64,000 nt of DNA from Candidatus Eiseniibacteriota bacterium (GTDB lineage: Bacteria > Eisenbacteria > RBG-16-71-46 > CAIMUX01), in the NCBI GenBank assembly GCA_903844735.1, contig CAIMUX010000002.1:1-64000 (forward strand), written 5' to 3'. This document shows positions 1 to 64,000 of this stretch, piece by piece. Position numbers and translations under genes: made by a program. How positions within the stretch are numbered: the stretch's first letter is position 1; the number at the start of each line of letters is the position of its first letter. Below the pieces are notes generated by a model. It saw only the letters and a list, made by a program, of their open reading frames with translations. It made no database searches and was not told the DNA's origin.

Positions 1-212
1 AAAAGTAGACCACGTTCAGGCCTTGACACTGCCTTGCGAGTTAAAAAGTAGACCACGTTCAGGCCTTGACACTGCCTTGCGAGTTAAAAAGTAGACCACG
101 TTCAGGCCTTGACACTGCCTTGCGAGTAAAAAGTAGACCACGTTCAGGCCTTGACACTGCCTCGCGAGTTAACAAGTAGACCACGTTCATGCCTTGACAC
201 TGGCTTGCGAGT
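1..212. repeat. Tandem array of 42-43 bp repeats (five units, cut by left edge)
   Basis: Five head-to-tail units start near 1, 43, 86, 128 and 171. Each begins with AAAAAGTAGACCACGTTCAG and ends with a TTGCGAG core. The first three are almost identical and the fifth has decayed. There are no spacers, so this is not CRISPR. Each unit carries TTGACA, but no good -10 box follows at standard spacing. The AAAGTAGACCAC core resembles the multiple terminal repeats of some IS21-type elements. That is recollection, and no transposase lies in the window. The array may continue beyond the left edge. Confidence 0.9.
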
Positions 213-225
213 AAACAGGAACGTG

Positions 226-345
226 ATTTTGGGGTTCGAGCAGGGCGTGTGCGTCGGCCCGCACAGCATTTTGGGGTTGGGTAGAGGCGTGTGCGTCGGC
301 CCCCACAGCATTTTGGGATTCGAGCAGGGCGTGTTCGTCGAGTCG
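226..345. repeat. Second 42-bp tandem array (two full units and one partial)
   Basis: Units at 226-267, 268-309 and 310-345 (partial) begin ATTTTGGG and carry a GCGTGTGCGTCGGCC core. The sequence is unrelated to the array at 1-212 but has the same 42-bp period. Read on the minus strand, 42 bp equals 14 codons, yet no convincing gene runs through it. Function unknown. Confidence 0.8.
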
Positions 346-729
346 TTCGTGGTTGCCGGTTCCTGGCCCTACCGCCGTGCAGATGGCTACCGTCCCGCTT
401 TCCCGTGTCCTTGTTCTCCGCGCCCACACACTGATCCTGGAGAGGAGCCATGTCACGGAGACAGACGCCGGCTGCATGAGGACGGCTGCCGGTACCCATG
501 CGCGTACCCTTCGGGCAATCCGTTGCGGGCGCGGCGGCGGGGCAGTAGGCTGCCCCTGCGGCTGCTCCGGCCGTTGGCAGTGTCAGGGAGGTTGCGTGAG
601 CGGACCGGGGATCAACAGGCAAGCTGGTGCCGAAGTGGCGGCGGGCCATCGGGCTAGCGGCTGCGTGCCGTCCCCGTTGGCGGGCGGCCCCGGCGATCGG
701 ATCACGCCTAGTTCCGGCAGCGCGGCTCG
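346..729. other. Non-coding stretch upstream of the BREX operon
   Basis: About 380 bases with no supported gene; open frames here lack a plausible start or family resemblance. No clear sigma-70 promoter for brxA is visible. The brxR-type regulator often found in front of BREX loci is not in this window and may lie beyond the left edge. Confidence 0.5.
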
Positions 730-1545
730 ATGAAGGCGACAGTGCCGGCCAGCGGCGTTCCCTCGCCGGGCTTCCCCGCTGCAACACCGGCGCTGGAGGC
801 GTTCGGCCTCAAGTTCTCCCCCGGCGGTCCACACATCAGTCGAACGATGATGCTGGAGGAACTTGGGGCGATCCTGACCAACGTGCCCGATGGCTCCGTC
901 GCCGATGAGTACCGCGAGGCCACTCTTCAGCGGAACGTGCTGGGCAAGCGAACGGACAGCACACGGAGGGAGTCGCTGCGACGCCTCCGGGAGCTTTACG
1001 CTATTACCGAAGCGACACCCATCTTTGGGCTGTTGCGAAAACTGCACGCCATCGACCCCGCGAGCCTGCCGCTGTTGGCTATCCAAGTGGCTTGGGCTCG
1101 CGATCCTTTCCTGCGAGCCACGACCCCGCCTGTCCTGAACGCCGCAGAGGGGGACCGCGTGGAAACGGCCAGCCTCGCTCAGGCGCTGGAGTCGGTGTTC
1201 GCGGGTCAGTATTCCGAACTGAACCAAAACAAGATCGCACGAAATGCCTCCTCCTCATGGACCCAGTCCGGCCACTTCGCCGGCCATGCGAAGAAGATCC
1301 GCCAGAGGATCCAGCCCACGGTCGTGGCCGTCACCATGGCTTTCTTCCTGGGAGATACCTCCGGGTATCACGGCCCGGCGGTCTTCTCCAATCCCTGGTG
1401 CCTCCTCCTCGACATGAGCTCCGACCGAGCCAGGACCATGGGCTCCGAGGCCAATCGGGCTGGCTTGCTCAACCTACGGGCCGTGGGGGAGGTAGTTGAG
1501 TTGAGCTTCCCGCTGTTCGCCCAGTTCCAGGAGTGCTTGCCATGA
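730..1545 (+). CDS. brxA: BREX protein BrxA (DUF1819 family)
   Basis: A 271-residue protein and first gene of the BREX operon. BrxA proteins are small, mainly helical proteins reported to bind DNA; their exact role in phage exclusion is unsettled. Family resemblance lies in the N-terminal stretch around residues 25-45 (LKFSPGGPHISRTMML), the Arg-rich segment RRESLRRLRELY and the C-terminal half with AFFLGDTSGYHGP. The ATG at 730 is preferred to the ATGs at 847/850 because the conserved N-terminal block lies upstream of those. There is no strong ribosome site. The stop at 1543-1545 overlaps the brxB start (ATGA), which supports coupling. The assignment rests on sequence pattern plus gene order brxA-brxB-brxC-pglX. 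Confidence 0.85.
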   Translation: MKATVPASGVPSPGFPAATPALEAFGLKFSPGGPHISRTMMLEELGAILTNVPDGSVADEYREATLQRNVLGKRTDSTRRESLRRLRELYAITEATPIFGLLRKLHAIDPASLPLLAIQVAWARDPFLRATTPPVLNAAEGDRVETASLAQALESVFAGQYSELNQNKIARNASSSWTQSGHFAGHAKKIRQRIQPTVVAVTMAFFLGDTSGYHGPAVFSNPWCLLLDMSSDRARTMGSEANRAGLLNLRAVGEVVELSFPLFAQFQECLP

Positions 1546-2099
1546 GCGCGATTGACCGTCTGCTCACCAACTACTCTCGCCAGGTTCGCCTGCCTTGGTC
1601 CGCCAGCATGTCGGGCAAGCAGCGTGTCTGGTTCGCGGTCTATCCGCCGGCTGAGGAGCGGCGAGTGCGGGCACGCCTCCCGCAGTTTGAAGCTCAGACT
1701 CTGGAGGCGAAACACGGATGGACCGCCGTCGACCTCACACGCCTGCTCCCGGAGTTCCTGGCCGAACACAAGTACCGGGAGAAGATCTTTCGGAACCCAG
1801 AGCATCTACGGGCGGGAAGTGAGCTCGAAGTCCGGGCGGCTGCCCTCGTCCATGAAGCCTGTTCCCGCGAGGAGGCCGATGCGGAGAGCGTCGTGGCCGT
1901 CACGGGCCTTGCTTCGCTGTTCGATTTCATGCGGGTTTCCAGCCTGGTTGAACGCGTCGAGGACAGTGTCCGCGGTCGCCTGCTCGTGATGTTTCCGGGC
2001 GAATACGCGGGCAACGTCTATCGCTTCATGGACGCGCGCGACGGCTTCAACTACATGGCCGTTCCCATCACCTCAACCGAAAGTTTCATCAACCCATGA
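1542..2099 (+). CDS. brxB: BREX protein BrxB (DUF1788 family)
   Basis: A 185-residue protein, the second BREX gene. Its C-terminus carries the hallmark of the family: GRLLVMFPGEYAGNVYRFMD followed by ARDGFNYMAVPI, around residues 145-178. Biochemical function is unknown; in model BREX-1 systems BrxB is needed for defence and methylation. The ATG at 1542 overlaps the brxA stop as ATGA and has AGGAG eight bases upstream (1529-1533). An upstream in-frame GTG at 1533 is less likely. Its stop overlaps the brxC start in the same way. Confidence 0.9.
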   Translation: MSAIDRLLTNYSRQVRLPWSASMSGKQRVWFAVYPPAEERRVRARLPQFEAQTLEAKHGWTAVDLTRLLPEFLAEHKYREKIFRNPEHLRAGSELEVRAAALVHEACSREEADAESVVAVTGLASLFDFMRVSSLVERVEDSVRGRLLVMFPGEYAGNVYRFMDARDGFNYMAVPITSTESFINP

Positions 2100-5000
2100 C
2101 AAACCGAGAACTGTACTTCCGCGATCCCACGACCCTCGAACTGCTCAACAACGGCGTCTCCAAGGTCTCGGAGATCGGCCAGGACGAGCGCCAGATCAAG
2201 ACGCTGCGCTTCGAGCTGGAGACCTTTGTCTGTGATGGCGAATACGCCCGCGGACTGGAGCGGATCCTCAAGGCCTACCTTGAGGGGCTGACTCGCGAAG
2301 AGCAGAAGGCGGCCTGGGTCAGCGGCTTCTTCGGCAGCGGCAAGTCCCATCTCGTGAAGGTGCTGCGCTATCTCTGGGAGGACTATCGCTTCGCCGACGG
2401 CGCCACGGCCCGCTCACTCGTAAGGCTTCCCGCGGAAGTCACGGATCTGCTCACGGAATTGAGCACGCGCAGCAAGCCGCTGGGTGGTTTGCGGGCGGCT
2501 GCGGGCACCCTCGGCGCGGGCTCCATGGACAACGTCCGGCTGGCCTTCGTGCAACTGCTCCTGCGGTCTGCCGGCCTTCCCGAAGATCTCGCCCATGCGC
2601 GATTCATCCTTTGGCTGCGGTCCTCCGGTCTGGAAGCGGCCGTCGCGAAGGCGCTCAAGCAGAACGACTGCGAGCTGATCGAGGAAGTGACGAACCTGAA
2701 CTACTCGGTGCCGCTGGCCGAGGCGCTCCTGTCTGCGGACCCTAAGTACGGATCGGTGGAGAACGTCCAGGAAGCGATGCGCACCGGCTTTCCCGAGATC
2801 ACCTCGCCCACGATGGCGCAAGCCCTCGACTTCCTCCAGCAGGTCTTCGGCGAGAAGGGCAACCTGCCCTGCACGCTGCTCGTCGTGGACGAAGTCCAGC
2901 AGTTCATCGGGGAGAAGATCCCGCGCGCCATGGATCTGCAGGAGATCGCGGAGCATTGCTGCACCAAGCTAAACCAGCGCCTGCTTCTCGTCGGCACCGG
3001 CCAGTCCGCGTTGAACACCACTCCCAGTTTGCAACGGCTTCAGGCCCGCTTTGCCGTGCGGGTGCAGCTTTCGGATACCGACGTGGAGAGCGTGATCCGC
3101 AAGACCGTCCTGCGCAAGAAACCGGAGCAGGAGTCAGCCATCACGAACTGCCTGGACGCCAACCACGGCGAACTGGCCCGCCATCTCCAGAACTCCCGCT
3201 TTGCTGCGACGCACGACGACGATAGGTTCTTCGTCGCCGACTACCCACTGTTGCCCACCCGCCGACGGTTCTGGGAAAAGGTGCTGCGCAACACCGATCA
3301 CTCGGGCACCAAGGCGCAGTTGCGCTCCCAGTTGCAGATTGTCTTCGAGGCGACGCGACAGACCGCAGCGGCTCCCGTGGGAACGGTGGTGCCGGCGGAC
3401 TTCATCTACGACCAGATTTCCACGGACCTCATCAATTCGGGCGAGCTGGAGCGCGAGTACGACGAGATCATTCGCAAGCAGCGCGACGGCACAGAGGACG
3501 GCGAGCGCCGCTCCAGCCTGTGCGCCCTGATCTTCCTGATCGGCAAGCTGCCGCGCACGCCGGGCGCCGACGATGGCGTGCGGGCCAACGCCGAGACGCT
3601 GGTAGATCTGCTGGTCCGCGATCTGAAGAACGACCGTCCGAAGCTGGAGCAGCAGGTCCCGGTGCTGCTGAAGCAACTCGTGGATGCCGGCCAGCTCATG
3701 GCGGTGGAATCGGAATACCGCCTCCAGACTCGCGAGGGTGTGGTCTGGACGCACGACTTCAACCGGCGGCGCGCAGCCGCGCTGAATGACGACCAGCGCA
3801 TCAACTCCAAGCGGGCGGAGCTGCTCCGCGATGGGGCGAAGCAGGCACTCAAGCCGGTCTCGTTGCAGCAGGGGAACTCCCGGCAGCCGCGCAAGCTCGC
3901 CTTTGAGCTTTCCTCCAGCCGTCCGAACACCGGCAACGACGAGGTCACTCTCTGGATGCGGGACGGGTGGAACGACGACGAGAAATCAGTCCTGAACGAC
4001 GCCCGCGCGGCCGGTGTCGACAGCCCGTTGCTGTTCGGCTACCTGCCGCGGCTCCACCACGAGGAGTTGCGCCAAGCCATCGCCTCCCACATCGCCGCCC
4101 AGGAGACGCTGGACGCCCACGGCCCGGCCAGCACGCCGGAGTCGATCGAGGCCCGCAAGGCGGTCGAGACCCACTTGGAAGTTGCCCGCCACCGGATTCA
4201 GGAGCTGCTGGGTCAAATCATCGCGGGCGCGAAGGTCTTCCTCGGCGGCGGCCCGGAGGCCAACGGCATCGAGCTGGCGGACAAGGTGCAGGATGCGGCG
4301 AGCAGCGCGCTGGAGCGGCTCTTCCCGCACTTCTCCGAGGCCGATCACGCCAATTGGGGACAGGTTGTCACCCGCGCCCGCGCCGGGGATGTGGGCGCGC
4401 TCTCCCAGGTCGGCCATCCGGGCGATGTCACCAAGCACCCCGTTTGCCGTCGGGTGCTCGATCACCTTGGGGCCGGCAAGAAGGGGAAGGACGTCCAAGA
4501 GCAGTTCCGGTCGGCGCCCTATGGTTGGCCGAAGGACGCGATCGATGGCGCGCTGTTCGTCATGCTGGTCGCCGGCAACCTTCGGGCCACGAACAATGGC
4601 CAGCCGGTGCAGGCCTCACTGCCGCAGAACCAAGTCGGTGTTGCCAGCTTCTACGTGGATGTGCCGCCGCTGAATGTTCAGCAGCGGCTTGACCTCAAGG
4701 CCCTGTTCCAGAAGGGCGGCGTCACGACACAGAACGGCAAGGAATCCGAAGCGGCCGGGCAGTTCCTGCAACAGCTCCTCGCCCTGGCGGACTCCGCGGG
4801 CGGCCCGGCGCCCCGGCCGGATTCCCCCGATACGAAGGACGTGCGCTCCCTGCAGATGCTCAGTGGCAATGCCCAACTGCTCAAGATCCACGAGCAGAAG
4901 GACGACCTGGCCGCCAAGCTCGCCGCTTGGAAGAAGAGCGCCGACGGCATCGCCAAGCGCTGGCCTCCGTGGGAGGGGTTGCTGGACTATCACGGCTTTG

Positions 5001-5530
5001 CTACCGGCCTGCCGGAAGCGGATGCCTGTGCTAAGTCCATTGCCGCCATCACGGAGGGCCGCGCCCTGTTGGCGGAGCCCGATTCCGTGCCCGAGCTGAC
5101 CAAGCGCCTCACCACGGCCCTGCGCGTCACGCTCGGCAAACTGCAGGACGAACTCGCGGCCGCGTTCAAGGCCGGTGACGAAAAGCTGGCCGCCTCGCCG
5201 GTGTGCAGTCGGCTGACCGAGGAACAACGCGTCACGCTCGCCACGACGTGCCAGCTAACGCCGCCGCCCAGAGCGGCGATCGGGACGGACGACGAAATCC
5301 TCGCCGCCCTGCGCGCCCGCACCCTGACCGACCGGCGCAACCTGCTCGACGCCGTGCCCCAGAGGTTTTCCCGTGCCTCGGACGAGGCCAGCCGCCTTCT
5401 GGAGCCCAAGGCCCGGAAAGTGGTGCTGCCTGGCGCGACCATCCACAACACTGCCGAACTGGACCAATGGCTTGGGGGGGTCCGCAAGCAGGTGGAGGAG
5501 ATGCTCAAAGACGGACCGGTGATCCTATGA
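2096..5530 (+). CDS. brxC: BREX P-loop ATPase BrxC
   Basis: A 1144-residue cytoplasmic AAA+-type ATPase and the motor component of BREX. The Walker A motif GFFGSGKS is at residues 77-84 and a Walker B motif (LLVVDEVQQF) lies around 260-269. A sensor-like GTGQSALN follows about 30 residues later. The N-terminus (RELYFRDPTTLELLNNGVSK) is typical of BrxC. Length matches the family (about 1100-1200). It starts inside the brxB stop codon (ATGA), and its own stop is entered by the pglX start at 5527. No truncation or frameshift is seen, and GC matches the chromosome. Confidence 0.95.
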   Translation: MTNRELYFRDPTTLELLNNGVSKVSEIGQDERQIKTLRFELETFVCDGEYARGLERILKAYLEGLTREEQKAAWVSGFFGSGKSHLVKVLRYLWEDYRFADGATARSLVRLPAEVTDLLTELSTRSKPLGGLRAAAGTLGAGSMDNVRLAFVQLLLRSAGLPEDLAHARFILWLRSSGLEAAVAKALKQNDCELIEEVTNLNYSVPLAEALLSADPKYGSVENVQEAMRTGFPEITSPTMAQALDFLQQVFGEKGNLPCTLLVVDEVQQFIGEKIPRAMDLQEIAEHCCTKLNQRLLLVGTGQSALNTTPSLQRLQARFAVRVQLSDTDVESVIRKTVLRKKPEQESAITNCLDANHGELARHLQNSRFAATHDDDRFFVADYPLLPTRRRFWEKVLRNTDHSGTKAQLRSQLQIVFEATRQTAAAPVGTVVPADFIYDQISTDLINSGELEREYDEIIRKQRDGTEDGERRSSLCALIFLIGKLPRTPGADDGVRANAETLVDLLVRDLKNDRPKLEQQVPVLLKQLVDAGQLMAVESEYRLQTREGVVWTHDFNRRRAAALNDDQRINSKRAELLRDGAKQALKPVSLQQGNSRQPRKLAFELSSSRPNTGNDEVTLWMRDGWNDDEKSVLNDARAAGVDSPLLFGYLPRLHHEELRQAIASHIAAQETLDAHGPASTPESIEARKAVETHLEVARHRIQELLGQIIAGAKVFLGGGPEANGIELADKVQDAASSALERLFPHFSEADHANWGQVVTRARAGDVGALSQVGHPGDVTKHPVCRRVLDHLGAGKKGKDVQEQFRSAPYGWPKDAIDGALFVMLVAGNLRATNNGQPVQASLPQNQVGVASFYVDVPPLNVQQRLDLKALFQKGGVTTQNGKESEAAGQFLQQLLALADSAGGPAPRPDSPDTKDVRSLQMLSGNAQLLKIHEQKDDLAAKLAAWKKSADGIAKRWPPWEGLLDYHGFATGLPEADACAKSIAAITEGRALLAEPDSVPELTKRLTTALRVTLGKLQDELAAAFKAGDEKLAASPVCSRLTEEQRVTLATTCQLTPPPRAAIGTDDEILAALRARTLTDRRNLLDAVPQRFSRASDEASRLLEPKARKVVLPGATIHNTAELDQWLGGVRKQVEEMLKDGPVIL

Positions 5531-8500
5531 GCAGCGTTCCGACTCCACTTCGCCGCCAGTTGGAAAGTGCGGTCAAGCAAGCCCGCAGGATCGCCGAGGG
5601 CGGCGCTCGCAAGGCGCTCGAGGCTCTCGCGGTGCATGAGCCCAGACCCTACCAGCACATGAAGGACGACTTGCAGCGCGATCTCCGGAGCAAGCTCCGC
5701 GCCCAGGCCAAGCAACTCGGGGATGGCGAGAGCCAGACCCGGCCCGGCGCCTACGAGATCAAACACCTCGTCGAGAAGCTCGCCTACGACCAGTGGCATC
5801 GGATGCTCTTCGCCCGCTTTCTCCTGGAGAACAATCTCCTTATCTCGCCGGAGCACGGGGTGTACGTGACGCTCGACGACTGCGAGGATCTCGCCCCGTC
5901 GCTCGGGCTCAAAGATGCTTGGGCCGTGGCGGCTCGCTTCGCCGCGAGGGGACTGCCGGAGATCTTCCGCGCCGACGATCCGGCGGGCGCGGTGCAACTG
6001 CCCGTGGAGGCCCGCAATCCTCTCCTGCACCTCGTCACCGGCCTGCCGGCGGAAGTATTCACCGCCGGCGACAGCCTCGGCTGGTGCTACCAGTTCTGGC
6101 AGGCGGAGCGGAAGGACGAGGTCAACGCTGCCGGCAACAAGATCGGCGCTGACGAACTGCCGGCAGTCACGCAGTTGTTCACCGAGGATTACATGGTGGA
6201 CTTCCTGCTCGATAACACGCTCGGGGCGTGGCATGCGGGGAAGGTCCTCGCCGCGAGGCCTGCGCTGGCCGAGAACGCGCAGAGCGAGGAGGAACTCCGC
6301 GATGCCGTTGCGCTGCCGGGATGCCCGTGGAAGTACTTGCGCTTCATCAAGGCCGAAGAGGGCAGGTGGACTCCCGCGGCCGGCACCTTCAACGGGTGGC
6401 CGAAGACGGCCAAGGAGCTCAGGTGCCTCGATCCATGCATGGGCAGTGGACACTTCGTGGTTGCGATGTTCGAGCGGCTGGTGGCCTTGCGCATGGTCGA
6501 GGAAGAGCTGGATGAAGCGGTGGCGGTGGCGGCGGTCATCCGCGATAACCTCTTCGGGTTGGAGATCGACCCGCGCTGCACGCAGATTGGTGCGTTCAAC
6601 CTGGCGCTGGCGGCGTGGCGGCGCGTGGGCTACCGCACGCTGCCGCCGATGAACATCGCCTGCTCCGGGTTGGCGCCGAACGCGCGCGAAGCCGATTGGC
6701 TGGCGATGGCGGGCGACAACGGAAAGCTCCGGCGCGGCATGGAGCGGCTTTATCGGTTGTTCCAAGACGCTCCGGTGCTGGGCAGCCTCATCAACCCGCA
6801 CGCCGCCGAGGCGGATTTGCTGGTGGCAGGATTCCGCGAACTCCAGCCGCTGCTGGAAAGGGCGCTGGCGCAGGAGGCCAAGGACGACACCGCGCATGAA
6901 ATGGCAGTGACCGCGCGCGGCTTGGCCAAGGCGGCGGAAATTCTCGCCGGCCAGTTCACGCTCGTCGCGACCAACGTGCCTTATCTCGGGCGCGGCAAAC
7001 AGGACGATGACCTAAAGGAGTATTGCGAGCGTGTTCATCCTGATGCTAAAGCCGATCTCGCTACATGCTTTGTTGAACGCTCACTCGCATCTTGCGGAGC
7101 CGGGTGCAGCACCGCCCTCGTTGCCCCTCAAAGTTGGCATTTCCAGAGCACGTTTCGGAAGCTTCGTGAAGAACTTCTCAAGACTTCCCAGTGGGATCAC
7201 GTCACTAGACTTGGCCCGAGAGCATTCCAGACACCAATGTGGGACTTTAATGTGCTTCTGCTCGGGATGACGAAACATGCTCCTCACGCCAGACATCACA
7301 TTGTGGGGCTGGATGTTTCATCTCTTGACACCGTCGAAGAGAAGACAACGAACCTTGCCGACCAATCGCTGGTTCTTGTTTCGCAGACCGACCAGCTCAA
7401 GAATCCCGAAAGGCGCATCGTTCTTGCGGCAAGCAGCGCGAGAACACTGCTTTCGGAGTTCGCGGAAACCTACAAGGGTCTTTGCAGCGGAGACGGTTCA
7501 CGTTTTCAACGGATGTTTTGGGAAGTGAATGCCGTCAAAGGCGGTTGGTCATTCCAACAAAGCTCCATTGAAGCTACGTGCGGCTTTGCGGGACGAGAAG
7601 GAGTGTTTTATTGGGAAGATGGCGAGGGAGATTTCTACAACGCTGTTGTTGAACGACTTGGTGAGACAGGTGTGTCAGCGTGGATTAGAGGGCGGCCAGC
7701 GTGGGGACGGTTGGGGGTTGCCGTGCGCGTTATGGGAAACCTACCGGTTACACGGTACACCGGGGAACTCTACGACAACAATATTGCGGTCGTTGTAGCG
7801 AAGGATCCCGATAGACTCGCTGCCCTGTGGGCGTTTTGTGAATCGGGTGATTTCAATGTCACCGTCCGGCAACTAAACCAGAAGGTAAGTGTCACCGATG
7901 AGTCATTCGTTCAAGTCCCCTTCGACCTTGCGCACTGGCAGAAGGTGGCGGCAGAGAACTATCCGCACGGGTTGCCCAAGCCGTTTTCCAGCGATCCGAC
8001 GCAATGGCTGTTCAACGGCCACCCTGCCGGTGCAGACCAGCCGCTGCACGTGGCCGTAGCGCGCTTGCTCGGCTACCAGTGGCCGCGCCAGACCGGCTCC
8101 AGCTTCCCCGATTGCCCGGCGCTCGCCCCAGATGGTCTGGAGGCACTGGCGGATGAAGACGGCATCGTCTGCGTCTCCGCTACCAAGGGCGAAGCGGCCG
8201 CCTCCGAGCGCCTGCGTGGTCTCCTGACTCGGGCCTTGGGTGAGTTCGACCTCAGACACCTGCTCGCCACCGCCGGCCCCAAGGGCAGCAAATCCGAGAC
8301 CCTGGAAGACTGGCTCCGAGACGAGTTCTTCGAGCAACACTGCGCCCTCTTTCACCACCGCCCCTTCATCTGGCACGTCTGGGACGGGTACAAGACCGGC
8401 TTCAGCGCCCTCGTGAACTGTCACCAACTCACCCACGCCAATCTGGAGAAGCTCACCTACGCCTACCTCGGCGATTGGATCCGCCGCCAGCAAGCTGCCG

Positions 8501-8934
8501 TGGATGCCGGCGAGGCCGGCAGCGACGCCCGACTGCAGGCCGCCAAGCAACTGCAGGCCCGGCTCAAGCTCATCCTTGAAGGCGAGCCCCCGTTCGACAT
8601 CTTCGTCCGCTGGAAGCAGATCTGCAAGCAGGCCATCGGCTGGCACCCCGACCTCAACGACGGCGTGCGGATGAACATCCGCCCGTTTCTTGCCCAGGAC
8701 ATCCCCGGTGGCAAGAAGGGTGCCGGGATCCTGCGCGCGAAGCCCAACATCAAGTGGGAGAAGGATCGAGGAAAGGAGCCGGTCCGGGACAAGGCGGAGT
8801 ATCCCTGGTTCTGGGGTTGGGATGAAGTGGCGCAGGACTTCGCGGGAGTCGGCAATGAACCCGACGGCAACCGGTGGAACGATTGCCACTACAGCAGCGC
8901 GGTCAAGAAGGCGGCGCGGGAGTCATCGAAATGA
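5527..8934 (+). CDS. pglX: BREX adenine-specific DNA methyltransferase PglX
   Basis: A 1135-residue methyltransferase that marks host DNA by N6-adenine methylation at the BREX site and is needed for defence. SAM-binding motif I is DPCMGSGHF at residues 302-310. The catalytic motif is NVPY at 483-486, a variant of NPPY seen in PglX proteins. The ATG at 5527 overlaps the brxC stop as ATGA; the same frame is open far upstream, but that part is the shadow of brxC. Bases about 7005-7915 (residues about 495-797) are lower in GC: hand counts give 50 percent at 7321-7380 and 7561-7620, against 65-67 percent at 6481-6540 and 8521-8580. This suggests an exchanged target-recognition domain. The last 222 codons recur twice downstream (10013-10681, 16421-17080). 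pglZ, its usual neighbour, is 13.3 kb away. Confidence 0.95.
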   Translation: MSSVPTPLRRQLESAVKQARRIAEGGARKALEALAVHEPRPYQHMKDDLQRDLRSKLRAQAKQLGDGESQTRPGAYEIKHLVEKLAYDQWHRMLFARFLLENNLLISPEHGVYVTLDDCEDLAPSLGLKDAWAVAARFAARGLPEIFRADDPAGAVQLPVEARNPLLHLVTGLPAEVFTAGDSLGWCYQFWQAERKDEVNAAGNKIGADELPAVTQLFTEDYMVDFLLDNTLGAWHAGKVLAARPALAENAQSEEELRDAVALPGCPWKYLRFIKAEEGRWTPAAGTFNGWPKTAKELRCLDPCMGSGHFVVAMFERLVALRMVEEELDEAVAVAAVIRDNLFGLEIDPRCTQIGAFNLALAAWRRVGYRTLPPMNIACSGLAPNAREADWLAMAGDNGKLRRGMERLYRLFQDAPVLGSLINPHAAEADLLVAGFRELQPLLERALAQEAKDDTAHEMAVTARGLAKAAEILAGQFTLVATNVPYLGRGKQDDDLKEYCERVHPDAKADLATCFVERSLASCGAGCSTALVAPQSWHFQSTFRKLREELLKTSQWDHVTRLGPRAFQTPMWDFNVLLLGMTKHAPHARHHIVGLDVSSLDTVEEKTTNLADQSLVLVSQTDQLKNPERRIVLAASSARTLLSEFAETYKGLCSGDGSRFQRMFWEVNAVKGGWSFQQSSIEATCGFAGREGVFYWEDGEGDFYNAVVERLGETGVSAWIRGRPAWGRLGVAVRVMGNLPVTRYTGELYDNNIAVVVAKDPDRLAALWAFCESGDFNVTVRQLNQKVSVTDESFVQVPFDLAHWQKVAAENYPHGLPKPFSSDPTQWLFNGHPAGADQPLHVAVARLLGYQWPRQTGSSFPDCPALAPDGLEALADEDGIVCVSATKGEAAASERLRGLLTRALGEFDLRHLLATAGPKGSKSETLEDWLRDEFFEQHCALFHHRPFIWHVWDGYKTGFSALVNCHQLTHANLEKLTYAYLGDWIRRQQAAVDAGEAGSDARLQAAKQLQARLKLILEGEPPFDIFVRWKQICKQAIGWHPDLNDGVRMNIRPFLAQDIPGGKKGAGILRAKPNIKWEKDRGKEPVRDKAEYPWFWGWDEVAQDFAGVGNEPDGNRWNDCHYSSAVKKAARESSK

Positions 8935-9037
8935 GGCAGAGGAAGACACCCGTGGCGCCACGCCGGAAGATTGCCCCAAGCCGGCCGGCTTCGCTGCCAC
9001 GCGTGAACGGACCGGGGCTGTGGTCGGCCCTCCCGTC

Positions 9038-9150
9038 CTGCTTGCCGAGGTGTTTGCGGGGGACCGGATTGTGCCCGCACGGAGCGCACAATTGAGCTGG
9101 ACGCATCTGCGCCGGATCATTTACCTCGACGACCCGCTCAAGCGGGAGGT
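9038..9150 (+). pseudogene. Fragment of a DUF1016 (YhcG-type PD-(D/E)XK nuclease) gene, inner part
   Basis: About 37 codons read LLAEVFAGDRIVPARSAQLS then WTHLRRIIYLDDPLKREV. This matches the middle of the DUF1016 N-terminal domain (pattern ..IVxxLSxQLSW.H...I..L.DPLKR.F). There is no start, and the frame closes at 9223 without the nuclease domain. An earlier part of the same family appears in front of pglZ (22171-22245), so the two fragments flank the island in reversed order. Recognition is from memory of the family. The rest of 8935-9232 shows nothing else. Confidence 0.55.
9068..9092. repeat. Inverted repeat ATTGTGC...GCACAAT
   Basis: Perfect 7-bp arms (9068-9074 and 9086-9092) around an 11-base loop, inside the DUF1016 fragment just after pglX. 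The surrounding 29 bases (9067-9095) match 27 of 29 bases at 22194-22222 in front of pglZ. No T-run follows, so it is not an obvious terminator. Confidence 0.6.
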
Positions 9151-9232
9151 CTGCAACATTGGAGGCATTCTGCTGTGCGTGAGCGCATTGTGGTTCGTGG
9201 CAATCGTTGCCGAGCGGTGCTAGACTGATCCT

Positions 9233-9712
9233 ATGGAGCCGACGGTCTACATCGAAACGACGATCTTCAGCTACCTCACTTCTGATCCGAGCAGCAACCT
9301 GGTTGTTGCCGGCCATCAGCAGGTGACTCATGACTGGTGGTCGCGGCATCGACCGCGATTTCGCCTGGTCACATCCGCTGTGGTCCTCCGTGAGGCAGGG
9401 GCGGGGGACCCCGCGAAGAGCCGACAGCGATTGGCACTTATCGACGGTCTTCCCCTGCTCGAAATCACGGAAGCGACCTTGGTGCTGGCCGAGGGCCTGG
9501 TCACGGCCGGGATCGTCCCCGCGAAGGTTTTCAACGACGCCCTCCATCTCGCCACCGCGACGGTTGGTCGCGCGGACTACCTCATGACGTGGAATCTGGC
9601 TCACCTCGCGGGGGCGCAGGTCCGCCGTCGCATTGAACGGGAGTTGCGTCGGCGGGGGTTCGAGCCGCCGACCTTGTGCACTCCCGAAGAGCTAGGAGCA
9701 GGGAATGACTGA
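9233..9712 (+). CDS. PIN-domain toxin, VapC-like
   Basis: A 159-residue PIN-domain protein, probably a toxin RNase. Acidic residues typical of the fold occur in VYIETTIFSYL (N-terminus), LREAGAGD (middle) and FNDALHLATA followed by YLMTWN (C-terminal third). The gene comes before its presumed antitoxin, which starts within its last codons (9705), so the pair is coupled toxin-first. It is the first TA module after pglX. Its 3' half is duplicated, joined to a different part of the antitoxin, at 14351-14715. The family call is firm from pattern; toxicity is inferred. Confidence 0.8.
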   Translation: MEPTVYIETTIFSYLTSDPSSNLVVAGHQQVTHDWWSRHRPRFRLVTSAVVLREAGAGDPAKSRQRLALIDGLPLLEITEATLVLAEGLVTAGIVPAKVFNDALHLATATVGRADYLMTWNLAHLAGAQVRRRIERELRRRGFEPPTLCTPEELGAGND

Positions 9713-9920
9713 CCGAGACAACGCGCACGAAACTACCGGAGACCAGACGGATCCCATCGTGGCGGAGGTCCGTGCACAACGCGAAGCGATTGTCGCCGCT
9801 GCCGGCGGCGATCCTCGGCGGATCTATGCTGATCTCAAGTCGCTTGAGCGGCGTGAACGCCAGGCGGGGCGGACGATTCTGCCACCCCCGACGGTCTCGC
9901 AATCAGAAACTGCCGCGTAG
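9705..9920 (+). CDS. Putative antitoxin to the upstream PIN toxin (copy 1)
   Basis: A 71-residue charged protein with the core DPIVAEVRAQREAIVAAAGG then DPRRIYADLKSLERR. The same layout (DPLVEEIRRVRD...YDLDAIFADLKAQE) is found in the protein after the PIN gene at 10938, so this is a recurring partner of this PIN subfamily. The start overlaps the toxin 3' end. Copies exist at 16110-16325 (intact, without toxin) and, fused out of frame, at 14351-14715. In copies 1 and 2 it is followed after 92-95 bases by a duplicated 3' end of pglX. The antitoxin role is inferred from position and size. Confidence 0.65.
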   Translation: MTDRDNAHETTGDQTDPIVAEVRAQREAIVAAAGGDPRRIYADLKSLERRERQAGRTILPPPTVSQSETAA

Positions 9921-10012
9921 TCCGTCGCCGGGAACATCGGGCTGCCGAACAAGCCGTTGGAACGGCTCGGGTACGCTGCGCGGTCCCGCCCGCTCAACGG
10001 CGTTCGCTCATT

Positions 10013-10681
10013 GCCACAGCCGGCCCCAAGGGCTGCAAGTCCGAAACCCTGGAAGACTGGCTGCGAGACGAGTTCTTCGAGCAACACTGCGCCCTCTTCC
10101 ACCATCGCCCGTTCACCTGGCACGTCTGGGACGGCCACAAGACCGGCTTCAGCGCTCTGGTGAACTATCACCAACTCACCCACGCCAATCTGGAAAAGCT
10201 CACCTACGCCTACCTCGGCGATTGGATCCGCCGCCAGCAAGCCGCCGTGGAGGCCGGCGAGGCCGGCAGCGATGCCCGCCTGCAGGCCGCCAAGCAATTG
10301 CAGGCCCGGCTCAAGCTCATCCTCGAAGGCGAGCCCCCGTTCGACATCTTCGTCCGCTGGAAGCCGCTCTCCAAGCAAGCCATCGGCTGGCACCCCGACC
10401 TCAACGACGGCGTGCGGATGAACATCCGGCCCTTCCTCGCCCTGGACATTCCCGGCGGCAAGAAGGGAGCCGGCGTCCTGCGTGCGAAGCCCAACATCAA
10501 GTGGGAGAAGGACCGAGGAAAGGAACCGATGAGGGACAAGGCGGAGTATCCCTGGTTCTGGGGTTGGGATGTGGTGGCGCAGGACTTTGCGGGAGTCGGC
10601 AAAGAACCCGACGGCAACCGGTGGAACGATTGCCACTACAGCGGCGCGGTCAAGAAGGCGGCGCGGGTAACACCGAAGTGA
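10013..10681 (+). pseudogene. Duplicated 3' end of pglX (copy 2)
   Basis: This segment is 669 bp and corresponds base for base in length to 8266-8934 of pglX, encoding the last 222 residues and its stop. The frame is intact throughout. The first start codon in frame is a GTG at 10160, which would give a 173-residue protein, but no Shine-Dalgarno is visible. Over 76 codons (8521-8748 against 10268-10495) I count 14 synonymous and 5 amino-acid changes from pglX. One cluster changes QIC to PLS. Homology to pglX starts abruptly at 10013, after a 92-base linker following the antitoxin. It is either a remnant of a second pglX allele or a free-standing C-terminal module. Confidence 0.85.
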
Positions 10682-10690
10682 GCCGGTACA

Positions 10691-10894
10691 GTGTGGAGGA
10701 ACAAGGATCGCGTCTCAGATCTCCACGAGAAGGACGCCACATGGGAGCTCGTGATCAGTGACGCCGTCGTGGTTGACCCTGAAGGCTGGCTGGGCTTCGT
10801 TGTTCCTCAACACGTCAACGACCGAGTCGGGACCCAGTTGCGAGATGAGTTGGCACTGGAATTGCGGCGGATCGGCAGCGCCCTCATCGGGTAG
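10691..10894 (+). CDS. Small ORF of unknown function downstream of pglX copy 2
   Basis: A 67-codon frame starting at a weak GTG; a shorter start is possible. Its core reads WELVISDAVVVDPEGWLGFV then VPQHVNDRVGTQLRDELALE. I do not recognise a family. A homologue with its own stop lies at the same place after pglX copy 3 (17121-17297), although a 4-bp indel near the 5' end changes the upstream frame. The real start is therefore probably inside the shared part. Whether it is translated is unclear. Confidence 0.35.
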   Translation: MWRNKDRVSDLHEKDATWELVISDAVVVDPEGWLGFVVPQHVNDRVGTQLRDELALELRRIGSALIG

Positions 10895-10937
10895 CACGTA
10901 CGTTGGGAAATGATGATGATAGAAAGGGGCTCCACGG

Positions 10938-11435
10938 ATGGCTGACTCGAGACCGATCGCGTACCTTGAGACGACCTTCGTGAGCTACCTCACGTCGAGG
11001 CCGAGTCGCGATCTGGTGGTGGCTGCGCATCAGGAGGTCACGCGGGAGTGGTGGGACGAGCGACGGGGCGACTATCATCTCATCACGTCCCAGCTTGTTC
11101 TTTCGGAGGCGTCCGCGGGAGACCCCGAGGCTGCGAAGCGACGGCTGGATGCCTTGCAGAGCGTAGAACTCGTGGCGATTACGGCCGGGGCAAGAGATCT
11201 GGCCCGTGCACTGCTCGCCGCCCACGTCGTGCCGAGCACGGCCGCGGAAGACGCGCTGCATATCGCCATTGCCGCGGAGAGCGGGGCAAGCTACCTCATC
11301 ACATGGAACTGCAAACACATCGCGCACGCGGCAATGCGTGGTAGCATTGAGGATGTCTGCCGGCGTGCAGGCACGGAGCCGCCGGCGCTGTGCACGCCGC
11401 TCGAACTCCTGGAGGAACTCGACGATGGTACGTGA
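10938..11435 (+). CDS. PIN-domain toxin, VapC-like (second type)
   Basis: A 165-residue PIN-domain protein, distantly similar to the one at 9233 and of the same subfamily. Shared features are AYLETTFVSYLTSRPSRDLV at the N-terminus, QLVLSEASAGDPEAAKRR in the middle, and EDALHIAIAAESGASYLITW in the C-terminal third, with conserved acidic residues at the presumed metal site. ATG at 10938 has an AAAGGGG ribosome site upstream. Its end overlaps the next small gene at 11425, the same toxin-then-antitoxin layout as 9233/9705. Probably an RNase toxin; the substrate cannot be told from sequence. Confidence 0.8.
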   Translation: MADSRPIAYLETTFVSYLTSRPSRDLVVAAHQEVTREWWDERRGDYHLITSQLVLSEASAGDPEAAKRRLDALQSVELVAITAGARDLARALLAAHVVPSTAAEDALHIAIAAESGASYLITWNCKHIAHAAMRGSIEDVCRRAGTEPPALCTPLELLEELDDGT

Positions 11436-11616
11436 TCCGTTGGTCGAGGAGATTCGGCGGGTCCGCGACGCCCACGCCAAGCGTTTCGGGTACGACCTCG
11501 ACGCCATCTTCGCCGACCTGAAGGCCCAGGAGCAAGCAAGCGGACGGCAGTTCGTCACGCTCCGTCCCCGAAAGGCGCGGGACGGAACATCGGCCGAGCA
11601 CATCAAGCACGGATAG
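11425..11616 (+). CDS. Putative antitoxin of the PIN module at 10938
   Basis: A 63-residue charged protein with the core DPLVEEIRRVRDAHAKRFGY then DLDAIFADLKAQEQAS, the same pattern as the putative antitoxin at 9705. The ATG at 11425 overlaps the toxin 3' end by eleven bases. The presumed role is to bind and neutralise the upstream PIN toxin; this rests on position, size and the repeated pairing. Confidence 0.65.
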   Translation: MVRDPLVEEIRRVRDAHAKRFGYDLDAIFADLKAQEQASGRQFVTLRPRKARDGTSAEHIKHG

Positions 11617-11625
11617 CTCGCCGAC

Positions 11626-12060
11626 GTGGCGACCCTTCTTGCGCACTTGCGCTGGCTGCAGGTCGCCGATCGGCTGCGCGTCCTCGACGCCATCGAGAGG
11701 CAGCTTTCGAGTGAACCGATGGTCGAGACCCGCAATCGGAAGCCGCTGAGGCCCAATCCGCTTGCTCCTTGGGAGTTGCGTGTCGGTAATCTCCGGGTAC
11801 TCTATGAGGTAGCGCGAGAGGAGCCCCGCGTCGTGCGAATCCTCGCGATCGGTCGGAAGGAACGCCAGTGTCCTTCGGATCGGAGGTCGGGAGATTGCCC
11901 TATGAGGAAGATCAGCTTGGCCAAGGCTTCCCGGTCCTTGGCGCAGCTCGCCGCGGGCCGGACTCTCGATCTCGAGGAGATGAGAACGCGGGTCCGTAGG
12001 ATGGGCCCGCCCACCGGCAACGGCACGCCGCCGGCGCTGCGTAGGTCTCGGCGCGGCTGA
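11626..12060 (+). pseudogene. Broken ParE/RelE toxin fused to a deleted antitoxin
   Basis: The first part encodes a RelE/ParE-type toxin core (LRVLDAIERQLSSEPMVETR, then APWELRVGNLRVLYEVAREE). Compared with the sister copy at 17371-17813, one extra base near 11870 shifts the frame, so the toxin reads past its stop into the antitoxin. The antitoxin part has lost about 170 internal bases between two CGCCGCGG repeats, a typical slippage or microhomology deletion. Both proteins should be dead here. The sister copy has the opposite damage: toxin 5' end missing, antitoxin intact. Confidence 0.8.
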
Positions 12061-12170
12061 GCGTTCAGGACGGCCCCGCGACGCCTTTGCCGCCGCCGAC
12101 CCGCGCCTCGGCACGTTCGCCCACCTCACATGTGACCACGGCACGAATCTGGCTATCCGCTTCTAGTGTC

Positions 12171-12199
12171 TTGAATTCGTTCACCCCCGGGGTTATCAT
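12171..12199 (+). promoter_or_regulatory. Sigma-70-like promoter of the HigBA module
   Basis: TTGAAT (12171-12176), 17-base spacer, TATCAT (12194-12199). Transcription would start about 16 bases before the toxin ATG at 12222. Confidence 0.6.
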
Positions 12200-12221
12200 G
12201 TCCTGAAGGGGAAGGGTGGGG

Positions 12222-12557
12222 ATGCAGATCGGTTTCGCCACGCACGGTCTGGAGAGGGTGTGCCAGTCGGAGAAACGTCGCATCCGTCGTTGGGGCCCAC
12301 AGGCGGGACCTCGGGTCGGACAGAGATTGGATGAACTCCGGGCGGCGAGGTCCCTGGCCGATCTACGGCATGCCCCAGGGAGTCACCATGAGCTCAAAGG
12401 GGACCGTCGCGGGCAATTGGCGGTTTCAGTGGTCGGAACGCTGCGGTTGATCTACCGCCCGGTGGTTGATGAACGGTCCGTCGGCGCGACGCCGGGGCTC
12501 GACTGGAGCCAAGTGACTGCCGTCGAGATCTTGGAAGTGGAGGATTACCATGGGTGA
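12222..12557 (+). CDS. higB: HigB-like RelE-family toxin
   Basis: A 111-residue plasmid-maintenance-type toxin, expected to cut mRNA on the ribosome. The N-terminus MQIGFATHGLERVCQSEKRR and the C-terminal VEILEVEDYH are characteristic of HigB/killer proteins paired with HigA. The ATG at 12222 is chosen over the GTG at 12216 because homologues begin at this residue and a GGGTGGGG purine stretch lies upstream. The toxin-first order, with the antitoxin starting at 12550 inside its last codons, is the classic higBA arrangement. A good promoter stands just upstream. Confidence 0.8.
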   Translation: MQIGFATHGLERVCQSEKRRIRRWGPQAGPRVGQRLDELRAARSLADLRHAPGSHHELKGDRRGQLAVSVVGTLRLIYRPVVDERSVGATPGLDWSQVTAVEILEVEDYHG

Positions 12558-13683
12558 CCGAACGGAGAACCGGTATCACCCGGACACCGTCAGCCCGCCC
12601 GGGTCCACGCTCGCCGAAATGCTGGAGGAGAGGGGGATGGCCCAGGCCGATCTGGCCACCCGCATGGGCCGCCCGAAGAAGACCATCAGCGAGATCGTCA
12701 ACGGTTTGGCAGCCCTTACGCCCGAGACGGCGATCCAGCTCGAACGGGTGCTCGGGGTCTCGGCTGAGTTCTGGAACAACCGCGAGACTCAGTACCGGGG
12801 CCACCTGGCTGAGCTAAGGGAGCGGGCCCAGCTCACCGGCAATGCCGCTTGGGTCCGCCAGTTTCCCTACGCAGCGCTGACCAGGTGGGGGCTCCTCCCC
12901 TCAACGAGAGATCCGATTGCCCGCGCCCGGGCTCTGCTTGGGTACTTCGGCCTGGCTTCGCAGGAACAGTGGGATGAGATCTGGGGGCAGGGGATCGCCG
13001 CGCAGTGCCGCCGTTCACCGACCATCGTGGCGAAATCCGGGCCGGTTTCGGCGTGGCTCCGCGCAGGGGAAGTCAGGGCGGCCGGGTTGCGTTGTGCACC
13101 TTTCCACGCCGCCCAATTTCGAGCGGTCCTGGAGCAGACCCGGGAGTTGACGGGTACCCGGCCCGAGGCGTTCCAGACGGAATTACCGAGGCTCTGTGCC
13201 ACGGCCGGCGTCGCGGTCGTCTTCACCCCGACGCTCTCGGGCTGTCCGATCAGCGGGGCCACGCGCTGGATCCCTCCGGATACCCCGCTCATTCAGCTCA
13301 GCGCTCGGTATTTGACCAACGACCATCTGTGGTTCACCTTCTTCCACGAGGCAGCCCATATCCTCCTTCATGGGAAGAGGCGGCGATTCCTCGAAACGAC
13401 CCGTGGGCACGTGGCCGATGATCCGCAAACACGGCAAGAAGAGGAGGAAGCCGACCGATTCGCGGCTGAGTTCCTCATGCCCCCCGCCGTCTACAACTGT
13501 GTGCGAGAGCGTCCCCCGCAGACGGAGCGAGAGGTCCGCGGCCTGGCTCGGGACTCCGGCGTGCACCCGGGTATCGTCGTCGGGCGGTTGCAGCACGACG
13601 GACTCTGGCCCTACGCCCGCGGGAACCGGTTGAAGATTCGATTTCGCTGGACGAGGGAATCCGGTGAGCCTGGGACGAGCTGA
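12550..13683 (+). CDS. higA: HigA-type XRE antitoxin fused to ImmA/IrrE metallopeptidase
   Basis: A 377-residue protein. Residues about 20-75 form an XRE helix-turn-helix (ADLATRMGRPKKTISEIVNG). The C-terminal half is an ImmA/IrrE-family zinc metallopeptidase with HEAAH at residues 266-270 and a downstream EEEADRFAAEFLMP glutamate motif. It should bind HigB, repress the module from the promoter at 12171 and perhaps cleave a regulator under stress. Short HigA proteins lack the peptidase, but long fused forms are common. Its start overlaps higB by eight bases. A second, different XRE-ImmA protein lies at 20050. Confidence 0.85.
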   Translation: MGDRTENRYHPDTVSPPGSTLAEMLEERGMAQADLATRMGRPKKTISEIVNGLAALTPETAIQLERVLGVSAEFWNNRETQYRGHLAELRERAQLTGNAAWVRQFPYAALTRWGLLPSTRDPIARARALLGYFGLASQEQWDEIWGQGIAAQCRRSPTIVAKSGPVSAWLRAGEVRAAGLRCAPFHAAQFRAVLEQTRELTGTRPEAFQTELPRLCATAGVAVVFTPTLSGCPISGATRWIPPDTPLIQLSARYLTNDHLWFTFFHEAAHILLHGKRRRFLETTRGHVADDPQTRQEEEEADRFAAEFLMPPAVYNCVRERPPQTEREVRGLARDSGVHPGIVVGRLQHDGLWPYARGNRLKIRFRWTRESGEPGTS

Positions 13684-13841
13684 GGCCTTCGCAGAGCTGC
13701 CGGGGCGGTGTTCGGGTCATCTACTTCCGGAGGGTTCAGGCAGCATTGATTTGGATGCTGACGATATACGCCAAGAACGAGGCCGAAACGATCACCGCGC
13801 CCCTCTTGCGGAAGATCAGACAGGAGATCGAAGATGAGTAG
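13684..13841 (+). pseudogene. 3' remnant of a RelE/HigB-type toxin
   Basis: The frame ending at 13841 reads GGVRVIYFRRVQAALIWMLT then IYAKNEAETI and RKIRQEIEDE. This is the C-terminal half of a RelE/HigB2-type toxin. Its N-terminal half is missing, replaced by the end of the preceding higA gene. The last codons overlap the intact HigA2-like antitoxin at 13834, so this was once a complete toxin-antitoxin pair. Confidence 0.75.
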
Positions 13842-14109
13842 GCCCCGTCGGAACATAGGCATGGAGATCCTGACCGGCATCCGTCCGTTGAAGCGCGGGG
13901 AAGTGGGTAGAGTGATCACGCTCCCGCCGATCGCTGAGATTCGAACGAAGGTCGGCCTCTCCCAAAGCGAGTTCGCTCGACTTCTGGGTGTTTCGGTCCG
14001 GACGCTCCAGGAGTGGGAGCAGGGGCGGAGGGTGCCGTCGGGGCCGGCGCGCACCCTGTTGGCGATCGCGCATCGAAATCCGAAGGTTCTGTTGGAGACC
14101 GTAGCGTAG
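13834..14109 (+). CDS. HigA2-like XRE antitoxin
   Basis: A 91-residue DNA-binding antitoxin with helix-turn-helix LSQSEFARLLGVSVRTLQEW at residues about 43-62, followed by EQGRRVPSGPARTLL, typical of antitoxins partnered with RelE/HigB2 toxins. The gene looks intact while its toxin is truncated, so the module survives as an orphan antitoxin. It could still repress its own promoter or neutralise a cognate toxin elsewhere. Confidence 0.8.
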   Translation: MSRPRRNIGMEILTGIRPLKRGEVGRVITLPPIAEIRTKVGLSQSEFARLLGVSVRTLQEWEQGRRVPSGPARTLLAIAHRNPKVLLETVA

Positions 14110-14118
14110 CAAGGTCAT

Positions 14119-14220
14119 GATCTTCGGGTTGTCGGTCGCACCTGTGGAGGGTGGCCCGGCGTAGGTCGTCAACACCTGGGATCACATCCCGGTCGAACGC
14201 TGGCAGTAGCTGTTCACCCG
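14119..14220 (+). pseudogene. Fragment of the XRE-ImmA/IrrE gene found at 20050
   Basis: About 95 bases closely match 20557-20655 of the intact gene: both encode GLSVAPVEGGPA and then NTWD.IPVERW. Here GCG-GTG-ATC has become GCG-TAG, and a second TAG follows, so it is dead. It lies 6 kb upstream of the parent and shows that island pieces have been copied or moved. The bases between this fragment and 14351 show nothing I recognise. Confidence 0.8.
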
Positions 14221-14350
14221 CAGAGTTGTGAATGGAGGAAGGGGCAGGACGGACCAACCGGAGATCCTCGACTTTCCGACCCGGCCGTTCGGCCAACGGA
14301 TGTCGACGATCGCCGCAGTCTGAGCCAGCGATGGATCCGGCAAGACCTAC

Positions 14351-14715
14351 GACATCGCCCTCCATCTCGCCACCGCGACGGTTGGTCGCGCGGACTACAT
14401 CATGACGTGGAATCTGGCTCACCTCGCGGGGGCGCAGGTCCGCCGTCGCATTGAACGGGAGTTGCGTCGGCGGGGGTTCGAGCCGCACAACGCGAAGCGA
14501 TTGTCGCCGCTGCCGACGGCGATCCTCGGCGGATCTATGCTGATCTCAAGTCGCTTGAGCGGCGAGAACGCCAGGCGGGACGGACGATTCTGCCACCCCC
14601 CACGGTCTCGCAATCAGAAACAGCCGCGTAGTCCGTCGCCGGGAAGATCGGGCTGTCGAACAAGCCGTTGGAACGGCTCGGGTCCGCTGCGCAGCCCCGC
14701 TCGCTCAACCGCGGC
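14351..14715 (+). pseudogene. Scrambled copy of the PIN toxin/antitoxin pair at 9233-9920
   Basis: 14351-14488 repeats the 3' part of the PIN gene (parent from about 9534). It then jumps, deleting about 110 bases, into the antitoxin at the GCACAACGCGAAGCG point (parent near 9775) and follows it past its stop into the linker seen before the pglX fragments. The duplication ends before the pglX part. Toxin and antitoxin are fused out of frame, so the copy is not functional. Confidence 0.85.
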
Positions 14716-14777
14716 GATCGATGGACCGTAGGCGAAAGGCCAATCTCTCGGTCGGCCGAATGATGTAGAATCAAACC

Positions 14778-15002
14778 ATGACGAACGAGGAAATCGAAAC
14801 CGCTGCGCTCCGGCTCGATCCGCGGTCCCGCGCCCGACTGGCAGGCCGGCTGATTGAAAGCCTGGAAACTCTCTCGACGGAGGAGAACGCGGAGATCTGG
14901 ATCGAGGAAGCGCTTCGGCGTGACGCCGAGCTCGACGCTGATCCGAGCGCCGCCCGCGACGCATCCGACGTGTATCGCGATGCTCGGGCGCGGTTGAGTT
15001 GA
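14778..15002 (+). CDS. Addiction-module antitoxin (ParE partner)
   Basis: A 74-residue acidic antitoxin of the small addiction-module-component family. It opens with MTNEEIETAALRLDPRSRAR and continues LAGRLIESLETLS, the usual arrangement of a short helix and LxxxLIxSL segment, with a Glu/Asp-rich tail. The next gene, a ParE-like toxin, starts on the TTG overlapping its stop (14999), so the pair is coupled antitoxin-first. A related but distinct pair stands on the minus strand at 21235-21773. Confidence 0.8.
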   Translation: MTNEEIETAALRLDPRSRARLAGRLIESLETLSTEENAEIWIEEALRRDAELDADPSAARDASDVYRDARARLS

Positions 15003-15295
15003 GTCGTCACGTTGTCTTTCAGGCCCTGGCGGACCTCGAGCTGAACGCCGCTGCCCAGTACTACGAACGGGAGTCCCGCGGCCTCGGGACCGCTTTCCTG
15101 ACCGCGGTGCAAAGGTGCTCCGACTCGATACTGGACCATCCGAATATCGGGGTGCTGGTCCGCGGAGATGTTCGTCGTCGACTGGTGAGTCGATTCCCCT
15201 ATGCCCTTCTCTACAGGGCCACTTCACAGCAAGTCCGAATCCTCGCGGTAATGAACCTGAGACGACGGCCATTCTACTGGGTTGGCCGTCAGTGA
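14999..15295 (+). CDS. ParE/RelE-family toxin
   Basis: A 98-residue toxin of the ParE type. Family features are the N-terminal ADLELNAAAQYYERESRGLG (helix with E/Y residues) and the C-terminal VRRRLVSRFPYALLYRATSQ strand pattern ending in an Arg-rich tail. It starts with TTG at 14999, inside the antitoxin stop codon, which is the only way to keep the conserved N-terminus. ParE proteins inhibit gyrase and RelE proteins cleave mRNA; sequence alone does not decide which applies here. Confidence 0.8.
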   Translation: MSRHVVFQALADLELNAAAQYYERESRGLGTAFLTAVQRCSDSILDHPNIGVLVRGDVRRRLVSRFPYALLYRATSQQVRILAVMNLRRRPFYWVGRQ

Positions 15296-15310
15296 TCGCG
15301 CGCCCAAGGC

Positions 15311-15526
15311 CATGAACCCGCTGGCCGCCGAATCGCCATGCGCGAGCAGGCCGGCACGGGTCTGCGCGTGATGCGGGAGGAATGGCAGAGGCTGGGTCAT
15401 CCGGCGCCGACCTACAAGAACGACCGCGCTTGGAAGGCGTTCGAATTCTTCATTCCCGAGCTGGACGCCGCAAGACGCCCTTCCGGAAGCTGGGGAAGGG
15501 AATTGCGGGACGTACCGCCAGGTTAG
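15311..15526 (+). pseudogene. C-terminal remnant of an ATP-binding (Schlafen/AlbA_2-type) regulator
   Basis: The frame from about 15326 reads RRIAMREQAGTGLRVMREEW, then QRLGHPAPTYKNDRAWKAFE and FFIPELD. It resembles the C-terminal part of ATP-binding AlbA_2/HATPase_c_4 proteins (pattern NPL..EALRR....EQAGTGIR). A NPLAAE stretch just upstream is one base out of frame, so the gene is both truncated and frameshifted. The family call is from memory. Confidence 0.45.
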
Positions 15527-15588
15527 GTCGGACCGGGCTGTTGCGGCTGGTCCCAGGATCCAGTATGGTCACCCTGCGGAGGTGCATG

Positions 15589-15819
15589 ATGAAACAACTT
15601 ACGCGGATAACCCTTGATCCCAATGTCATGGGAGGCAAGGCGTGCGTCCGTGGGCTGCGGGTCACGGTTGGGACGGTCATGGGGCTACTCGCGGCCGGCC
15701 GGTCCCGCGAGGAGATTCTCCAGGCCTATCCCTATCTGGAGTCGGAAGACATTGACGAAGCGCTCGCCTACGCGGCTTGGCGGGTCGAGGAACGTGAGGT
15801 TCCGCTGGCCGCGGTATGA
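15589..15819 (+). CDS. DUF433 antitoxin
   Basis: A 76-residue DUF433 protein with the typical sequence RITLDPNVMGGKACVRGLRV, then TVGTVMGLLAAGRSREEIL and YPYLESEDIDEALAYAAW. DUF433 proteins are antitoxins (VapB45-like) to DUF5615 PIN-like toxins. The ATG at 15589 is preferred (GCGGAGG six bases upstream) over ATGs at 15586 and 15565. The partner toxin starts at 15816, overlapping the stop as ATGA, but is broken. Confidence 0.85.
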   Translation: MKQLTRITLDPNVMGGKACVRGLRVTVGTVMGLLAAGRSREEILQAYPYLESEDIDEALAYAAWRVEEREVPLAAV

Positions 15820-15979
15820 GTGTCACCGTTCTGATCGACATGAACTTACCCCCGAGCTGGGTACCGGTGTTGCAGCCCTCGGGCAAAACAACGACGAATT
15901 GGCTTCTGGGGCGCTGGTCGTCGTCGACGAAGCCAAGCATCGGGTCCGGATCTTGCCGATAGGCGTAGGACCGTTCTGA
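15816..15979 (+). pseudogene. Degenerate DUF5615 PIN-like toxin
   Basis: It begins MSVTVLIDMNLPPSWVPVL, the usual DUF5615 start with the conserved Asp and Asn. It then loses its middle and changes frame; the last 30 codons in another frame read LASGALVVVDEAKHRVRILP, the normal family C-terminus. The internal deletion and frameshift mean the toxin is dead while its DUF433 antitoxin is intact. Confidence 0.75.
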
Positions 15980-16019
15980 CTTCGTCTTGCGCGGGGCCAA
16001 ACTCCACTTCAACGGAGCC

Positions 16020-16087
16020 GCTGAGGATGGGCTGCCATCATGAGTGAGACCCTCGCACAGTGCCTTGCAGCGGCGCTGCGAACCGCT
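16020..16087 (+). pseudogene. Copy of the pglZ 5' end (leader and first 16 codons)
   Basis: These 68 bases align without gaps to 22266-22333, from the pglZ leader (CTGAGGAT.GGCTGCCATC) through ATG and the first residues (MSETLAQCLAAALRTA here, MSETLTQRLVTALRSA in PglZ). Similarity stops and the sequence joins the AGCTAGGAGCAGGGA that precedes the antitoxin ATG at 16110. It is strong evidence that a pglZ 5' end once stood next to this antitoxin/pglX unit. Confidence 0.85.
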
Positions 16088-16109
16088 CCCGAACAGCTAG
16101 GAGCAGGGA

Positions 16110-16325
16110 ATGACTGATCGAGACAACGCACACGAAACTACCGGAGACCAGACGGATCCCATCGTGGCGGAGGTCCGTGCACAACGCGAAGCGATTGTCG
16201 CCGCTGCCGACGGCGATCCTCGGCCGATCTATGCTGATCTCAAGTCGCTTGAGCGGCGAGAACGGCAGGCGGGACGGACGATTCTGCCACCCCCCACGGT
16301 CTCGCAATCAGAAACAGCCGCGTAG
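16110..16325 (+). CDS. Putative antitoxin of the PIN type (copy 2, toxin missing)
   Basis: A 71-residue copy of the antitoxin at 9705-9920, differing in only a few codons (for example GG to DG and RR to RP in the DPRRIYADLK region). The PIN gene that should precede it is gone and replaced by the pglZ 5' fragment; only the last dozen bases of the toxin context remain. It is therefore an orphan antitoxin. As in copy 1, a pglX 3' end follows, here after 95 bases, so antitoxin, linker and pglX end were duplicated as one unit. Confidence 0.65.
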   Translation: MTDRDNAHETTGDQTDPIVAEVRAQREAIVAAADGDPRPIYADLKSLERRERQAGRTILPPPTVSQSETAA

Positions 16326-16420
16326 TCCGTCGCCGGGAACATCGGGCTGCCGAACAAGCCGTTGGAACGGCTCGGGTACGGTGCGCGGTCCCGCCCGCTC
16401 AACGGCGGCGTTCGTTCATT

Positions 16421-17080
16421 GCCACAGCCGGCCCCAAGGGCAGCAAATCCGAGACCCTGGAAGACTGGCTCCGAGACGAGTTCTTCGAGCAACACTGCGC
16501 CCTCTTCCACCATCGCCCGTTCATCTGGCACGTCTGGGATGGCCGCTTCAGCGCCCTGGTGAACTACCACCAGCTCACGCACGCCAACCTGGAGAAGCTC
16601 ACATACGCCTACCTCGGCGATTGGATCCGCCGTCAGCAAGCCGCCGTGGACGCCGGCGAGGCCGGCAGCGACGCCCGCTTGCAGGCTGCCAAGCAATTGC
16701 AGGCCCGGCTCAAGTTCATCCTCGACGGCGAGCCCCCGTTCGACATCTTCGTCCGCTGGAAACCTCTCTCCAAGCAAGCCATCGGCTGGCACCCCGACCT
16801 CAACGACGGCGTGCGGATGAACATCCGCCCCTTCCTTGCCCAGGACCTCCCCGGCGGCAAGAAGGGCGCCGGTATCCTGCGTACCAAGCCCAACATCAAG
16901 TGGGAGAAGGATCGCGGGAAGGAGCCGGTGCGGGACAAGGCGGAGTATCCCTGGTTCTGGGGATGGGATGGGGTGGCGCAGGACTTCGCGGGAGTCGGCA
17001 AAGAGCCCGACGGCAACCGCTGGAATGACTGCCACTACAGCAGCGCGGCCAAGAAGGCGGCGCGGGGATCACCGAAGTGA
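16421..17080 (+). pseudogene. Duplicated 3' end of pglX (copy 3)
   Basis: This segment is 660 bp and corresponds to 8266-8934 of pglX with one 9-bp in-frame deletion (the YKT codons near 16543). The frame is intact to a stop at the same place. The first in-frame start is the GTG at 16559, again giving 173 residues, as in copy 2. Over 76 codons against copy 2 (16667-16894 against 10268-10495) I count 9 synonymous and 6 amino-acid differences. With about three times more non-synonymous sites, that is well below neutral expectation. The homology begins at the same base as copy 2. Confidence 0.85.
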
Positions 17081-17120
17081 GCATGTACAGTGTCGAGGAA
17101 CAAGGATCGCATCTCAGGTC

Positions 17121-17297
17121 GATCTCCACGAGAGGGACGCCACGTGGGAGCTCGTGATCAATGACACCGTCGTGGTTGACCCTGGAGGCTGGCTGGGCTT
17201 CGTTGTTCCTCAACATGTCAACGACCGAGTCGGGATCCAGTTGCGAAGCGAATTGGCACTGGCATTGCACCGACTCGGCGGGGCGACGTCCGGCTGA
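17121..17297 (+). CDS. Small ORF of unknown function downstream of pglX copy 3
   Basis: Counterpart of 10691-10894. It reads DATWELVINDTVVVDPGGWL then GFVVPQHVNDRVGIQLRSEL and ends with its own stop, 217 bases after the pglX fragment. No family is recognised and no clear start codon stands in the shared part. A GTG in LVINDTV (about 17155) is the best candidate and would give a 47-residue product. Confidence 0.3.
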   Translation, partial: DLHERDATWELVINDTVVVDPGGWLGFVVPQHVNDRVGIQLRSELALALHRLGGATSG

Positions 17298-17370
17298 CAC
17301 CGTGGTGGCCAAGTGCTCGGCGCGCCCCGGTCATCGACCACGGAGGAGGTCACGATGAAGCCGACGAGGC

Positions 17371-17505
17371 TGGGAGTTGCGTGTCGGTAATCTCCGGGTA
17401 TTCTATGAGGTAGCGCGAGAGGAGCCCCGCGTCGTGCGAGTCCTCGCGATCGGTCGGAAGGAACGCCATATCCTCCGGATCGGAGGTCGGGAGATTGCCC
17501 TATGA
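17371..17505 (+). pseudogene. 3' remnant of a ParE/RelE toxin (sister of 11626)
   Basis: It encodes WELRVGNLRVFYEVAREEPR then VVRVLAIGRKERHILRIGG to a proper stop overlapping the next gene (ATGA at 17502). The toxin 5' half is missing. The break point joins it to a short start that looks like another antitoxin (RBS GGAGGAGG then ATGAAGCCGACG, 17342-17370). The frame here is the original one that was lost by a one-base insertion in the copy at 11626. Confidence 0.75.
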
Positions 17506-17813
17506 GGAAGATCAGCTTGGCCAAGGCTTCCCGGTCCTTGGCGCAGTACGCCGCGGAGCTGACCGACGAGATCATCGTGGTGACGAAGGGGCATTCCCCC
17601 TATGCGGCTCTGGTGCCTCTGGCGAACGTCGACCGGGAGTCGTTGGCGGTCAGTACTCATCCGGAGTTCATGAAGCTCATAACTCGCGCACGTCGCCGGT
17701 TCGCCGCGGGCCGGACTCTCGATCTCGAGGAGATGAGAACGCGGGTCCGTCGGATGAGCCCGCCCCCCGGCAACGGCACGCCGGCGCCGCGGCGCAGGAC
17801 TCGGCGCGGCTGA
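17502..17813 (+). CDS. Antitoxin of Phd/YefM type (partner of a ParE/RelE toxin)
   Basis: A 103-residue antitoxin with MRKISLAKASRSLAQYAAEL then TDEIIVVTKGHSPYAALVPL in the Phd/YefM DNA-binding N-terminus and a basic C-terminal tail. It looks intact while its toxin is truncated. Two damaged relatives exist: the internally deleted one inside 11626-12060, and a 3' fragment at 18734-18915. The stop of the toxin remnant overlaps its ATG, the normal coupling of this family. Confidence 0.75.
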   Translation: MRKISLAKASRSLAQYAAELTDEIIVVTKGHSPYAALVPLANVDRESLAVSTHPEFMKLITRARRRFAAGRTLDLEEMRTRVRRMSPPPGNGTPAPRRRTRRG

Positions 17814-18025
17814 TTGCCGGCTTCTTATCGGCCCATTCCACTCCACGGCCTCGACGACCCCAACAGCAAAGGCCGGATGCCCGAACCCTCGGGTCAGGCG
17901 GTCTGCCGGTACTGCGACGATCCGGTCCTCTGCGGCATCCGGAGGTTGTGCTGATGTTGACGATTCACCATGACTGCCGGGAAGGGGGATGGGCGCGTGC
18001 GATCGAGTTTTCGGAGAGCACGCGG
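17814..18025. other. Inter-module stretch with a possible Cys-rich remnant
   Basis: No complete gene. A 25-codon frame (17877-17954) ends VCRYCDDPVLCGIRRLC, reminiscent of the Cys-rich tail of RecB-type nucleases, but it is too short to assign. The rest shows nothing. Confidence 0.35.
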
Positions 18026-18054
18026 TTGACCGGAGGATGACGTTAGGGTAAACT
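18026..18054 (+). promoter_or_regulatory. Sigma-70-like promoter of the Phd/VapC module
   Basis: TTGACC (18026-18031), 17-base spacer, TAAACT (18049-18054), 33 bases before the antitoxin ATG at 18087. GGGAGG follows as ribosome site. Confidence 0.65.
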
Positions 18055-18086
18055 AAGTTGAGTGAACCTACTCATGGGAGGTCGTC

Positions 18087-18326
18087 ATGGTTACCGTCAA
18101 CATTCATGAAGCAAAAACCCAACTGTCGAAGCTGGTCGACCAGGCGGTCAACGGAGAATCGTTCGTTATTGCCAAGGCAGGCAAACCGCTGGTGAAGGTG
18201 ACGGCCCTGAACGCTCCGGCGTCACCGCGCCGCCTGGGTTTTCTGACCGGCGAGATCGCCGTGCCCGACGATTTCAACAGCATGGGCGCGGCGGAGATCG
18301 AGGCCCTGTTCGGCAGGAACGCGTGA
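18087..18326 (+). CDS. Phd/YefM-type antitoxin (VapB)
   Basis: A 79-residue antitoxin. The N-terminus MVTVNIHEAKTQLSKLVDQA then VNGESFVIAKAGKPLVKV is the standard Phd/YefM DNA-binding fold; the C-terminal GEIAVPDDFN...IEALF segment is the toxin-binding tail seen in antitoxins of PIN toxins. It has a near-consensus promoter (18026-18054) and a GGGAGG ribosome site. Its stop overlaps the GTG start of the VapC toxin at 18323, so the pair is complete and coupled. Confidence 0.9.
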   Translation: MVTVNIHEAKTQLSKLVDQAVNGESFVIAKAGKPLVKVTALNAPASPRRLGFLTGEIAVPDDFNSMGAAEIEALFGRNA

Positions 18327-18709
18327 AATTCCTACTGGATACCCAGATCCTGCTTTGGGCTGCGGGGCAACCCGAGCACCTGTCCACCGCCGCCCGGCGA
18401 ATCCTGAAGCAGGAGCAAAACCAGCTCCTCTTTAGCGCCGCCAGCTTGTGGGAGATCGCCATCAAGAACACTCTGGGCCGGGAAGACTTCCGCGTCGATC
18501 CTCGCTTACTGCGCCGGGGGCTGCTTGACAATGGCTACATCGAGCTTCCCGTCAGCAGTCAGCACGCGGTGAGCATCGACAGCCTGCCCCCGCTGCATAA
18601 GGACCCCTTCGATCGTCTGCTGCTGGCGCAGGCTTTCACCGAGGGCATCACGCTCCTCACCGCTGACGCGCAACTCGCCCGTTACCCTGGCCCCGTTCGC
18701 AAGGTCTAG
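18323..18709 (+). CDS. vapC: VapC-type PIN-domain toxin
   Basis: A 128-residue PIN-domain ribonuclease toxin. The metal-site acids are in LLDTQILLW (Asp6), LWEIAIK (Glu), DPFDRLLLAQA and LLTADAQL, all in expected order and spacing. The GTG start at 18323 overlaps the antitoxin stop. Length is typical for the family. It forms the best-preserved TA pair of the island, with its own promoter. Confidence 0.9.
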   Translation: MKFLLDTQILLWAAGQPEHLSTAARRILKQEQNQLLFSAASLWEIAIKNTLGREDFRVDPRLLRRGLLDNGYIELPVSSQHAVSIDSLPPLHKDPFDRLLLAQAFTEGITLLTADAQLARYPGPVRKV

Positions 18710-18733
18710 CCCGAGCCCGGAGTATCCGAAGAC

Positions 18734-18915
18734 GACCGGGAGTCGTTGGCGGTCAGTACGCATCCGGAGTTCATGAAGCTCATACCTCGCGCGCGTCGCT
18801 GGTTCGCCGCGGGCCGGACTCCCGATCTCGAGGAGATGAGAACGCGGGTCCGTCGGATGAGCCCGGCCCCCGGCAACACCACGTCACCGCCGCGGCGCAG
18901 GCCTCGGCGCGGCTG
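18734..18915 (+). pseudogene. 3' fragment of the Phd-type antitoxin (third copy)
   Basis: Close copy of 17628-17813: it encodes DRESLAVSTHPEFMKLIPRA then the RTPDLEEMRTRVRRMSPAPG tail and stop. The 5' two thirds are missing, replaced by the end of vapC. It is the third copy of this antitoxin end in the island. Confidence 0.85.
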
Positions 18916-19011
18916 ATAGCCAGATTTGAACCGCATCCTGTGTGCAATCCCGACCGACGTAAATGGCATGACATGCGGATAGAACGCGGACGACTGCCGG
19001 CTCGAAACAGA

Positions 19012-19455
19012 TCAGAGCTCCAGTGTGCTGAGCACAATGATTTTGAGGTCGCTCACGCGGGTGAGCGCCTGATCATTGGTCAAAAAAGCATCGGCTCCCG
19101 CCGCCCTCGCGCAAACCACCTGGAAGGCATCCATCAGCGAAAGGTTGAGTTGGGCGCGAAGGGCGGCCGCTTCTTCGGCGAGCCCGTCGATTCCAGCGTA
19201 CCGGGTGTTCGTGCCGCGCGTGATGGTAAGACGAAACCGCTGGACCAGATCGAGATCGCCTTTGCGGAACGGATGCACCAGGCATTCCGCCAGAGTGATC
19301 GGAGAAGTGACGAGCTCGATCCGTCCTGCGCGTGCGCCGGCCACCGCCACGTCCATGATTTCCCGAAAGGGAGAGACCGATTCCACGTAGTAGATGACCG
19401 GTGCGGTGTCGAGGAACAACGATCGCACGTCGGCGAACGCGTCAACCACCCTCAT
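19012..19455 (-). CDS. PIN-domain toxin
   Basis: A 147-residue PIN-domain protein. The acidic residues occur in SLFLDTAPVIYYVE (N-terminus), LAECLVHP (middle), SLMDAFQVVCARAAG and AFLTNDQAL (C-terminus). The ATG at 19455 is chosen because it overlaps the upstream antitoxin stop as ATGA and the metal-site Asp follows 15 residues later; the frame extends further upstream without homology. One of two TA pairs in the island on the minus strand. Confidence 0.85.
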   Translation of the reverse strand: MRVVDAFADVRSLFLDTAPVIYYVESVSPFREIMDVAVAGARAGRIELVTSPITLAECLVHPFRKGDLDLVQRFRLTITRGTNTRYAGIDGLAEEAAALRAQLNLSLMDAFQVVCARAAGADAFLTNDQALTRVSDLKIIVLSTLEL

Positions 19456-19706
19456 GGGGCTTCGCCCCGGCCGGTTCGCCGATCCTGATCCGCTGTTCGA
19501 CGGGACCGGCTCACCCATTCCTGTGCGTCCTCACCTTGTAGCAGGTCAGGCGCAGCGCCGGCCAGGGCGCTCCAATCAGGACGCTCCTCGGGGGACTCGC
19601 CATCCGCGGCAAGTTCTCGGATGATCTTCTCGACCAGTCTCAGGCGTTCGTTTGCCGAAAGCCGACGAACCTCGTCGTAGAGTTCGTCGGTCCTGCTAGC
19701 CTTCAT
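19452..19706 (-). CDS. Antitoxin of the minus-strand PIN module
   Basis: An 84-residue acidic protein beginning MKASRTDELYDEVRRLSANE then RLRLVEKIIRELAADGESP, the helix pattern of small addiction-module antitoxins. The start at 19706 has a good AGGTGA ribosome site just upstream (19712-19721, read in reverse). Its stop overlaps the toxin ATG. The antitoxin role is inferred from position and composition. Confidence 0.75.
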   Translation of the reverse strand: MKASRTDELYDEVRRLSANERLRLVEKIIRELAADGESPEERPDWSALAGAAPDLLQGEDAQEWVSRSRRTADQDRRTGRGEAP

Positions 19707-20002
19707 GATTTGGTCACCTCCCTGGAGCCTTCTTCGTCGATTCTTATGCATTCCGGGCCGGATTTCAAGAACGGCGTCACCCCCATCCTGGGCACGCCCC
19801 CTGCGGAGGGACGCCTTCCATACGGGGCACGGCGGGGCAGGCCGCCGCGCCCGAGTCTGCCTCGGGGACAGCGGCGACCGGATATCGTGCGAGGCCTCCC
19901 TCAATGGCCACCGGCGCCGATCTTGTTTCGGAACACCGGGCGGAACTACCGGTCACCACCGAAGTATCTTCTGGCACATCTATCGCTAGTGGGCCGATCA
20001 TA
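19707..20002. other. Divergent intergenic region, no gene
   Basis: Space between a minus-strand antitoxin and the plus-strand XRE-ImmA gene. It contains the 19-base sequence CCCCCTGCGGAGGGACGCC (19797-19815), which recurs exactly between the two tRNAs at 45715-45733. No coding sequence is supported. Confidence 0.5.
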
Positions 20003-20031
20003 TTGACGAGATTTGCAGGTACGGCTACAAT
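20003..20031 (+). promoter_or_regulatory. Sigma-70-like promoter of the XRE-ImmA gene
   Basis: TTGACG (20003-20008), 17-base spacer, TACAAT (20026-20031). The ribosome site GGGAGGTGA (20038-20046) and ATG at 20050 follow directly. This is one of the best promoter matches in the window. Confidence 0.75.
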
Positions 20032-20049
20032 GCCGTCGGGAGGTGAAAC

Positions 20050-21201
20050 ATGGCTGAGAACGCCATTGCTCTGAACCTACGGCGACTCCGCAGGGCCAAT
20101 GGGCTCACCCAGGAGGACCTGGCCGAGAAGTCGGGGCTCTCCAGGGCCGCCTATCGGAACATCGAGTCCGGCAAGTCCGAGCCGCGGGTCAGCAGCCTGC
20201 AGGACATCGCCCAGTCGCTCCAAGTGCCGATCCAGCGGCTCGTCGAGCCAGGTCGGGCCCTTCGTGCCGTGCGATTTCGCTCGGGCAAGCGGATGCGCAA
20301 CCGCGAGCAGATCCTCGTCGACGTGGGGCGCTGGCTTGGCGACTTCGGTGACCTCGAGGGTATCCTCGACGACCGCGTGCACCACGACCTCGAACAGATC
20401 CGGGGCCGGCTCAGGGCACGCAAAGACCGGGGCGGAGCGGCAGCGGCTCTCGCTAGAGAGGCCTTCGGTCTGGACGCTCAGGAGCCGGTACGTGACATGT
20501 GCGGCCTCCTCGAGTCGGGTGGGATCAAGGTCGGCGAGCTGAAAGTGGCATCCCACGATTTCTTCGGGCTGTCGGTCGCACCTGTGGAGGGTGGCCCGGC
20601 GGTGATCGTCAACACCTGGGATCGCATCCCGGTCGAACGCTGGATCTTCACCGCGGCGCACGAACTGGGCCATCTCATTCTGCACCTCTCCGACTTCGAC
20701 ATCAGTCGCACCGACGAGGAGAAGAAGCACGAGGAGGAGGCGAACGCTTTCACCGCGGCGTTCCTCATGCCGAACACCTCCTTCCGAAAGGAGTGGGACG
20801 CGACCTACGGTCTGGCGTTTGTCGATCGCATCCTGAAGGTGAAGCGCATCTTTCGCGTGAGCTACCGCACTGTCTTGTATCGCCTGGCGCCCGACTTTCA
20901 GGGTCCCGGGAGTATCTGGGTTCGCTTTCAACTGGACTACAGCCGACGCTACGGTAGGGCCTTGCTTCGGGATGACGAGCCCGAGGCCCTCGCTCAGGAT
21001 GCCTTCCGGGCGAGCTTCCCGGAAGGGACCGCAGCGGGAGAGCCCGACAAGCTCTCGCGCGTGGACTTCATGCAGGATCGGCTGTCCAGGCTCGTTCGCA
21101 GAGCCGTCGAGCAGGAGAAGATCAGTCTGGACCGCGGGGCCGAGATCCTGGGCCTCTCTCTTCTCGACATGCGTGAGCTGGCCGCGTCTTGGGTCGGATA
21201 A
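20050..21201 (+). CDS. XRE regulator fused to ImmA/IrrE metallopeptidase
   Basis: A 383-residue protein. Residues about 8-65 are an XRE helix-turn-helix (LTQEDLAEKSGLSRAAYRNI), and the middle holds an ImmA/IrrE zinc peptidase with HELGH at residues 204-208 and a downstream EEEANAFTAAFLMP glutamate motif. The C-terminal tail (KISLDRGAEILGLSLLDMRE) is typical of this group. Such proteins act as stress-responsive proteases or antitoxins; no obvious toxin partner is adjacent on this strand. A dead fragment of the same gene sits at 14119-14220. Confidence 0.85.
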   Translation: MAENAIALNLRRLRRANGLTQEDLAEKSGLSRAAYRNIESGKSEPRVSSLQDIAQSLQVPIQRLVEPGRALRAVRFRSGKRMRNREQILVDVGRWLGDFGDLEGILDDRVHHDLEQIRGRLRARKDRGGAAAALAREAFGLDAQEPVRDMCGLLESGGIKVGELKVASHDFFGLSVAPVEGGPAVIVNTWDRIPVERWIFTAAHELGHLILHLSDFDISRTDEEKKHEEEANAFTAAFLMPNTSFRKEWDATYGLAFVDRILKVKRIFRVSYRTVLYRLAPDFQGPGSIWVRFQLDYSRRYGRALLRDDEPEALAQDAFRASFPEGTAAGEPDKLSRVDFMQDRLSRLVRRAVEQEKISLDRGAEILGLSLLDMRELAASWVG

Positions 21202-21234
21202 GACCCGTGGCAGCCCGTGGAGCTCCGGGGGCGT

Positions 21235-21543
21235 TCAACGCTCGCCAAGTGGCAGCCGGCATCGCCACGACTCGGGCTCTCGGTGAAGATGCATGACCCC
21301 CACGATGAGAATCGAGTCGTCGCCTCGCAGTTGGTAGACGATGCCATACGGGAATCGGCTTGTTCGGCAACGACGTGTACGTTTCGACAATGAAGCCCAG
21401 GCGTTCGGAAACTCCATCATGCGCCCGATCGTTCGATTGACCTCTGCCGCAAACTCGTATCCGAGCCCCTCACTCTCACTGTTGTAATACACGACAGCAC
21501 TCATGAGCTCCATCTCGGCCGGATCGAGGAACTCGACCTTCAT
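21235..21543 (-). CDS. ParE/RelE-family toxin
   Basis: A 102-residue toxin with MKVEFLDPAEMELMSAVVYY then NSESEGLGYEFAAEVNRTI and the C-terminal RFPYGIVYQLRGDDSILIVG, the standard ParE pattern. Its ATG shares one base with the stop of the upstream antitoxin (TGATG). It is distantly related to the toxin at 14999 but not a copy. The pair is complete and stands convergent to the XRE-ImmA gene. Confidence 0.85.
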   Translation of the reverse strand: MKVEFLDPAEMELMSAVVYYNSESEGLGYEFAAEVNRTIGRMMEFPNAWASLSKRTRRCRTSRFPYGIVYQLRGDDSILIVGVMHLHREPESWRCRLPLGER

Positions 21544-21773
21544 CAGATCTCGCCACGCTCGACACGCGAGAAAACCTCGCTCGCTGGTCGCGACTTGATC
21601 TCGCCGCGATCAAAGGCATCGAGTCTGTCCTCAGCTTCGATCGCCCATCGCTCATCCACGGCAGCTCTGTCTGGAAACGGAAAACTGGCCAGAAGTCTCT
21701 CGATGAGCTCCGCTCGCTCCATGGGCGACAACTTCAGAGCATCCAGGAGAACCCGATTTGCGTGAGGCGACAT
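21543..21773 (-). CDS. Addiction-module antitoxin
   Basis: A 76-residue antitoxin of the small addiction-module-component family. Its motif VLLDALKLSPMERAELIERL then LASFPFPDRAAVDERWAIEA corresponds to the LSxxERAELxxxL / W..E...R pattern of this group. Together with 21235-21543 it forms a complete antitoxin-first pair. It is the last TA module before pglZ. Confidence 0.85.
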   Translation of the reverse strand: MSPHANRVLLDALKLSPMERAELIERLLASFPFPDRAAVDERWAIEAEDRLDAFDRGEIKSRPASEVFSRVERGEI

Positions 21774-22170
21774 GTCGTACTCTCCTGCGCTCTACCTCGA
21801 GGTGTCTTGGCGTATTGTTTCAACCCCCGCACCAGCGGGGGCACAGCCCCCCGGCCGAGCCATGCCGCGCGCCCGCCACCGGCCTTTCGGGTGAACTCAG
21901 CAAGTCTAGCCGAGATCTGGGGGCCAAGGGAAGGCCCTGCCTGACAAGCCCTGCCTGACAAGGCACTTTCATCCGGCGACGGGGGCGAGACGTGAGCAAG
22001 CTACCCTTCGGTCCCGCGGTGCCCCATCCGGGGAAGAGCCCGAAGAGCAATCGTCGCCGCAGGTTGGGCCGGTCACCGGAAACTTGGGTCGTTGCGCGTG
22101 GAGTGGCCAGGCACTAGGCTTGTCCCGCCGTGAATCCCGATCTGACGGGTCTCAAGGACATCCGAAGGAC
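21774..22170. other. Intergenic stretch before pglZ: hairpin and a short tandem repeat
   Basis: No gene is supported. It holds a perfect hairpin (CCCCCGC, ACCA loop, GCGGGGG; 21824-21841) and a 14-bp direct repeat (GCCCTGCCTGACAA at 21934-21947 and 21948-21961). The hairpin lacks a T-run on either strand, so its role is open. Confidence 0.6.
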
Positions 22171-22245
22171 AAGCAGGCGGAACACGGAGAGCCGATTGTG
22201 CGCGCACGGAGCGCACGATTGACTTCCGAGTATGGACGCGGCCGC
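22171..22245 (+). pseudogene. Fragment of a DUF1016 nuclease gene, N-terminal part
   Basis: Twenty-five codons read KQAEHGEPIVRARSARLTSE then YGRGR, matching the DUF1016 pattern RAEYGEQIV..LS..LT.EYGRGF. It precedes, in protein order, the DUF1016 piece found after pglX at 9038. Gene start and nuclease domain are absent. It lies 40 bases before pglZ. Confidence 0.5.
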
Positions 22246-22285
22246 ACGCCGCCCGAACCGAAGCGACTGAGGATAGGCTGCCATC

Positions 22286-24610
22286 ATGAGTGAGACCCTT
22301 ACACAACGTCTCGTAACGGCGTTGCGATCGGCTGCCCAGGCCTTCGCCGCGGGCGACCAGGTCGCGCCCTGCTCGGTCCTCTGGCCCGATCCCGAGCGGT
22401 TGTGGGAGTCGGTCATCCCGGAGTTGCAGCCGATGCTGCCGGAGCTGTTTCTGCTGGGCAGCTATGCCCCCGAGAGACGATCCGGGCCGGCGCTGTGGCT
22501 GCGCTGCATCGAGGCCCGGGTCGTGGAAGGTGCGCCGCCGGCGGGAACCGCCCCGATTCTGTACCTGCCCGGCATCAGCCGCGAGAAGCTACGGGCCGCC
22601 GAGGATTGCCCGCCGGAGCTCGCGGCGCTGGTGGAGCTGCAGTATCGAGGCGTGATGTGGCTGCACGTGAACGGCAAGGAATGGACGCCCAATGCGTTCC
22701 TGGTTTCCAAGCACGGCGGCCTGGGGTGTGACGTGGCTAGGGACCCGGCGACGCTCGACGCGCTGGCCGGCGCACTACCCACGCTGATGACCGAACCGGT
22801 TTCGCAGTTGCAGGGCCGGCGTCTGGATTCCGAGTTCTTCAACGGGTTGGTAGCGCCGGACGCGGCCGGCTTGCTGCTGCGCTGGCTGGGCGACCCGGAG
22901 GCGTTCAAGCAACGCCGATCGGACGCCGAGTGGAAAGCCTTCTGCGAGCAGGGCAAGGCGGACTTTCGCTTCGACCCGGCCCAGGAAGGTCCGCTCAGGG
23001 CGGCGAAGCTGCTGGCCGAACGCGCCAATCCTTGGAGCACGGTCTGGCAGCGCTTTGCCGAGGCACCGGCGAACTATCCCGGCATCGTGGAATGGCTGAT
23101 GCGCGCCGCGCCGAAAGACCCCGGTATCTTTGATTCCGCCGAGGTCTGGCCGAACTTGAACGAGAGCGAAGAGCGGAAGCTGCAGCAGGCTCTGGAGTCG
23201 CTGGTGGATCGACCACCGGACGAGGTGATCCGCCGTGTCGTTGAGCTGGAAGCGCAGCATTCTGCTCGGCGCTCGTACCCATGGCAGAAGCTGGGCCTGA
23301 GCCCGCTGGCGACGGCTCTCGAACCGCTGGCGCGACTGGCCGGGCTGTGCCAGAGCGCCCCCGGCGCTCCGACCCTGGATGCGTATGCGACGTTCTACGC
23401 CACCGACGGCTGGCGCGTGGACGCCGCCGCCCTCGCCACCATGGCGGCCTGCGGGTCGCCGGAGCAGCACGGCGCGGTGCTGGGAATCTTGCGGTCCGTC
23501 TATCTGCCGTGGCTTGAAAGTACCGCCCGCCACTTACAACAGCTCATCTGCGACGCCGGGCAGTCGGTCTCGAAGCGCGCCAAGCCGAGCGAGAACGCTG
23601 CTGGACGCCTCATCTTGTTTGCGGACGGACTGCGGATGGACGTTGCCCAGACGTTGGTGGAAAAGCTGGTGACGGCCGGGATCGCATGCACGCAGGACTG
23701 GGAGTGGTCGACCGTTCCGTCGGTCACGGCCACCGCCAAGTACGCGGCTTCACCGATCGCCGACGCTGTTCAGGGGGGCGAAGCGGGCGACGAGTTCTGC
23801 CCTCGACTGAAGTCCACGGGGCAGCCACTGACCCAGGATCGCTTCGTGAGCGCCCTCAAAGACCGTGGATGGCAGTTCCTCGGCCCCGACGAGACCGGAG
23901 ACCCGTCCGGTTCGGCCTGGACGGAGGCCGGCGGGCTCGACAAGCGCGGCCACAACGAGGGCTGGAAGATGGCCCGCAGCGTCGATACGGAAGTTCGCGA
24001 TCTGGTCAGCCGGATCTGTGCGCTGCTCAAGGCCGGCTGGCGTGATGTGACCGTGGTGACGGATCACGGCTGGCTGCTGGTGCCTTTTGGCCTGCCCAAG
24101 GTCGGACTGAAGGCATTTCTGGCGGAAGATCGCTGGGGGCGGTGCGCCGCGTTGAAGCCCGAGGCACAGACCGACGCGAGGACGTTCCACTGGCACTGGA
24201 ATCCGGACGTCTTGATCGCCAGCCCGCCGGGCGCCGGCTGCTTCCGCGCCTCGATGGAGTATTCCCACGGTGGCGTGTCACTCCAGGAGATGGTGACGCC
24301 TGTGCTCCGCGTGAAGGCAGCCAGGTCGGCGGGCGCTTCAGTCCGGCTGCTGGACGCCAAGTGGACCGGGGCCAAGTGCCGGGTTTCGGTCGGAGGGGAC
24401 TGTGACGGCGTCCGCGTCGATGTCCGCACCAGCCAATCCGACCCGGACACGTCGCTACTAACGGACAAGCAGGCGCGTGAAACCACACCCGACGGCAAGG
24501 TGACCGTCTTCCTTGAGGACGACGCCGATATCGGCAAGCACGCCGAGGTCGTCCTGTTGGATTCGTCCTCGCAGGTGATCGATACGCTATCCACCACCCT
24601 TGGAGAGTAG
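22286..24610 (+). CDS. pglZ: BREX phosphatase-domain protein PglZ
   Basis: A 774-residue protein of the alkaline-phosphatase superfamily and a core BREX component; it probably acts with PglX and BrxC. Metal-site motifs are FADGLRMD at residues 445-452 (Asp447) and TDHGW at 592-596, spaced as in PglZ; the N-terminus (WPDPERLWESVIPELQ) is typical of the BREX-1 type B form. ATG 22286 is preceded by CTGAGGAT, which is conserved in the duplicated 5' end at 16020-16087. No clear promoter is seen, yet pglX is 13.3 kb upstream, so independent transcription is needed. brxL follows after four bases. Confidence 0.95.
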   Translation: MSETLTQRLVTALRSAAQAFAAGDQVAPCSVLWPDPERLWESVIPELQPMLPELFLLGSYAPERRSGPALWLRCIEARVVEGAPPAGTAPILYLPGISREKLRAAEDCPPELAALVELQYRGVMWLHVNGKEWTPNAFLVSKHGGLGCDVARDPATLDALAGALPTLMTEPVSQLQGRRLDSEFFNGLVAPDAAGLLLRWLGDPEAFKQRRSDAEWKAFCEQGKADFRFDPAQEGPLRAAKLLAERANPWSTVWQRFAEAPANYPGIVEWLMRAAPKDPGIFDSAEVWPNLNESEERKLQQALESLVDRPPDEVIRRVVELEAQHSARRSYPWQKLGLSPLATALEPLARLAGLCQSAPGAPTLDAYATFYATDGWRVDAAALATMAACGSPEQHGAVLGILRSVYLPWLESTARHLQQLICDAGQSVSKRAKPSENAAGRLILFADGLRMDVAQTLVEKLVTAGIACTQDWEWSTVPSVTATAKYAASPIADAVQGGEAGDEFCPRLKSTGQPLTQDRFVSALKDRGWQFLGPDETGDPSGSAWTEAGGLDKRGHNEGWKMARSVDTEVRDLVSRICALLKAGWRDVTVVTDHGWLLVPFGLPKVGLKAFLAEDRWGRCAALKPEAQTDARTFHWHWNPDVLIASPPGAGCFRASMEYSHGGVSLQEMVTPVLRVKAARSAGASVRLLDAKWTGAKCRVSVGGDCDGVRVDVRTSQSDPDTSLLTDKQARETTPDGKVTVFLEDDADIGKHAEVVLLDSSSQVIDTLSTTLGE

Positions 24611-24614
24611 CCTG

Positions 24615-26666
24615 ATGAGCCAGGAACTGGACCCCATCGACAGGATCGCCACCAAGGTCTTCGAAGGCTACGTCGTGCGCAAGGATCTCGTGCGCAGGTT
24701 CAAGGGACAGTATCCGGTTCCGACGTATGTCGCCGAGTTTCTCCTGGGCCGCTACTGCGCCTCCGTGGACGAGGAGGAAATCGCCGAAGGCCTCAAGATC
24801 GTCGAGCGGCAGCTCGGCGAGAAGACAGTCCGTGCCGGTGAGCATGAGCTGTTCAAAGCCCGCGCCAAGGACAAGGGGCATGTGAAGCTGATCGACATCA
24901 TCACCGCCCGACTGGATGCCGCCACCGATTCGTTTTTGGCCACTCTACCCAGCTTGCAGCTCAAGGACGTGCGCATCAGTCCCGAGATGGTCAACGCCAA
25001 CGAACGCATGCTCACCGGCGGCTTCTATGCGGAGGTTGAGCTTGCCTACGACCCGACCATCGCCCAGGAGAAGAATGGCCGCCCGTTCGGGATTGATGGG
25101 CTACGCGAGATCCAGTTGTCCAAGCGGGAGGTCCTGCCCGCGCTCTATCGAGGCCGGGAAGGCTTTGCCACTGATGAGTGGAAGGATTTCCTGATTCGAA
25201 GCATCGGCATGGAGCCGGAGAGACTTACCCCCCGGGCTCGCGACATGATGCTGGTGCGGATGATTCCGTTCGTGGAGCGCAACTACAACATGGTGGAGCT
25301 CGGCCCGCGAGGCACCGGCAAGAGCCACCTGTTTCAGCAAGTCTCGCCGTATGCCCACCTGGTCTCCGGCGGCAAGGCGACGGTCGCCCGCATGTTCGTG
25401 AACAACGCCAACGGCCAGCGCGGCTTGGTCTGCCAGTATGACGTCGTCTGCTTTGATGAGATCTCCGGCGTGTCCTTCGATCAGAAGGACGGTGTCAACA
25501 TCATGAAAGGCTACATGGAGTCGGGCGAGTTCAGCCGCGGGAAGGAGAGCATTCGCGCCGACGGCGGTGTCGTCATGGTCGGCAACTTCGAGGTGGACGT
25601 GCAGCACCAGCAGCGGGTCGGTCACCTGTTCGGCCCCATGCCGCCCGAGATGCGGCAGGACACCGCGTTCATGGACCGGATCCACGCCTACCTGCCCGGC
25701 TGGGACCTTCCCAAGGTAAGCCGGGACCTGCTGACCGACCATTTTGGCTTGGTCAGCGACTTCCTGTCGGAGTGCTGGAACCAACTGCGGCGCCAGAGCC
25801 GGCAGAGTGTTCTTCAAGACCGCGTTCACCTCGGTGGCGCGCTGAGCGGACGTGACACGACCGGCGTCCAGAAGACTGTCAGCGGACTCATCAAGCTGGT
25901 GTCGCCGAATCCCGACACGCCGGTTTCCGACGAGGTGCTGGAGTGGGCCCTGCGAATCGCGCTGGAGTGCCGACGGCGGGTCAAGGAGCAGCAGAAACGG
26001 ATCGGTTCTGCGGAGTTCCGCAATACCCAGTTCAGCTATGCGATGGGGGAGGACGGCGTCGAGAAGTTCGTGGCCACGCCCGAACTCTACAGCGAGAACA
26101 GCATCGGCAGCGATCCTCTGCCGCCGGGACAGGCCTGGGTCATTGCGCCCGGGGGCGGCGACGAACACGCGGGTCTGTACCAGGTGGACGTCACGGAAGG
26201 CCCGGGCAGCGGGGTGAAGATCCTCAACCAGCCGGCACCTCCGCCCTTCAAGGAAAGCGTCCGGTGCGCGGAGCAGAACCTCTATGTGCGGGCCAAGGAG
26301 CTGGTCGGGGACCGGGATCCTCGCCAGCACGAGTTCACGATTCAGCTGCGGGCGTTTGACAGTGCCAAGAGCGGCGCCGCGGTCGGCGTGGCCGTGCTTG
26401 TTGCTTTGTGCTCGTCGCTGCTGCAGAAGAGCGTCAAGGGCGGCTTGGCTGTTACGGGAGGCCTGAATCTGGGTGGGTCGATCGAGACGATCTTCAATCC
26501 GGTGGCGGTCGTGGAGACGGCTATCGAGAAGGGTGCGGATAGCATCTTGATGCCGATTAGTAGTCGGCGGCAGTTGAATGAGTTGCCGGATGACTTGGCG
26601 GCGAAGATCACGATCCATTATTACGTGGATGCTCGGGATGCGTTGTTGAAGGCGTTGGTGGTGTGA
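24615..26666 (+). CDS. brxL: BREX Lon-like AAA+ protein BrxL
   Basis: A 683-residue protein, the last BREX gene. An AAA+ domain carries Walker A GPRGTGKS at residues 230-237 and Walker B CFDE around 279-282; the C-terminal 120 residues form a Lon-protease-like domain (AKSGAAVGVAVLVALCSSLL, then GGLNLGGSIETIFNP). BrxL forms ring assemblies on DNA and is needed for phage exclusion but not methylation in studied BREX-1 systems. The ATG at 24615 is chosen four bases after the pglZ stop; an earlier in-frame start at 24600 would overlap pglZ. Confidence 0.95.
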   Translation: MSQELDPIDRIATKVFEGYVVRKDLVRRFKGQYPVPTYVAEFLLGRYCASVDEEEIAEGLKIVERQLGEKTVRAGEHELFKARAKDKGHVKLIDIITARLDAATDSFLATLPSLQLKDVRISPEMVNANERMLTGGFYAEVELAYDPTIAQEKNGRPFGIDGLREIQLSKREVLPALYRGREGFATDEWKDFLIRSIGMEPERLTPRARDMMLVRMIPFVERNYNMVELGPRGTGKSHLFQQVSPYAHLVSGGKATVARMFVNNANGQRGLVCQYDVVCFDEISGVSFDQKDGVNIMKGYMESGEFSRGKESIRADGGVVMVGNFEVDVQHQQRVGHLFGPMPPEMRQDTAFMDRIHAYLPGWDLPKVSRDLLTDHFGLVSDFLSECWNQLRRQSRQSVLQDRVHLGGALSGRDTTGVQKTVSGLIKLVSPNPDTPVSDEVLEWALRIALECRRRVKEQQKRIGSAEFRNTQFSYAMGEDGVEKFVATPELYSENSIGSDPLPPGQAWVIAPGGGDEHAGLYQVDVTEGPGSGVKILNQPAPPPFKESVRCAEQNLYVRAKELVGDRDPRQHEFTIQLRAFDSAKSGAAVGVAVLVALCSSLLQKSVKGGLAVTGGLNLGGSIETIFNPVAVVETAIEKGADSILMPISSRRQLNELPDDLAAKITIHYYVDARDALLKALVV

Positions 26667-27130
26667 GGGTGACTTGAAGGATGCGGAGGTCAGGAAGGCA
26701 TGGCGGATTCGGCCTCCCGGACGGCGAAACTCTCTGCTTCTCGAGTCTCTGTTCCAAAGTGGTGGGCGCGACCGCCTTGATTGGGGTACCAATCCGGACC
26801 GTCCTCGAACTCGGGCATGTTTCGGCTCGCCGCTCGCTGATCCCCCTTCCGCCGGAGCGGGGGCGGTTCATGCCTGTGACGATCCAACCCCAACGGGGAC
26901 ACGGCGAGTGACCCCAAAGGCGATCTTGCTTTCGCTCTTGCAGGTCCGTCATAGTCCGGTCGTCGGCCCGGACTCGATCGCAGGGCGCCTGGGGGCGTTG
27001 GAACCACTTTCCGCCGTGGAAGCATGGGGCAGGCGAGATGCGACGAGCGGTGGTGGCATCGAAGGAGCGCATTGAGACGACCAACGGCGCGCTATCAGTG
27101 CCGTTCGAGATCGAGAGTGTGGAGAAGCCG
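26667..27130. other. Intergenic region after the BREX locus
   Basis: About 460 bases without a supported gene; a 76-codon frame at 26681-26911 has no recognisable features. A GC-rich imperfect hairpin (CCCCC...GGGGG, 26844-26866) may weakly end brxL transcription, though no T-run follows. Confidence 0.45.
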
Positions 27131-28759
27131 ATGCATAGTGCCCGCGGGGTCGTTTTTCGATTCGCGTGCTTGCTGTTACTCCTCACGGCGGCTTGCGGGA
27201 GCGACGACCGGCCGCCCGGCCTGAGTGCCCCGGACTACAACGGCACGATCGAGGGCAGGATAATTGTAGCGGTCGGTCCAGTCGTGGACGCCAGGATAAC
27301 GGCGACCAGCGTCGGGCGGCCGCGAGATCAGGAGGTCACCGCTACCGCCTGGGCCGATTCCGGGGGCGCCTATGCACTTTCAGTACCGTTCGGGCGGTAC
27401 CAACTCACGGGCAGCCTCGGGTCCGGCGGATATTTCGCGTATCGCGCCTCCGGCCCCGTGATCTCGCGGACGGGTGACATCGTCACGCTTCTTCCCGGCC
27501 GGGAAAGCGTCCGCGCGGACTTTGTGCTCGGCAGCGCCGAGATCGTCATCGCGACGCCCACCGTCCTTGAGGGCGAGGGCAACCGGCTGCAGTTGGAGCT
27601 TCGCCCGCCCGGTTCCCAGTACGGCTACGCGAGGTGCGTCGGGCATGCTTCGGGCGGCGAGGCGCGATTTGGGTTTCCTGGCCTCTGTCCGGGAATCTAC
27701 GTAGTGCGCCTCCGAACGCAATGGCGGGAAGAGATCCAGGCCCACGGGGCGTGGCTCGATCCGGGGAGTCGGGCTTCGCCGGGAGACACGTTGCTCGTGG
27801 CTGTGAGCAGCGGGGACCTCCGGACGGTCCGCCTGCACCTCCCCGCACCGGCGGTGCTCCGAGGAAAGGTGGAATCCGTTTGGCGGGGATTCGCCGATGG
27901 CGCAGGCGATTCTGACGCGGTTCCCCGGATCGAAGCCTACGGCTCGGATTCGACGGCGGACCCGGTGGCCGAGACCGAAGTCAGCCCGGACGGAAGCTTC
28001 CGCCTCGTGCTCTTCGATCCGGCACATGGCCCACTCCGCTTGGCGCACCGCCAGGTGTCGGAAGCAGACCGGCAGTGGCTCGGCGGAGTGACCTTCGCAG
28101 AGGCCACCGCGTGGGAGGTCGCCTCCGGCCGGGAGACTGACATTCCGACTGTCGCCGACGCGGGGATCGTCCTGCGCCTGTCGGTTCCGGAACCACAATC
28201 CCACTTTCTCCTTTCGGTGACGGTACATGATGTCCGGGGCAGAAAACTGACCACGGCGCAATGGGGCTTCGGCGGGAATGTCTTTATCGCTTCGGTGCTT
28301 GCGGAACGGACGGTGTACCTCCGCATGAACCCGCTGTACGGCCGGTGTGGCGATTCCTGGCTTCCCTGCTGGTATCCGGGGGTCGACTCCATGAGCCAGG
28401 CTACCCCGGTGTCCCTCCGCGATGACGAGTTCATCGAGTTGGAAACAACGGTCGTTCGGGGCGGCGTTATCGAGGGCGAATTCCGGACGGCTCCGGGGTC
28501 GGACGCAGAGCTCACAGCCTATCTTGTCCCGGCCGCGGACTCAATGCAAACCATCTGCTCCACCGATCCCGCGGCGGGGGCCGCCTCATTCCGGTTTCGC
28601 GGCCTCGTGGACGGCCCCTACTTGCTGTTCGGCGCGGTCAGGGATCCGTCCCGATGGAGCCTGTCGTGGTATCCGGGATCGACGTGGGCCAGTAGCGCCG
28701 ACACCGTGTGGGTTCGGGATCACGCGATCGTGGGCGGGGTGACATGGACCGCTCGCTGA
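27131..28759 (+). CDS. Secreted lipoprotein with carboxypeptidase-regulatory-like domains (1)
   Basis: A 542-residue lipoprotein. Residues 1-21 are a signal peptide ending in a lipobox (LLLTAAC, Cys22 lipidated). The body consists of repeated beta-sandwich modules of the type GTIEGRIIVAVGPVVDARI...GGAYALSVPFGRYQL, as in CarboxypepD_reg-like domains. No catalytic residues are recognised. The start at 27131 is chosen for the signal peptide; the frame upstream lacks one. It overlaps the next gene and is paralogous to it, notably in the closing WYPGSTW...RDHA motif. Probably an outer-membrane-anchored binding protein; function unknown. Confidence 0.75.
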   Translation: MHSARGVVFRFACLLLLLTAACGSDDRPPGLSAPDYNGTIEGRIIVAVGPVVDARITATSVGRPRDQEVTATAWADSGGAYALSVPFGRYQLTGSLGSGGYFAYRASGPVISRTGDIVTLLPGRESVRADFVLGSAEIVIATPTVLEGEGNRLQLELRPPGSQYGYARCVGHASGGEARFGFPGLCPGIYVVRLRTQWREEIQAHGAWLDPGSRASPGDTLLVAVSSGDLRTVRLHLPAPAVLRGKVESVWRGFADGAGDSDAVPRIEAYGSDSTADPVAETEVSPDGSFRLVLFDPAHGPLRLAHRQVSEADRQWLGGVTFAEATAWEVASGRETDIPTVADAGIVLRLSVPEPQSHFLLSVTVHDVRGRKLTTAQWGFGGNVFIASVLAERTVYLRMNPLYGRCGDSWLPCWYPGVDSMSQATPVSLRDDEFIELETTVVRGGVIEGEFRTAPGSDAELTAYLVPAADSMQTICSTDPAAGAASFRFRGLVDGPYLLFGAVRDPSRWSLSWYPGSTWASSADTVWVRDHAIVGGVTWTAR

Positions 28760-30402
28760 TGCAATCCACCCAGGCCCGGGCCGTGAGGCGTGTCGCGCTC
28801 GCTTGCACCGCAGCGATCCTGTGCCTGTCGGCCTGCAGTGAAGACGGAGCACTCGCCCCTTCTGAACCCGCGGCCGCCGTTCGCGGGATCGAAGGCCGCG
28901 TGTCGGTGGGTGGAAAGCCGGTGTCCGCCAGGATCTCGGCAATTGACCTCACGCATCGCTACGACAGCGCAGCGTTCGTGTGTCCCACCGATTCCGCGGG
29001 CGAATATGTCATGCCTCTCGCGCCAGGGAAGTACCTCGTTTCTGCACTCGTCCGCTTCTCGGAACCCAGCTATCGTACCTACTACCATTCCGCTGGCGGT
29101 CCGACCTCCCGCGAAGGGGAAGCAGACACCCTGACCGTTCGCGAGGACCGCGCGAGTGATCGTGCGGACTTTCTCTTCGGATCCCTCCGCCTTCGGCTTC
29201 ACCTTCCACCGGCTCTCGTGGATGATTACCTTTCGTTGACGGTTACACCCTGGACCGAGAGGATGTCGTATGGCGGAGATGCGTTTGGGCTGACGATCTT
29301 TGTTGCCTCGACACCACTGGATACCGAGATCGGGCCGATCCCGCCCGGCAACTGGGCGATTCAATTGACCAGCCGGCAGCTGGACGCACGACTGTGGTTG
29401 CCCGGCACGTGGGATCCCGAAGCAGCCGTGGCGGTCACCGTCCCGGCAGACAGCGTGGTGGAGCGGGAGTTCTTCCTGGATGTTCCCGGTGCCCGGCTGC
29501 GTGGTTCGGTCACGGGCAGTTGGCAGACTATGGATCTGGAGCATCCGAGCGTGGCCGCCTTCGTGGACGAATCGACCATGGTTGCAGCGAAAGATGTCGA
29601 GGCGAACGGTTCGTGGGCGATGAGTCTCTCCAGTGCGCACCGGGTCCGCCTGCGGGTGGAGATCGAAGGAGTAGCCCGCTGGATAGGTGGACGATCGTGG
29701 GGCGAAGCCACCGAATTCGCGCTGGTGCCCGGCGAGGAAACCGTCGTGCCGCCACAAGTCGAGAGCGGCCTGTTGGTGCACGTCACGGGCGAGGGCGGAT
29801 GGGTCCAACGGAACCCGATCTTCACCCTGGTCGATGATTCTGGGGGCGTGATTGTGCCAGATCGATGGCGCATCCATGTGGACCTCTTCCCCCTGGCCAA
29901 TCTCGCGCCGGGTGTCTATCGCATCCACCTGCGCCCGCGCCAACCCGGCCGGGAGGCCTGGCTTCCACAGTGGTTCGACGGCGCCCCGGATCCCGGATCT
30001 GCCACCGGCGTGGTGTTGCCCGCGCGAGGAGGCACCGCACGGATCACCATTGCCGTCGAGACCGGTGGCGAGATTCGCGGGCGGGTCCTTGGAAACAGGC
30101 CGGATGGGGGCTGGGGTTCGACGTCGATCTTCGTGACGCCGGCGGATGCCGATTCCATCTGGGGCTGCATGAAGGTCTCTGATGACGGCGGCGCCTTTGT
30201 CGTCCGGGGGTTGCCCGACGGATCGTACAAGATCTGCGTGGCTCGGCGAGAGCCGCAGAGCCCGTGCTGTGAGCAGCGCTTCATTCCGGGCGAGAACGCA
30301 CACTTGGTCTGGTATGGAGGCGCCTCATGGCACTCGGCCGCGGAGATCGCGATCCGCGACCACGCCGCGGCCGAGGGGATCGAGATTGAAGTGAACCGGT
30401 GA
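28744..30402 (+). CDS. Secreted lipoprotein with carboxypeptidase-regulatory-like domains (2)
   Basis: A 552-residue paralogue of the preceding gene. Signal peptide and lipobox CLSAC give lipidated Cys31; starting at the ATG 28759, which shares a base with the previous stop, would place it at Cys26. Domains again follow the GIEGRVSVGGKPVSARISAI...GEYVMPLAPGKYLVSALV pattern and the C-terminus ends with WYGGASWHSAAEIAIRDHA, matching its neighbour. The two genes overlap and should be co-expressed. They probably arose by tandem duplication. Function unknown. Confidence 0.75.
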   Translation: MDRSLMQSTQARAVRRVALACTAAILCLSACSEDGALAPSEPAAAVRGIEGRVSVGGKPVSARISAIDLTHRYDSAAFVCPTDSAGEYVMPLAPGKYLVSALVRFSEPSYRTYYHSAGGPTSREGEADTLTVREDRASDRADFLFGSLRLRLHLPPALVDDYLSLTVTPWTERMSYGGDAFGLTIFVASTPLDTEIGPIPPGNWAIQLTSRQLDARLWLPGTWDPEAAVAVTVPADSVVEREFFLDVPGARLRGSVTGSWQTMDLEHPSVAAFVDESTMVAAKDVEANGSWAMSLSSAHRVRLRVEIEGVARWIGGRSWGEATEFALVPGEETVVPPQVESGLLVHVTGEGGWVQRNPIFTLVDDSGGVIVPDRWRIHVDLFPLANLAPGVYRIHLRPRQPGREAWLPQWFDGAPDPGSATGVVLPARGGTARITIAVETGGEIRGRVLGNRPDGGWGSTSIFVTPADADSIWGCMKVSDDGGAFVVRGLPDGSYKICVARREPQSPCCEQRFIPGENAHLVWYGGASWHSAAEIAIRDHAAAEGIEIEVNR

Positions 30403-30444
30403 CTGAGCCGGCGCGACTGCATTGCCGAGTGGCCACGGAGCTCG

Positions 30445-30636
30445 TTCAGTGTTGCGGCCGGTTCTGCGCACAGCTTGGGCCTGAAGGGTATTCTCACATG
30501 GGGGGACTGTGCCGGAGGGGATAGAGAAGTCCTGGCAGGGGAGCAAGGCACTCTCGTGACCACCGTGGATCACGAGACCGCAGGAGGACTCAGAGATAGG
30601 ACCAGTGTGGCCTGCCGCAACGTGCGAAATTCCTGA
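30445..30636 (+). pseudogene. Fragment of an RCC1-repeat protein
   Basis: The frame reads FSVAAGSAHSLGLKGILTWG DC, which is one RCC1 repeat (pattern V.AG..HSLGL...G....WGD.), then loses similarity before a stop at 30634-30636. No start or further repeats. It is a remnant of a secreted beta-propeller protein. Confidence 0.5.
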
Positions 30637-30745
30637 GAACTGACGTTTTCCGGTGGCATCGGGGGGGACGAGGATGCTGTCCCGCGGACGTCGCTCCATG
30701 GTGCTCTTCCGCAAGACCGGATGTTGGGCACACAACGAGGTCAAG

Positions 30746-31096
30746 ATGCGAAGAAGGCTACTGTCCCTGTCTTGGTGTCTGACGCGGATTGGCTTGGTGC
30801 TCCCGGCCTGCCTCGGGACTGCGCCCCCGGCGCATGCGGACATCCCGTGGCTCTCGGTCCGGCTCGGTGGAGGCGAGATGGCGAACTATCCAGTCGACGA
30901 CCTGAACCGGATCGGCTTCGAGGGTGACACGGTGGTGGTGGTGCATGCCGGCGGCACCGAGCGTTACGGCGCGGCGGCTGGTAAGAGACTTGCGGGTTGC
31001 GGGACGGCAGAGCGCGAGCTGGGATGGCCGGGATGACGCGGGGGAGAGAGTCGGTAGCTGGATCTACTTTTATCAGCTCACCGCGGCGGGGGGTGG
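30746..31096 (+). pseudogene. Frameshifted secreted protein with FlgD-like C-terminus
   Basis: It starts with a good signal peptide (MRRRLLSLSWCLTRIGLVLP, cleavage near AHA-DI), followed by WLSVRLGGGEMANYPVDDLN and VVVVHAGGTERY. That frame stops at 31036, but a neighbouring frame continues with SASWDGRDDAGERVGSWIYF YQLTA, the usual FlgD-like C-terminal domain of secreted proteins in FCB-type bacteria. The two halves are out of frame, so the gene is broken by an indel, probably with a deletion in the middle. Confidence 0.6.
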
Positions 31097-31204
31097 TCCA
31101 GCTACAGCCACGCGCAGGACTGCCGGTCTGCGTATCGCATCGCTGTCTACCCCTGGGATAAGGGCACCAGTCTTGGCCTGCGTCTCTGCATTACCGCCCC
31201 ATGA
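31091..31204 (+). pseudogene. C-terminal remnant of a SUMF1 (formylglycine-generating enzyme-like) protein
   Basis: Thirty-seven codons read GWSSYSHAQDCRSAYRIAVY then PWDKGTSLGLRLCITAP and stop. This is the last segment of the SUMF1 fold (pattern W......CRSA.R.......R....GFRL). The remainder of the domain is missing. It is fused directly to the FlgD-like fragment upstream. Confidence 0.6.
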
Positions 31205-31276
31205 GCCGTTGTCCCGACCGCCGAGGGTTGTTCGCGCACGGGGACGAGAGGGGGGATCGAAGGCGTCCCGAGCGAC

Positions 31277-31570
31277 GTGCCCGGCGTTCTCGTCTTCAGG
31301 GGGGGGCCCTATGCATTCGCGAACCTCCGGCTGCTGCGGCGTCCCTGGCAGGAGGCCGATCGCCGCCTGTCCGAGGCGCTCGCGGCGTTCTGGGTCCGCT
31401 TCGCCCGGACGGGAGATCCGAATGGTCCGGGATTGCCGGAGTGGCCGGCGTTCGATCCCGGCGAGCCGCGGCTACTAGAGCTGGGCGCGGCCGTGGCCCC
31501 GCGTCCGTTCCTCGAACCTCGGCGCGTGGAGTTTTTCGAGAAGTGCCTGGCGCTTCCCCCGCGCGAGTAG
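31277..31570 (+). pseudogene. C-terminal remnant of a type B carboxylesterase
   Basis: The sequence PWQEADRRLSEALAAFWVRF then ARTGDPNGPGLPEWPAFDPG matches the conserved end of type B carboxylesterases. The catalytic domain is absent (the full protein has about 500 residues), so this is debris, although the 97-codon frame is open. Confidence 0.7.
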
Positions 31571-31585
31571 GCGCGGGCGCAGTAG

Positions 31586-31762
31586 ATCTTCTTCCGGGGC
31601 TGGCGCAACTACTCCTCTCAGACCGAGTCCTTCAACGTTGTTGCACATTCGGTCCAGATCATCGGGGAGGACGAGGACCTCCAGCTCTGGATCGCAGGGC
31701 CGGGGCTGAGCCTGGAGCCGGTGCCGGGGTGGATGTCGGGGAAGGACAAGCTTGTGCGGTGA
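31586..31762 (+). pseudogene. Unidentified C-terminal protein fragment
   Basis: An open stretch of 58 codons with good codon use (SVQIIGEDEDLQLWIAGPGL then SLEPVPGWMSGKDKLVR) that ends at a stop but begins directly after another stop. It looks like the end of a lost gene; family not recognised. Confidence 0.3.
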
Positions 31763-31932
31763 CCAGGGGGCACTGCCTGACCCCAGCACACGCCTACTGC
31801 AGCCGCCGGAGAAGGCACGCTACTTGCCGCTCGGATTGACACCGCCGCACGTTGGAAATAGAATTGAATGACAGCTTGGAACGTAGGTGGCGTTCCGGCG
31901 AGACCTCCAACGACGCCGAGAGCCGAGGAGCC

Positions 31933-32748
31933 ATGCACATACTCAGCACGGGGGCCGCGGCGCTCGTTCTCTTCCTCATCCCGGGATCCATGCAGGCGCA
32001 GCCGTTTGTTAACGACACGTGCGCCGGCGCGGCCGCTTTCTTCCCGCGGTGCACCCAAATGGGCGTGATTCAAGATCTGAGCACGGCGGCCAATGACTAC
32101 GACCCGGGCCTGGATCCCGACCATGTGAGTTGCACGGGAAGACCAGCGGCCGGCCCTGACGTGGTGATGCTTCTCGATCTGCACTCCGGCGACTTCGTGT
32201 ACCTGTTGTACAACCCGTGGGGCCAGTGGGATGCTTCGTTGTACGTGGTCACCGACTGCGCCGATGTGGCCGGGACGTGTATGGCCGCATCCGACTCAGG
32301 AGGTGTCGGGGAAGCAGAACGGATCTGGTGGAGGTGTCCGGCAGCCGGATCCTACTACGTAATCTGTGACGCGTCCGGAGAAGGCGAATTCGGCCAGTTC
32401 GACTTTGGCTGTGAGATCTTTTGCTATGACGGCCCGTCGAGCGCGTGCTGTGTGCCTCCGTACAACGAGTGCAGGATCGTGAGTCGCGCCGAGTGCGACA
32501 GCCTGGGAGGCGAGTTCGTGCAAAAGTGGACATGTGACCCAGGTCCATGCGCTTTGCGCGGGGCGTGTTGCCTCCCGTCCGGTGCGTGCCGGATTGCCGA
32601 CAGTTGGTGGTGTGACACACACCTCGGCGGACAGTATGTAGGCGACATGCTCCCTTGCGACCCAGATCCCTGTCCGCCGACAGCGGTCGCGAAGACATCC
32701 TGGGGAGAGATCAAGATCCGGTTTAGGCCGCGCGCGAGAGGCGACTGA
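31933..32748 (+). CDS. Secreted Cys-rich repeat protein
   Basis: A 271-residue exported protein. A signal peptide (MHILSTGAAALVLFLIPGSM, cleavage after QAQ) is followed by a beta-rich domain (residues about 25-180) resembling those that hold DxDxV/DLY motifs in secreted FCB proteins. Two Cys-rich repeats follow: SACCVPPYNECRIVSRAECD and GACCLPSGACRIADSWWCDT, each ending CDPxPC. This repeat type is frequent in planctomycetes and Eisenbacteria-like genomes. The ATG at 31933 has GAGGAG upstream and gives the signal peptide; an upstream ATG at 31852 would not. It stands intact among gene fragments. Confidence 0.75.
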   Translation: MHILSTGAAALVLFLIPGSMQAQPFVNDTCAGAAAFFPRCTQMGVIQDLSTAANDYDPGLDPDHVSCTGRPAAGPDVVMLLDLHSGDFVYLLYNPWGQWDASLYVVTDCADVAGTCMAASDSGGVGEAERIWWRCPAAGSYYVICDASGEGEFGQFDFGCEIFCYDGPSSACCVPPYNECRIVSRAECDSLGGEFVQKWTCDPGPCALRGACCLPSGACRIADSWWCDTHLGGQYVGDMLPCDPDPCPPTAVAKTSWGEIKIRFRPRARGD

Positions 32749-32854
32749 TCATCCTTCCTGGAGTACCGGCGGCGGCGATGGGAGTCGGGTCCTACACGTC
32801 CAGCCCCGCCGCGCGCAGCAGGTCGAGCGCATTGCTGCGTACGATCACCCCGGG

Positions 32855-33289
32855 ATGGACCTGATAAACGACTACGGCACGGTCAACTTTGCCGAGCGCG
32901 GTCGGTTGCGGGCGGAGGGCACCCACGATCAGCCGGTGCTCTGCAACGCATGGTCGGGAGTGTCGGGAGACTGGAAGGGAATCGCGTTCGGCTCCGGGTC
33001 CGATTACGGCGGGCTGCTTTCGACGAACCGCCATGCCATTATCGATCAGGCTGGACAGTCCCAGAACATGGGCGAGACGGTCGCCCCGACGTCTGCCGGG
33101 TTGGTGCTGTTCGGCACCACGGCGGCGCCGACGTGGGCTGGATCGCGGGCCCGGGCCGCCTGCCGGCAGATCCGCTGTTCGCGGATCAGACCGCTGGGTC
33201 GTGCGGGTTGCTACCGGCGTCACCGTGCGTGGACACGGGGACGATCATCACGGGACGGCAGTTACACCATGGCCACTCGCATGCGGTAG
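32855..33289 (+). pseudogene. Remnant of a secreted, possibly beta-helix protein
   Basis: The N-terminal 95 codons (INDYGTVNFAERGRLRAEGT...SGDWKGIAFGSGSDYG) resemble one or two coils of a right-handed beta-helix surface protein. The frame then slips, and the expected closing part (ADPLFADQTAGSCGLLPASP CVDTG) appears in the adjacent frame. No signal peptide is present. It is treated as a broken gene. Confidence 0.45.
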
Positions 33290-33687
33290 GCGGCCGCCAC
33301 AGAGACACCATGGCCCACCCGCATGCCAGTGGGTGGCCGTGTGAATGACACCAAGGCTCACTCACGGGTGAGCACGCGGTCCCGGCGCGCCACTTGCCGC
33401 TCCATGGGTGACGATTTCCGCCTTGCGCCAACGGGGGGGGCGGCCCCGACGGTCTGTTGGATCTCGACGCGATGTACCCGTGGTGTCGCACAGCCGGGAT
33501 TGAGCTCCCGGGACGCATAGGGCCTCAGGCGTGATACCATGCCCGGCAGTTGCCGCTTGGGAAGTTGTCGCAAGAGGCGACAATCCAACGGGCAGAGGGG
33601 CCGCAATCATCGTCAACCGCCCGATGTGGAGGGGCTGCTCCCTCCAACACGCGGGCCGACGACGTCGCGGAGAGTCCAGAGGTAGGC
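33290..33687. other. Intergenic region, nothing recognised
   Basis: About 400 bases upstream of the spermidine-synthase-like gene. Open frames on both strands lack starts, ribosome sites and family resemblance. Confidence 0.4.
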
Positions 33688-35154
33688 GTGCGAAAATGTG
33701 TTCTGGAACTCGTGGTCTTCATCTGCGCCGCCGCCGTCATGGTCTTCGAACTCACCGGCTCTCGGGTTTTAGCTCTGTATGCGGGCACCTCCATCTTCGT
33801 GTGGGCTAGCCTGATCGGGGTCATACTCGGGAGCCTCAGCGTCGGCTATTGGTACGGCGGTCGACTCGCCGACCGGCGCCCGACTGAGCGGACGCTCTCC
33901 CTGGTGATCCTGGCGTCGGGAGTCCTGATCGCGGCAGCCGCACTCGCCTCCCGCCCTCTCCTTGTCTGGCTGTATGTCCGAGTTGCCGGCCTGGGTTGGC
34001 GCTCCTTGGTGGCGGCCACAGCCCTCTTCTCGTTGCCGAGCCTGCTGCTCGGGATGGTCTCTCCCTTCGCCGTGCGTCTGCGCATGAAGACGCTGGATGC
34101 CACCGGTAGGACAGTAGGAAATTTCTACGCGGTCTCTACGCTGGGCAGCATCGCCGGAACCTTTCTCGCCGGCTTTGTCCTCATCCCGCATTTCGGCAGC
34201 TCCAAACTCCTCTACATTCTGGCCGCCACCCTGGCGGCTACCTCCCTACTGCTCGTGCCCCGCAGACGCGTTCTGGTGATCGGCGTCACGCTCGCCGTTC
34301 TCGCTCTGCTCGCCTGGAAGATCACCGACTCCGGCGCCTTCAAGGTGGAGACGATGTACAACAGCGTCTGGATCGGCGACTACCCGGATCCGCGCACGGG
34401 ACAGATGGTCCGGGTCATGTCGCTCAACTCCCAGAACAGCTCGACGATCTTCCGCGACAGCCAGGAACTGGTGGAGGAGTACACGAAATACTACAATCTG
34501 GGCGCCCACTTCTCCCCGGGTTTCCGCAGCGCACTGATGATCGGCGGAGCGGGCTATGTGTATCCCCGGGAGTACTTGCGCCGGTTCCCCGCGGCCACCA
34601 TCGACGTCGTAGAGATCGATCCCAAGGTGACCGAGCTCGCCCGCGGGTACTTCGGCCTCGAGGACGACCCCAGACTCGGCATCTTCCATCAGGACGCGCG
34701 GATCTTCCTGAACGAGACAACCAGGAAGTACGACGTCTTCTTTGGCGACGTGTTCCAGTCGATCTTCTCTGTGCCGTTCCACCTGACGACGCGCGAAACC
34801 GCTCAGCGGGTCTACGGGCTTCTCCCCGACAACGGGGTGGCGATCATGAACACGATCTCATCCGTCGAAGGGCCGGAGGGGAAGTTCCTCCGCGCCTTGT
34901 TGCGGACCTACCGGGAGGTGTTCCCGCAGGTCTACCTGTTTCCGGTGGACGATGCGGCCGACGGGCGGCGGGTTCAGAATGTGATGCTGGTGGCGCTCAA
35001 GTCGCCGACACCGCCGTCGTTTCACAGCGACGATCCCGAGCTCGACCGGTACCTGTCGCACCGCTGGACACCGGACGTCCCGGCGGACGTACCGGTGCTT
35101 ACGGACGACTACGCGCCGGTGGAGTACTACCTGGGGATGGCGTCGCGTCGGTAG
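33688..35154 (+). CDS. Membrane-bound spermidine-synthase-like protein (fused MFS/spermidine synthase)
   Basis: A 488-residue protein. About seven transmembrane segments occupy residues 1-215 (for example ICAAAVMVFELTGSRVLALY and FSLPSLLLGMVSPFAVRL). A spermidine-synthase-like Rossmann domain follows, with MIGGAGYVYPREYLRRFP, VVEIDPKVTELA and FGDVFQSIFSVPFHL. Family members are predicted aminopropyltransferases, but many have unknown substrates. The GTG at 33688 has AGAGG at good spacing and begins just before the first membrane segment; the frame extends upstream to 33550 without homology. Confidence 0.8.
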   Translation: MRKCVLELVVFICAAAVMVFELTGSRVLALYAGTSIFVWASLIGVILGSLSVGYWYGGRLADRRPTERTLSLVILASGVLIAAAALASRPLLVWLYVRVAGLGWRSLVAATALFSLPSLLLGMVSPFAVRLRMKTLDATGRTVGNFYAVSTLGSIAGTFLAGFVLIPHFGSSKLLYILAATLAATSLLLVPRRRVLVIGVTLAVLALLAWKITDSGAFKVETMYNSVWIGDYPDPRTGQMVRVMSLNSQNSSTIFRDSQELVEEYTKYYNLGAHFSPGFRSALMIGGAGYVYPREYLRRFPAATIDVVEIDPKVTELARGYFGLEDDPRLGIFHQDARIFLNETTRKYDVFFGDVFQSIFSVPFHLTTRETAQRVYGLLPDNGVAIMNTISSVEGPEGKFLRALLRTYREVFPQVYLFPVDDAADGRRVQNVMLVALKSPTPPSFHSDDPELDRYLSHRWTPDVPADVPVLTDDYAPVEYYLGMASRR

Positions 35155-35270
35155 GAGCCTCTCACGTTCTTTCAGAATCCCGAGGGTCCGCCACGCGTGG
35201 CCACGGTACGGTGGACGAATGTCGCGCCAGACGAGTACATGGCGTTTTTCGACTGATCGGAGGAGATGGC

Positions 35271-36533
35271 GTGAACCCGACAGAAGCTGCGAGCCGGACG
35301 AAGCCTCCCCGCTTCGCGTTGTTGACTGCTGTCTCGAAGATCCACGATACAACGGTTCTTCGGGACTTGGTGGAGTCCTACGTTTCGGGGCTTCGCGCGC
35401 TCGGCGGGGAGCCATGGGATTGCGGCGCCGATCGGACCTCACTGCCTCTGGTGGTGTTCGTGGCGACCGGAGGGACGGAGCGTCAGATTCTTCACAGCCT
35501 GCAGCTCGACTCGTGCGAACCGGTGCTTCTCGTGGCGCATCCCGGACAGAACTCGCTGCCGGCTGCCTTGGAGGTGCTCGCGCGCGTGCAGCAGTTGGGC
35601 CATCGAGGCCGGATTCACTATCTGCGCGGCCCGGCCGATGACGAAGGATTCAGAGAGCTGGCCGAAGCGATCCACGACCGATCGGTGTGCCGTGCTCTGC
35701 TTGGAAGCCGCATCGGGATGGTCGGATCGCCTTCGGATTGGCTCGTGGCGAGCAGCCCCGCGATTGAGGTGGTCAGGCGGGTGTGGGGGCCGACGGTGGT
35801 CCCGATCCCGCTAGCGTCGATCCTGTCGGCGCCCGACGAAGAGACTGCGTCCCGTGGGGAAGCGATGGCGCGCGACTTCCGGGCAGGGGCCGAGGCTCTC
35901 GTGGAGGCTGTGGAATCGGATCTACCCGCCGCCGGCCGTGTGTATGCGATGCTGCGCCGGGCGGTGGATGCGGAGCGGCTCGATGCCGTGACGGTGCGGT
36001 GCTTCGATCTAGTGGTGCAGAAGCAAACCACCGGGTGTCTCGCGCTGGCTCAACTGACGGATGAGGGGATCGTCGCAGGTTGCGAGGGGGATCTGGTCGC
36101 CACGGTCGCGATGCTCTGGCTCTATCGCCTGTGTGGAACGATTCCCTGGATGGCGAACCCATCGCGGATCGATCCGGATCGGGGCACCATCATCCTGGCT
36201 CATTGTACGGTGCCTCGCAGCGTGTGCGGCTCGTACCGTTTGCGATCGCACTTCGAGTCCGGCCTGGGCGTGGGCGTGCAGGGCACGATGCCCACAGGTC
36301 CGGTGACGCTGGTTCGCATCGGCGGTGCGCGGATGGAGCGGTTGCTGGCCGTAGACGGCATTCTTCTATGCAATACAGATCATCCGGATCTATGCCGTAC
36401 ACAGGTCGAAATCGAAACAGGCCGCGACGTGTTACAGGGGTTGCTGGCGCACCCTCTCGGTAATCAGATGGTGGTGGTGTCGGGTCATCATGCGACGGCC
36501 CTCGGTCGCTGGCACGAGGCGATGATCGCTTGA
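35271..36533 (+). CDS. L-fucose/L-arabinose isomerase-like protein
   Basis: A 420-residue cytoplasmic protein. The N-terminal half is an FucI/AraA-type domain (LVVFVATGGTERQILHSLQL, and the EVLARVQQLG segment). The C-terminal half contains RCFDLVVQKQTTGCLALAQL, LTDEGIVAGCEGDLVATVAM and ANPSRIDPDRGTIILAHCTV, motifs of the fucose-isomerase-like family with Glu/Asp/His metal-site candidates. The substrate cannot be told. The GTG at 35271 is selected for its CGGAGGAG ribosome site. It stands alone; the convergent neighbour is an S9 peptidase. Confidence 0.7.
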   Translation: MNPTEAASRTKPPRFALLTAVSKIHDTTVLRDLVESYVSGLRALGGEPWDCGADRTSLPLVVFVATGGTERQILHSLQLDSCEPVLLVAHPGQNSLPAALEVLARVQQLGHRGRIHYLRGPADDEGFRELAEAIHDRSVCRALLGSRIGMVGSPSDWLVASSPAIEVVRRVWGPTVVPIPLASILSAPDEETASRGEAMARDFRAGAEALVEAVESDLPAAGRVYAMLRRAVDAERLDAVTVRCFDLVVQKQTTGCLALAQLTDEGIVAGCEGDLVATVAMLWLYRLCGTIPWMANPSRIDPDRGTIILAHCTVPRSVCGSYRLRSHFESGLGVGVQGTMPTGPVTLVRIGGARMERLLAVDGILLCNTDHPDLCRTQVEIETGRDVLQGLLAHPLGNQMVVVSGHHATALGRWHEAMIA

Positions 36534-36580
36534 GGCAACCGCGGGTCTTCAAGCCTATGGCGAAGAGCATGAAGCACCGG

Positions 36581-38662
36581 TCACCGCCCCAACCCCAGCT
36601 CCTTCCGAAAGAACAGAAACCCCAGCGCCCCCACCCAGGCCGCCTGCCTAAGGTCCGCCGTTCCCGCGTGCCCCCCTTCAGTGTTCTCGTAGTAGAGCAC
36701 CGGCTGTCCCAGACGCCGCAGGCGTTCCGCCATCCGCCGCCCATGGCCGGGATGCACGCGGTCATCGATCGCCGAGGTGATGAACAGCACCTTCGGGTAG
36801 CGCACGCCGGGTTTCACCTGGTGGTACGGCGACCAGGTGCGAAGAGAGGCTCGGTCCTCGGGCTTTTCGGGGTCTCCATACTCCTCGATCCAACTCCGCC
36901 CGGCGGAGAGCTGCGCAAAGCGAAGCATGTCGAGCAGCGGATTGCGGCAATAGGCCGCTCGATAGAGCTCCGGTCGGCGCGTGATCGCCGCTCCGACGAG
37001 GAGTCCGCCGTTGCTGCCGCCCAGAATGCCGAGTTGATCCGGCCGGGTGAGACCCCGCTGGATCAGGTCTTCGGCCACCGCCTCGAAGTCCTCGTAGGCG
37101 CGGGGGCGATTCTCGCGCAACGCGGCGCGGTGCCACGCCGGACCGAACTCGCCGCCGCCCCGAAGGTTCGCCAGCACCCACAGTCCGCCCGCTTCCAACC
37201 ATAGCCGTCCACGGACCGGGTCGTAGTCGGGCAGGCGGGAGACGCGGAAGCCGCCATATCCGGTCAGGATCGTCGGGGCGGTTCCGCTGAGCGGAGAATC
37301 CTTGGGACCGACCACGAAATACGGAATCCGCGTCCCGTCCCGGCTGGTCGCCCAGTTCTGGTTGACTTCCAGCCCGGTGGCATCAAATCGAGGTTTCTCG
37401 GCCTGAAGCGTCTGCGGCGCCGGGTCGTCGCCGCGGGTGAAGAAGAAAGCGGTCGGGGTGAGAAACCCGGCGTGAACGAGCACCGCGCCCGGGGCGTGGG
37501 GATTGACGGAAGCGAGATCGACCTGGCCGAGTGCCGGGAGCTCCAGTTCCCGGCATGACCAAGCCGGCGCGGTGGCAGGAAGGGGGGGGCGCATCGCGAG
37601 CACGACGCCGCGCACATCCCGCAGCACGACCAGGTAGAGCGTCTGCGGGTCGCTGTCCCCGTACTGCACGCTCTCCCCGGCGGCCGGGGCGTAGACCAAC
37701 TCCCGCTCCGCAATGGCAGCGTCGGCCGTGAGCCGCACGGCGATGACGGAGCCACCGGGCAGGCACTGCCCCGCCAACGCCCCGATTTCCGGGGTCCAGT
37801 CGTCTCTCAGGAGAAACAGAAGCCGTCCCTGAAGACTAGCGAGATGTATCGCCGTGTCGGGCACCGCTACCGGCACCATCTCGCCGTCGTCGCGCAGAGC
37901 GACGCAGTGAATATGGAAGAACGAGGTTCGGCGCTCGCACAGCACCCGAAAGCCGGGCACGCCTTCGAGGGGAGATGGCGACGCCATCACCTCATCGCGA
38001 TCGCATTCCATCAGGATGCGGGCCGAGTCGATCGGTTCTCCGCGTTGCCAGAGGCGGATCTGCCGGGGGTACCCGGATGTTGTGACCGTGTCGGGGCCGT
38101 GGGGCGTTGAGACGGCAAGCTGGTCATCGCCGGCCCAGACGGCCTCGGTCTTGGCCTCGGGCAACCGGAATCCTTCGGAGACGAACGCGCGGTCACGCAG
38201 CGAGAACTCGCGGACCACCCTCGCGTCTCGCCCGCCGCGGGAGAGTAAGACCAGGGCGCGATCACTCTCGGGGCTGCCGTGGACAGCGCCGTCGAACACC
38301 CAGTTTTCGCCTTCAGTGTCGGCCAGGCGGTCCAGATCCAGGATGATCTCCCATGACGGCGCGGGTGTTCGATACTCGTCCCACGATGTGCGCCGCCAGA
38401 TTCCGCGGACATGCTCCGGATCGCGCCAGAAGTTGTAGACCCAACGCCCGCGCAGCGTGGGGTATGGCAATCGATCGGGCGCCTCCAGCCGTTCGGCCGC
38501 ATCCATGCGCATCGGCTCGAACGCCGGATCCGCATCGAGCTCGGCGGTCACCTCCGGGCGCCGGGCTTTGACCCAGGCGAGGGCTTCGGTGCCCTGGATC
38601 TCTTCGAGGTAGAGGTCGTCGGCGTCGGTGAGCTCGACTCGCGGAATGTGACTCGTGGGCAT
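36581..38662 (-). CDS. S9-family prolyl oligopeptidase
   Basis: A 693-residue serine peptidase. The N-terminal two thirds form the beta-propeller that limits access to peptides. The C-terminal alpha/beta-hydrolase carries the catalytic serine in GGSNGG (LGILGGSNGGLLVGAAITRR), the Asp in SAIDDRVHPGHGRRM, and the His in ENTEGGHAG. Length is typical of prolyl oligopeptidase. No clear signal peptide is seen with the chosen ATG (38662); the frame extends upstream to 38752 without features. Probably a cytoplasmic or periplasmic peptide-degrading enzyme. Confidence 0.9.
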   Translation of the reverse strand: MPTSHIPRVELTDADDLYLEEIQGTEALAWVKARRPEVTAELDADPAFEPMRMDAAERLEAPDRLPYPTLRGRWVYNFWRDPEHVRGIWRRTSWDEYRTPAPSWEIILDLDRLADTEGENWVFDGAVHGSPESDRALVLLSRGGRDARVVREFSLRDRAFVSEGFRLPEAKTEAVWAGDDQLAVSTPHGPDTVTTSGYPRQIRLWQRGEPIDSARILMECDRDEVMASPSPLEGVPGFRVLCERRTSFFHIHCVALRDDGEMVPVAVPDTAIHLASLQGRLLFLLRDDWTPEIGALAGQCLPGGSVIAVRLTADAAIAERELVYAPAAGESVQYGDSDPQTLYLVVLRDVRGVVLAMRPPLPATAPAWSCRELELPALGQVDLASVNPHAPGAVLVHAGFLTPTAFFFTRGDDPAPQTLQAEKPRFDATGLEVNQNWATSRDGTRIPYFVVGPKDSPLSGTAPTILTGYGGFRVSRLPDYDPVRGRLWLEAGGLWVLANLRGGGEFGPAWHRAALRENRPRAYEDFEAVAEDLIQRGLTRPDQLGILGGSNGGLLVGAAITRRPELYRAAYCRNPLLDMLRFAQLSAGRSWIEEYGDPEKPEDRASLRTWSPYHQVKPGVRYPKVLFITSAIDDRVHPGHGRRMAERLRRLGQPVLYYENTEGGHAGTADLRQAAWVGALGFLFFRKELGLGR

Positions 38663-38852
38663 CTTGGGTTCCCCCTGGCCGTCGGTCTCGTTCTGAGGAC
38701 AGACGATGTCACTCGGCCCGACTATACACAGAACGGGGCGGCCGACCTCCAAAGATCGCCGCCCCGTCGTTACCCGCCGGTCTGGCCGGCTCAGTCGCCG
38801 CTACCTGCCCGTCCGCCAGGTTCAGTTATCGATACCTGCCGTTTCGCCGCTA

Positions 38853-40166
<1,314 letters not shown>

Positions 40167-40320
40167 CTGGACCTCCTGTCGCGCGGTCGCGCCGCGCTGC
40201 CGTCTTGTTCTCCTCGCGTCTGTCGCCTCGGCCCACTGACCCATCCGTCATGGACCCGGCCGCAGAATCGAGAGTGCCACTCGTTTCGCCTATCACCAGC
40301 ATGTATTGCTTGGATGGGAG

Positions 40321-40334
40321 ACCATCGTCATGGT
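40321..40334. promoter_or_regulatory. Palindrome ACCAT-CGTC-ATGGT, likely LysR operator
   Basis: A perfect inverted repeat with 5-bp arms that overlaps a possible -10 box (TTATAT, 40334-40339) 12 bases before the LysR start. The site lies in the divergent region shared with ino1, the usual place for autoregulatory LysR binding. Confidence 0.5.
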
Positions 40335-40345
40335 TATATCTTCCC

Positions 40346-41242
40346 ATGCGCCTCTCTGACCTCGAAGCTCTCGTCGCCGCCGTGCGTGAGGGAAGCGTCA
40401 CGGCCGCCGGCCGGAAGCTCTTTCTGACACAGCCGGCGGTGAGCGCCCGTCTGCGCCGGCTAGAGGCGGACGCCGGGGAACCGCTGCTGCGGCGGATGGC
40501 GCATGGCGTCCGACCGACCGCGGCGGGGGAGCGTTTGGCGGAGCGGGCGGGACGTCTTCTCGACGAACTTCAGGAGATGGAGCGTTCCACCGGGGGGGCG
40601 GGACCGCTCACCGGACAACTCGCCCTCGGCGCTACCGATCTCGTGGCGATTCACTACCTCCCTCCGATCCTGCGTCGCTTCCGGGTGAAACACCCGGCGA
40701 TTGACCTGGTTCTGCGTGTGGAGGGGACCGAACCTCTCGTCGCTCTGCTGGCCACTGGGGAGATCGAGCTCGCGCTTGGCACGCTCCCGGTCGCCGAGTC
40801 CTGGATCGAGTCGGTGACGTTCTTCAGCGATCCTCTCGTCGTGGTAGCGCCCGCTGGGCATCGACTGGCTGGAAAGCGGCTGCAGCCGCGCGCAGTGGCG
40901 GCTGAGCCCTGGATCAGCCACAAGGCCGATTCGGTGACGCGCAGGCAGGTCGAAAGCTTCTTTGGGTCGCACGGCTTGCGCCTGCGCGTGGCGATGGAAA
41001 TCAGCAATCCCGAGGTGATCGTGCGGTTGGTGGAGGCGCGGCTCGGACTCGCTGCTTTGCCGCTGCGCGCGGTGCGCCGGGAGGTGCGGGAAGGGCGACT
41101 GGTGGTCCTGCCGGTGCAGGGGTTCCGGCTGGAGAGGTCGTCGGGTCTCCTGGTGCGCTCGGGGGGAACTTCGGGGCGAGCGGCGGCGGCGTTTCGGTCG
41201 CTGCTCCGGCCGGGAAAGGGACTGGCCCTGCCTGCTCTTTGA
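40346..41242 (+). CDS. LysR-family transcriptional regulator
   Basis: A 298-residue regulator. The N-terminal winged helix-turn-helix reads LEALVAAVREGSVTAAGRKL then FLTQPAVSARLRRLEADAGE, and the remainder is a typical LysR effector-binding domain (PLTGQLALGATDLVAIHYLP). The ATG at 40346 fits the family N-terminus exactly. It has no Shine-Dalgarno, and the putative -10 box lies only 7 bases upstream, so the mRNA could be leaderless. Its divergent neighbour ino1 is the likely target; the inducer is unknown. Confidence 0.9.
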   Translation: MRLSDLEALVAAVREGSVTAAGRKLFLTQPAVSARLRRLEADAGEPLLRRMAHGVRPTAAGERLAERAGRLLDELQEMERSTGGAGPLTGQLALGATDLVAIHYLPPILRRFRVKHPAIDLVLRVEGTEPLVALLATGEIELALGTLPVAESWIESVTFFSDPLVVVAPAGHRLAGKRLQPRAVAAEPWISHKADSVTRRQVESFFGSHGLRLRVAMEISNPEVIVRLVEARLGLAALPLRAVRREVREGRLVVLPVQGFRLERSSGLLVRSGGTSGRAAAAFRSLLRPGKGLALPAL

Positions 41243-41359
41243 CTGCAAGAGGTGAAGAACAAGATCATCCCTGGGATGCGAGAGCACAACGGGACCGAGC
41301 CGGACTTCGTTGCGCAGGAGAGCCGGTTTACGATCCGCCTTTGGAAGGACAAGTCTTAA
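41243..41359 (+). pseudogene. C-terminal remnant of an ATP-binding (Schlafen/AlbA_2-type) protein
   Basis: Directly after the LysR stop, 38 codons read LQEVKNKIIPGMREHNGTEP then DFVAQESRFTIRLWKDKS and stop. The pattern (..I...M...G..EP.F......F.V.LW.DK) is that of the last residues of ATP-binding AlbA_2 proteins. It overlaps the 3' end of the convergent aminotransferase gene. A remnant of the same broad family lies at 15311. Confidence 0.4.
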
Positions 41360-42557
41360 GCCGCCCCGGATATTGCGTCAATCCCGCCCCCAACACGCGC
41401 AGCGCGCGGCGTAGCGACTCCTCCTCGAAGACGTAAGCGACCCGCCCCTCGCGCTGCCCCGCGCCCGGCGTGGCATAGAACCCATTCCCCGGCGCGATCA
41501 ACACCGTCTCGCCCCCCTCCTGGAACTCATTGAGCATCCAGACCGCAAAGTCCTCCGCGTCCTCGACCGGAAGCGTCGGCATGGCGTAGAAAGCCCCCCG
41601 CGGCGTCTCGCAGCGCACGCCGGCCATGCGGCCGAACTCTTCCATGACGATGTCGCGCCGCTTCTGGAATTCGGCCAGGATCTTCTCGTAGTAATCGTCC
41701 TTGAGCGTGAGAGCGGCCGTGGCCATCCACTGACCGACACTCGGCGGGGAGAGGCGAGCCTGGGCATACCGGGTCGCCACATTGATCAGTTCCCGGTTGG
41801 TGCTGCCGAGGCAGCCGATCCGGGCGCCGCAGGCGCTGAACCGCTTGGAAATCGAATCGACGAGGATCACCCGGTCGGCGTCCGCCTTCCAGGTCATGAT
41901 CGAGCGGTGCTTCAACCCGTCGTAGCAGAACTCCCGGTAGACCTCATCGGCGATGACCCACAGACCCCAATCCCGGGCCATGCCGAGAACCATCTCCACC
42001 TCGTTCTCGGTGTAGACGGTGCCGGTGGGGTTGCCCGGATTGCAAAAGAGGATGGCGCGCGTGCGCGAGGTGAGGCGTTCCTCCCAGGCCGCCCGCGGCG
42101 GCAAACGGTAGCCATCCTCGGCCCGCGTCGGGATCGGGGCCACCTTCACCCCAAGCATGTTTCCGAAGCCTAGGTAGTTCGCATAGAGCGGCTCCGGAAT
42201 CATCACCTCGTCGCCGAGATCGGCGAGGACGGCGAAGGCGAACAGGATCGCCTCGCTGCCGCCTGTGGTGACGATAAGGTCGTCCGCGGAGAGCCCGATT
42301 CCGTGCTTCTCGTAGTAGCCGGAGAGCGCAGAACGCAGTTCCGGGATCCCGGCCGAAGGAGAGTAGGCTAGAACTTTGGGATGGTCCTTCAAGGCCGCCT
42401 CCCACATCAACTCCGGCGTAACGATGTCCGGCTGGCCGATGTTGAGACCCCAGACTTTGACCCCGCGGGCCCGGGCCTGGTCGGCAATGGGGACGAGTTT
42501 GCGAATCGGGCTGGCGGGGGCGGCGTTACCGCGGGCGGAGAGGCGAACGGGTCTCAT
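41328..42557 (-). CDS. PLP-dependent class I/II aminotransferase
   Basis: A 409-residue aminotransferase of the aspartate-aminotransferase fold. Key features are the GQPDIVTPELMW substrate loop, TTGGSEAILFAF, CNPGNPTGTVYTENEVEMVL (cofactor-binding Asn/Pro), WVIADEVYREFCYDG, and the PLP-binding lysine in VILVDSISKRFSACGARIGC. The start at 42557 has GGAGGA upstream; the frame continues to 42590 without homology. The amino-acid substrate cannot be predicted. Confidence 0.88.
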   Translation of the reverse strand: MRPVRLSARGNAAPASPIRKLVPIADQARARGVKVWGLNIGQPDIVTPELMWEAALKDHPKVLAYSPSAGIPELRSALSGYYEKHGIGLSADDLIVTTGGSEAILFAFAVLADLGDEVMIPEPLYANYLGFGNMLGVKVAPIPTRAEDGYRLPPRAAWEERLTSRTRAILFCNPGNPTGTVYTENEVEMVLGMARDWGLWVIADEVYREFCYDGLKHRSIMTWKADADRVILVDSISKRFSACGARIGCLGSTNRELINVATRYAQARLSPPSVGQWMATAALTLKDDYYEKILAEFQKRRDIVMEEFGRMAGVRCETPRGAFYAMPTLPVEDAEDFAVWMLNEFQEGGETVLIAPGNGFYATPGAGQREGRVAYVFEEESLRRALRVLGAGLTQYPGRLKTCPSKGGS

Positions 42558-42647
42558 GTGTCCTCCGGTTTCGGGCACCGGTCGCCCCATGTGAGGCGGT
42601 GGGCCCGGGCTGGAAATGTCCCGGAAAGGAACGGAAAAAGATGCAGC

Positions 42648-42959
42648 CTAGGTGGTCTTGAAGCCGATATCCCGAGTGGACGTATTGTCGCCGTCCGACC
42701 TAATCTTGCCGTACTGACTTTCGAACGCCTCGACGCGGCCCTCGAGCGTCTTGAGCAGGGAGCGCACCGTTTCGGGGGTGAGGATAATGCGCGCATGAAC
42801 CTTGGCGCGAGGAACGCCCGGCAGCACGCGGGCAAAATCGAGGAAGAATTCGTGCGGCGAGTTCGCCATCAGAACAAAGTTCGAGTAGATCCCCTCGCTC
42901 TCCTGGGGGTCGATCTGGACCTGCAGTTGCTGCTGTGGTCCGGGTGCCGGCTTTTCCAT
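42648..42959 (-). CDS. DUF3467 protein
   Basis: A 103-residue protein of the DUF3467 family: IDPQESEGIYSNFVLMANSP then HEFFLDFARVLPGVPRAKVH and ARIILTPETVRSLLKTLEGR. The function of the family is unknown. The start at 42959 is favoured by a GGAGGAG ribosome site with 6-base spacing; a longer form from 43019 lacks one. Its gene is divergent from the sensor kinase at 43091. Confidence 0.8.
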   Translation of the reverse strand: MEKPAPGPQQQLQVQIDPQESEGIYSNFVLMANSPHEFFLDFARVLPGVPRAKVHARIILTPETVRSLLKTLEGRVEAFESQYGKIRSDGDNTSTRDIGFKTT

Positions 42960-43090
42960 CTCGCTCCTCCCGTGTTCGGGGGCCGCGTCCAGGCCCCTTC
43001 TCTTTTTCCACCACGCCATGAATGCTCGTCTCCGCCGCGAACCCGGCCGGGAAGCGCACAGAAGTTCCGCCCGGACAGCCGGGAGACGAC

Positions 43091-45067
43091 ATGAGCGCAC
43101 GACCGCCCGATCCGCAGTCCGCGTCCGGAGCGGCCCCTGCCCGGGATGAGGAGTGTAGCAGAGGGGCCGGGGACTCGGCGGAGCAAATGTCCCTCCTTTT
43201 CCGCCTCACCACGGTTCTGCACGGGCTCACCGATCTGGGGGCGATCTCCTCCGCGCTCCTCTCGACTCTCATCAGTGAGCAGGGCCTCGCGTTTGATCGC
43301 GCGGTCTTGTTCTTGCTCGACGACGAGAAGAAGCGCCTGCGCGGCTACGATGCGGCGGGCGAGCGCGAACGGGCCCTGACCCTCGACTTCTGGCGGCTGC
43401 TCGATCATTTCCCGGAGTCCTTGAGCGACGCGGTGCGTCTGACGCTCGACCCGCGGCGTCGTCTGCGCAGTCCGCTGTCGAAGAAGGCCCGGCGACTCGC
43501 GGTGACTCTCGATGACCCCGACTCTCCCGTGGCGGAAGCGGCCCGCAGCGGCCGTGTGGTCTGTCCGGTCGTCCAGGGGCATCCCGATCCGGAAGGGATC
43601 GTGCAGGCCCTCGGACACGGTCCGTGGAGTTTCTGGCCCGTGACCGGGACGCGCGGGGTGGCCGGCGTTATCGGGGTTGCCGGGGGCTACGCGCACCCGC
43701 TGCCGGATACCGTGCGTGCGCCGCTGGTCATGCTGACGCACCACGCGGGCCTCTCCCTGGAGCGTGGGCGTGCCTACCAGGACCTGGAGCGCCAGATCGC
43801 AGAGATGGCCACGGTGCAGGAGGTGAGTCGGGGCATCCTCTCCGCCACCAATCTGGTCGACCTTCTGCTGCTCATCTCCCGCGTCTCTTCTCGCGTGATG
43901 GAAGCAGGCTGGGCGGTGACGTGGGCGGCGGAGGGGCCTGAGGAGACGCTCCGCGTTGCTTCGAGTTGCGGGCTTGAAGACGAAGGCGGCGCCTTGCTCG
44001 ACCGGCTGCGGCCTCTGGCTGAGAAATGCTCGGGGACGCGACGCTCGTTGCGCCGCACCGATGCCGCGGCCGACGGGACGCTTCCGGCCAGGGGAGACGG
44101 CAATCCGCGATCGATTCTGCTGGTGCCGCTTGTGGCCTTCGACCGCACGGTGGGCGTGCTCGGTGTCGGTGACCGAGAGACCAGCGCAGACCGCGACGCC
44201 GGCGTCTTTCGCGAGGCGGATGAGCAGTTTCTCAGTATCCTTGCCTCTCAAGCCGCGATCGCCATCAAGAACGCGCAGCTTTTCGAGCAGGTGCGGGAGG
44301 CCGAGAAGCGGCTGCGGGAGACCCAGGCCCTTCTCATGCAGACCGAGAAGTTGGCGGCCCTCGGCGAGATGAGTGCCAAGGTCGCCCACGAGATCCGCAC
44401 CCCCCTGTCGGCGGTCGGCGGTTTCGCGCGGCGAATCCGACGCAGTCTGGCGGATGACGACCCCAACGCCGAGCACGCGACCCTTATCGTGAAGGAAATC
44501 CAGCGCCTCGAAGAGATACTCACCGAGCAGTTGGAGTTCGCGCGACTGAGCCGCCCGCGTCTGGCCATGACTAACCTCGTCGAGGTGGTCCGGGAGACGC
44601 TGCTCCTGGTGCGCGAGGAAGCTGAGCGCCAGGGCGTGGCCATTATCGAGGAGGAAGAGCCCGGGCTGCCGTCGCTTCTTCTCGACCCGGACCGGGTGAA
44701 GCAGGTTCTGCTCAACATCCTCAAGAACGCACTGGGCGCGGTGGTCCGTGGGAACCGGATTTTCGTGCGGACCGACCGTGCCGGCGGAGATCTGCGCGTC
44801 GAGATTTCCAACGATGGCGCGCCGCTGCCGGGAGAGATCCTGGAAAGCCTTTTTGTGCCGTTCGCCACGACCAAGGCGGGTGGCTCCGGGCTCGGGTTGG
44901 CTGTGGCGCACCAGATTGTCAAGGAGCATGGCGGGGAGATTCAGGTTCGCACCGGGGGAGCCTGGAGCGTATCCTTTGTCATCAGCTTCCCGATTCGAGA
45001 AAACCAGGATCGTCGGCGGGTACCGCCCGACCGGCGGAAAGGCAGGGACCGGAGGCGAGCTGCCTGA
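43091..45067 (+). CDS. GAF-domain sensor histidine kinase
   Basis: A 658-residue soluble histidine kinase. Two GAF-type sensor domains occupy residues about 30-220 and 235-395 (no membrane segment is visible), a coiled coil follows, then the HisKA helix with phospho-acceptor His433 in KVAHEIRTPLSAVGG. The ATP-binding domain contains the N box (QVLLNILKNALGAVVR), G1 (EISNDGAPL) and G2 (GGSGLGLAVAHQI). The Arg-rich tail is unusual. The receiver gene starts 22 bases after its stop, so the two form an operon. Confidence 0.9.
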   Translation: MSARPPDPQSASGAAPARDEECSRGAGDSAEQMSLLFRLTTVLHGLTDLGAISSALLSTLISEQGLAFDRAVLFLLDDEKKRLRGYDAAGERERALTLDFWRLLDHFPESLSDAVRLTLDPRRRLRSPLSKKARRLAVTLDDPDSPVAEAARSGRVVCPVVQGHPDPEGIVQALGHGPWSFWPVTGTRGVAGVIGVAGGYAHPLPDTVRAPLVMLTHHAGLSLERGRAYQDLERQIAEMATVQEVSRGILSATNLVDLLLLISRVSSRVMEAGWAVTWAAEGPEETLRVASSCGLEDEGGALLDRLRPLAEKCSGTRRSLRRTDAAADGTLPARGDGNPRSILLVPLVAFDRTVGVLGVGDRETSADRDAGVFREADEQFLSILASQAAIAIKNAQLFEQVREAEKRLRETQALLMQTEKLAALGEMSAKVAHEIRTPLSAVGGFARRIRRSLADDDPNAEHATLIVKEIQRLEEILTEQLEFARLSRPRLAMTNLVEVVRETLLLVREEAERQGVAIIEEEEPGLPSLLLDPDRVKQVLLNILKNALGAVVRGNRIFVRTDRAGGDLRVEISNDGAPLPGEILESLFVPFATTKAGGSGLGLAVAHQIVKEHGGEIQVRTGGAWSVSFVISFPIRENQDRRRVPPDRRKGRDRRRAA

Positions 45068-45089
45068 GATCAGGCGGGGAGGGTGCGAG

Positions 45090-45458
45090 ATGCCGAGTCT
45101 ACTCATCGTGGAAGATGACGCCAGCCTGCGGAAGTTGTACGAGTCCGAGTTCGCCGAGGACGGCTACGTCGTCACGGCGGTCTCTTCGGGCGAGGAGGCG
45201 ATGGAGAGGCTGCGGACGGCGCCTCCGGAGGCGGTTGTGCTGGACATTCGCCTCGGAGGGATGGACGGGCTCGACGTGCTGCGACGGATTCTCCAGGACA
45301 AGCCGGAAGTGGCGGTGGTTCTGAACTCCGCCTACCCGAGCTACAAGCAGAGTTTCGCCAGTTGGTCGGCCGACGGCTACGTCGTCAAGTCGTCGGACCT
45401 AAGCGAGCTGAAGCACACCGTCGCCGCGGCTCTCGCGCGCCGCTGTCACGCAGTCTGA
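45090..45458 (+). CDS. Stand-alone response regulator receiver
   Basis: A 122-residue single-domain receiver. Acidic pocket LIVEDDASLR, phospho-acceptor Asp52 (VVLDIRLGGMDG), and the conserved Lys in DGYVVKSS complete the active site. No output domain is attached, so it acts by protein contact or phosphotransfer. It follows the kinase gene by 22 bases with a GGGGAGGG ribosome site and is its likely partner. Confidence 0.92.
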   Translation: MPSLLIVEDDASLRKLYESEFAEDGYVVTAVSSGEEAMERLRTAPPEAVVLDIRLGGMDGLDVLRRILQDKPEVAVVLNSAYPSYKQSFASWSADGYVVKSSDLSELKHTVAAALARRCHAV

Positions 45459-45545
45459 CGCTGCGCCGACCGCCGCCCGCCGAGTCTGGTGCAGAGGACC
45501 GGCGGGGACCACGGTCCGCGAGCCGAGACCCCGGCCGGAAATGGC

Positions 45546-45575
45546 TTGACGCGAGGTGGCGCTAGAGGCTACAAA
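45546..45575 (+). promoter_or_regulatory. Promoter of the tRNA pair
   Basis: TTGACG (45546-45551), 18-base spacer, TACAAA (45570-45575), 22 bases before tRNA-Phe. Confidence 0.6.
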
Positions 45576-45596
45576 AGCCCCTGTGGCTGTCTATAT

Positions 45597-45672
45597 GCTA
45601 CCCTAGCTCAGTTGGTAGAGCACTAGACTGAAAATCTGGGAGTCCGCGGTTCGAGTCCGCGGGGTAGCACCA
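45597..45672 (+). tRNA. tRNA-Phe (anticodon GAA)
   Basis: Seventy-six bases including the encoded CCA. Acceptor GCTACCC/GGGTAGC, D arm with AGTTGGTAGAG, anticodon loop CTGAAAA, and T arm CGCGG-TTCGAGT-CCGCG pair correctly. Confidence 0.97.
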
Positions 45673-45723
45673 TATTTCTTCTGCCGAAAGGGGAACCGGC
45701 CAGCGCCTTGGGGCCCCCCTGCG

Positions 45724-45747
45724 GAGGGACGCCGGGCGCAGTCCCTC
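45724..45747 (+). other. Hairpin between the tRNAs
   Basis: GAGGGAC (45724-45730) and GTCCCTC (45741-45747) form a perfect 7-bp stem with a 10-base loop. No T-run follows, so it may be a processing or attenuating structure rather than a terminator. It partly overlaps the 19-base sequence that also occurs at 19797. Confidence 0.5.
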
Positions 45748-45780
45748 TGGCGGCGGGTCTGTTCGATGCGCGGATGACGA

Positions 45781-45856
45781 GCTGGTGTAGCTCAGCCGGT
45801 AGAGCAGCGCATTCGTAATGCGCAGGTCAGCGGTTCGATTCCGCTCACCAGCTCCA
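45781..45856 (+). tRNA. tRNA-Thr (anticodon CGT)
   Basis: Seventy-six bases including the encoded CCA. Acceptor GCTGGTG/CACCAGC, anticodon stem GCGCA/TGCGC around loop TTCGTAA, T arm AGCGG-TTCGATT-CCGCT. No separate promoter is seen, so it is probably cotranscribed with tRNA-Phe. Confidence 0.97.
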
Positions 45857-45979
45857 TTTCTTTTCTCTCGACCCCCTGCTGCTTGACACCCTCCTGGGCC
45901 GTGCCCCGCGGCCGGAATCGCCGGGGCCTTGCCTCCCCGCGGTCCGTCCACGCCTGTCGCGGCGGGGGGCGGAGGATCC

Positions 45980-47320
45980 ATGTCACCCTTGATGATCAGC
46001 GTCTCTGGTGTCCGCGGTATCGTGGGCGCCGATTTCAATCCGTTCGAGGTGGCCCGATGGACTGCCGCTCTTGCCGATCTGCTTGGGCCGGGTCCGGTGG
46101 TGCTGGGGCGTGATTCGCGAACCACCGGCGCTGCCCTTGCCCATGCTGCGGCCTCCGTTCTGCGGGCGTGCGGGCGAGAGACCTGGGATCTGGGCGTTGT
46201 TCCCACTCCGACGGTGCAGCTTGCCGTCGAGCATTGGGGGGCGGCCGGTGGTCTCATTCTCACCGCCAGCCACAACCCAGCGCAGTGGAACGCGTTGAAA
46301 TTCGTGGACGGCGATGGGGGCTTCTTCTCGCCGGAGCGGTTTCCCGCGCTGCGGAGTCGGGCTGAGGCCGGGGCAGCACCTTTTGCCGAGGCGGCCCACT
46401 ACGGGGGGATGCGCGACCGTGGCAACGAGGCGCTCCGCCTGCACCGCGAGGCGATACTGCGTGCGGTAGATCTCGACGCCATTCGGTCGGCCGGGATCCG
46501 GGCGGCTGTCGACACGGGCCACGGAGCAGGGGGTGTCATTCTGCCCGCGCTGGCCGAGGAGTTGGGCGTAGCGTTGGTCTGCCATCACGAGGAGCCGTCC
46601 GGCGAATTTGCGGCCAATCCCGAGCCTACAGAGGAGTCCCTCGATCGCTTTCTGAAGATCGTGGAAGGCGAGCCTGCGTTTGTGGCGATGATCGATCCTG
46701 ATGCGGATCGGTTTGCGGTCGCCCTGCCAGGCACAGCCGTCGTGGGCGAGGAATGGACCCTGCCGCTGGTTGTGCGAAGCGTCCTCGCCGGCCGGACCGG
46801 GCCGGTCGTCACCAATCTTTCGACGAGCAGTCGCGTGGAGGCTGCGGCGGCTCGCTTCGGGGCTGTGGTGACCAGGACACCCGTGGGTGAAGCGCATGTC
46901 GTAGCCGGGATGCGGCGGGTGGGGGCGACCATCGGCGGCGAGGGGAATGGCGGCGTCATCGATCCGGCGGTCCATCTCGGGCGCGACGCCGCCGTTGCCT
47001 TCGCCCGCCTGTGTGAGGCGGAGGCGCTCCATCCGGGTGGACTCCGTGCCTTGGCCGCCGAGTTCCCGTCCCGGGTGATGCGAAAAGCCAAGGTTTCGCT
47101 CCCGGTGGGCGGAATGGCGGCGCTCGAGCCGCTGTTGGCCGGTCTCCTCGGAGAGGTTGACGACCGACGGGATGGCCTTCGCTGGTCGCGCTCCGATGGG
47201 TTCGTGCATATCCGTGCCTCGGGAACCGAGCCGGTGGTGCGGGCTATGGTGGAAGCGGAGACTTCGGCAGCGGCGAGCGAGATGATGGAACGGTTGCGCG
47301 GTGTGCTTGAGGGCCGTTAG
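45980..47320 (+). CDS. glmM: Phosphoglucosamine mutase (alpha-D-phosphohexomutase)
   Basis: A 446-residue phosphohexomutase expected to convert glucosamine 6-phosphate to glucosamine 1-phosphate for UDP-GlcNAc synthesis. The active-site serine is in TASHNP (Ser97). The Mg-binding loop is DPDADR, the sugar-binding loop GEGNGG, and the C-terminal phosphate site RASGTEP. The ATG at 45980 has GGAGGA upstream. Because glmS follows 105 bases later, GlmM is preferred over a general phosphomannomutase, though the substrate is not proven by sequence. Confidence 0.88.
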   Translation: MSPLMISVSGVRGIVGADFNPFEVARWTAALADLLGPGPVVLGRDSRTTGAALAHAAASVLRACGRETWDLGVVPTPTVQLAVEHWGAAGGLILTASHNPAQWNALKFVDGDGGFFSPERFPALRSRAEAGAAPFAEAAHYGGMRDRGNEALRLHREAILRAVDLDAIRSAGIRAAVDTGHGAGGVILPALAEELGVALVCHHEEPSGEFAANPEPTEESLDRFLKIVEGEPAFVAMIDPDADRFAVALPGTAVVGEEWTLPLVVRSVLAGRTGPVVTNLSTSSRVEAAAARFGAVVTRTPVGEAHVVAGMRRVGATIGGEGNGGVIDPAVHLGRDAAVAFARLCEAEALHPGGLRALAAEFPSRVMRKAKVSLPVGGMAALEPLLAGLLGEVDDRRDGLRWSRSDGFVHIRASGTEPVVRAMVEAETSAAASEMMERLRGVLEGR

Positions 47321-47425
47321 GGTAGACGCGGGAGCTCCGAGGGTCTGGGGGATTCAGGGGCGCACGCTCACGGGACACTCCGAAACAAGCGGAAATGATT
47401 CGTAACCACGGAGGGATCGAGCGCC

Positions 47426-49252
47426 ATGTGCGGCATTGTTGGGTACACCGGCCCCCGAGAGTGCGTGCCGATTCTCCTGGAGGGGCTGCGGCGGCTGGAG
47501 TACCGGGGCTATGACTCCGCCGGAATCGCGGTGGTCAATGGCGATGGCCTCACCGTCCTGAAGGACGCCGGAAAGATCGATCAGCTCCAGGATCTGGTCG
47601 ACAAGGATCCGCCCACGGGCCACCACGGCATCGCCCACACCCGCTGGGCCACGCACGGCGAGCCGAACCAGATCAACGCGCATCCCCACACTGACACCCG
47701 CGGCCACTTTGCCGTGGTGCATAACGGCATCATCGAGAACTGCGACTCCCTGCGCGAAACCCTGAAGGCGAAGGGGTACGAGTTTGTTTCCGATACCGAC
47801 ACCGAGGTGTTGGCCCACCTCATTCAGGAGTACTGGGACGGGAGCCTGGAGAAGGCTGTAGCCTCCGCCTTGCGCCTGGTCACCGGCGCTTACGGCATCG
47901 CCGTGATCTCGGACTTGGCACCGGGGATCATCGTGGGAGCCCGCAAGGGGAGCCCGCTGCTGGTCGGGGTGGGAGATGGCGAGTTCTTCGTCGCCTCCGA
48001 TGTCTCGGCCATTCTCGCGCACACCCGGCACGTGGTCTATCTAGGCGACGAGGAGATGGCGATCCTCAGCCCGCAGGGCTACCGTACCCAGACTCTGAAC
48101 GAAATCCCGGTGAATCGAGAGATTCAGGAGGTGACTTGGGAGCTCGACCAGATCGAGAAGGGCGGCTTCCCGCACTTCATGCTGAAGGAGATCCACGAGC
48201 AGCCGAAAGCGATCCGCAACGCCATCCGCGGCAGGCTGGTGGACGACCAAGCCGAGGCCCGGCTCGGAGGGCTCAACCTCGCGGGCGATGAACTGCGGCG
48301 TTTCGATCGCATCATCCTCACGGCCTGCGGCACCTCTTGGCACGCCGCCATGATCGGTGAATACATGCTGGAGGAGTACCTCCGTGTCCCGGTGGAAGTG
48401 GAGTACGCCTCGGAATTTCGCTACCGGAGTCCGGTGCTGGACAGCCGCTCTCTCGTCATCGTCCTCAGCCAGTCGGGGGAAACCGCCGATACCCTGGCCG
48501 CGGTGAAAGAGGCCAAGCGGCGAGGCGCCCGGGTCCTGGGGATCTGCAATGTCGTCGGTTCCTCGATTGCACGTGAGACCGACGGTGGGGTCTATATCCA
48601 CGCCGGGCCTGAGATCGGGGTCGCCAGCACCAAGGCGTTCACCGGCCAGGTGGCGGTGCTGGCACTGTTGACCATGTACTTGGGGCGGTGGCGCGGCCTT
48701 TCCGACGAGGTTGCGCGCGAGCTCATCGCCGGGCTGCGCGCCATTCCCGAGCAGATGGAGCGAATTCTCGCCGACGGTCCGGCGATCGCGGAGATCGCAC
48801 AGCTCTATGCCAAGCATGACAACTTCCTCTACCTCGGACGCGGATTCAATTTCCCGGTGGCTCTGGAAGGGGCGCTGAAGCTGAAGGAGATCTCCTACAT
48901 TCACGCCGAGGGTTACCCGGCCGCGGAGATGAAGCACGGGCCGATCGCTCTGATCGACGAGAACATGCCGGTGGTCTTCCTCTGCACGCGGGACAAGGCC
49001 TACGAGAAGGTGTTGAGCAACATGGCCGAGGTGCGGGCGCGCCGCGGGCGCATCATCGCGGTGGCAACCGAGGACGACGCGACGATTGCCTCCCGCGCCG
49101 ACCACGTGATCCGTATCCCACACACCCTCGATCCCCTGGTGCCGTTGCTCTCCGTCGTGCCGCTGCAGTTGCTTGCCTACCACATCGCGGTGGCGCGGGG
49201 CTGCCACGTCGATCAGCCGCGCAATTTGGCCAAGAGCGTGACCGTCGAGTGA
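47426..49252 (+). CDS. glmS: Glutamine-fructose-6-phosphate aminotransferase
   Basis: A 608-residue two-domain enzyme that makes glucosamine 6-phosphate from fructose 6-phosphate and glutamine, the first step of UDP-GlcNAc synthesis. It starts MCGIVGYTG, so Cys after the initiator Met is the glutaminase nucleophile. Two SIS sugar-isomerase domains follow (CGTSWHAAMIGEYMLEEYLR; SQSGETADTLAAVKEAKRRG), with the C-terminal KSVTVE. Standard length. Ribosome site GGAGGG precedes it. It works with the adjacent glmM. Confidence 0.97.
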   Translation: MCGIVGYTGPRECVPILLEGLRRLEYRGYDSAGIAVVNGDGLTVLKDAGKIDQLQDLVDKDPPTGHHGIAHTRWATHGEPNQINAHPHTDTRGHFAVVHNGIIENCDSLRETLKAKGYEFVSDTDTEVLAHLIQEYWDGSLEKAVASALRLVTGAYGIAVISDLAPGIIVGARKGSPLLVGVGDGEFFVASDVSAILAHTRHVVYLGDEEMAILSPQGYRTQTLNEIPVNREIQEVTWELDQIEKGGFPHFMLKEIHEQPKAIRNAIRGRLVDDQAEARLGGLNLAGDELRRFDRIILTACGTSWHAAMIGEYMLEEYLRVPVEVEYASEFRYRSPVLDSRSLVIVLSQSGETADTLAAVKEAKRRGARVLGICNVVGSSIARETDGGVYIHAGPEIGVASTKAFTGQVAVLALLTMYLGRWRGLSDEVARELIAGLRAIPEQMERILADGPAIAEIAQLYAKHDNFLYLGRGFNFPVALEGALKLKEISYIHAEGYPAAEMKHGPIALIDENMPVVFLCTRDKAYEKVLSNMAEVRARRGRIIAVATEDDATIASRADHVIRIPHTLDPLVPLLSVVPLQLLAYHIAVARGCHVDQPRNLAKSVTVE

Positions 49253-49319
49253 GCTGCGAGAGCGCGGAATGAACCGCGCCCGGACCGTCGCGCCCGGCAG
49301 AGGCGCCAGAGAGGAACGC

Positions 49320-49715
49320 ATGGAATCCCGCTGTGCCATCCGCACCGACCAGGCCCCCGCGGCCATCGGGCCGTACTCACAAGCCGTTTGGGACGAGACG
49401 ACCGGAATGCTCTTCTGCTCGGGGCAGATCGGCATCGACCCGGCCCGGGGTGAACTCGTCCCCGGCGGGGTGATCCCGGAGTGCCGGCAGGCGCTGCGCA
49501 ACTGTGCCGCGTTGATCGAGGCGGGCGGACTCACCCTAGGCGATGTCGTGCGGGTGACGCTCTTCCTGGCCGATATGCAGGATTTCGCAGGGGTGAACGT
49601 GCTGTACGCGGAGGTGTTTGCGGAGCCGTTCCCCGCACGTTCCACGGTGGCGGCGGCGGGGCTGCCCAAGGGGGCGCGGGTCGAGATCGAGTGTACGGCG
49701 CTGGCGCGCCGCTGA
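49320..49715 (+). CDS. ridA: RidA-family enamine/imine deaminase
   Basis: A 131-residue RidA/YjgF protein that hydrolyses reactive enamine and imine intermediates of PLP enzymes. Conserved elements are APAAIGPYSQAV, LFCSGQIGIDPARGELV, the VRVTLFLADMQDFAGVN helix and PARSTVAAAGLPKGARVEIE with the catalytic Arg. The ATG at 49320 is chosen over an earlier one because the family N-terminus begins here and GAGGAAC precedes it. It follows glmS by 67 bases, possibly in the same transcript. Confidence 0.92.
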   Translation: MESRCAIRTDQAPAAIGPYSQAVWDETTGMLFCSGQIGIDPARGELVPGGVIPECRQALRNCAALIEAGGLTLGDVVRVTLFLADMQDFAGVNVLYAEVFAEPFPARSTVAAAGLPKGARVEIECTALARR

Positions 49716-49952
49716 CACGGGCCGCGGCATTCGGCCGCGTCTGCTTCGTTGCGCGCAGCTCCGTCGTGCCCCCTGTGGGGGTCTCCTCGACGTGCGAAAC
49801 GTACGCCTGCGTCGCCGTGGCTGCGCGCGCCTCGCATCCACGCCCGACTGCCGCGGCCCTGTGCCTGCTCGATTCCGGCCCGCCTGCGTCGCCGGGGCTG
49901 GGGGCGACGCGCGTCCGTGGCTGTTTGCCGCGCCCCGCCAGGGTCCTCTCCA

Positions 49953-49981
49953 TTGACACCCTGCGGTTCTCCCGCTAGGCT
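49953..49981 (+). promoter_or_regulatory. Promoter of tRNA-Sec
   Basis: Perfect TTGACA (49953-49958), 17-base spacer, TAGGCT (49976-49981), 28 bases before the mature tRNA. The 200 bases upstream, back to ridA, show no gene. Confidence 0.75.
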
Positions 49982-50009
49982 CACCCCTCGGTAACAGTCG
50001 AAATGAGGT

Positions 50010-50105
50010 GGGAACGCATGAGTTCTGGTGGGCTCCGAGGACTTCAAATCCTTTGCCGGGCACTCGCGTGTCCGGGGTGGGTTCGATTCCCACACGTTCC
50101 CGCCA
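50010..50105 (+). tRNA. selC: Selenocysteine tRNA (anticodon TCA)
   Basis: Ninety-six bases with encoded CCA. The acceptor GGGAACG/CGTTCCC, the six-pair D stem (GAGTTC/GGGCTC), the anticodon loop CTTCAAA with TCA, a long variable arm (CCGGGCAC-TCGC-GTGTCCGG) and T arm GTGGG-TTCGATT-CCCAC are all present, as expected for bacterial tRNA-Sec. It implies a complete SelA/SelB/SelD system elsewhere. The next gene's ATG starts one base after its CCA. Confidence 0.95.
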
Positions 50106-50106
50106 T

Positions 50107-50826
50107 ATGCCTGGACCGGCGCCTCCGGTGCGAATCGTCCGCGGCCTCCTGATCCTCCTATGTCTAACCGCCGCCCCTGGCGTGGGCCGGGCCACGGAGG
50201 TTGGGGGAGCGCCGGCAAGAGTGATCCTCGCCGATCCGGCGATGGCGGTGACCGGGGGGCCGGGGCTGCCGGATTCCGGAAGGGCGGAGACGAATCGGCC
50301 AGCCGCGGATCCGGCACGCATAGGCGCAGGTCCGGCCGCCGCGGATTCGGGGCGGTGGGTGCCGGATCGTTCGGGAGCGCCCGACTCTTCCGAAACGGTG
50401 AGGTCTTCTTCGGCTCGACCATGGCACCGGCGGCCGCGCCAGATCATGTTGCGGTCGGTGGCGGTCCCCGGGTGGGGGCAGTGGGCGAACGGCCGGCATG
50501 TCAAGGCGGCGGTCGTCGCTGTGGGCGAGGGCTATCTGCTGTGGCGTGCCGTCGACTATGGCAGGCAGGAGCAGGCCAAGTGGCGCGAGGCTGGGGCGGC
50601 GACCGACCCCGTGGAACAGGGAAAGCTGGAGCGACGGCATCTGGCCCTGGGATCGCACCGCAGGGACTTCACTTGGTGGAGCGTCTTTGCGGGGCTATTG
50701 AGCATGGGTGACGCCTACGTCGACGCGCAGTTAGGGAACTTCGACGCGGAGTTTGAGCCGCAGGGCACCGGGACGCTGGGCGATCGTGACCCGGGGTGGC
50801 GCGCCGCCATGACACTGCGGTGGTGA
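50107..50826 (+). CDS. Exported DUF5683-type protein
   Basis: A 239-residue protein with an N-terminal hydrophobic signal (VRIVRGLLILLCLTAAPGVG), a Pro/Ala/Ser-rich linker, and a C-terminal domain (IMLRSVAVPGWGQWANGRHV then KAAVVAVGEGYLLWRAVDYG) typical of DUF5683 proteins, which have unknown function and are found next to surface biogenesis genes. The ATG at 50107 lies one base after the tRNA-Sec CCA; a GTG at 50128 would start directly at the signal peptide. Neither has a Shine-Dalgarno. Confidence 0.65.
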   Translation: MPGPAPPVRIVRGLLILLCLTAAPGVGRATEVGGAPARVILADPAMAVTGGPGLPDSGRAETNRPAADPARIGAGPAAADSGRWVPDRSGAPDSSETVRSSSARPWHRRPRQIMLRSVAVPGWGQWANGRHVKAAVVAVGEGYLLWRAVDYGRQEQAKWREAGAATDPVEQGKLERRHLALGSHRRDFTWWSVFAGLLSMGDAYVDAQLGNFDAEFEPQGTGTLGDRDPGWRAAMTLRW

Positions 50827-50949
50827 CGTTGCGGCTGTCAGGCTGCGGCTGTCGGGCTGCGGCGGCGACGTGGGTGTGACGAGAAACGGCGCAATCGCGG
50901 CTTCGGTCGCGGTGGGCCCGGATGGAGGCGTGGCGAGCGGATCGCGAGC

Positions 50950-52752
50950 ATGAGTAGCGAGCACATTCGGAACTTCTGCATCATCGCGCACATCGACCAC
51001 GGGAAGTCCACCCTGGCGGATCGGTTTCTCGATACCTGCCATACGTTGTCAGCGTACCAGATGAAAGACCAGGTCCTCGACAGCATGGATCTCGAGCGCG
51101 AACGCGGCATCACTATCAAGGCCCACTCCATCGCCATGGATTATACCGCCCGCGACGGCCGCGAGTACCGCTTTCATCTCATCGATACGCCAGGCCACGT
51201 CGACTTCTCCTACGAGGTTTCGCGGTCGCTCGCGGCGTGCGAGGGGGCGTTGCTGCTGGTCGACGCCAGCCAGGGGGTCGAAGCGCAGACGGTGGCCAAC
51301 CTCCACATGGCGAGAGAGGCGAAGCTCACGATCATCCCGGTGATCAACAAGATCGACATGCCCGCCGCTCGTCCTGACGAAGTGAAGGAGCAGATCCGCC
51401 ACCTCATCGATTGCACCGACGACGAGATTCTGGCGGTTTCGGCCCGGCAGGGGATCGGCATTGTGGAGGTCCTGGAAGCCGTGGTGGCCCGGGTTCCGGC
51501 GCCGTCCGGTGATCCCGACGCGCCGTTGCGGGCGCTCATCTTCGATTCGATCTTCGACAAGTTTCGCGGGGTGGTCGCCTACGTGCGGCTCGTCGACGGC
51601 TCGGTGAAGCGCGGCGACCGGGTGCGACTCTTGTCCACCGGGATTACCTATGACGTCGACGAAGTCGGCTCACTGCGGCTCGGACTGATTCCCCGAGAGA
51701 GGCTGGAGGCGGGCGAGGTCGGCTACATCCTGGCGGGGATGAAAGTGGTGGCCGACGCCAAGGTCGGCGATACCATCGTCCCGGAGACTTCGGCCGGCAT
51801 CCAGGCGCTGCCGGGCTTCAAGCCGCTCAAGCCGATGGTCTTTTCAGGGCTCTTTCCGGTTGACACCGAAGACTACGTCAACCTGCGGGAGGCGCTGGGC
51901 AAGCTGGCGCTCAACGACGCCGCGCTCGCCTGGACTCCGGAGACCTCGGCCGCCCTCGGGTTCGGCTTTCGTTGCGGTTTTCTCGGTCCGCTCCACATCG
52001 AGATCGTGCAGGAGCGGCTCCACCGGGAGTACAACCTCGACATCATCGCGACCATTCCCAACGTGCAGTTGCGGGCCACCCTCGACGATGGCACGAAGGT
52101 TCAGGTCAATTCGCCGGCGGACATGCCCGATCCGGGTCATGTGGCCGCGTACGAGGAGCCGTTTATCGAGGTTCGGATCATCACACCGGGTGAGTTCGTG
52201 GGCAACGTCATGAGACTCGTGCAGGACCGCCGCGGGGAGCCGCATGGCATCGACTATCTCGACGCCGAGCGCGCTCAGCTCACCTACCTGATGCCGCTTT
52301 CGGAGATCATCTATGACTTCTACGACCGGCTGAAGTCCTGTTCCCGCGGCTATGCCACCCTTGACTACGAGCTGTTCGACTACATGGAATCCGACCTGGT
52401 CAAGCTGGACGTCATGCTGAACGGCGAGCTGGTGGATGCCCTTTCCCTCGTGGCGCACAAGGACAAGGCCTACGAGCGGGGGCGGGACTTGGTGGACCGC
52501 CTGCGGAACCTGATTCCGCGCCAGATGTTTCAGATCGCGATCCAGGCCGGCATCGGCGGAAAGATCATCGCTCGCTCCACGGTGAGTGCCATGCGCAAGG
52601 ACGTCACGGCCAAGTGCTATGGAGGTGACATTTCTCGCAAGCGCAAGCTCCTGGAGAAGCAGAAGGAAGGAAAGCGGAAGATGAAGCAGATCGGCACCGT
52701 GCATGTCCCGCAGGAGGCGTTCCTCGCCCTGCTGCGGGGCCAGGACGAGTGA
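50950..52752 (+). CDS. lepA: Elongation factor 4 (LepA)
   Basis: A 600-residue translational GTPase that binds stalled or aberrant ribosomes. The G domain shows AHIDHGKSTLADRF (G1), DTPGH (G3) and NKIDMP (G4) with RGITIK switch I. The C-terminal domain unique to LepA includes RKDVTAKCYGGDISRKRKLL and ends QEAFLALL. Standard length. The start at 50950 fits the family. lepB follows after 16 bases, a common lepA-lepB arrangement. Confidence 0.97.
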   Translation: MSSEHIRNFCIIAHIDHGKSTLADRFLDTCHTLSAYQMKDQVLDSMDLERERGITIKAHSIAMDYTARDGREYRFHLIDTPGHVDFSYEVSRSLAACEGALLLVDASQGVEAQTVANLHMAREAKLTIIPVINKIDMPAARPDEVKEQIRHLIDCTDDEILAVSARQGIGIVEVLEAVVARVPAPSGDPDAPLRALIFDSIFDKFRGVVAYVRLVDGSVKRGDRVRLLSTGITYDVDEVGSLRLGLIPRERLEAGEVGYILAGMKVVADAKVGDTIVPETSAGIQALPGFKPLKPMVFSGLFPVDTEDYVNLREALGKLALNDAALAWTPETSAALGFGFRCGFLGPLHIEIVQERLHREYNLDIIATIPNVQLRATLDDGTKVQVNSPADMPDPGHVAAYEEPFIEVRIITPGEFVGNVMRLVQDRRGEPHGIDYLDAERAQLTYLMPLSEIIYDFYDRLKSCSRGYATLDYELFDYMESDLVKLDVMLNGELVDALSLVAHKDKAYERGRDLVDRLRNLIPRQMFQIAIQAGIGGKIIARSTVSAMRKDVTAKCYGGDISRKRKLLEKQKEGKRKMKQIGTVHVPQEAFLALLRGQDE

Positions 52753-52768
52753 TGGGGGGACAGCGATC

Positions 52769-53395
52769 ATGACCGACCGACACCGGTCCGCCGGCGATCG
52801 GCGCCCGAGGGGAGTTCTCCGGGAGACGGTGGAATCGTTGGGAAGTGCCATCGTCATCTTCCTTGTCATCCGCCTCTTTGCCTTCCATGCCTTCCGCATT
52901 CCCAGTGAATCGATGGAGAACACGCTCTTGGTCGGCGACTTCCTCTTCGTGAACAAACTGGTCTATGGGCCCCGCATCCCGCTCACGACCATCCGACTCC
53001 CCGGGTTCACGCACCCGAAACCGGGGGATGTCATCGTTTTCGAGTACCCGCGGGATCGGAAAGTCGCCTACATCAAGCGGTGTGTCGCGGTGGAGGGACA
53101 GACGGTCGAGGTCCGCAACAAGCAGTTGTTCGTCGACGGCATTCCGCGAAAGGATGCTTGGGAGGTGCACAAAGACCCCCGCGTCGACCCGATGCGCGAC
53201 AATTATGGCCCCTACAAGGTGCCACCCGGTTTTCTTTTCATGATGGGGGACAACCGGGACTTTTCCGCCGACAGCCGGATCTGGGGGCCCCTCGACAAGC
53301 GCTTCATCCACGGGAAGGCCTGGGCGATCTATTTTTCCTGGGTCGACTGGCACCACCTCCCGCGCTTCTCGCGGATGTTTCACCTGATTCACTGA
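52769..53395 (+). CDS. lepB: Signal peptidase I
   Basis: A 208-residue inner-membrane signal peptidase that removes Sec and Tat signal peptides. One N-terminal membrane segment (AIVIFLVIRLFAF) is followed by the catalytic serine in IPSESMENTLLVGDFLFVNK and the general-base lysine in KVAYIKRCVAVEGQTVEV. The Box E motif GDNRDFSADSRIWGPL completes the family pattern. The ATG at 52769 lies 16 bases after lepA and has a purine-rich GGGGGGA site. Confidence 0.95.
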   Translation: MTDRHRSAGDRRPRGVLRETVESLGSAIVIFLVIRLFAFHAFRIPSESMENTLLVGDFLFVNKLVYGPRIPLTTIRLPGFTHPKPGDVIVFEYPRDRKVAYIKRCVAVEGQTVEVRNKQLFVDGIPRKDAWEVHKDPRVDPMRDNYGPYKVPPGFLFMMGDNRDFSADSRIWGPLDKRFIHGKAWAIYFSWVDWHHLPRFSRMFHLIH

Positions 53396-53402
53396 GGCCG
53401 GC

Positions 53403-54668
53403 GTGACCGACCCGGCCCATTGGCGCGATCTAGGCCCCGGGATCTATCTGCACATCCCGTTCTGCCGTCGCCGCTGCGGCTACTGCGACTTCGCGAGCAC
53501 GACCGGCGACGCTGCGGCCCGGAATGCGTTTGTAGCAGACCTGCTCGCCGAGATCCGCCTGGTTGCGGCAGGGGGGGATTTTGCGGACGAGACCTTCCGC
53601 ACGATCTTCCTCGGCGGCGGCACGCCGTCGCTGCTGGAGGGCGACCAGATGAACCGGATCCTCGGAGCGCTCCGCGATTCGTTCGCTGTGACGCCGGATG
53701 CCGAGGTGACCATGGAGGCCAATCCCGAGTCGCTGGAGCCCGAACGGCTCGATGCTTTTCTCCGCGGAGGAGGCAACCGGGTCAGCCTTGGAATCCAATC
53801 GCTCGACGACGCCGCGTTGCGCCTCCTCGACCGCGCGCACGACGCGGCACTGGCCCGTCATCGCGCCGGGGAGCTGAAGGAACGCCGCGTTTCATTCAGC
53901 GTCGACTTGATCTACGGTCTACCCGGTCTCGACACGACCGCGTGGGGTACGGCTCTCGATGGCGCGATCGAGCTTGGCGCCGATCACCTCTCGGCCTATC
54001 TGCTCACTCTGGAGCCGGGGACCCCGATGCACGTCGCGGTGGCGACCGGGGAACTCACACTGCCTGGCGAAGAGGAGGCGCGCGCCCAGTACGAGCTGCT
54101 CGTGGACCGTACGTCCGCTGCCGGGCTGTCGTGCTACGAGATCTCCAATTTCGCCCGCCCTGGATTGGAGAGCCGCCACAATCAAAACTATTGGGTGCGA
54201 GGTGAGTACCTCGGCCTCGGTCCCTCGGCCCACTCGCACCATGGTGGGTGGCGCTGGGCGAACGAGCCCGACCCAGGCGCCTGGTCGCGGGCGGTGCAGG
54301 CGGGCGGCGGGGCATCGTGGGGAATGCCCAGGGAGGCTGGCGGATCGTATCGAGAAATGTCCGAGGCGGCCGATTGCCCGATCCTTTTCCGCGAGCGAGT
54401 GAGCGGGCGTGAAGCGGCGGCGGAGTGGATCTTCCTGGGCCTGCGGCGGACCGAGGGGGTGCCCTGGGATCTGCTGGCCACGGCGGCGGGGGATGGCGCT
54501 GCGGCGCTGGAACGGCGCACGGGGTTCCTCGCGGAGCAGGGACTGCTGGAGCGTCAGGATGGCTGGCTGCGCCTGGCGCGCGCCGGGCGATTTGTTTCCG
54601 ACGCGATTTTCGCTGACCTCATGGCGGCGATGGAGGATCCGGTGCCGGTGGATGGAACGCGGCGATGA
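53403..54668 (+). CDS. hemW: HemW-type radical SAM protein
   Basis: A 421-residue radical SAM protein related to oxygen-independent coproporphyrinogen oxidase; HemW members serve as haem chaperones rather than oxidases. The iron-sulphur motif is CRRRCGYC in YLHIPFCRRRCGYCDFAS, followed by FLGGGTPSLLEGDQM and the EANPESLEPERLDAFL segment. A C-terminal HemN-type domain is present. The GTG at 53403 starts seven bases after lepB. It forms a cluster with lepA and lepB. Confidence 0.9.
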   Translation: MTDPAHWRDLGPGIYLHIPFCRRRCGYCDFASTTGDAAARNAFVADLLAEIRLVAAGGDFADETFRTIFLGGGTPSLLEGDQMNRILGALRDSFAVTPDAEVTMEANPESLEPERLDAFLRGGGNRVSLGIQSLDDAALRLLDRAHDAALARHRAGELKERRVSFSVDLIYGLPGLDTTAWGTALDGAIELGADHLSAYLLTLEPGTPMHVAVATGELTLPGEEEARAQYELLVDRTSAAGLSCYEISNFARPGLESRHNQNYWVRGEYLGLGPSAHSHHGGWRWANEPDPGAWSRAVQAGGGASWGMPREAGGSYREMSEAADCPILFRERVSGREAAAEWIFLGLRRTEGVPWDLLATAAGDGAAALERRTGFLAEQGLLERQDGWLRLARAGRFVSDAIFADLMAAMEDPVPVDGTRR

Positions 54669-54696
54669 AGACCGCGCCGGTGGAAGGAAGGCGGGG

Positions 54697-55848
54697 ATGA
54701 AGACCGCGCTGGTGCAGGACTGGCTGACCGGGATGCGTGGCGGCGAGAAGGTCTTCGAGGCTTTCTGCCGGCGGTTCCCCGGCACGCCGGTTTACACTCT
54801 TGTGCACCGAAAGGGGAGCGTGAGCGAGGCCATCGAGTCGCATCCGGTGCACACCTCGTTCATCCAGAGATTGCCGGCGGGAGTCACACGGTACCAACGT
54901 TACCTGCCGTTTTTCCCCGCGGCGATCGAGCGGTTCGATCTGCGCGGCTATGACCTCGTCCTTTCCTCGAGCCACTGTGCGGCCAAGGGGGTGGTGGTTC
55001 ATCCGGGGACGCGACACCTCTGCTACTGCCACACCCCGATGCGCTATGTCTGGGCTGCCTATGAAGAATATTTCGGCGCGGGACGGCTGCGGTTTCCGGC
55101 CTCGTGGGCACTGCCGCTCATGGCCACGGCGCTGCGGCAGTGGGATGTGACCGCCTCGATGCGGGTCGATTCGTTCGCCGCCAACTCCGCTTGCGTGGCC
55201 GCCCGAATTCGGCGGTACTACGGGCGGGATGCGCGGGTCATTCACCCCTGGGTCGATGTGGAGTACTACACGCCGGGCGGGGAACCGGAGGATTTCTACC
55301 TCGTGGTCACGGCGCTGGTGCCGTACAAGCGGATCGACCTGGCGTTGGAAGCGGTGCGCCTGCGCCCCCGGCCGCTGTGGATCGTGGGCGACGGGGTGGA
55401 GCGCCGTCGCCTCGAGCGGATCGCTCCGCCGGGCGTGCGATTCCTCGGTTGGCTTCCCCCGGAGGAATTGCGGGCCTACTATCGCCGCTGCCGTGCGCTC
55501 CTCTTCCCAGGCGAAGAGGATTTCGGGATCGTCCCGGTCGAGGCCCAGGCGTGCGGACGGCCGGTGGTGGGACTCGGACGCGGCGGGCTCCTCGAAACGG
55601 TGCGCGACGGCGAAAGCGGTGTCTTTTTCGCCGAGCCCGAGGCCGGCGCGCTTGCCGCTTCGATGGAACGGTGTGAGGGGATGCGCTGGGATCCGGCGGC
55701 GATCCGTGAAGGCATCCTCTGGTTTTCGCCGGAGCGGTTCGAGCGCGAGGTTGATCGTTGGCTGGAGGAGGAGGGCCCGCGAGGGACGGCATGGGCCAGG
55801 GAGAACGAAACAAACGCGGCACCTGGGTCCAGGTCCTCTGGCACCTGA
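54697..55848 (+). CDS. Glycosyltransferase family 4
   Basis: A 383-residue GT-B glycosyltransferase, probably adding a mannosyl or related sugar during surface polysaccharide synthesis. It has the N-terminal ALVQDWLTGMRGGEKVFEAF signature seen in family 4 mannosyltransferases, LVVTALVPYKRIDLALEAV in the middle and the nucleotide-sugar motif FPGEEDFGIVPVEAQACGRP. It overlaps the next gene by about 60 bases and is probably cotranscribed with it. Confidence 0.85.
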   Translation: MKTALVQDWLTGMRGGEKVFEAFCRRFPGTPVYTLVHRKGSVSEAIESHPVHTSFIQRLPAGVTRYQRYLPFFPAAIERFDLRGYDLVLSSSHCAAKGVVVHPGTRHLCYCHTPMRYVWAAYEEYFGAGRLRFPASWALPLMATALRQWDVTASMRVDSFAANSACVAARIRRYYGRDARVIHPWVDVEYYTPGGEPEDFYLVVTALVPYKRIDLALEAVRLRPRPLWIVGDGVERRRLERIAPPGVRFLGWLPPEELRAYYRRCRALLFPGEEDFGIVPVEAQACGRPVVGLGRGGLLETVRDGESGVFFAEPEAGALAASMERCEGMRWDPAAIREGILWFSPERFEREVDRWLEEEGPRGTAWARENETNAAPGSRSSGT

Positions 55849-57218
55849 GCGACCTCGCCGCCATCGCCGGTGGCTTTGCCTTCGGCTATTGGGCGCGCTT
55901 TGTCTCGCCGCTGACGCGCTGGGTCCCACCGGACAAGGGGATCCCGGCGGTTTCGCAGTACGTGGTCGCAGCCGCGGTCACGGCGTTGGTCTGGATCCCG
56001 CTCTTTCACGCTTCGGGCCTGTATCGGATGGAGATGGGACGGCCGCGGCACCGCTTCTCCGAGATTCTGCGCGCGCAGGCGCTCGGGATTCTGGCGGTGA
56101 CCGCGCTCTCGTTCTTCTACCGCAACGCTACATTCTCGCGGTTGGCAGTGCCGATGATCTGGTTCAGCACGCTGCTGCTGACCGCTGTCGGTCGCTCTTT
56201 GGTGCAGGCTCTGGTCCGGCGGCTGCCGTTGCTGCCGCCGATCCGCTTCGCCATGGTTGGAACCGGGGCGCTGGCGGTACGGCTGGCGGGAAGACTCGCA
56301 GATTCGCCCTACCCGCACCGGTGCGAAGGTTTCTTTGCCGAGCACGTGGACCCGCTCCTTCCCTCGCCAACTGAGCCTCCTGCGGAGATGGCGGTCCCTC
56401 TCTTCGGTTCCGTGGCCGTGCTGGCGAAGGAGGCCGAGGCTCGTGGCCTAGGCCTTCTCGTGCTTGCCGCGGCCAACGCCTCGCAGGGATTCGTGCAGGA
56501 GATCTACGCCCGCTGCCAGGAGCTCGACCTCGATTTCCTGTTCGTCCCCGATCTCTTCTCGCTCTGGGGGCGCCGCGTGCACGTGGAGGAGATCGACGGA
56601 CTGCCGCTGCTGCGGCTCCGTGGTCCCGCCCTTTCCGGCTGGGGTGGAATCGTCAAACGGACGCTTGACCTCGTCGGCTCGGTCGTGCTGCTCGTCGTCC
56701 TCTCACCACTGCTTCTCCTACTCGCTCTGGCTGTGAGGTTGGAGTCATCGGGGCCGATCTTGCACCGGCAGGATCGGGTGGGACGCGACCGGCGCACCTT
56801 CCGGATGGTGAAATTCCGCTCGATGCGCGCCGACGCCGAGGCGTCCACCGGACCTGTCTGGGCGACTCGCGAGGACCCGCGGCGCACCCGGCTGGGCTCG
56901 TTCCTCCGTCGTTGGTCGCTGGATGAGCTGCCCCAGTTTTGGAATGTCCTGAGGGGGGACATGAGCCTTGTGGGGCCGCGCCCCGAGCGACCTGTCTTTG
57001 TCCATCGTTTCGAGGAGAGAGTCGCCGACTACTACGACCGGCATCGCGTGAAGTCGGGGATCACCGGCTGGGCCCAGGTCCACGGGCACCGGGGTGACAC
57101 GCCGATCGAGCAGCGCACCCGGCTCGACCTTTTCTACGTTGAGAACTGGTCGCTTGGGCTCGACCTGAAGATTCTCGCCATGACCGTGCGGGCAGTGTTT
57201 CGTCATCGCGGGAGTTGA
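55791..57218 (+). CDS. Polyprenyl-phosphate sugar-phosphotransferase (exopolysaccharide initiation)
   Basis: A 475-residue inner-membrane enzyme that starts a polysaccharide repeat by transferring a sugar phosphate to undecaprenyl phosphate. Four or five N-terminal membrane segments and a CoA-binding-like domain (PIRFAMVGTGALAVRLAG) precede the transferase domain. That domain has the fifth segment LVGSVVLLVVLSPLLLLLAL, FRMVKFRSMRADAE, and DELPQFWNVLRGDMSLVGPR then PERP. The start at 55791 overlaps the glycosyltransferase gene; a TTG at 55758 is possible. Confidence 0.88.
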   Translation: MGQGERNKRGTWVQVLWHLSDLAAIAGGFAFGYWARFVSPLTRWVPPDKGIPAVSQYVVAAAVTALVWIPLFHASGLYRMEMGRPRHRFSEILRAQALGILAVTALSFFYRNATFSRLAVPMIWFSTLLLTAVGRSLVQALVRRLPLLPPIRFAMVGTGALAVRLAGRLADSPYPHRCEGFFAEHVDPLLPSPTEPPAEMAVPLFGSVAVLAKEAEARGLGLLVLAAANASQGFVQEIYARCQELDLDFLFVPDLFSLWGRRVHVEEIDGLPLLRLRGPALSGWGGIVKRTLDLVGSVVLLVVLSPLLLLLALAVRLESSGPILHRQDRVGRDRRTFRMVKFRSMRADAEASTGPVWATREDPRRTRLGSFLRRWSLDELPQFWNVLRGDMSLVGPRPERPVFVHRFEERVADYYDRHRVKSGITGWAQVHGHRGDTPIEQRTRLDLFYVENWSLGLDLKILAMTVRAVFRHRGS

Positions 57219-57411
57219 CCGGTCGATGTCACCGCCCTGATCTCGCCCTGCTCGCGGAGCCGGCGCGGCCGTGCATCGCCGGTTCGGCCGGAAGCGCTTC
57301 GAATCGGCATGACCGGGGTGCCGTCCCGGGCCTTCCTCTCTCGGATCTTGCTGGGAGTCTCTCCCGTCGATATTCTGTTCAAACCCGTTAGCGGAAGGCG
57401 GAAAGGAGCCC

Positions 57412-58566
57412 ATGGCAAAGCGCGACTACTACGAGGTCCTTGGCGTCGACAAGAGCGCTGACCTCGACACCCTCAAGAAGGCGTACCGAAAACTGGCCCT
57501 CCAGTACCACCCTGACCGCAACCCGAACGACGCCGGGGCAGAAGGGCGGTTCAAGGAGGTCAACGAGGCGTACGAGATCCTGAAGGATCCGCAGAAGCGG
57601 CCCGCGTACGACCAGTTCGGGTACGCCGGAGTCGATCCGGCAGCCGCGGCGGCCGCAGGCTATCGCGGAGGCGTCGGCTTCGATATCGGCGATGCCCTGC
57701 GAGCCTTCATGCGGGAGTTCGGCGGCTTTGACCTTTTCGGCGGTGAGGCGGGGGGACAGCGCGCGCGCGACCACCGCGGGGGAGACCGACAGATTCGCTT
57801 AGCGCTCACCCTGGAGGAGATCGCCATCGGGTCGACCAAGAAGGTCCGGGTGAACAAGCTCGTTCCGTGCACCACATGTCGGGGGCGGGGCAGCGCCAGC
57901 GGTACGACCGTGACCTGCGATGTATGCGGCGGCAGCGGCCAGCTCCGCCGCGTCCAGCGATCGTTCCTCGGGCAGATGGTCAGCGTCAGCGCCTGCGAGA
58001 AGTGCGGGGGCGAGGGGGAAATTGTGCGTGACCCCTGTCCGACCTGCCGCGGAAGTGGCGTCGTACAAGGCCAGGAGACGATTTCCCTCAACATTCCTCC
58101 CGGCGTGATGGAGGGGAACTATATGACCGTCCGCGGGCACGGCGATGCGGGCCCGCGCAGCGGACCGCCCGGCGACCTCATCGTCGTCATGACGGAAAAG
58201 CCCCATCCGGTCTTTGAGCGGCACGGCCGAGACATCCTGAGCGATTTACCGATTCACCCGCACCAGGCGGTCCTGGGCGTGCACATCGAGGTGCCAACGC
58301 TGGGTGGCACGGCGGAGGTGGAGATCGAGCCGGGAACGATCTCCGGCAAGGTCCTTCGCCCACGGCAGCTCCGGGGGAAGGGCATCCCGGGACGCGGCGG
58401 TCAGGATCCGGGCGACCACTATCTCCGCGTCATCGTGGTTACTCCGGCGAAACTCTCGGTGGACGAGAGAAAACTCTGGGAGCAGTTGGCAAAGGTGAGC
58501 GGCTCGGTGCCGCCCAAGGTGCAGAAGGGGTTCTTCGATCGGATGCGCGAGGCGTTCGGTCCCTAG
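57412..58566 (+). CDS. dnaJ: Chaperone DnaJ
   Basis: A 384-residue type I J-protein, co-chaperone of DnaK. The J domain contains HPD in YHPDRN (residues about 33-38), then a short Gly/Phe region. The zinc domain holds four CxxCxGxG units ([32 protein letters not shown]), and a C-terminal substrate domain follows. AAAGGAG precedes the ATG. The 190 bases upstream hold no gene; grpE and dnaK are not adjacent. Confidence 0.97.
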
Positions 58567-58592
58567 ATCGTTGAAAACGCAATGAGGGAACG

Positions 58593-60131
58593 ATGCACGA
58601 CGAGATGACGCCGGAACAGGCGGCGGTGCTGGGCGGGTTGGAGCCGGGACGAGCCGAGCGAGTGCCCGAACTGGCAGCGCGCCTCGGCCTCGATCAATCG
58701 CAGGTGGCTGCGGCAGCCCTCCAGCTTTCGCAGCGCGGGTTCTGCGCTCTGCACGAGAAGCCGTTCAGCGAGTGGGTGCTCAAGGAGGCCGGGCGTCAGG
58801 CTCTGGCGGCGGGCCTCCCGGAGCGACGCGTGTTGCGGGCGTTGCTGGCGCACGAAGGGCGTGGCTCCATGGTTCAGGCGGCAGAGTGGACCGGGCTTTC
58901 CGCCAAGGAAATCGGTCAGACGATCCGCGGTCTCCAGCAGCGCGGCTGGGCCGCCAAGACCGGAACCGAGCTGGTGGTCGCGGACGGCGGGTGCGTTGCG
59001 GCCGAGGTGCCCGAGCCCGACGAGATGGTGCTAGTCGCCTTGGTCGGCGCCGAATCGGGCCGGCTCACCGAGGACGAGCTCATCTCGCACCGCTGTGACA
59101 CGCTCAGGGCCCGCGAGCTTTTCGGTCTCCGCAGCTCGCTGGTCGAGATCCGCGACAAGGTACATCGGTCGGTGGTACTCCTTGTCGCGGGCGAGCAACT
59201 CCGAACGACCGGTGTCACGGCCCGACCGCTCGTCACCGAGTTGACACCCGAGATGCTCGCGTCGGGCCGGTGGCGCGACGTGCGCTTCAAGCCATACGAC
59301 GTCGATCTCGCCACCGAGTCCCGGCATCCGGGCAAACGCCATCCCTTGCAGATGGTCATTGAGCAGACCCGGCGCGCCTTTTTCAACCTGGGGTTCGAGG
59401 AGTGGAACTCGCCATTGGTGGAGTCTGCCTTCTGGGACTTCGACGCACTCTTCCAGCCTCAGGACCACCCGGCGCGCGAGATGCAAGACACATTCTATGT
59501 CGCCCGCCCCGCGCGGTCACCGCTGCCCGCCGATGCCGCCCTGGTCGACCGTGTGCGCGCTGTGCACGAGGATGGCGGCGACACCGGTTCGGCCGGCTGG
59601 CAGTATCGCTGGAGCCCCGCGCTGGCGCAGCGGAACATCCTCCGCACGCACAACACAGCCACTACCATCCGGGCCCTGGCCGAGATCAAGCGCGGCCCGC
59701 GGAAAGTCTTCTCCGTGGGGCGCGTCTTCCGGCGTGAGGCGATCGACTATAAGCACCTGCCTGTATTCTTCCAGGTGGACGGGATCGTTGTCGACGCCGA
59801 TGGGAGCCTGACCTCGCTCTTCGGAACGATGGGAGCGTTTCTCGAGCAGCTCGGCTTCACAAAGTACGATTTCCGCCCCGATTTCTTCCCGTACACCGAG
59901 CCGTCGGTGGGCGTCTTCGTCTGGAACGGGGAGCGGCGCGACTGGTTCGAGCTGGCCGGCGCCGGGATTTTCCGGCCGGAGGTGACCGAGCCGTTGGGCT
60001 GCACCGAGCCGGTCCTCGCCTGGGGATTCGGTCTCGATCGCCTGGCGATGGTCATGTGCGGTCTGAAAGACATCCGCGACCTCTACCTCGTCGATCTGGA
60101 ATGGCTGAAGGGGGTGCCCCAATGCCGGTGA
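58593..60131 (+). CDS. pheS: Phenylalanine-tRNA ligase alpha subunit, archaeal/eukaryal type
   Basis: A 512-residue PheS, far longer than the usual bacterial form (about 330-350). The N-terminal 220 residues carry winged-helix modules (LAARLGLDQSQVAAAALQLS), as in archaeal and cytosolic eukaryotic enzymes. Class II catalytic motifs are intact: motif 2 KVFSVGRVFRREAIDYKHLP and motif 3 AWGFGLDRLAMVMCGLKDIR. Its stop overlaps the pheT start by ten bases. The pair must charge the tRNA-Phe encoded at 45597. The bacterial version is replaced here, presumably by ancient transfer; only spirochaetes are widely cited for this. Confidence 0.92.
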   Translation: MHDEMTPEQAAVLGGLEPGRAERVPELAARLGLDQSQVAAAALQLSQRGFCALHEKPFSEWVLKEAGRQALAAGLPERRVLRALLAHEGRGSMVQAAEWTGLSAKEIGQTIRGLQQRGWAAKTGTELVVADGGCVAAEVPEPDEMVLVALVGAESGRLTEDELISHRCDTLRARELFGLRSSLVEIRDKVHRSVVLLVAGEQLRTTGVTARPLVTELTPEMLASGRWRDVRFKPYDVDLATESRHPGKRHPLQMVIEQTRRAFFNLGFEEWNSPLVESAFWDFDALFQPQDHPAREMQDTFYVARPARSPLPADAALVDRVRAVHEDGGDTGSAGWQYRWSPALAQRNILRTHNTATTIRALAEIKRGPRKVFSVGRVFRREAIDYKHLPVFFQVDGIVVDADGSLTSLFGTMGAFLEQLGFTKYDFRPDFFPYTEPSVGVFVWNGERRDWFELAGAGIFRPEVTEPLGCTEPVLAWGFGLDRLAMVMCGLKDIRDLYLVDLEWLKGVPQCR

Positions 60132-62110
60132 TCGGGATCCCGGTGGCGGAACTGCTCCGCTGTGCGCGGCGGGACATTCCGCGGCACGACCTGCTGCGCG
60201 TTCTCGGGGAAATCGGCTGCGATGTCGATGGCTTCGAGGTTCTCGGCCGCGTCCGTTGCACCTCCTGCGGCTTCATTGTTGAGTTGGTGGGTAAGGAAGA
60301 AGCCCCCCCGCGGTGCGAACGATGCGACGCCGATCTTCGCTCACCCGCCGCCCTCGATCGTCTGCCCGACCTCGAGGTTGTGCGCATGGAACTCCTTGCG
60401 GTGCGCCCCGACCTCTTCGATCCGGGTGGACTCGGTCGCGCGTTGCGCGGTGTTCTTGGCATTGAGATCGGGCTGGTGGCGTACCCGGTGGCGCCGCCCG
60501 CGCTGCGGTTGCGCGTCGACCCGTCGGTCCGTCGCGAGCAGAGCCTTCGTCCCTGGATCGCGGCGGCCGTTCTCGAGTCGGTGACCCTCGGTGAAGACCG
60601 CCTCAAGATCCTCATGAAGATGCAGGAGAACTTGCATTGGGCGCTGGGGCGCAACCGCAAGCACGCCTCGATCGGTGTCTACGACCTCGACTCACTCGGG
60701 CTGAATTCGCCCGGGCTGGGCGGCCATCCCGACCTCGAGTACACTACGGAGGATCCGGATCGCTGTGCTTTCGCCCCGCTCGGCGCACCCGGGATCGGCG
60801 CCGAGCACCGGCTCACCCTGCGCGCCATCCTCGCGGAGCATCCCAAGGGAAAGGCGTTTGCACATCTGCTCGGCGGCTTCGACCGCTATCCGATCCTGCG
60901 CACCGCCGCCCCGAACGGCGGTACGCCGGGTAGGGTTCTTTCCATGCCCCCGATCATCAACAGCGAAGAGACGAAGGTCACGCCGAAGAGTCGCCGGCTC
61001 CTCATCGATGTGACCGGCACCGGTCGGCGGATCGTGCATCGCACGCTGAATATTCTCACGAGTTCGCTCTTGGAACTAGACTCGGGTGCTCGACTTTCTG
61101 CGGTGCGGGTGCAGTTCCAGGAAGCCGAGGAGGTCACGCCTGACTTCACCCCGCAGGAAGCTTCGCTTGATCTTGCTGGGGCGGAGCGGCTTCTCGGGAT
61201 TCCCCTCGGTGCGTCGCAGGCGCGCGACCTGTTGCGAAGGATGGGACACGCGGTGGGGGATGGCATCGGGAGCGCGGTTGGGCAGACAGCCGACCACGAG
61301 GCCGAGTGCGCGACAGGTCATGCGGTGCTAGAGGCGGAAGGGCGGATCGCCGGCGGCCGCCTGCGCGTCCAGGTTCCCGCCTGGCGCAACGACATTCTCC
61401 ACGAGCGCGACTTAGTGGAGGACCTTGCCATTGCGCACGGATATGCCAACTTCCCCCGCCGACTCACTCCTACCCAGACCGTCGGGAAGCCGCGGGAGGC
61501 GGAAGAGCGTGCTGACCGGCTGCGCGATGTCCTCGCGGGGCTCGGCTTCACCGAGATCGTGGGTTTGTTCCTCACCTGTCACGAACAGTCGGACGGCGTG
61601 CTCGGTCTGCCGCCGCATCCCGCGACGGTGGTGCTCGAAAACCCGATCAGCGTCGAACAGACGCAACTACGCACGAGCCTGTTGCCGGGGATCCTTCACA
61701 CGTTTGCCCGCAACCGGAGCAACCCGCTTCCTCAGCTGGTCTTCGAAGTGGGGGATGTGACCTTCGCGGATCCTACCGCCGAGACCGGCGCCTGCGAGCT
61801 ACGCCACGCCGCGCTGGGGCTCATCGGGCCTAAGGCCGGCTTCGCCGATATCCGCGCGCTGACCGAGGCGGTGGTGCGGGAATGCGGCCGTCCGCTGCGC
61901 CTGCGCCCGCATGAAGCGCCGTTCCTTCTCGATGGGCGTGGCGCCCTCCTGCTCGGCGACGACGCCCAGGGGCGCGACGTGGTATGGGGCGCTCTCGGCG
62001 AGGTGCACCCGCGGGTGCTCGAGTCGTTGGGGCTGCAGAATCCGGTTGTCGTCGTCGAACTCGCCGTGCCGGGGCCGCAGGGCATGGTGGCGTGTCGGTC
62101 GCTGGGCTGA
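60122..62110 (+). CDS. pheT: Phenylalanine-tRNA ligase beta subunit, archaeal/eukaryal type, with zinc-ribbon-like insert
   Basis: A 662-residue PheT. It lacks the N-terminal tRNA-binding (EMAP-like) and C-terminal anticodon-binding domains of the 800-residue bacterial form and follows the archaeal layout (B5-like domain at LDLAGAERLLGIPLGASQAR, then RNDILHERDLVEDLAIAHGY and the catalytic-like core). Residues about 43-73 contain RVRCTSCGFIVELVG...CERCDADL, a CxxC...CxxC pair suggesting a zinc ribbon that I do not know from archaeal PheT. ATG 60122 overlaps the pheS stop. Confidence 0.9.
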   Translation: MPVIGIPVAELLRCARRDIPRHDLLRVLGEIGCDVDGFEVLGRVRCTSCGFIVELVGKEEAPPRCERCDADLRSPAALDRLPDLEVVRMELLAVRPDLFDPGGLGRALRGVLGIEIGLVAYPVAPPALRLRVDPSVRREQSLRPWIAAAVLESVTLGEDRLKILMKMQENLHWALGRNRKHASIGVYDLDSLGLNSPGLGGHPDLEYTTEDPDRCAFAPLGAPGIGAEHRLTLRAILAEHPKGKAFAHLLGGFDRYPILRTAAPNGGTPGRVLSMPPIINSEETKVTPKSRRLLIDVTGTGRRIVHRTLNILTSSLLELDSGARLSAVRVQFQEAEEVTPDFTPQEASLDLAGAERLLGIPLGASQARDLLRRMGHAVGDGIGSAVGQTADHEAECATGHAVLEAEGRIAGGRLRVQVPAWRNDILHERDLVEDLAIAHGYANFPRRLTPTQTVGKPREAEERADRLRDVLAGLGFTEIVGLFLTCHEQSDGVLGLPPHPATVVLENPISVEQTQLRTSLLPGILHTFARNRSNPLPQLVFEVGDVTFADPTAETGACELRHAALGLIGPKAGFADIRALTEAVVRECGRPLRLRPHEAPFLLDGRGALLLGDDAQGRDVVWGALGEVHPRVLESLGLQNPVVVVELAVPGPQGMVACRSLG

Positions 62111-62115
62111 CCCAA

Positions 62116-64000
62116 CTACTTCAGCAGCACAATCGGCACGCGCACGGCAACGCCGGGGCCGGTCCATGCAGCCCAGTAGATCCCCGCCGCGGCGACGCGA
62201 CCGGCGGCGTCAAGCCCGTCCCAGCGCAGGGTGCGCTCTCCCGCTGGCATGCGACCTTCGGCGAGCACCGTGACGCGGCGCCCTGAAGCCTCGAAAACCT
62301 CGCAGCGTCCGTTCGCCTCCATCGGCAAACGCATGATGATCCCGGCGGCCCCGTGCGCAGGATTCGGCACCACGCGCAGGGTCGCACCCGCCGCGGGAGC
62401 GGCTCCCGCATCCGGGTCATCACCCGGCACACCAGTCGACGCAGGCTGCGCGACCAGCGACAGGTCATCGAGATACCAGCCGCGATCGACCACACCGGAG
62501 TTGGCGCAGAAACGGAATCGTAGACGGACCCATTGCCCGATGTACGAGTCGAGGAGGAAGACCTTCTCCACCCAGCCGGATGAGATCCCTTGGAGTCCTT
62601 GCTGCCCGGCCAAGATGTTGCAGCTCCCGGTGAGGTTCCCGCCGTAACCGCCGTTCGGCTGGATCACCGTCCAAGTCACGCCGCCGTCTGTGGAGACCTG
62701 CAGATTTCCGCCGTCGTAGCCCGCCTCGGCGCGGTACCAGTTCCAGCAGCGAAGCGTGGCGCTCGTCATGTTCACGAGGCTGACGGGCGATATGTCGAGC
62801 CGATAGTCGGCGCAGTTGGCGTAGTTCGCCCCGAGAACTGTGCCCCACACCTTGGTGCCGGAGTGCGCCCCGGAGGTCGCGTCTGCGCCCCAGGCCCACC
62901 CGCCGCTCGCGGTGAACCCCTCGCCGTCTCCTTCGAAATCGTAGGCCGCCTTGAGCACGAAGTCGACGCCACCCAACGCCTGGCCTGAGATCACGGTCAC
63001 GACGTTTCCGCGCTCCGTCAGATTCGGGGCGGAGGCGCACACCGCCACCGATCCCGTCGGCACTCCGGTCACGCTGTAGTTACCGTCGGCAGCGGAGAAG
63101 GCGCTGCCGGTCATCCCTTCGACCTCGATGCGTGCGTCGGCGAGCGGTGCGCCCAGGGCATCGCGCACCACACCGCTGATGGAACCCGGCTGGATGGCTT
63201 GCAGGACAATGGATGGAGTGGCGCCGCCTCCGGCCGGGACGGTCACGGCCGCGGAATTGGGGACACAACCGGTCTTGGTGACCGCCACGGTGTAGTTGGC
63301 CGGAAGCAGGCCGGAAAAAGCGAACAGCCCGTCGACGTCCACGGTAACCGGGGTGGAGGAAGTCCCACAGAGTGAGACCACAGCCCCTGCAGGTGAGGCG
63401 CCTCCCGCGATGCTCACGCTGCCTTCGATCCACCCGAGCGGCGTGGTCACACCGGCCAGTTCCGCCGTCGTGACGAGGACCGCCCCGGCGATCTTCCGCA
63501 TGAGTCCCGCGTCCAGCTTGTCGACGGTGTCGCAGGTCCGGTGGTAGCAGGCATAGCCGTCGTACTCGTTTTCGATGGCCAGTACGGCCGGGAACGCGTG
63601 ATCGTGGAACGGGACATGATCCGAGCCGAACCCCTCCGATGGGTAGAGATAAGTAGTCAGGTCACAGTAGGTTCTGGCGTTAACATCAAGTTGATTCATG
63701 AGCCAGGCCGACGATGTCCCCAAGTGGAACCCCTCGATCCAGAGGTCGACACTGCCGGGGCCGTTGTACCCGATCATGTCCATGGTGAGCATGGCCCGGA
63801 TGTCCAGGTTCAGATTGTCGGCCTCCGTCGCGTAATGGGCGCTTCCGAGCAAGCCCTGCTCCTCTCCCGCGAAGAGAATGAAATGAATCGTCTTTTCGCA
63901 AGGGAGGTTGGCCAGCAACCGCGCCGCCTCGAGCACGGCGACGGAACCGGAGCCGTTGTCCTCTGCGCCGGGCGCCAACGTTGTCGGGCTCGGCGAGGTC
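62116..64000 (-). CDS. Secreted M28-family metallopeptidase (5' part outside window)
   Basis: Partial protein; at least 620 residues are visible and the N-terminus lies beyond the right edge. The M28 zinc-peptidase core includes PGAEDNGSG (metal Asp), FAGEEQGLLGSAHYA (catalytic and metal Glu), TMDMIGYNGPG and GSDHVPFHDHAFPAV (metal His). Two carboxypeptidase-regulatory-like domains, a jelly-roll-like domain and an FlgD-like C-terminal domain (TLRWDGLDAAGRVAAAGIYW) follow. The architecture marks a secreted, probably surface-sorted enzyme. It stops five bases from pheT and is convergent with it. Confidence 0.88.
   Translation of the reverse strand, partial: TSPSPTTLAPGAEDNGSGSVAVLEAARLLANLPCEKTIHFILFAGEEQGLLGSAHYATEADNLNLDIRAMLTMDMIGYNGPGSVDLWIEGFHLGTSSAWLMNQLDVNARTYCDLTTYLYPSEGFGSDHVPFHDHAFPAVLAIENEYDGYACYHRTCDTVDKLDAGLMRKIAGAVLVTTAELAGVTTPLGWIEGSVSIAGGASPAGAVVSLCGTSSTPVTVDVDGLFAFSGLLPANYTVAVTKTGCVPNSAAVTVPAGGGATPSIVLQAIQPGSISGVVRDALGAPLADARIEVEGMTGSAFSAADGNYSVTGVPTGSVAVCASAPNLTERGNVVTVISGQALGGVDFVLKAAYDFEGDGEGFTASGGWAWGADATSGAHSGTKVWGTVLGANYANCADYRLDISPVSLVNMTSATLRCWNWYRAEAGYDGGNLQVSTDGGVTWTVIQPNGGYGGNLTGSCNILAGQQGLQGISSGWVEKVFLLDSYIGQWVRLRFRFCANSGVVDRGWYLDDLSLVAQPASTGVPGDDPDAGAAPAAGATLRVVPNPAHGAAGIIMRLPMEANGRCEVFEASGRRVTVLAEGRMPAGERTLRWDGLDAAGRVAAAGIYWAAWTGPGVAVRVPIVLLK

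Follow-up and report, generated by a model that had tools for sequence, protein, structure and literature searches.

A stray pglZ start in a type I BREX island is probably the join of an ancient tandem duplication

The window, that is, the whole 64-kb stretch of DNA analysed here, is the first part of a 144-kb contig (C2) in a draft genome of 5.4 Mb and 142 contigs. It holds a type I BREX system: PADLOC models match brxA, brxB, brxC, pglX, pglZ and brxL (730-8934 and 22286-26666), as follows.

730 (start): brxA, PADLOC model match
1533 (start): brxB, PADLOC model match
2096 (start): brxC, PADLOC model match
8260-8934, + strand: 3' end of the intact pglX, copy A (PADLOC PglX, blastn)
22286-24610, + strand: intact pglZ (PADLOC PglZ, E = 2e-270)
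24600 (start): brxL, PADLOC model match

The gap between pglX and pglZ is 13 kb long and carries several toxin-antitoxin (TA) modules and two HTH-M78 genes. Short tandem or near-tandem repeats lie 5' of brxA, within 1-340 (1-133 against 87-218, 95% identity).

We compared the window with itself by blastn. The segment 16013-16090, inside the gap, aligns without gaps to 22259-22336 at the start of pglZ, with 62 of 78 positions identical (79.5%, E = 4e-12). An earlier note on this DNA had described such an alignment over about 68 bases; it holds, and it extends to 78 bp with the ATG at 16040 included. The note's order of pglZ start, antitoxin (16110-16325) and pglX 3' end (to 17080) is also correct. 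These features are listed below.

16013-16090, + strand: pglZ 5' relic, consisting of 27 bp of upstream sequence and pglZ codons 1-16, ATG at 16040
16040-16117, + strand: 25-codon chimeric ORF, MSETLAQCLAAALRTA+PEQLGAGND and stop, the pglZ N-terminus in frame with a toxin C-terminus
16086-16090, + strand: putative duplication join, pglZ end of copy 1 against toxin-tail start of copy 2 (block boundaries, overlap of ~5 bp)
16110-16325, + strand: orphan antitoxin, a copy of 9705-9920 with 2 amino-acid differences and 7 synonymous changes
16349-16416, + strand: attC-like site 3' of the orphan antitoxin (covariance model E = 3e-28 in the region, the site being part of the model seed)
16415-17080, + strand: pglX 3' stub C, 90.6% identical to 8266-8935; begins 4 nt past the attC crossover G^TT with the frame open
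22259-22336, + strand: pglZ start region homologous to the relic, and end of copy 2 (blastn)

At the register of the match, identity is at background upstream of 16013 and beyond 16092. The next best ungapped placing of the relic 78-mer in the window gave 37 matches on the + strand and 40 on the - strand, as compared with 62. The match stands up to randomised controls, as the best of 200 dinucleotide shuffles reached 45/78. With 500 real 78-mers from elsewhere peaking at 51, chance similarity is ruled out. The 27 bp upstream of the relic ATG are a remnant of a DUF1016 3' end (ending in AAEDGLPS and stop).

The toxin that contributes the end of the chimeric ORF has an intact counterpart just past pglX, where the following features are found.

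9035-9166, + strand: relic of a DUF1016/YhcG nuclease gene (tblastn E = 5e-11 with the protein of relative L019)
9207-10002, + strand: TA1 integron cassette (GTT crossover at both ends, second copy on contig C71, attC model)
9233-9712, + strand: PIN-type toxin of TA1, 49% identical to the PIN paralogue at 10938-11435 (TA2)
9705-9920, + strand: TA1 antitoxin, assigned by position and overlap
9944-10008, + strand: attC of the TA1 cassette (motif scan, covariance model)
10007-10681, + strand: pglX 3' stub B, 92.4% identical to 8266-8935
14356-14720, + strand: further TA1 cassette relic, in copy 1 only, with a 105-bp deletion and a decayed attC

The TA1 toxin has no Pfam PIN match of its own, while its paralogue in TA2 has one; the TA1 antitoxin gave no Pfam match. 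We found the TA1 toxin in no other genome among the 47 of its class that were searched.

The chimeric ORF consists of pglZ codons 1-16 and the last nine codons of the toxin, and the overlap between its stop and the antitoxin start is identical to that in the intact pair 9233-9712/9705-9920. A deletion between pglZ and the antitoxin is thus unneeded: pglZ codon 16 is fused to toxin codon ~149, and the toxin tail runs on unbroken into its own antitoxin. A direct pglZ-pglX join is ruled out by the unbroken toxin tail, antitoxin and attC that stand between the two. One possibility for such a junction is a chimera in the assembly of this draft, which has 142 contigs and 5% contamination and in which repeats could have been misassembled. 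This is extremely unlikely, however: with 1-20% divergence between the copies described below, and a relic sequence that occurs only once in the window, a misjoin of short reads would not account for the relic.

The relic is one of four pairs of blocks that recur in the window on the same strand and in the same order, at offsets of 5601-6440.

9681-10876 and 16086-17279, + strand: block 1 (92%, offset 6405)
11770-12060 and 17371-17813, + strand: block 2 (93-96%, offset 5601-5753); in copy 1 an internally deleted RelE/Phd block (self-comparison), in copy 2 a RelE tail and Phd-like block
14121-14203 and 20561-20643, + strand: block 3 (94%, offset 6440); in copy 1 a relic of the M78 gene
16013-16090 and 22259-22336, + strand: block 4 (79.5%, offset 6246)
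20050-21201, + strand: intact HTH + M78 peptidase (ImmA/IrrE-like) gene of copy 2 (Pfam)

Copy 1 spans 9681-16090 and copy 2 spans 16086-22336. The two copies abut, since copy 1 closes with a block that stops at 16090 and copy 2 opens with one that begins at 16086. An abutting join together with colinear blocks on one strand is the geometry of a tandem duplication. The outer flanks, namely the toxin 5' part before copy 1 and the remainder of pglZ after copy 2, are single-copy. Neither 9341-9537 nor 22337-24610 has a nucleotide match in other parts of the window; the sole counterpart of 9248-9340 within it is the TA2 paralogue (71%), and the one close recurrence of the toxin 5' part is on contig C71.

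Judged from the sequence, the most probable explanation, to which we assign a probability of about 0.77, is that the stray pglZ start marks where an ancient tandem duplication of ~6.3 kb was joined, inside the pglX-pglZ accessory gap of this type I BREX locus. The earlier note's proposal that the island holds at least one old BREX duplication join is borne out by the four colinear blocks and the abutting join. The duplicated unit would have run from PIN toxin codon ~149 through the antitoxin, attC, a pglX 3' stub, the Phd/RelE block and the HTH-M78 gene to pglZ codon 16, with its end joined to its start across an overlap of ~5 bp. An overlap of this size suggests that the breakpoint probably arose by illegitimate recombination. 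Afterwards most of the M78 gene would have disappeared from copy 1, which would also have acquired other TA debris, and copy 2 would have remained attached to the intact pglZ.

The unit proposed earlier was larger, a pglX-TA-pglZ interval that was duplicated in tandem and then partly deleted. Tandem duplication with later loss is retained here, but that unit is not. A larger duplication, followed by a deletion across the join that took the 5' parts of pglX and the toxin, would end in the identical sequence, and both the pglX 3' stubs nearby and the loss of large interior parts would fit it. It nevertheless calls for two events where one is enough, and the pglX stub past the antitoxin is already explained by an attC-pglX junction that copy 1 shares. 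We therefore regard it as unlikely.

Against the duplication, two of the four blocks are only 78-83 bp long. Most of the interior is also non-homologous (12.1-14.1 kb as against 17.8-20.5 kb), so much replacement has to be assumed under the tandem duplication. It could be speculated that there was no duplication and that the pglZ start, the TA cassette and the pglX stub were captured independently, by illegitimate or integrase-mediated events, with their colinearity accidental. The island is indeed very mosaic, it contains a fourth TA1 relic (14356-14720), and the cassette on contig C71 adjoins other BREX-like debris. However, such captures are unlikely to yield the order and strand of four blocks and a join within 5 bp (rough chance 0.002 per feature), and this origin is very unlikely. 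Two further sets of gene copies lie in the gap. A Phd-like antitoxin block is present three times (17502-17813, 18733-18921 and 11900-12060), one intact and two truncated, and there are two diverged HTH-M78 (ImmA/IrrE-like) genes (12550-13683 and 20050-21201), the second of which left the relic at 14121-14203.

The junction between antitoxin and pglX stub, common to both copies, is occupied by an element of 65-68 bp with R'' GCCGAAC, L'' GCCGTTG, L' CAACGGC and GTT. Two other places in the genome are homologous to it up to the GTT and no further. Two imperfect inverted repeats, R''-L'' and L'-R', form a hairpin with an unpaired base in L''. A strict attC motif scan gave no match, and a looser scan and a covariance model built from five copies were used instead. 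The sites of this family lie in the window (9944-10008, 16349-16416 and 14653-14723) and on contigs C3, C71, C115, C116, C120, C103 and C51, those on C115, C116, C120, C103 and C51 having been found with the model. In the alignment, which was fitted to the model, 93.5% of stem pairs are kept, 15 of 19 pairs show two-sided changes, and none of 500 shuffles reaches the score; slid versions of the alignment, like the shuffles, score far lower. The window sites, with GCCGAAC and GTTCGYT, deviate from R'' RYYYAAC and R' GTTRRRY, while the C115, C116 and C103 sites have the canonical R' GTTGGGC or GTTGGAC. For R', a departure of this kind is what insertion at a non-att site should produce.

A full integron integrase gene is present at C76:898-1854 (412.7 bits against a cut-off of 265), with no recognisable attC beside it. 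Contig C115 carries an attC together with a 3' fragment of intI.

The attC crossover junction and the interval shared with contig C71 identify the TA1 toxin-antitoxin pair as an integron cassette. C71 and the window have in common only the toxin-antitoxin-attC unit from GTT (9206) to GTT (10002), and the DNA differs on both sides. Positions 1-1994 of C71 (L069/L082), minus strand, hold a second TA array in another order that shares window blocks 9219-10000, 17457-17948 and 18976-19227; its TA1 toxin carries an in-frame stop, and an apparent transposase ORF adjoins it. Past the attC of C71 there may be a DUF1016 remnant (FYAEKDLETAI...ARARLEA; a weak match at E about 0.8) and a second pglZ-start relic (24/32, where 500 shuffles reach at most 23). 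If these remnants are right, the TA1 cassette was formerly inside the DUF1016 gene that in relatives is located between pglX and pglZ. The clear DUF1016 relic just past pglX, upstream of the cassette in the window, is consistent with this. A weak DUF1016-like stretch just 5' of pglZ (22165-22248, best E = 4e-4) suggests that a DUF1016 gene may once have filled the pglZ side of the gap too.

As both copies carry the same junction, the link between antitoxin and pglX predates the duplication. The duplication is not, as had been supposed, the maker of the antitoxin-pglX order, since the same antitoxin-attC-pglX 3' arrangement stands in copy 1 (9705-10681). Before duplication, an integrase acting at a non-attI site would most likely have linked the attC crossover of the cassette to a pglX 3' end. 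Integration of cassettes at non-att genomic sites (attG) has been documented (Loot et al. 2024, as cited in PMC12901181), and stray attC sites and CALINs are known (PMC12444791). The cassettes described here resemble these in the attC hairpin, the GTT boundaries, the TA cargo, an integrase gene elsewhere and a non-canonical sequence after the GTT. In contrast to them, they are single cassettes and not arrays, their landing sites are in BREX-associated DNA, and integrase action at these attC sites is deduced from the junctions only. Stub B and TA2 did not arise by a tandem duplication of their own, as the TA1 and TA2 toxins are ~49% identical and the pglX stubs 92%.

Divergence between the two copies is uneven: 1 difference in 83 positions of spacer and attC, ~10% downstream of the stubs, dS of 0.28 in the pglX stubs and 20% at the pglZ start. 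A single undisturbed duplication is insufficient to explain a range of 1-20% by block. The block ages are not uniform, and the duplication model has to be supplemented by later gene conversion or allele replacement. The pglZ relic is no nearer to the present pglZ than to some relatives, and the present pglZ start may therefore have been replaced or have evolved since the duplication.

Most differences among the pglX ends A, B and C fall at third codon positions (dN/dS 0.08-0.13), despite the truncation of B and C. Between B and C we counted 34 synonymous as against 15 non-synonymous changes (dN/dS 0.11, a departure from neutrality at p = 2e-12); dS between them, at 0.28, is far above the divergence of the adjoining attC and spacer (1/83). 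This rules out neutral decay of the stubs since the duplication. As they differ mostly synonymously, the stubs probably derive from different pglX alleles, and the most economical view is that gene conversion, with other functional pglX alleles as donors, has overwritten B, C or both. The stubs themselves may be under selection, but the only start codon available to them, GTG at 10160/16559, is not a good one. It could further be speculated, although we find this doubtful, that the attC-linked stubs are landing sites at which incoming alleles recombine by way of the repeated 3' ends, perhaps with attC also involved, so that the gap is a pglX shuffling zone whose stubs stay coding-like. If so, the gap would serve to exchange the methyltransferase/specificity gene of BREX while keeping the stubs coding-like.

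Taken together with the tandem duplication, the likely sequence of events would be an ancestral pglX-(DUF1016)-pglZ operon, a TA cassette delivered by an integron, the duplication, and repeated exchange of pglX alleles. These processes are all of known kinds, and it is their combination that is unusual; the integron cassette and the allele-like pglX stubs are its more interesting part. Like other tandem duplications that decay by gene conversion and deletion, this one has colinear repeats, a join with an overlap of a few bp and truncated genes at the join. Unlike them, its interior is largely replaced and its pglX stubs seem to have exchanged sequence with other alleles.

The duplication would also have placed the pglZ ribosome-binding region ahead of the 25-codon ORF. 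The orphan antitoxin is intact and seven of its nine changes are synonymous (p = 0.002), and it may therefore be expressed through the captured pglZ start. One possibility is that this capture was selected, with the pglZ translation start driving the orphan antitoxin so as to protect against the TA1 toxin or to stabilise the island. The in-frame fusion, the retained stop/start overlap and the bias of the antitoxin changes would agree with this. On the other hand, no sigma-70-like promoter was seen in 15.7-16.5 kb, the counts are small, and a third of joins are in frame by chance. We consider such selection unlikely; it would in any case be a possible consequence of the duplication, compatible with it, and not an alternative origin of the join.

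For comparison, we assembled 55 relatives' loci from a scan of GTDB, covering many phyla, in which pglX was sought with a PglX C-terminal query. The pglX-pglZ interval is closed in L016 and L022 and shorter than 100 bp in L017, L025, L027, L028 and L030. In L015, L019, L021, L032 and L034 it is filled by accessory genes such as DUF1016/YhcG (identified by Pfam in L034 and by similarity in the others), the customary occupant of this interval in several relatives. Genes resembling DUF262, RhuM and DUF932 also occur in the relatives' gaps, as judged from ORFs. The arrangement of the window and the intermediates that the earlier note had asked for were found in none of the 55 loci. Since pglX and pglZ in relatives of many phyla are adjacent or split by accessory genes, the second pglZ start is a derived feature.

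Variation of the pglX-pglZ gap is known from S. Typhimurium LT2, with STM4493/STM4494, as against E. coli HS (PMC9009780). Like the Salmonella type I BREX gap, the one described here has accessory genes between pglX and pglZ in an otherwise conserved operon. In contrast to it, the gap here amounts to 13 kb of TA modules, in which attC sites occur along with duplicated ends, 3' and 5', of the two BREX genes that border it. The history of one defence island can be read here, and it shows BREX loci collecting and shuffling passenger genes; it also points to integron cassettes as a possible source of the genes in the variable gap of BREX operons. A further orphan pglX end, of 21 codons, lies before DUF1016 in L032 (13938-14000). 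Its sequence differs from that of the resident pglX end, which we read as a sign of pglX allele replacement and as an independent pglX stub in a BREX gap.
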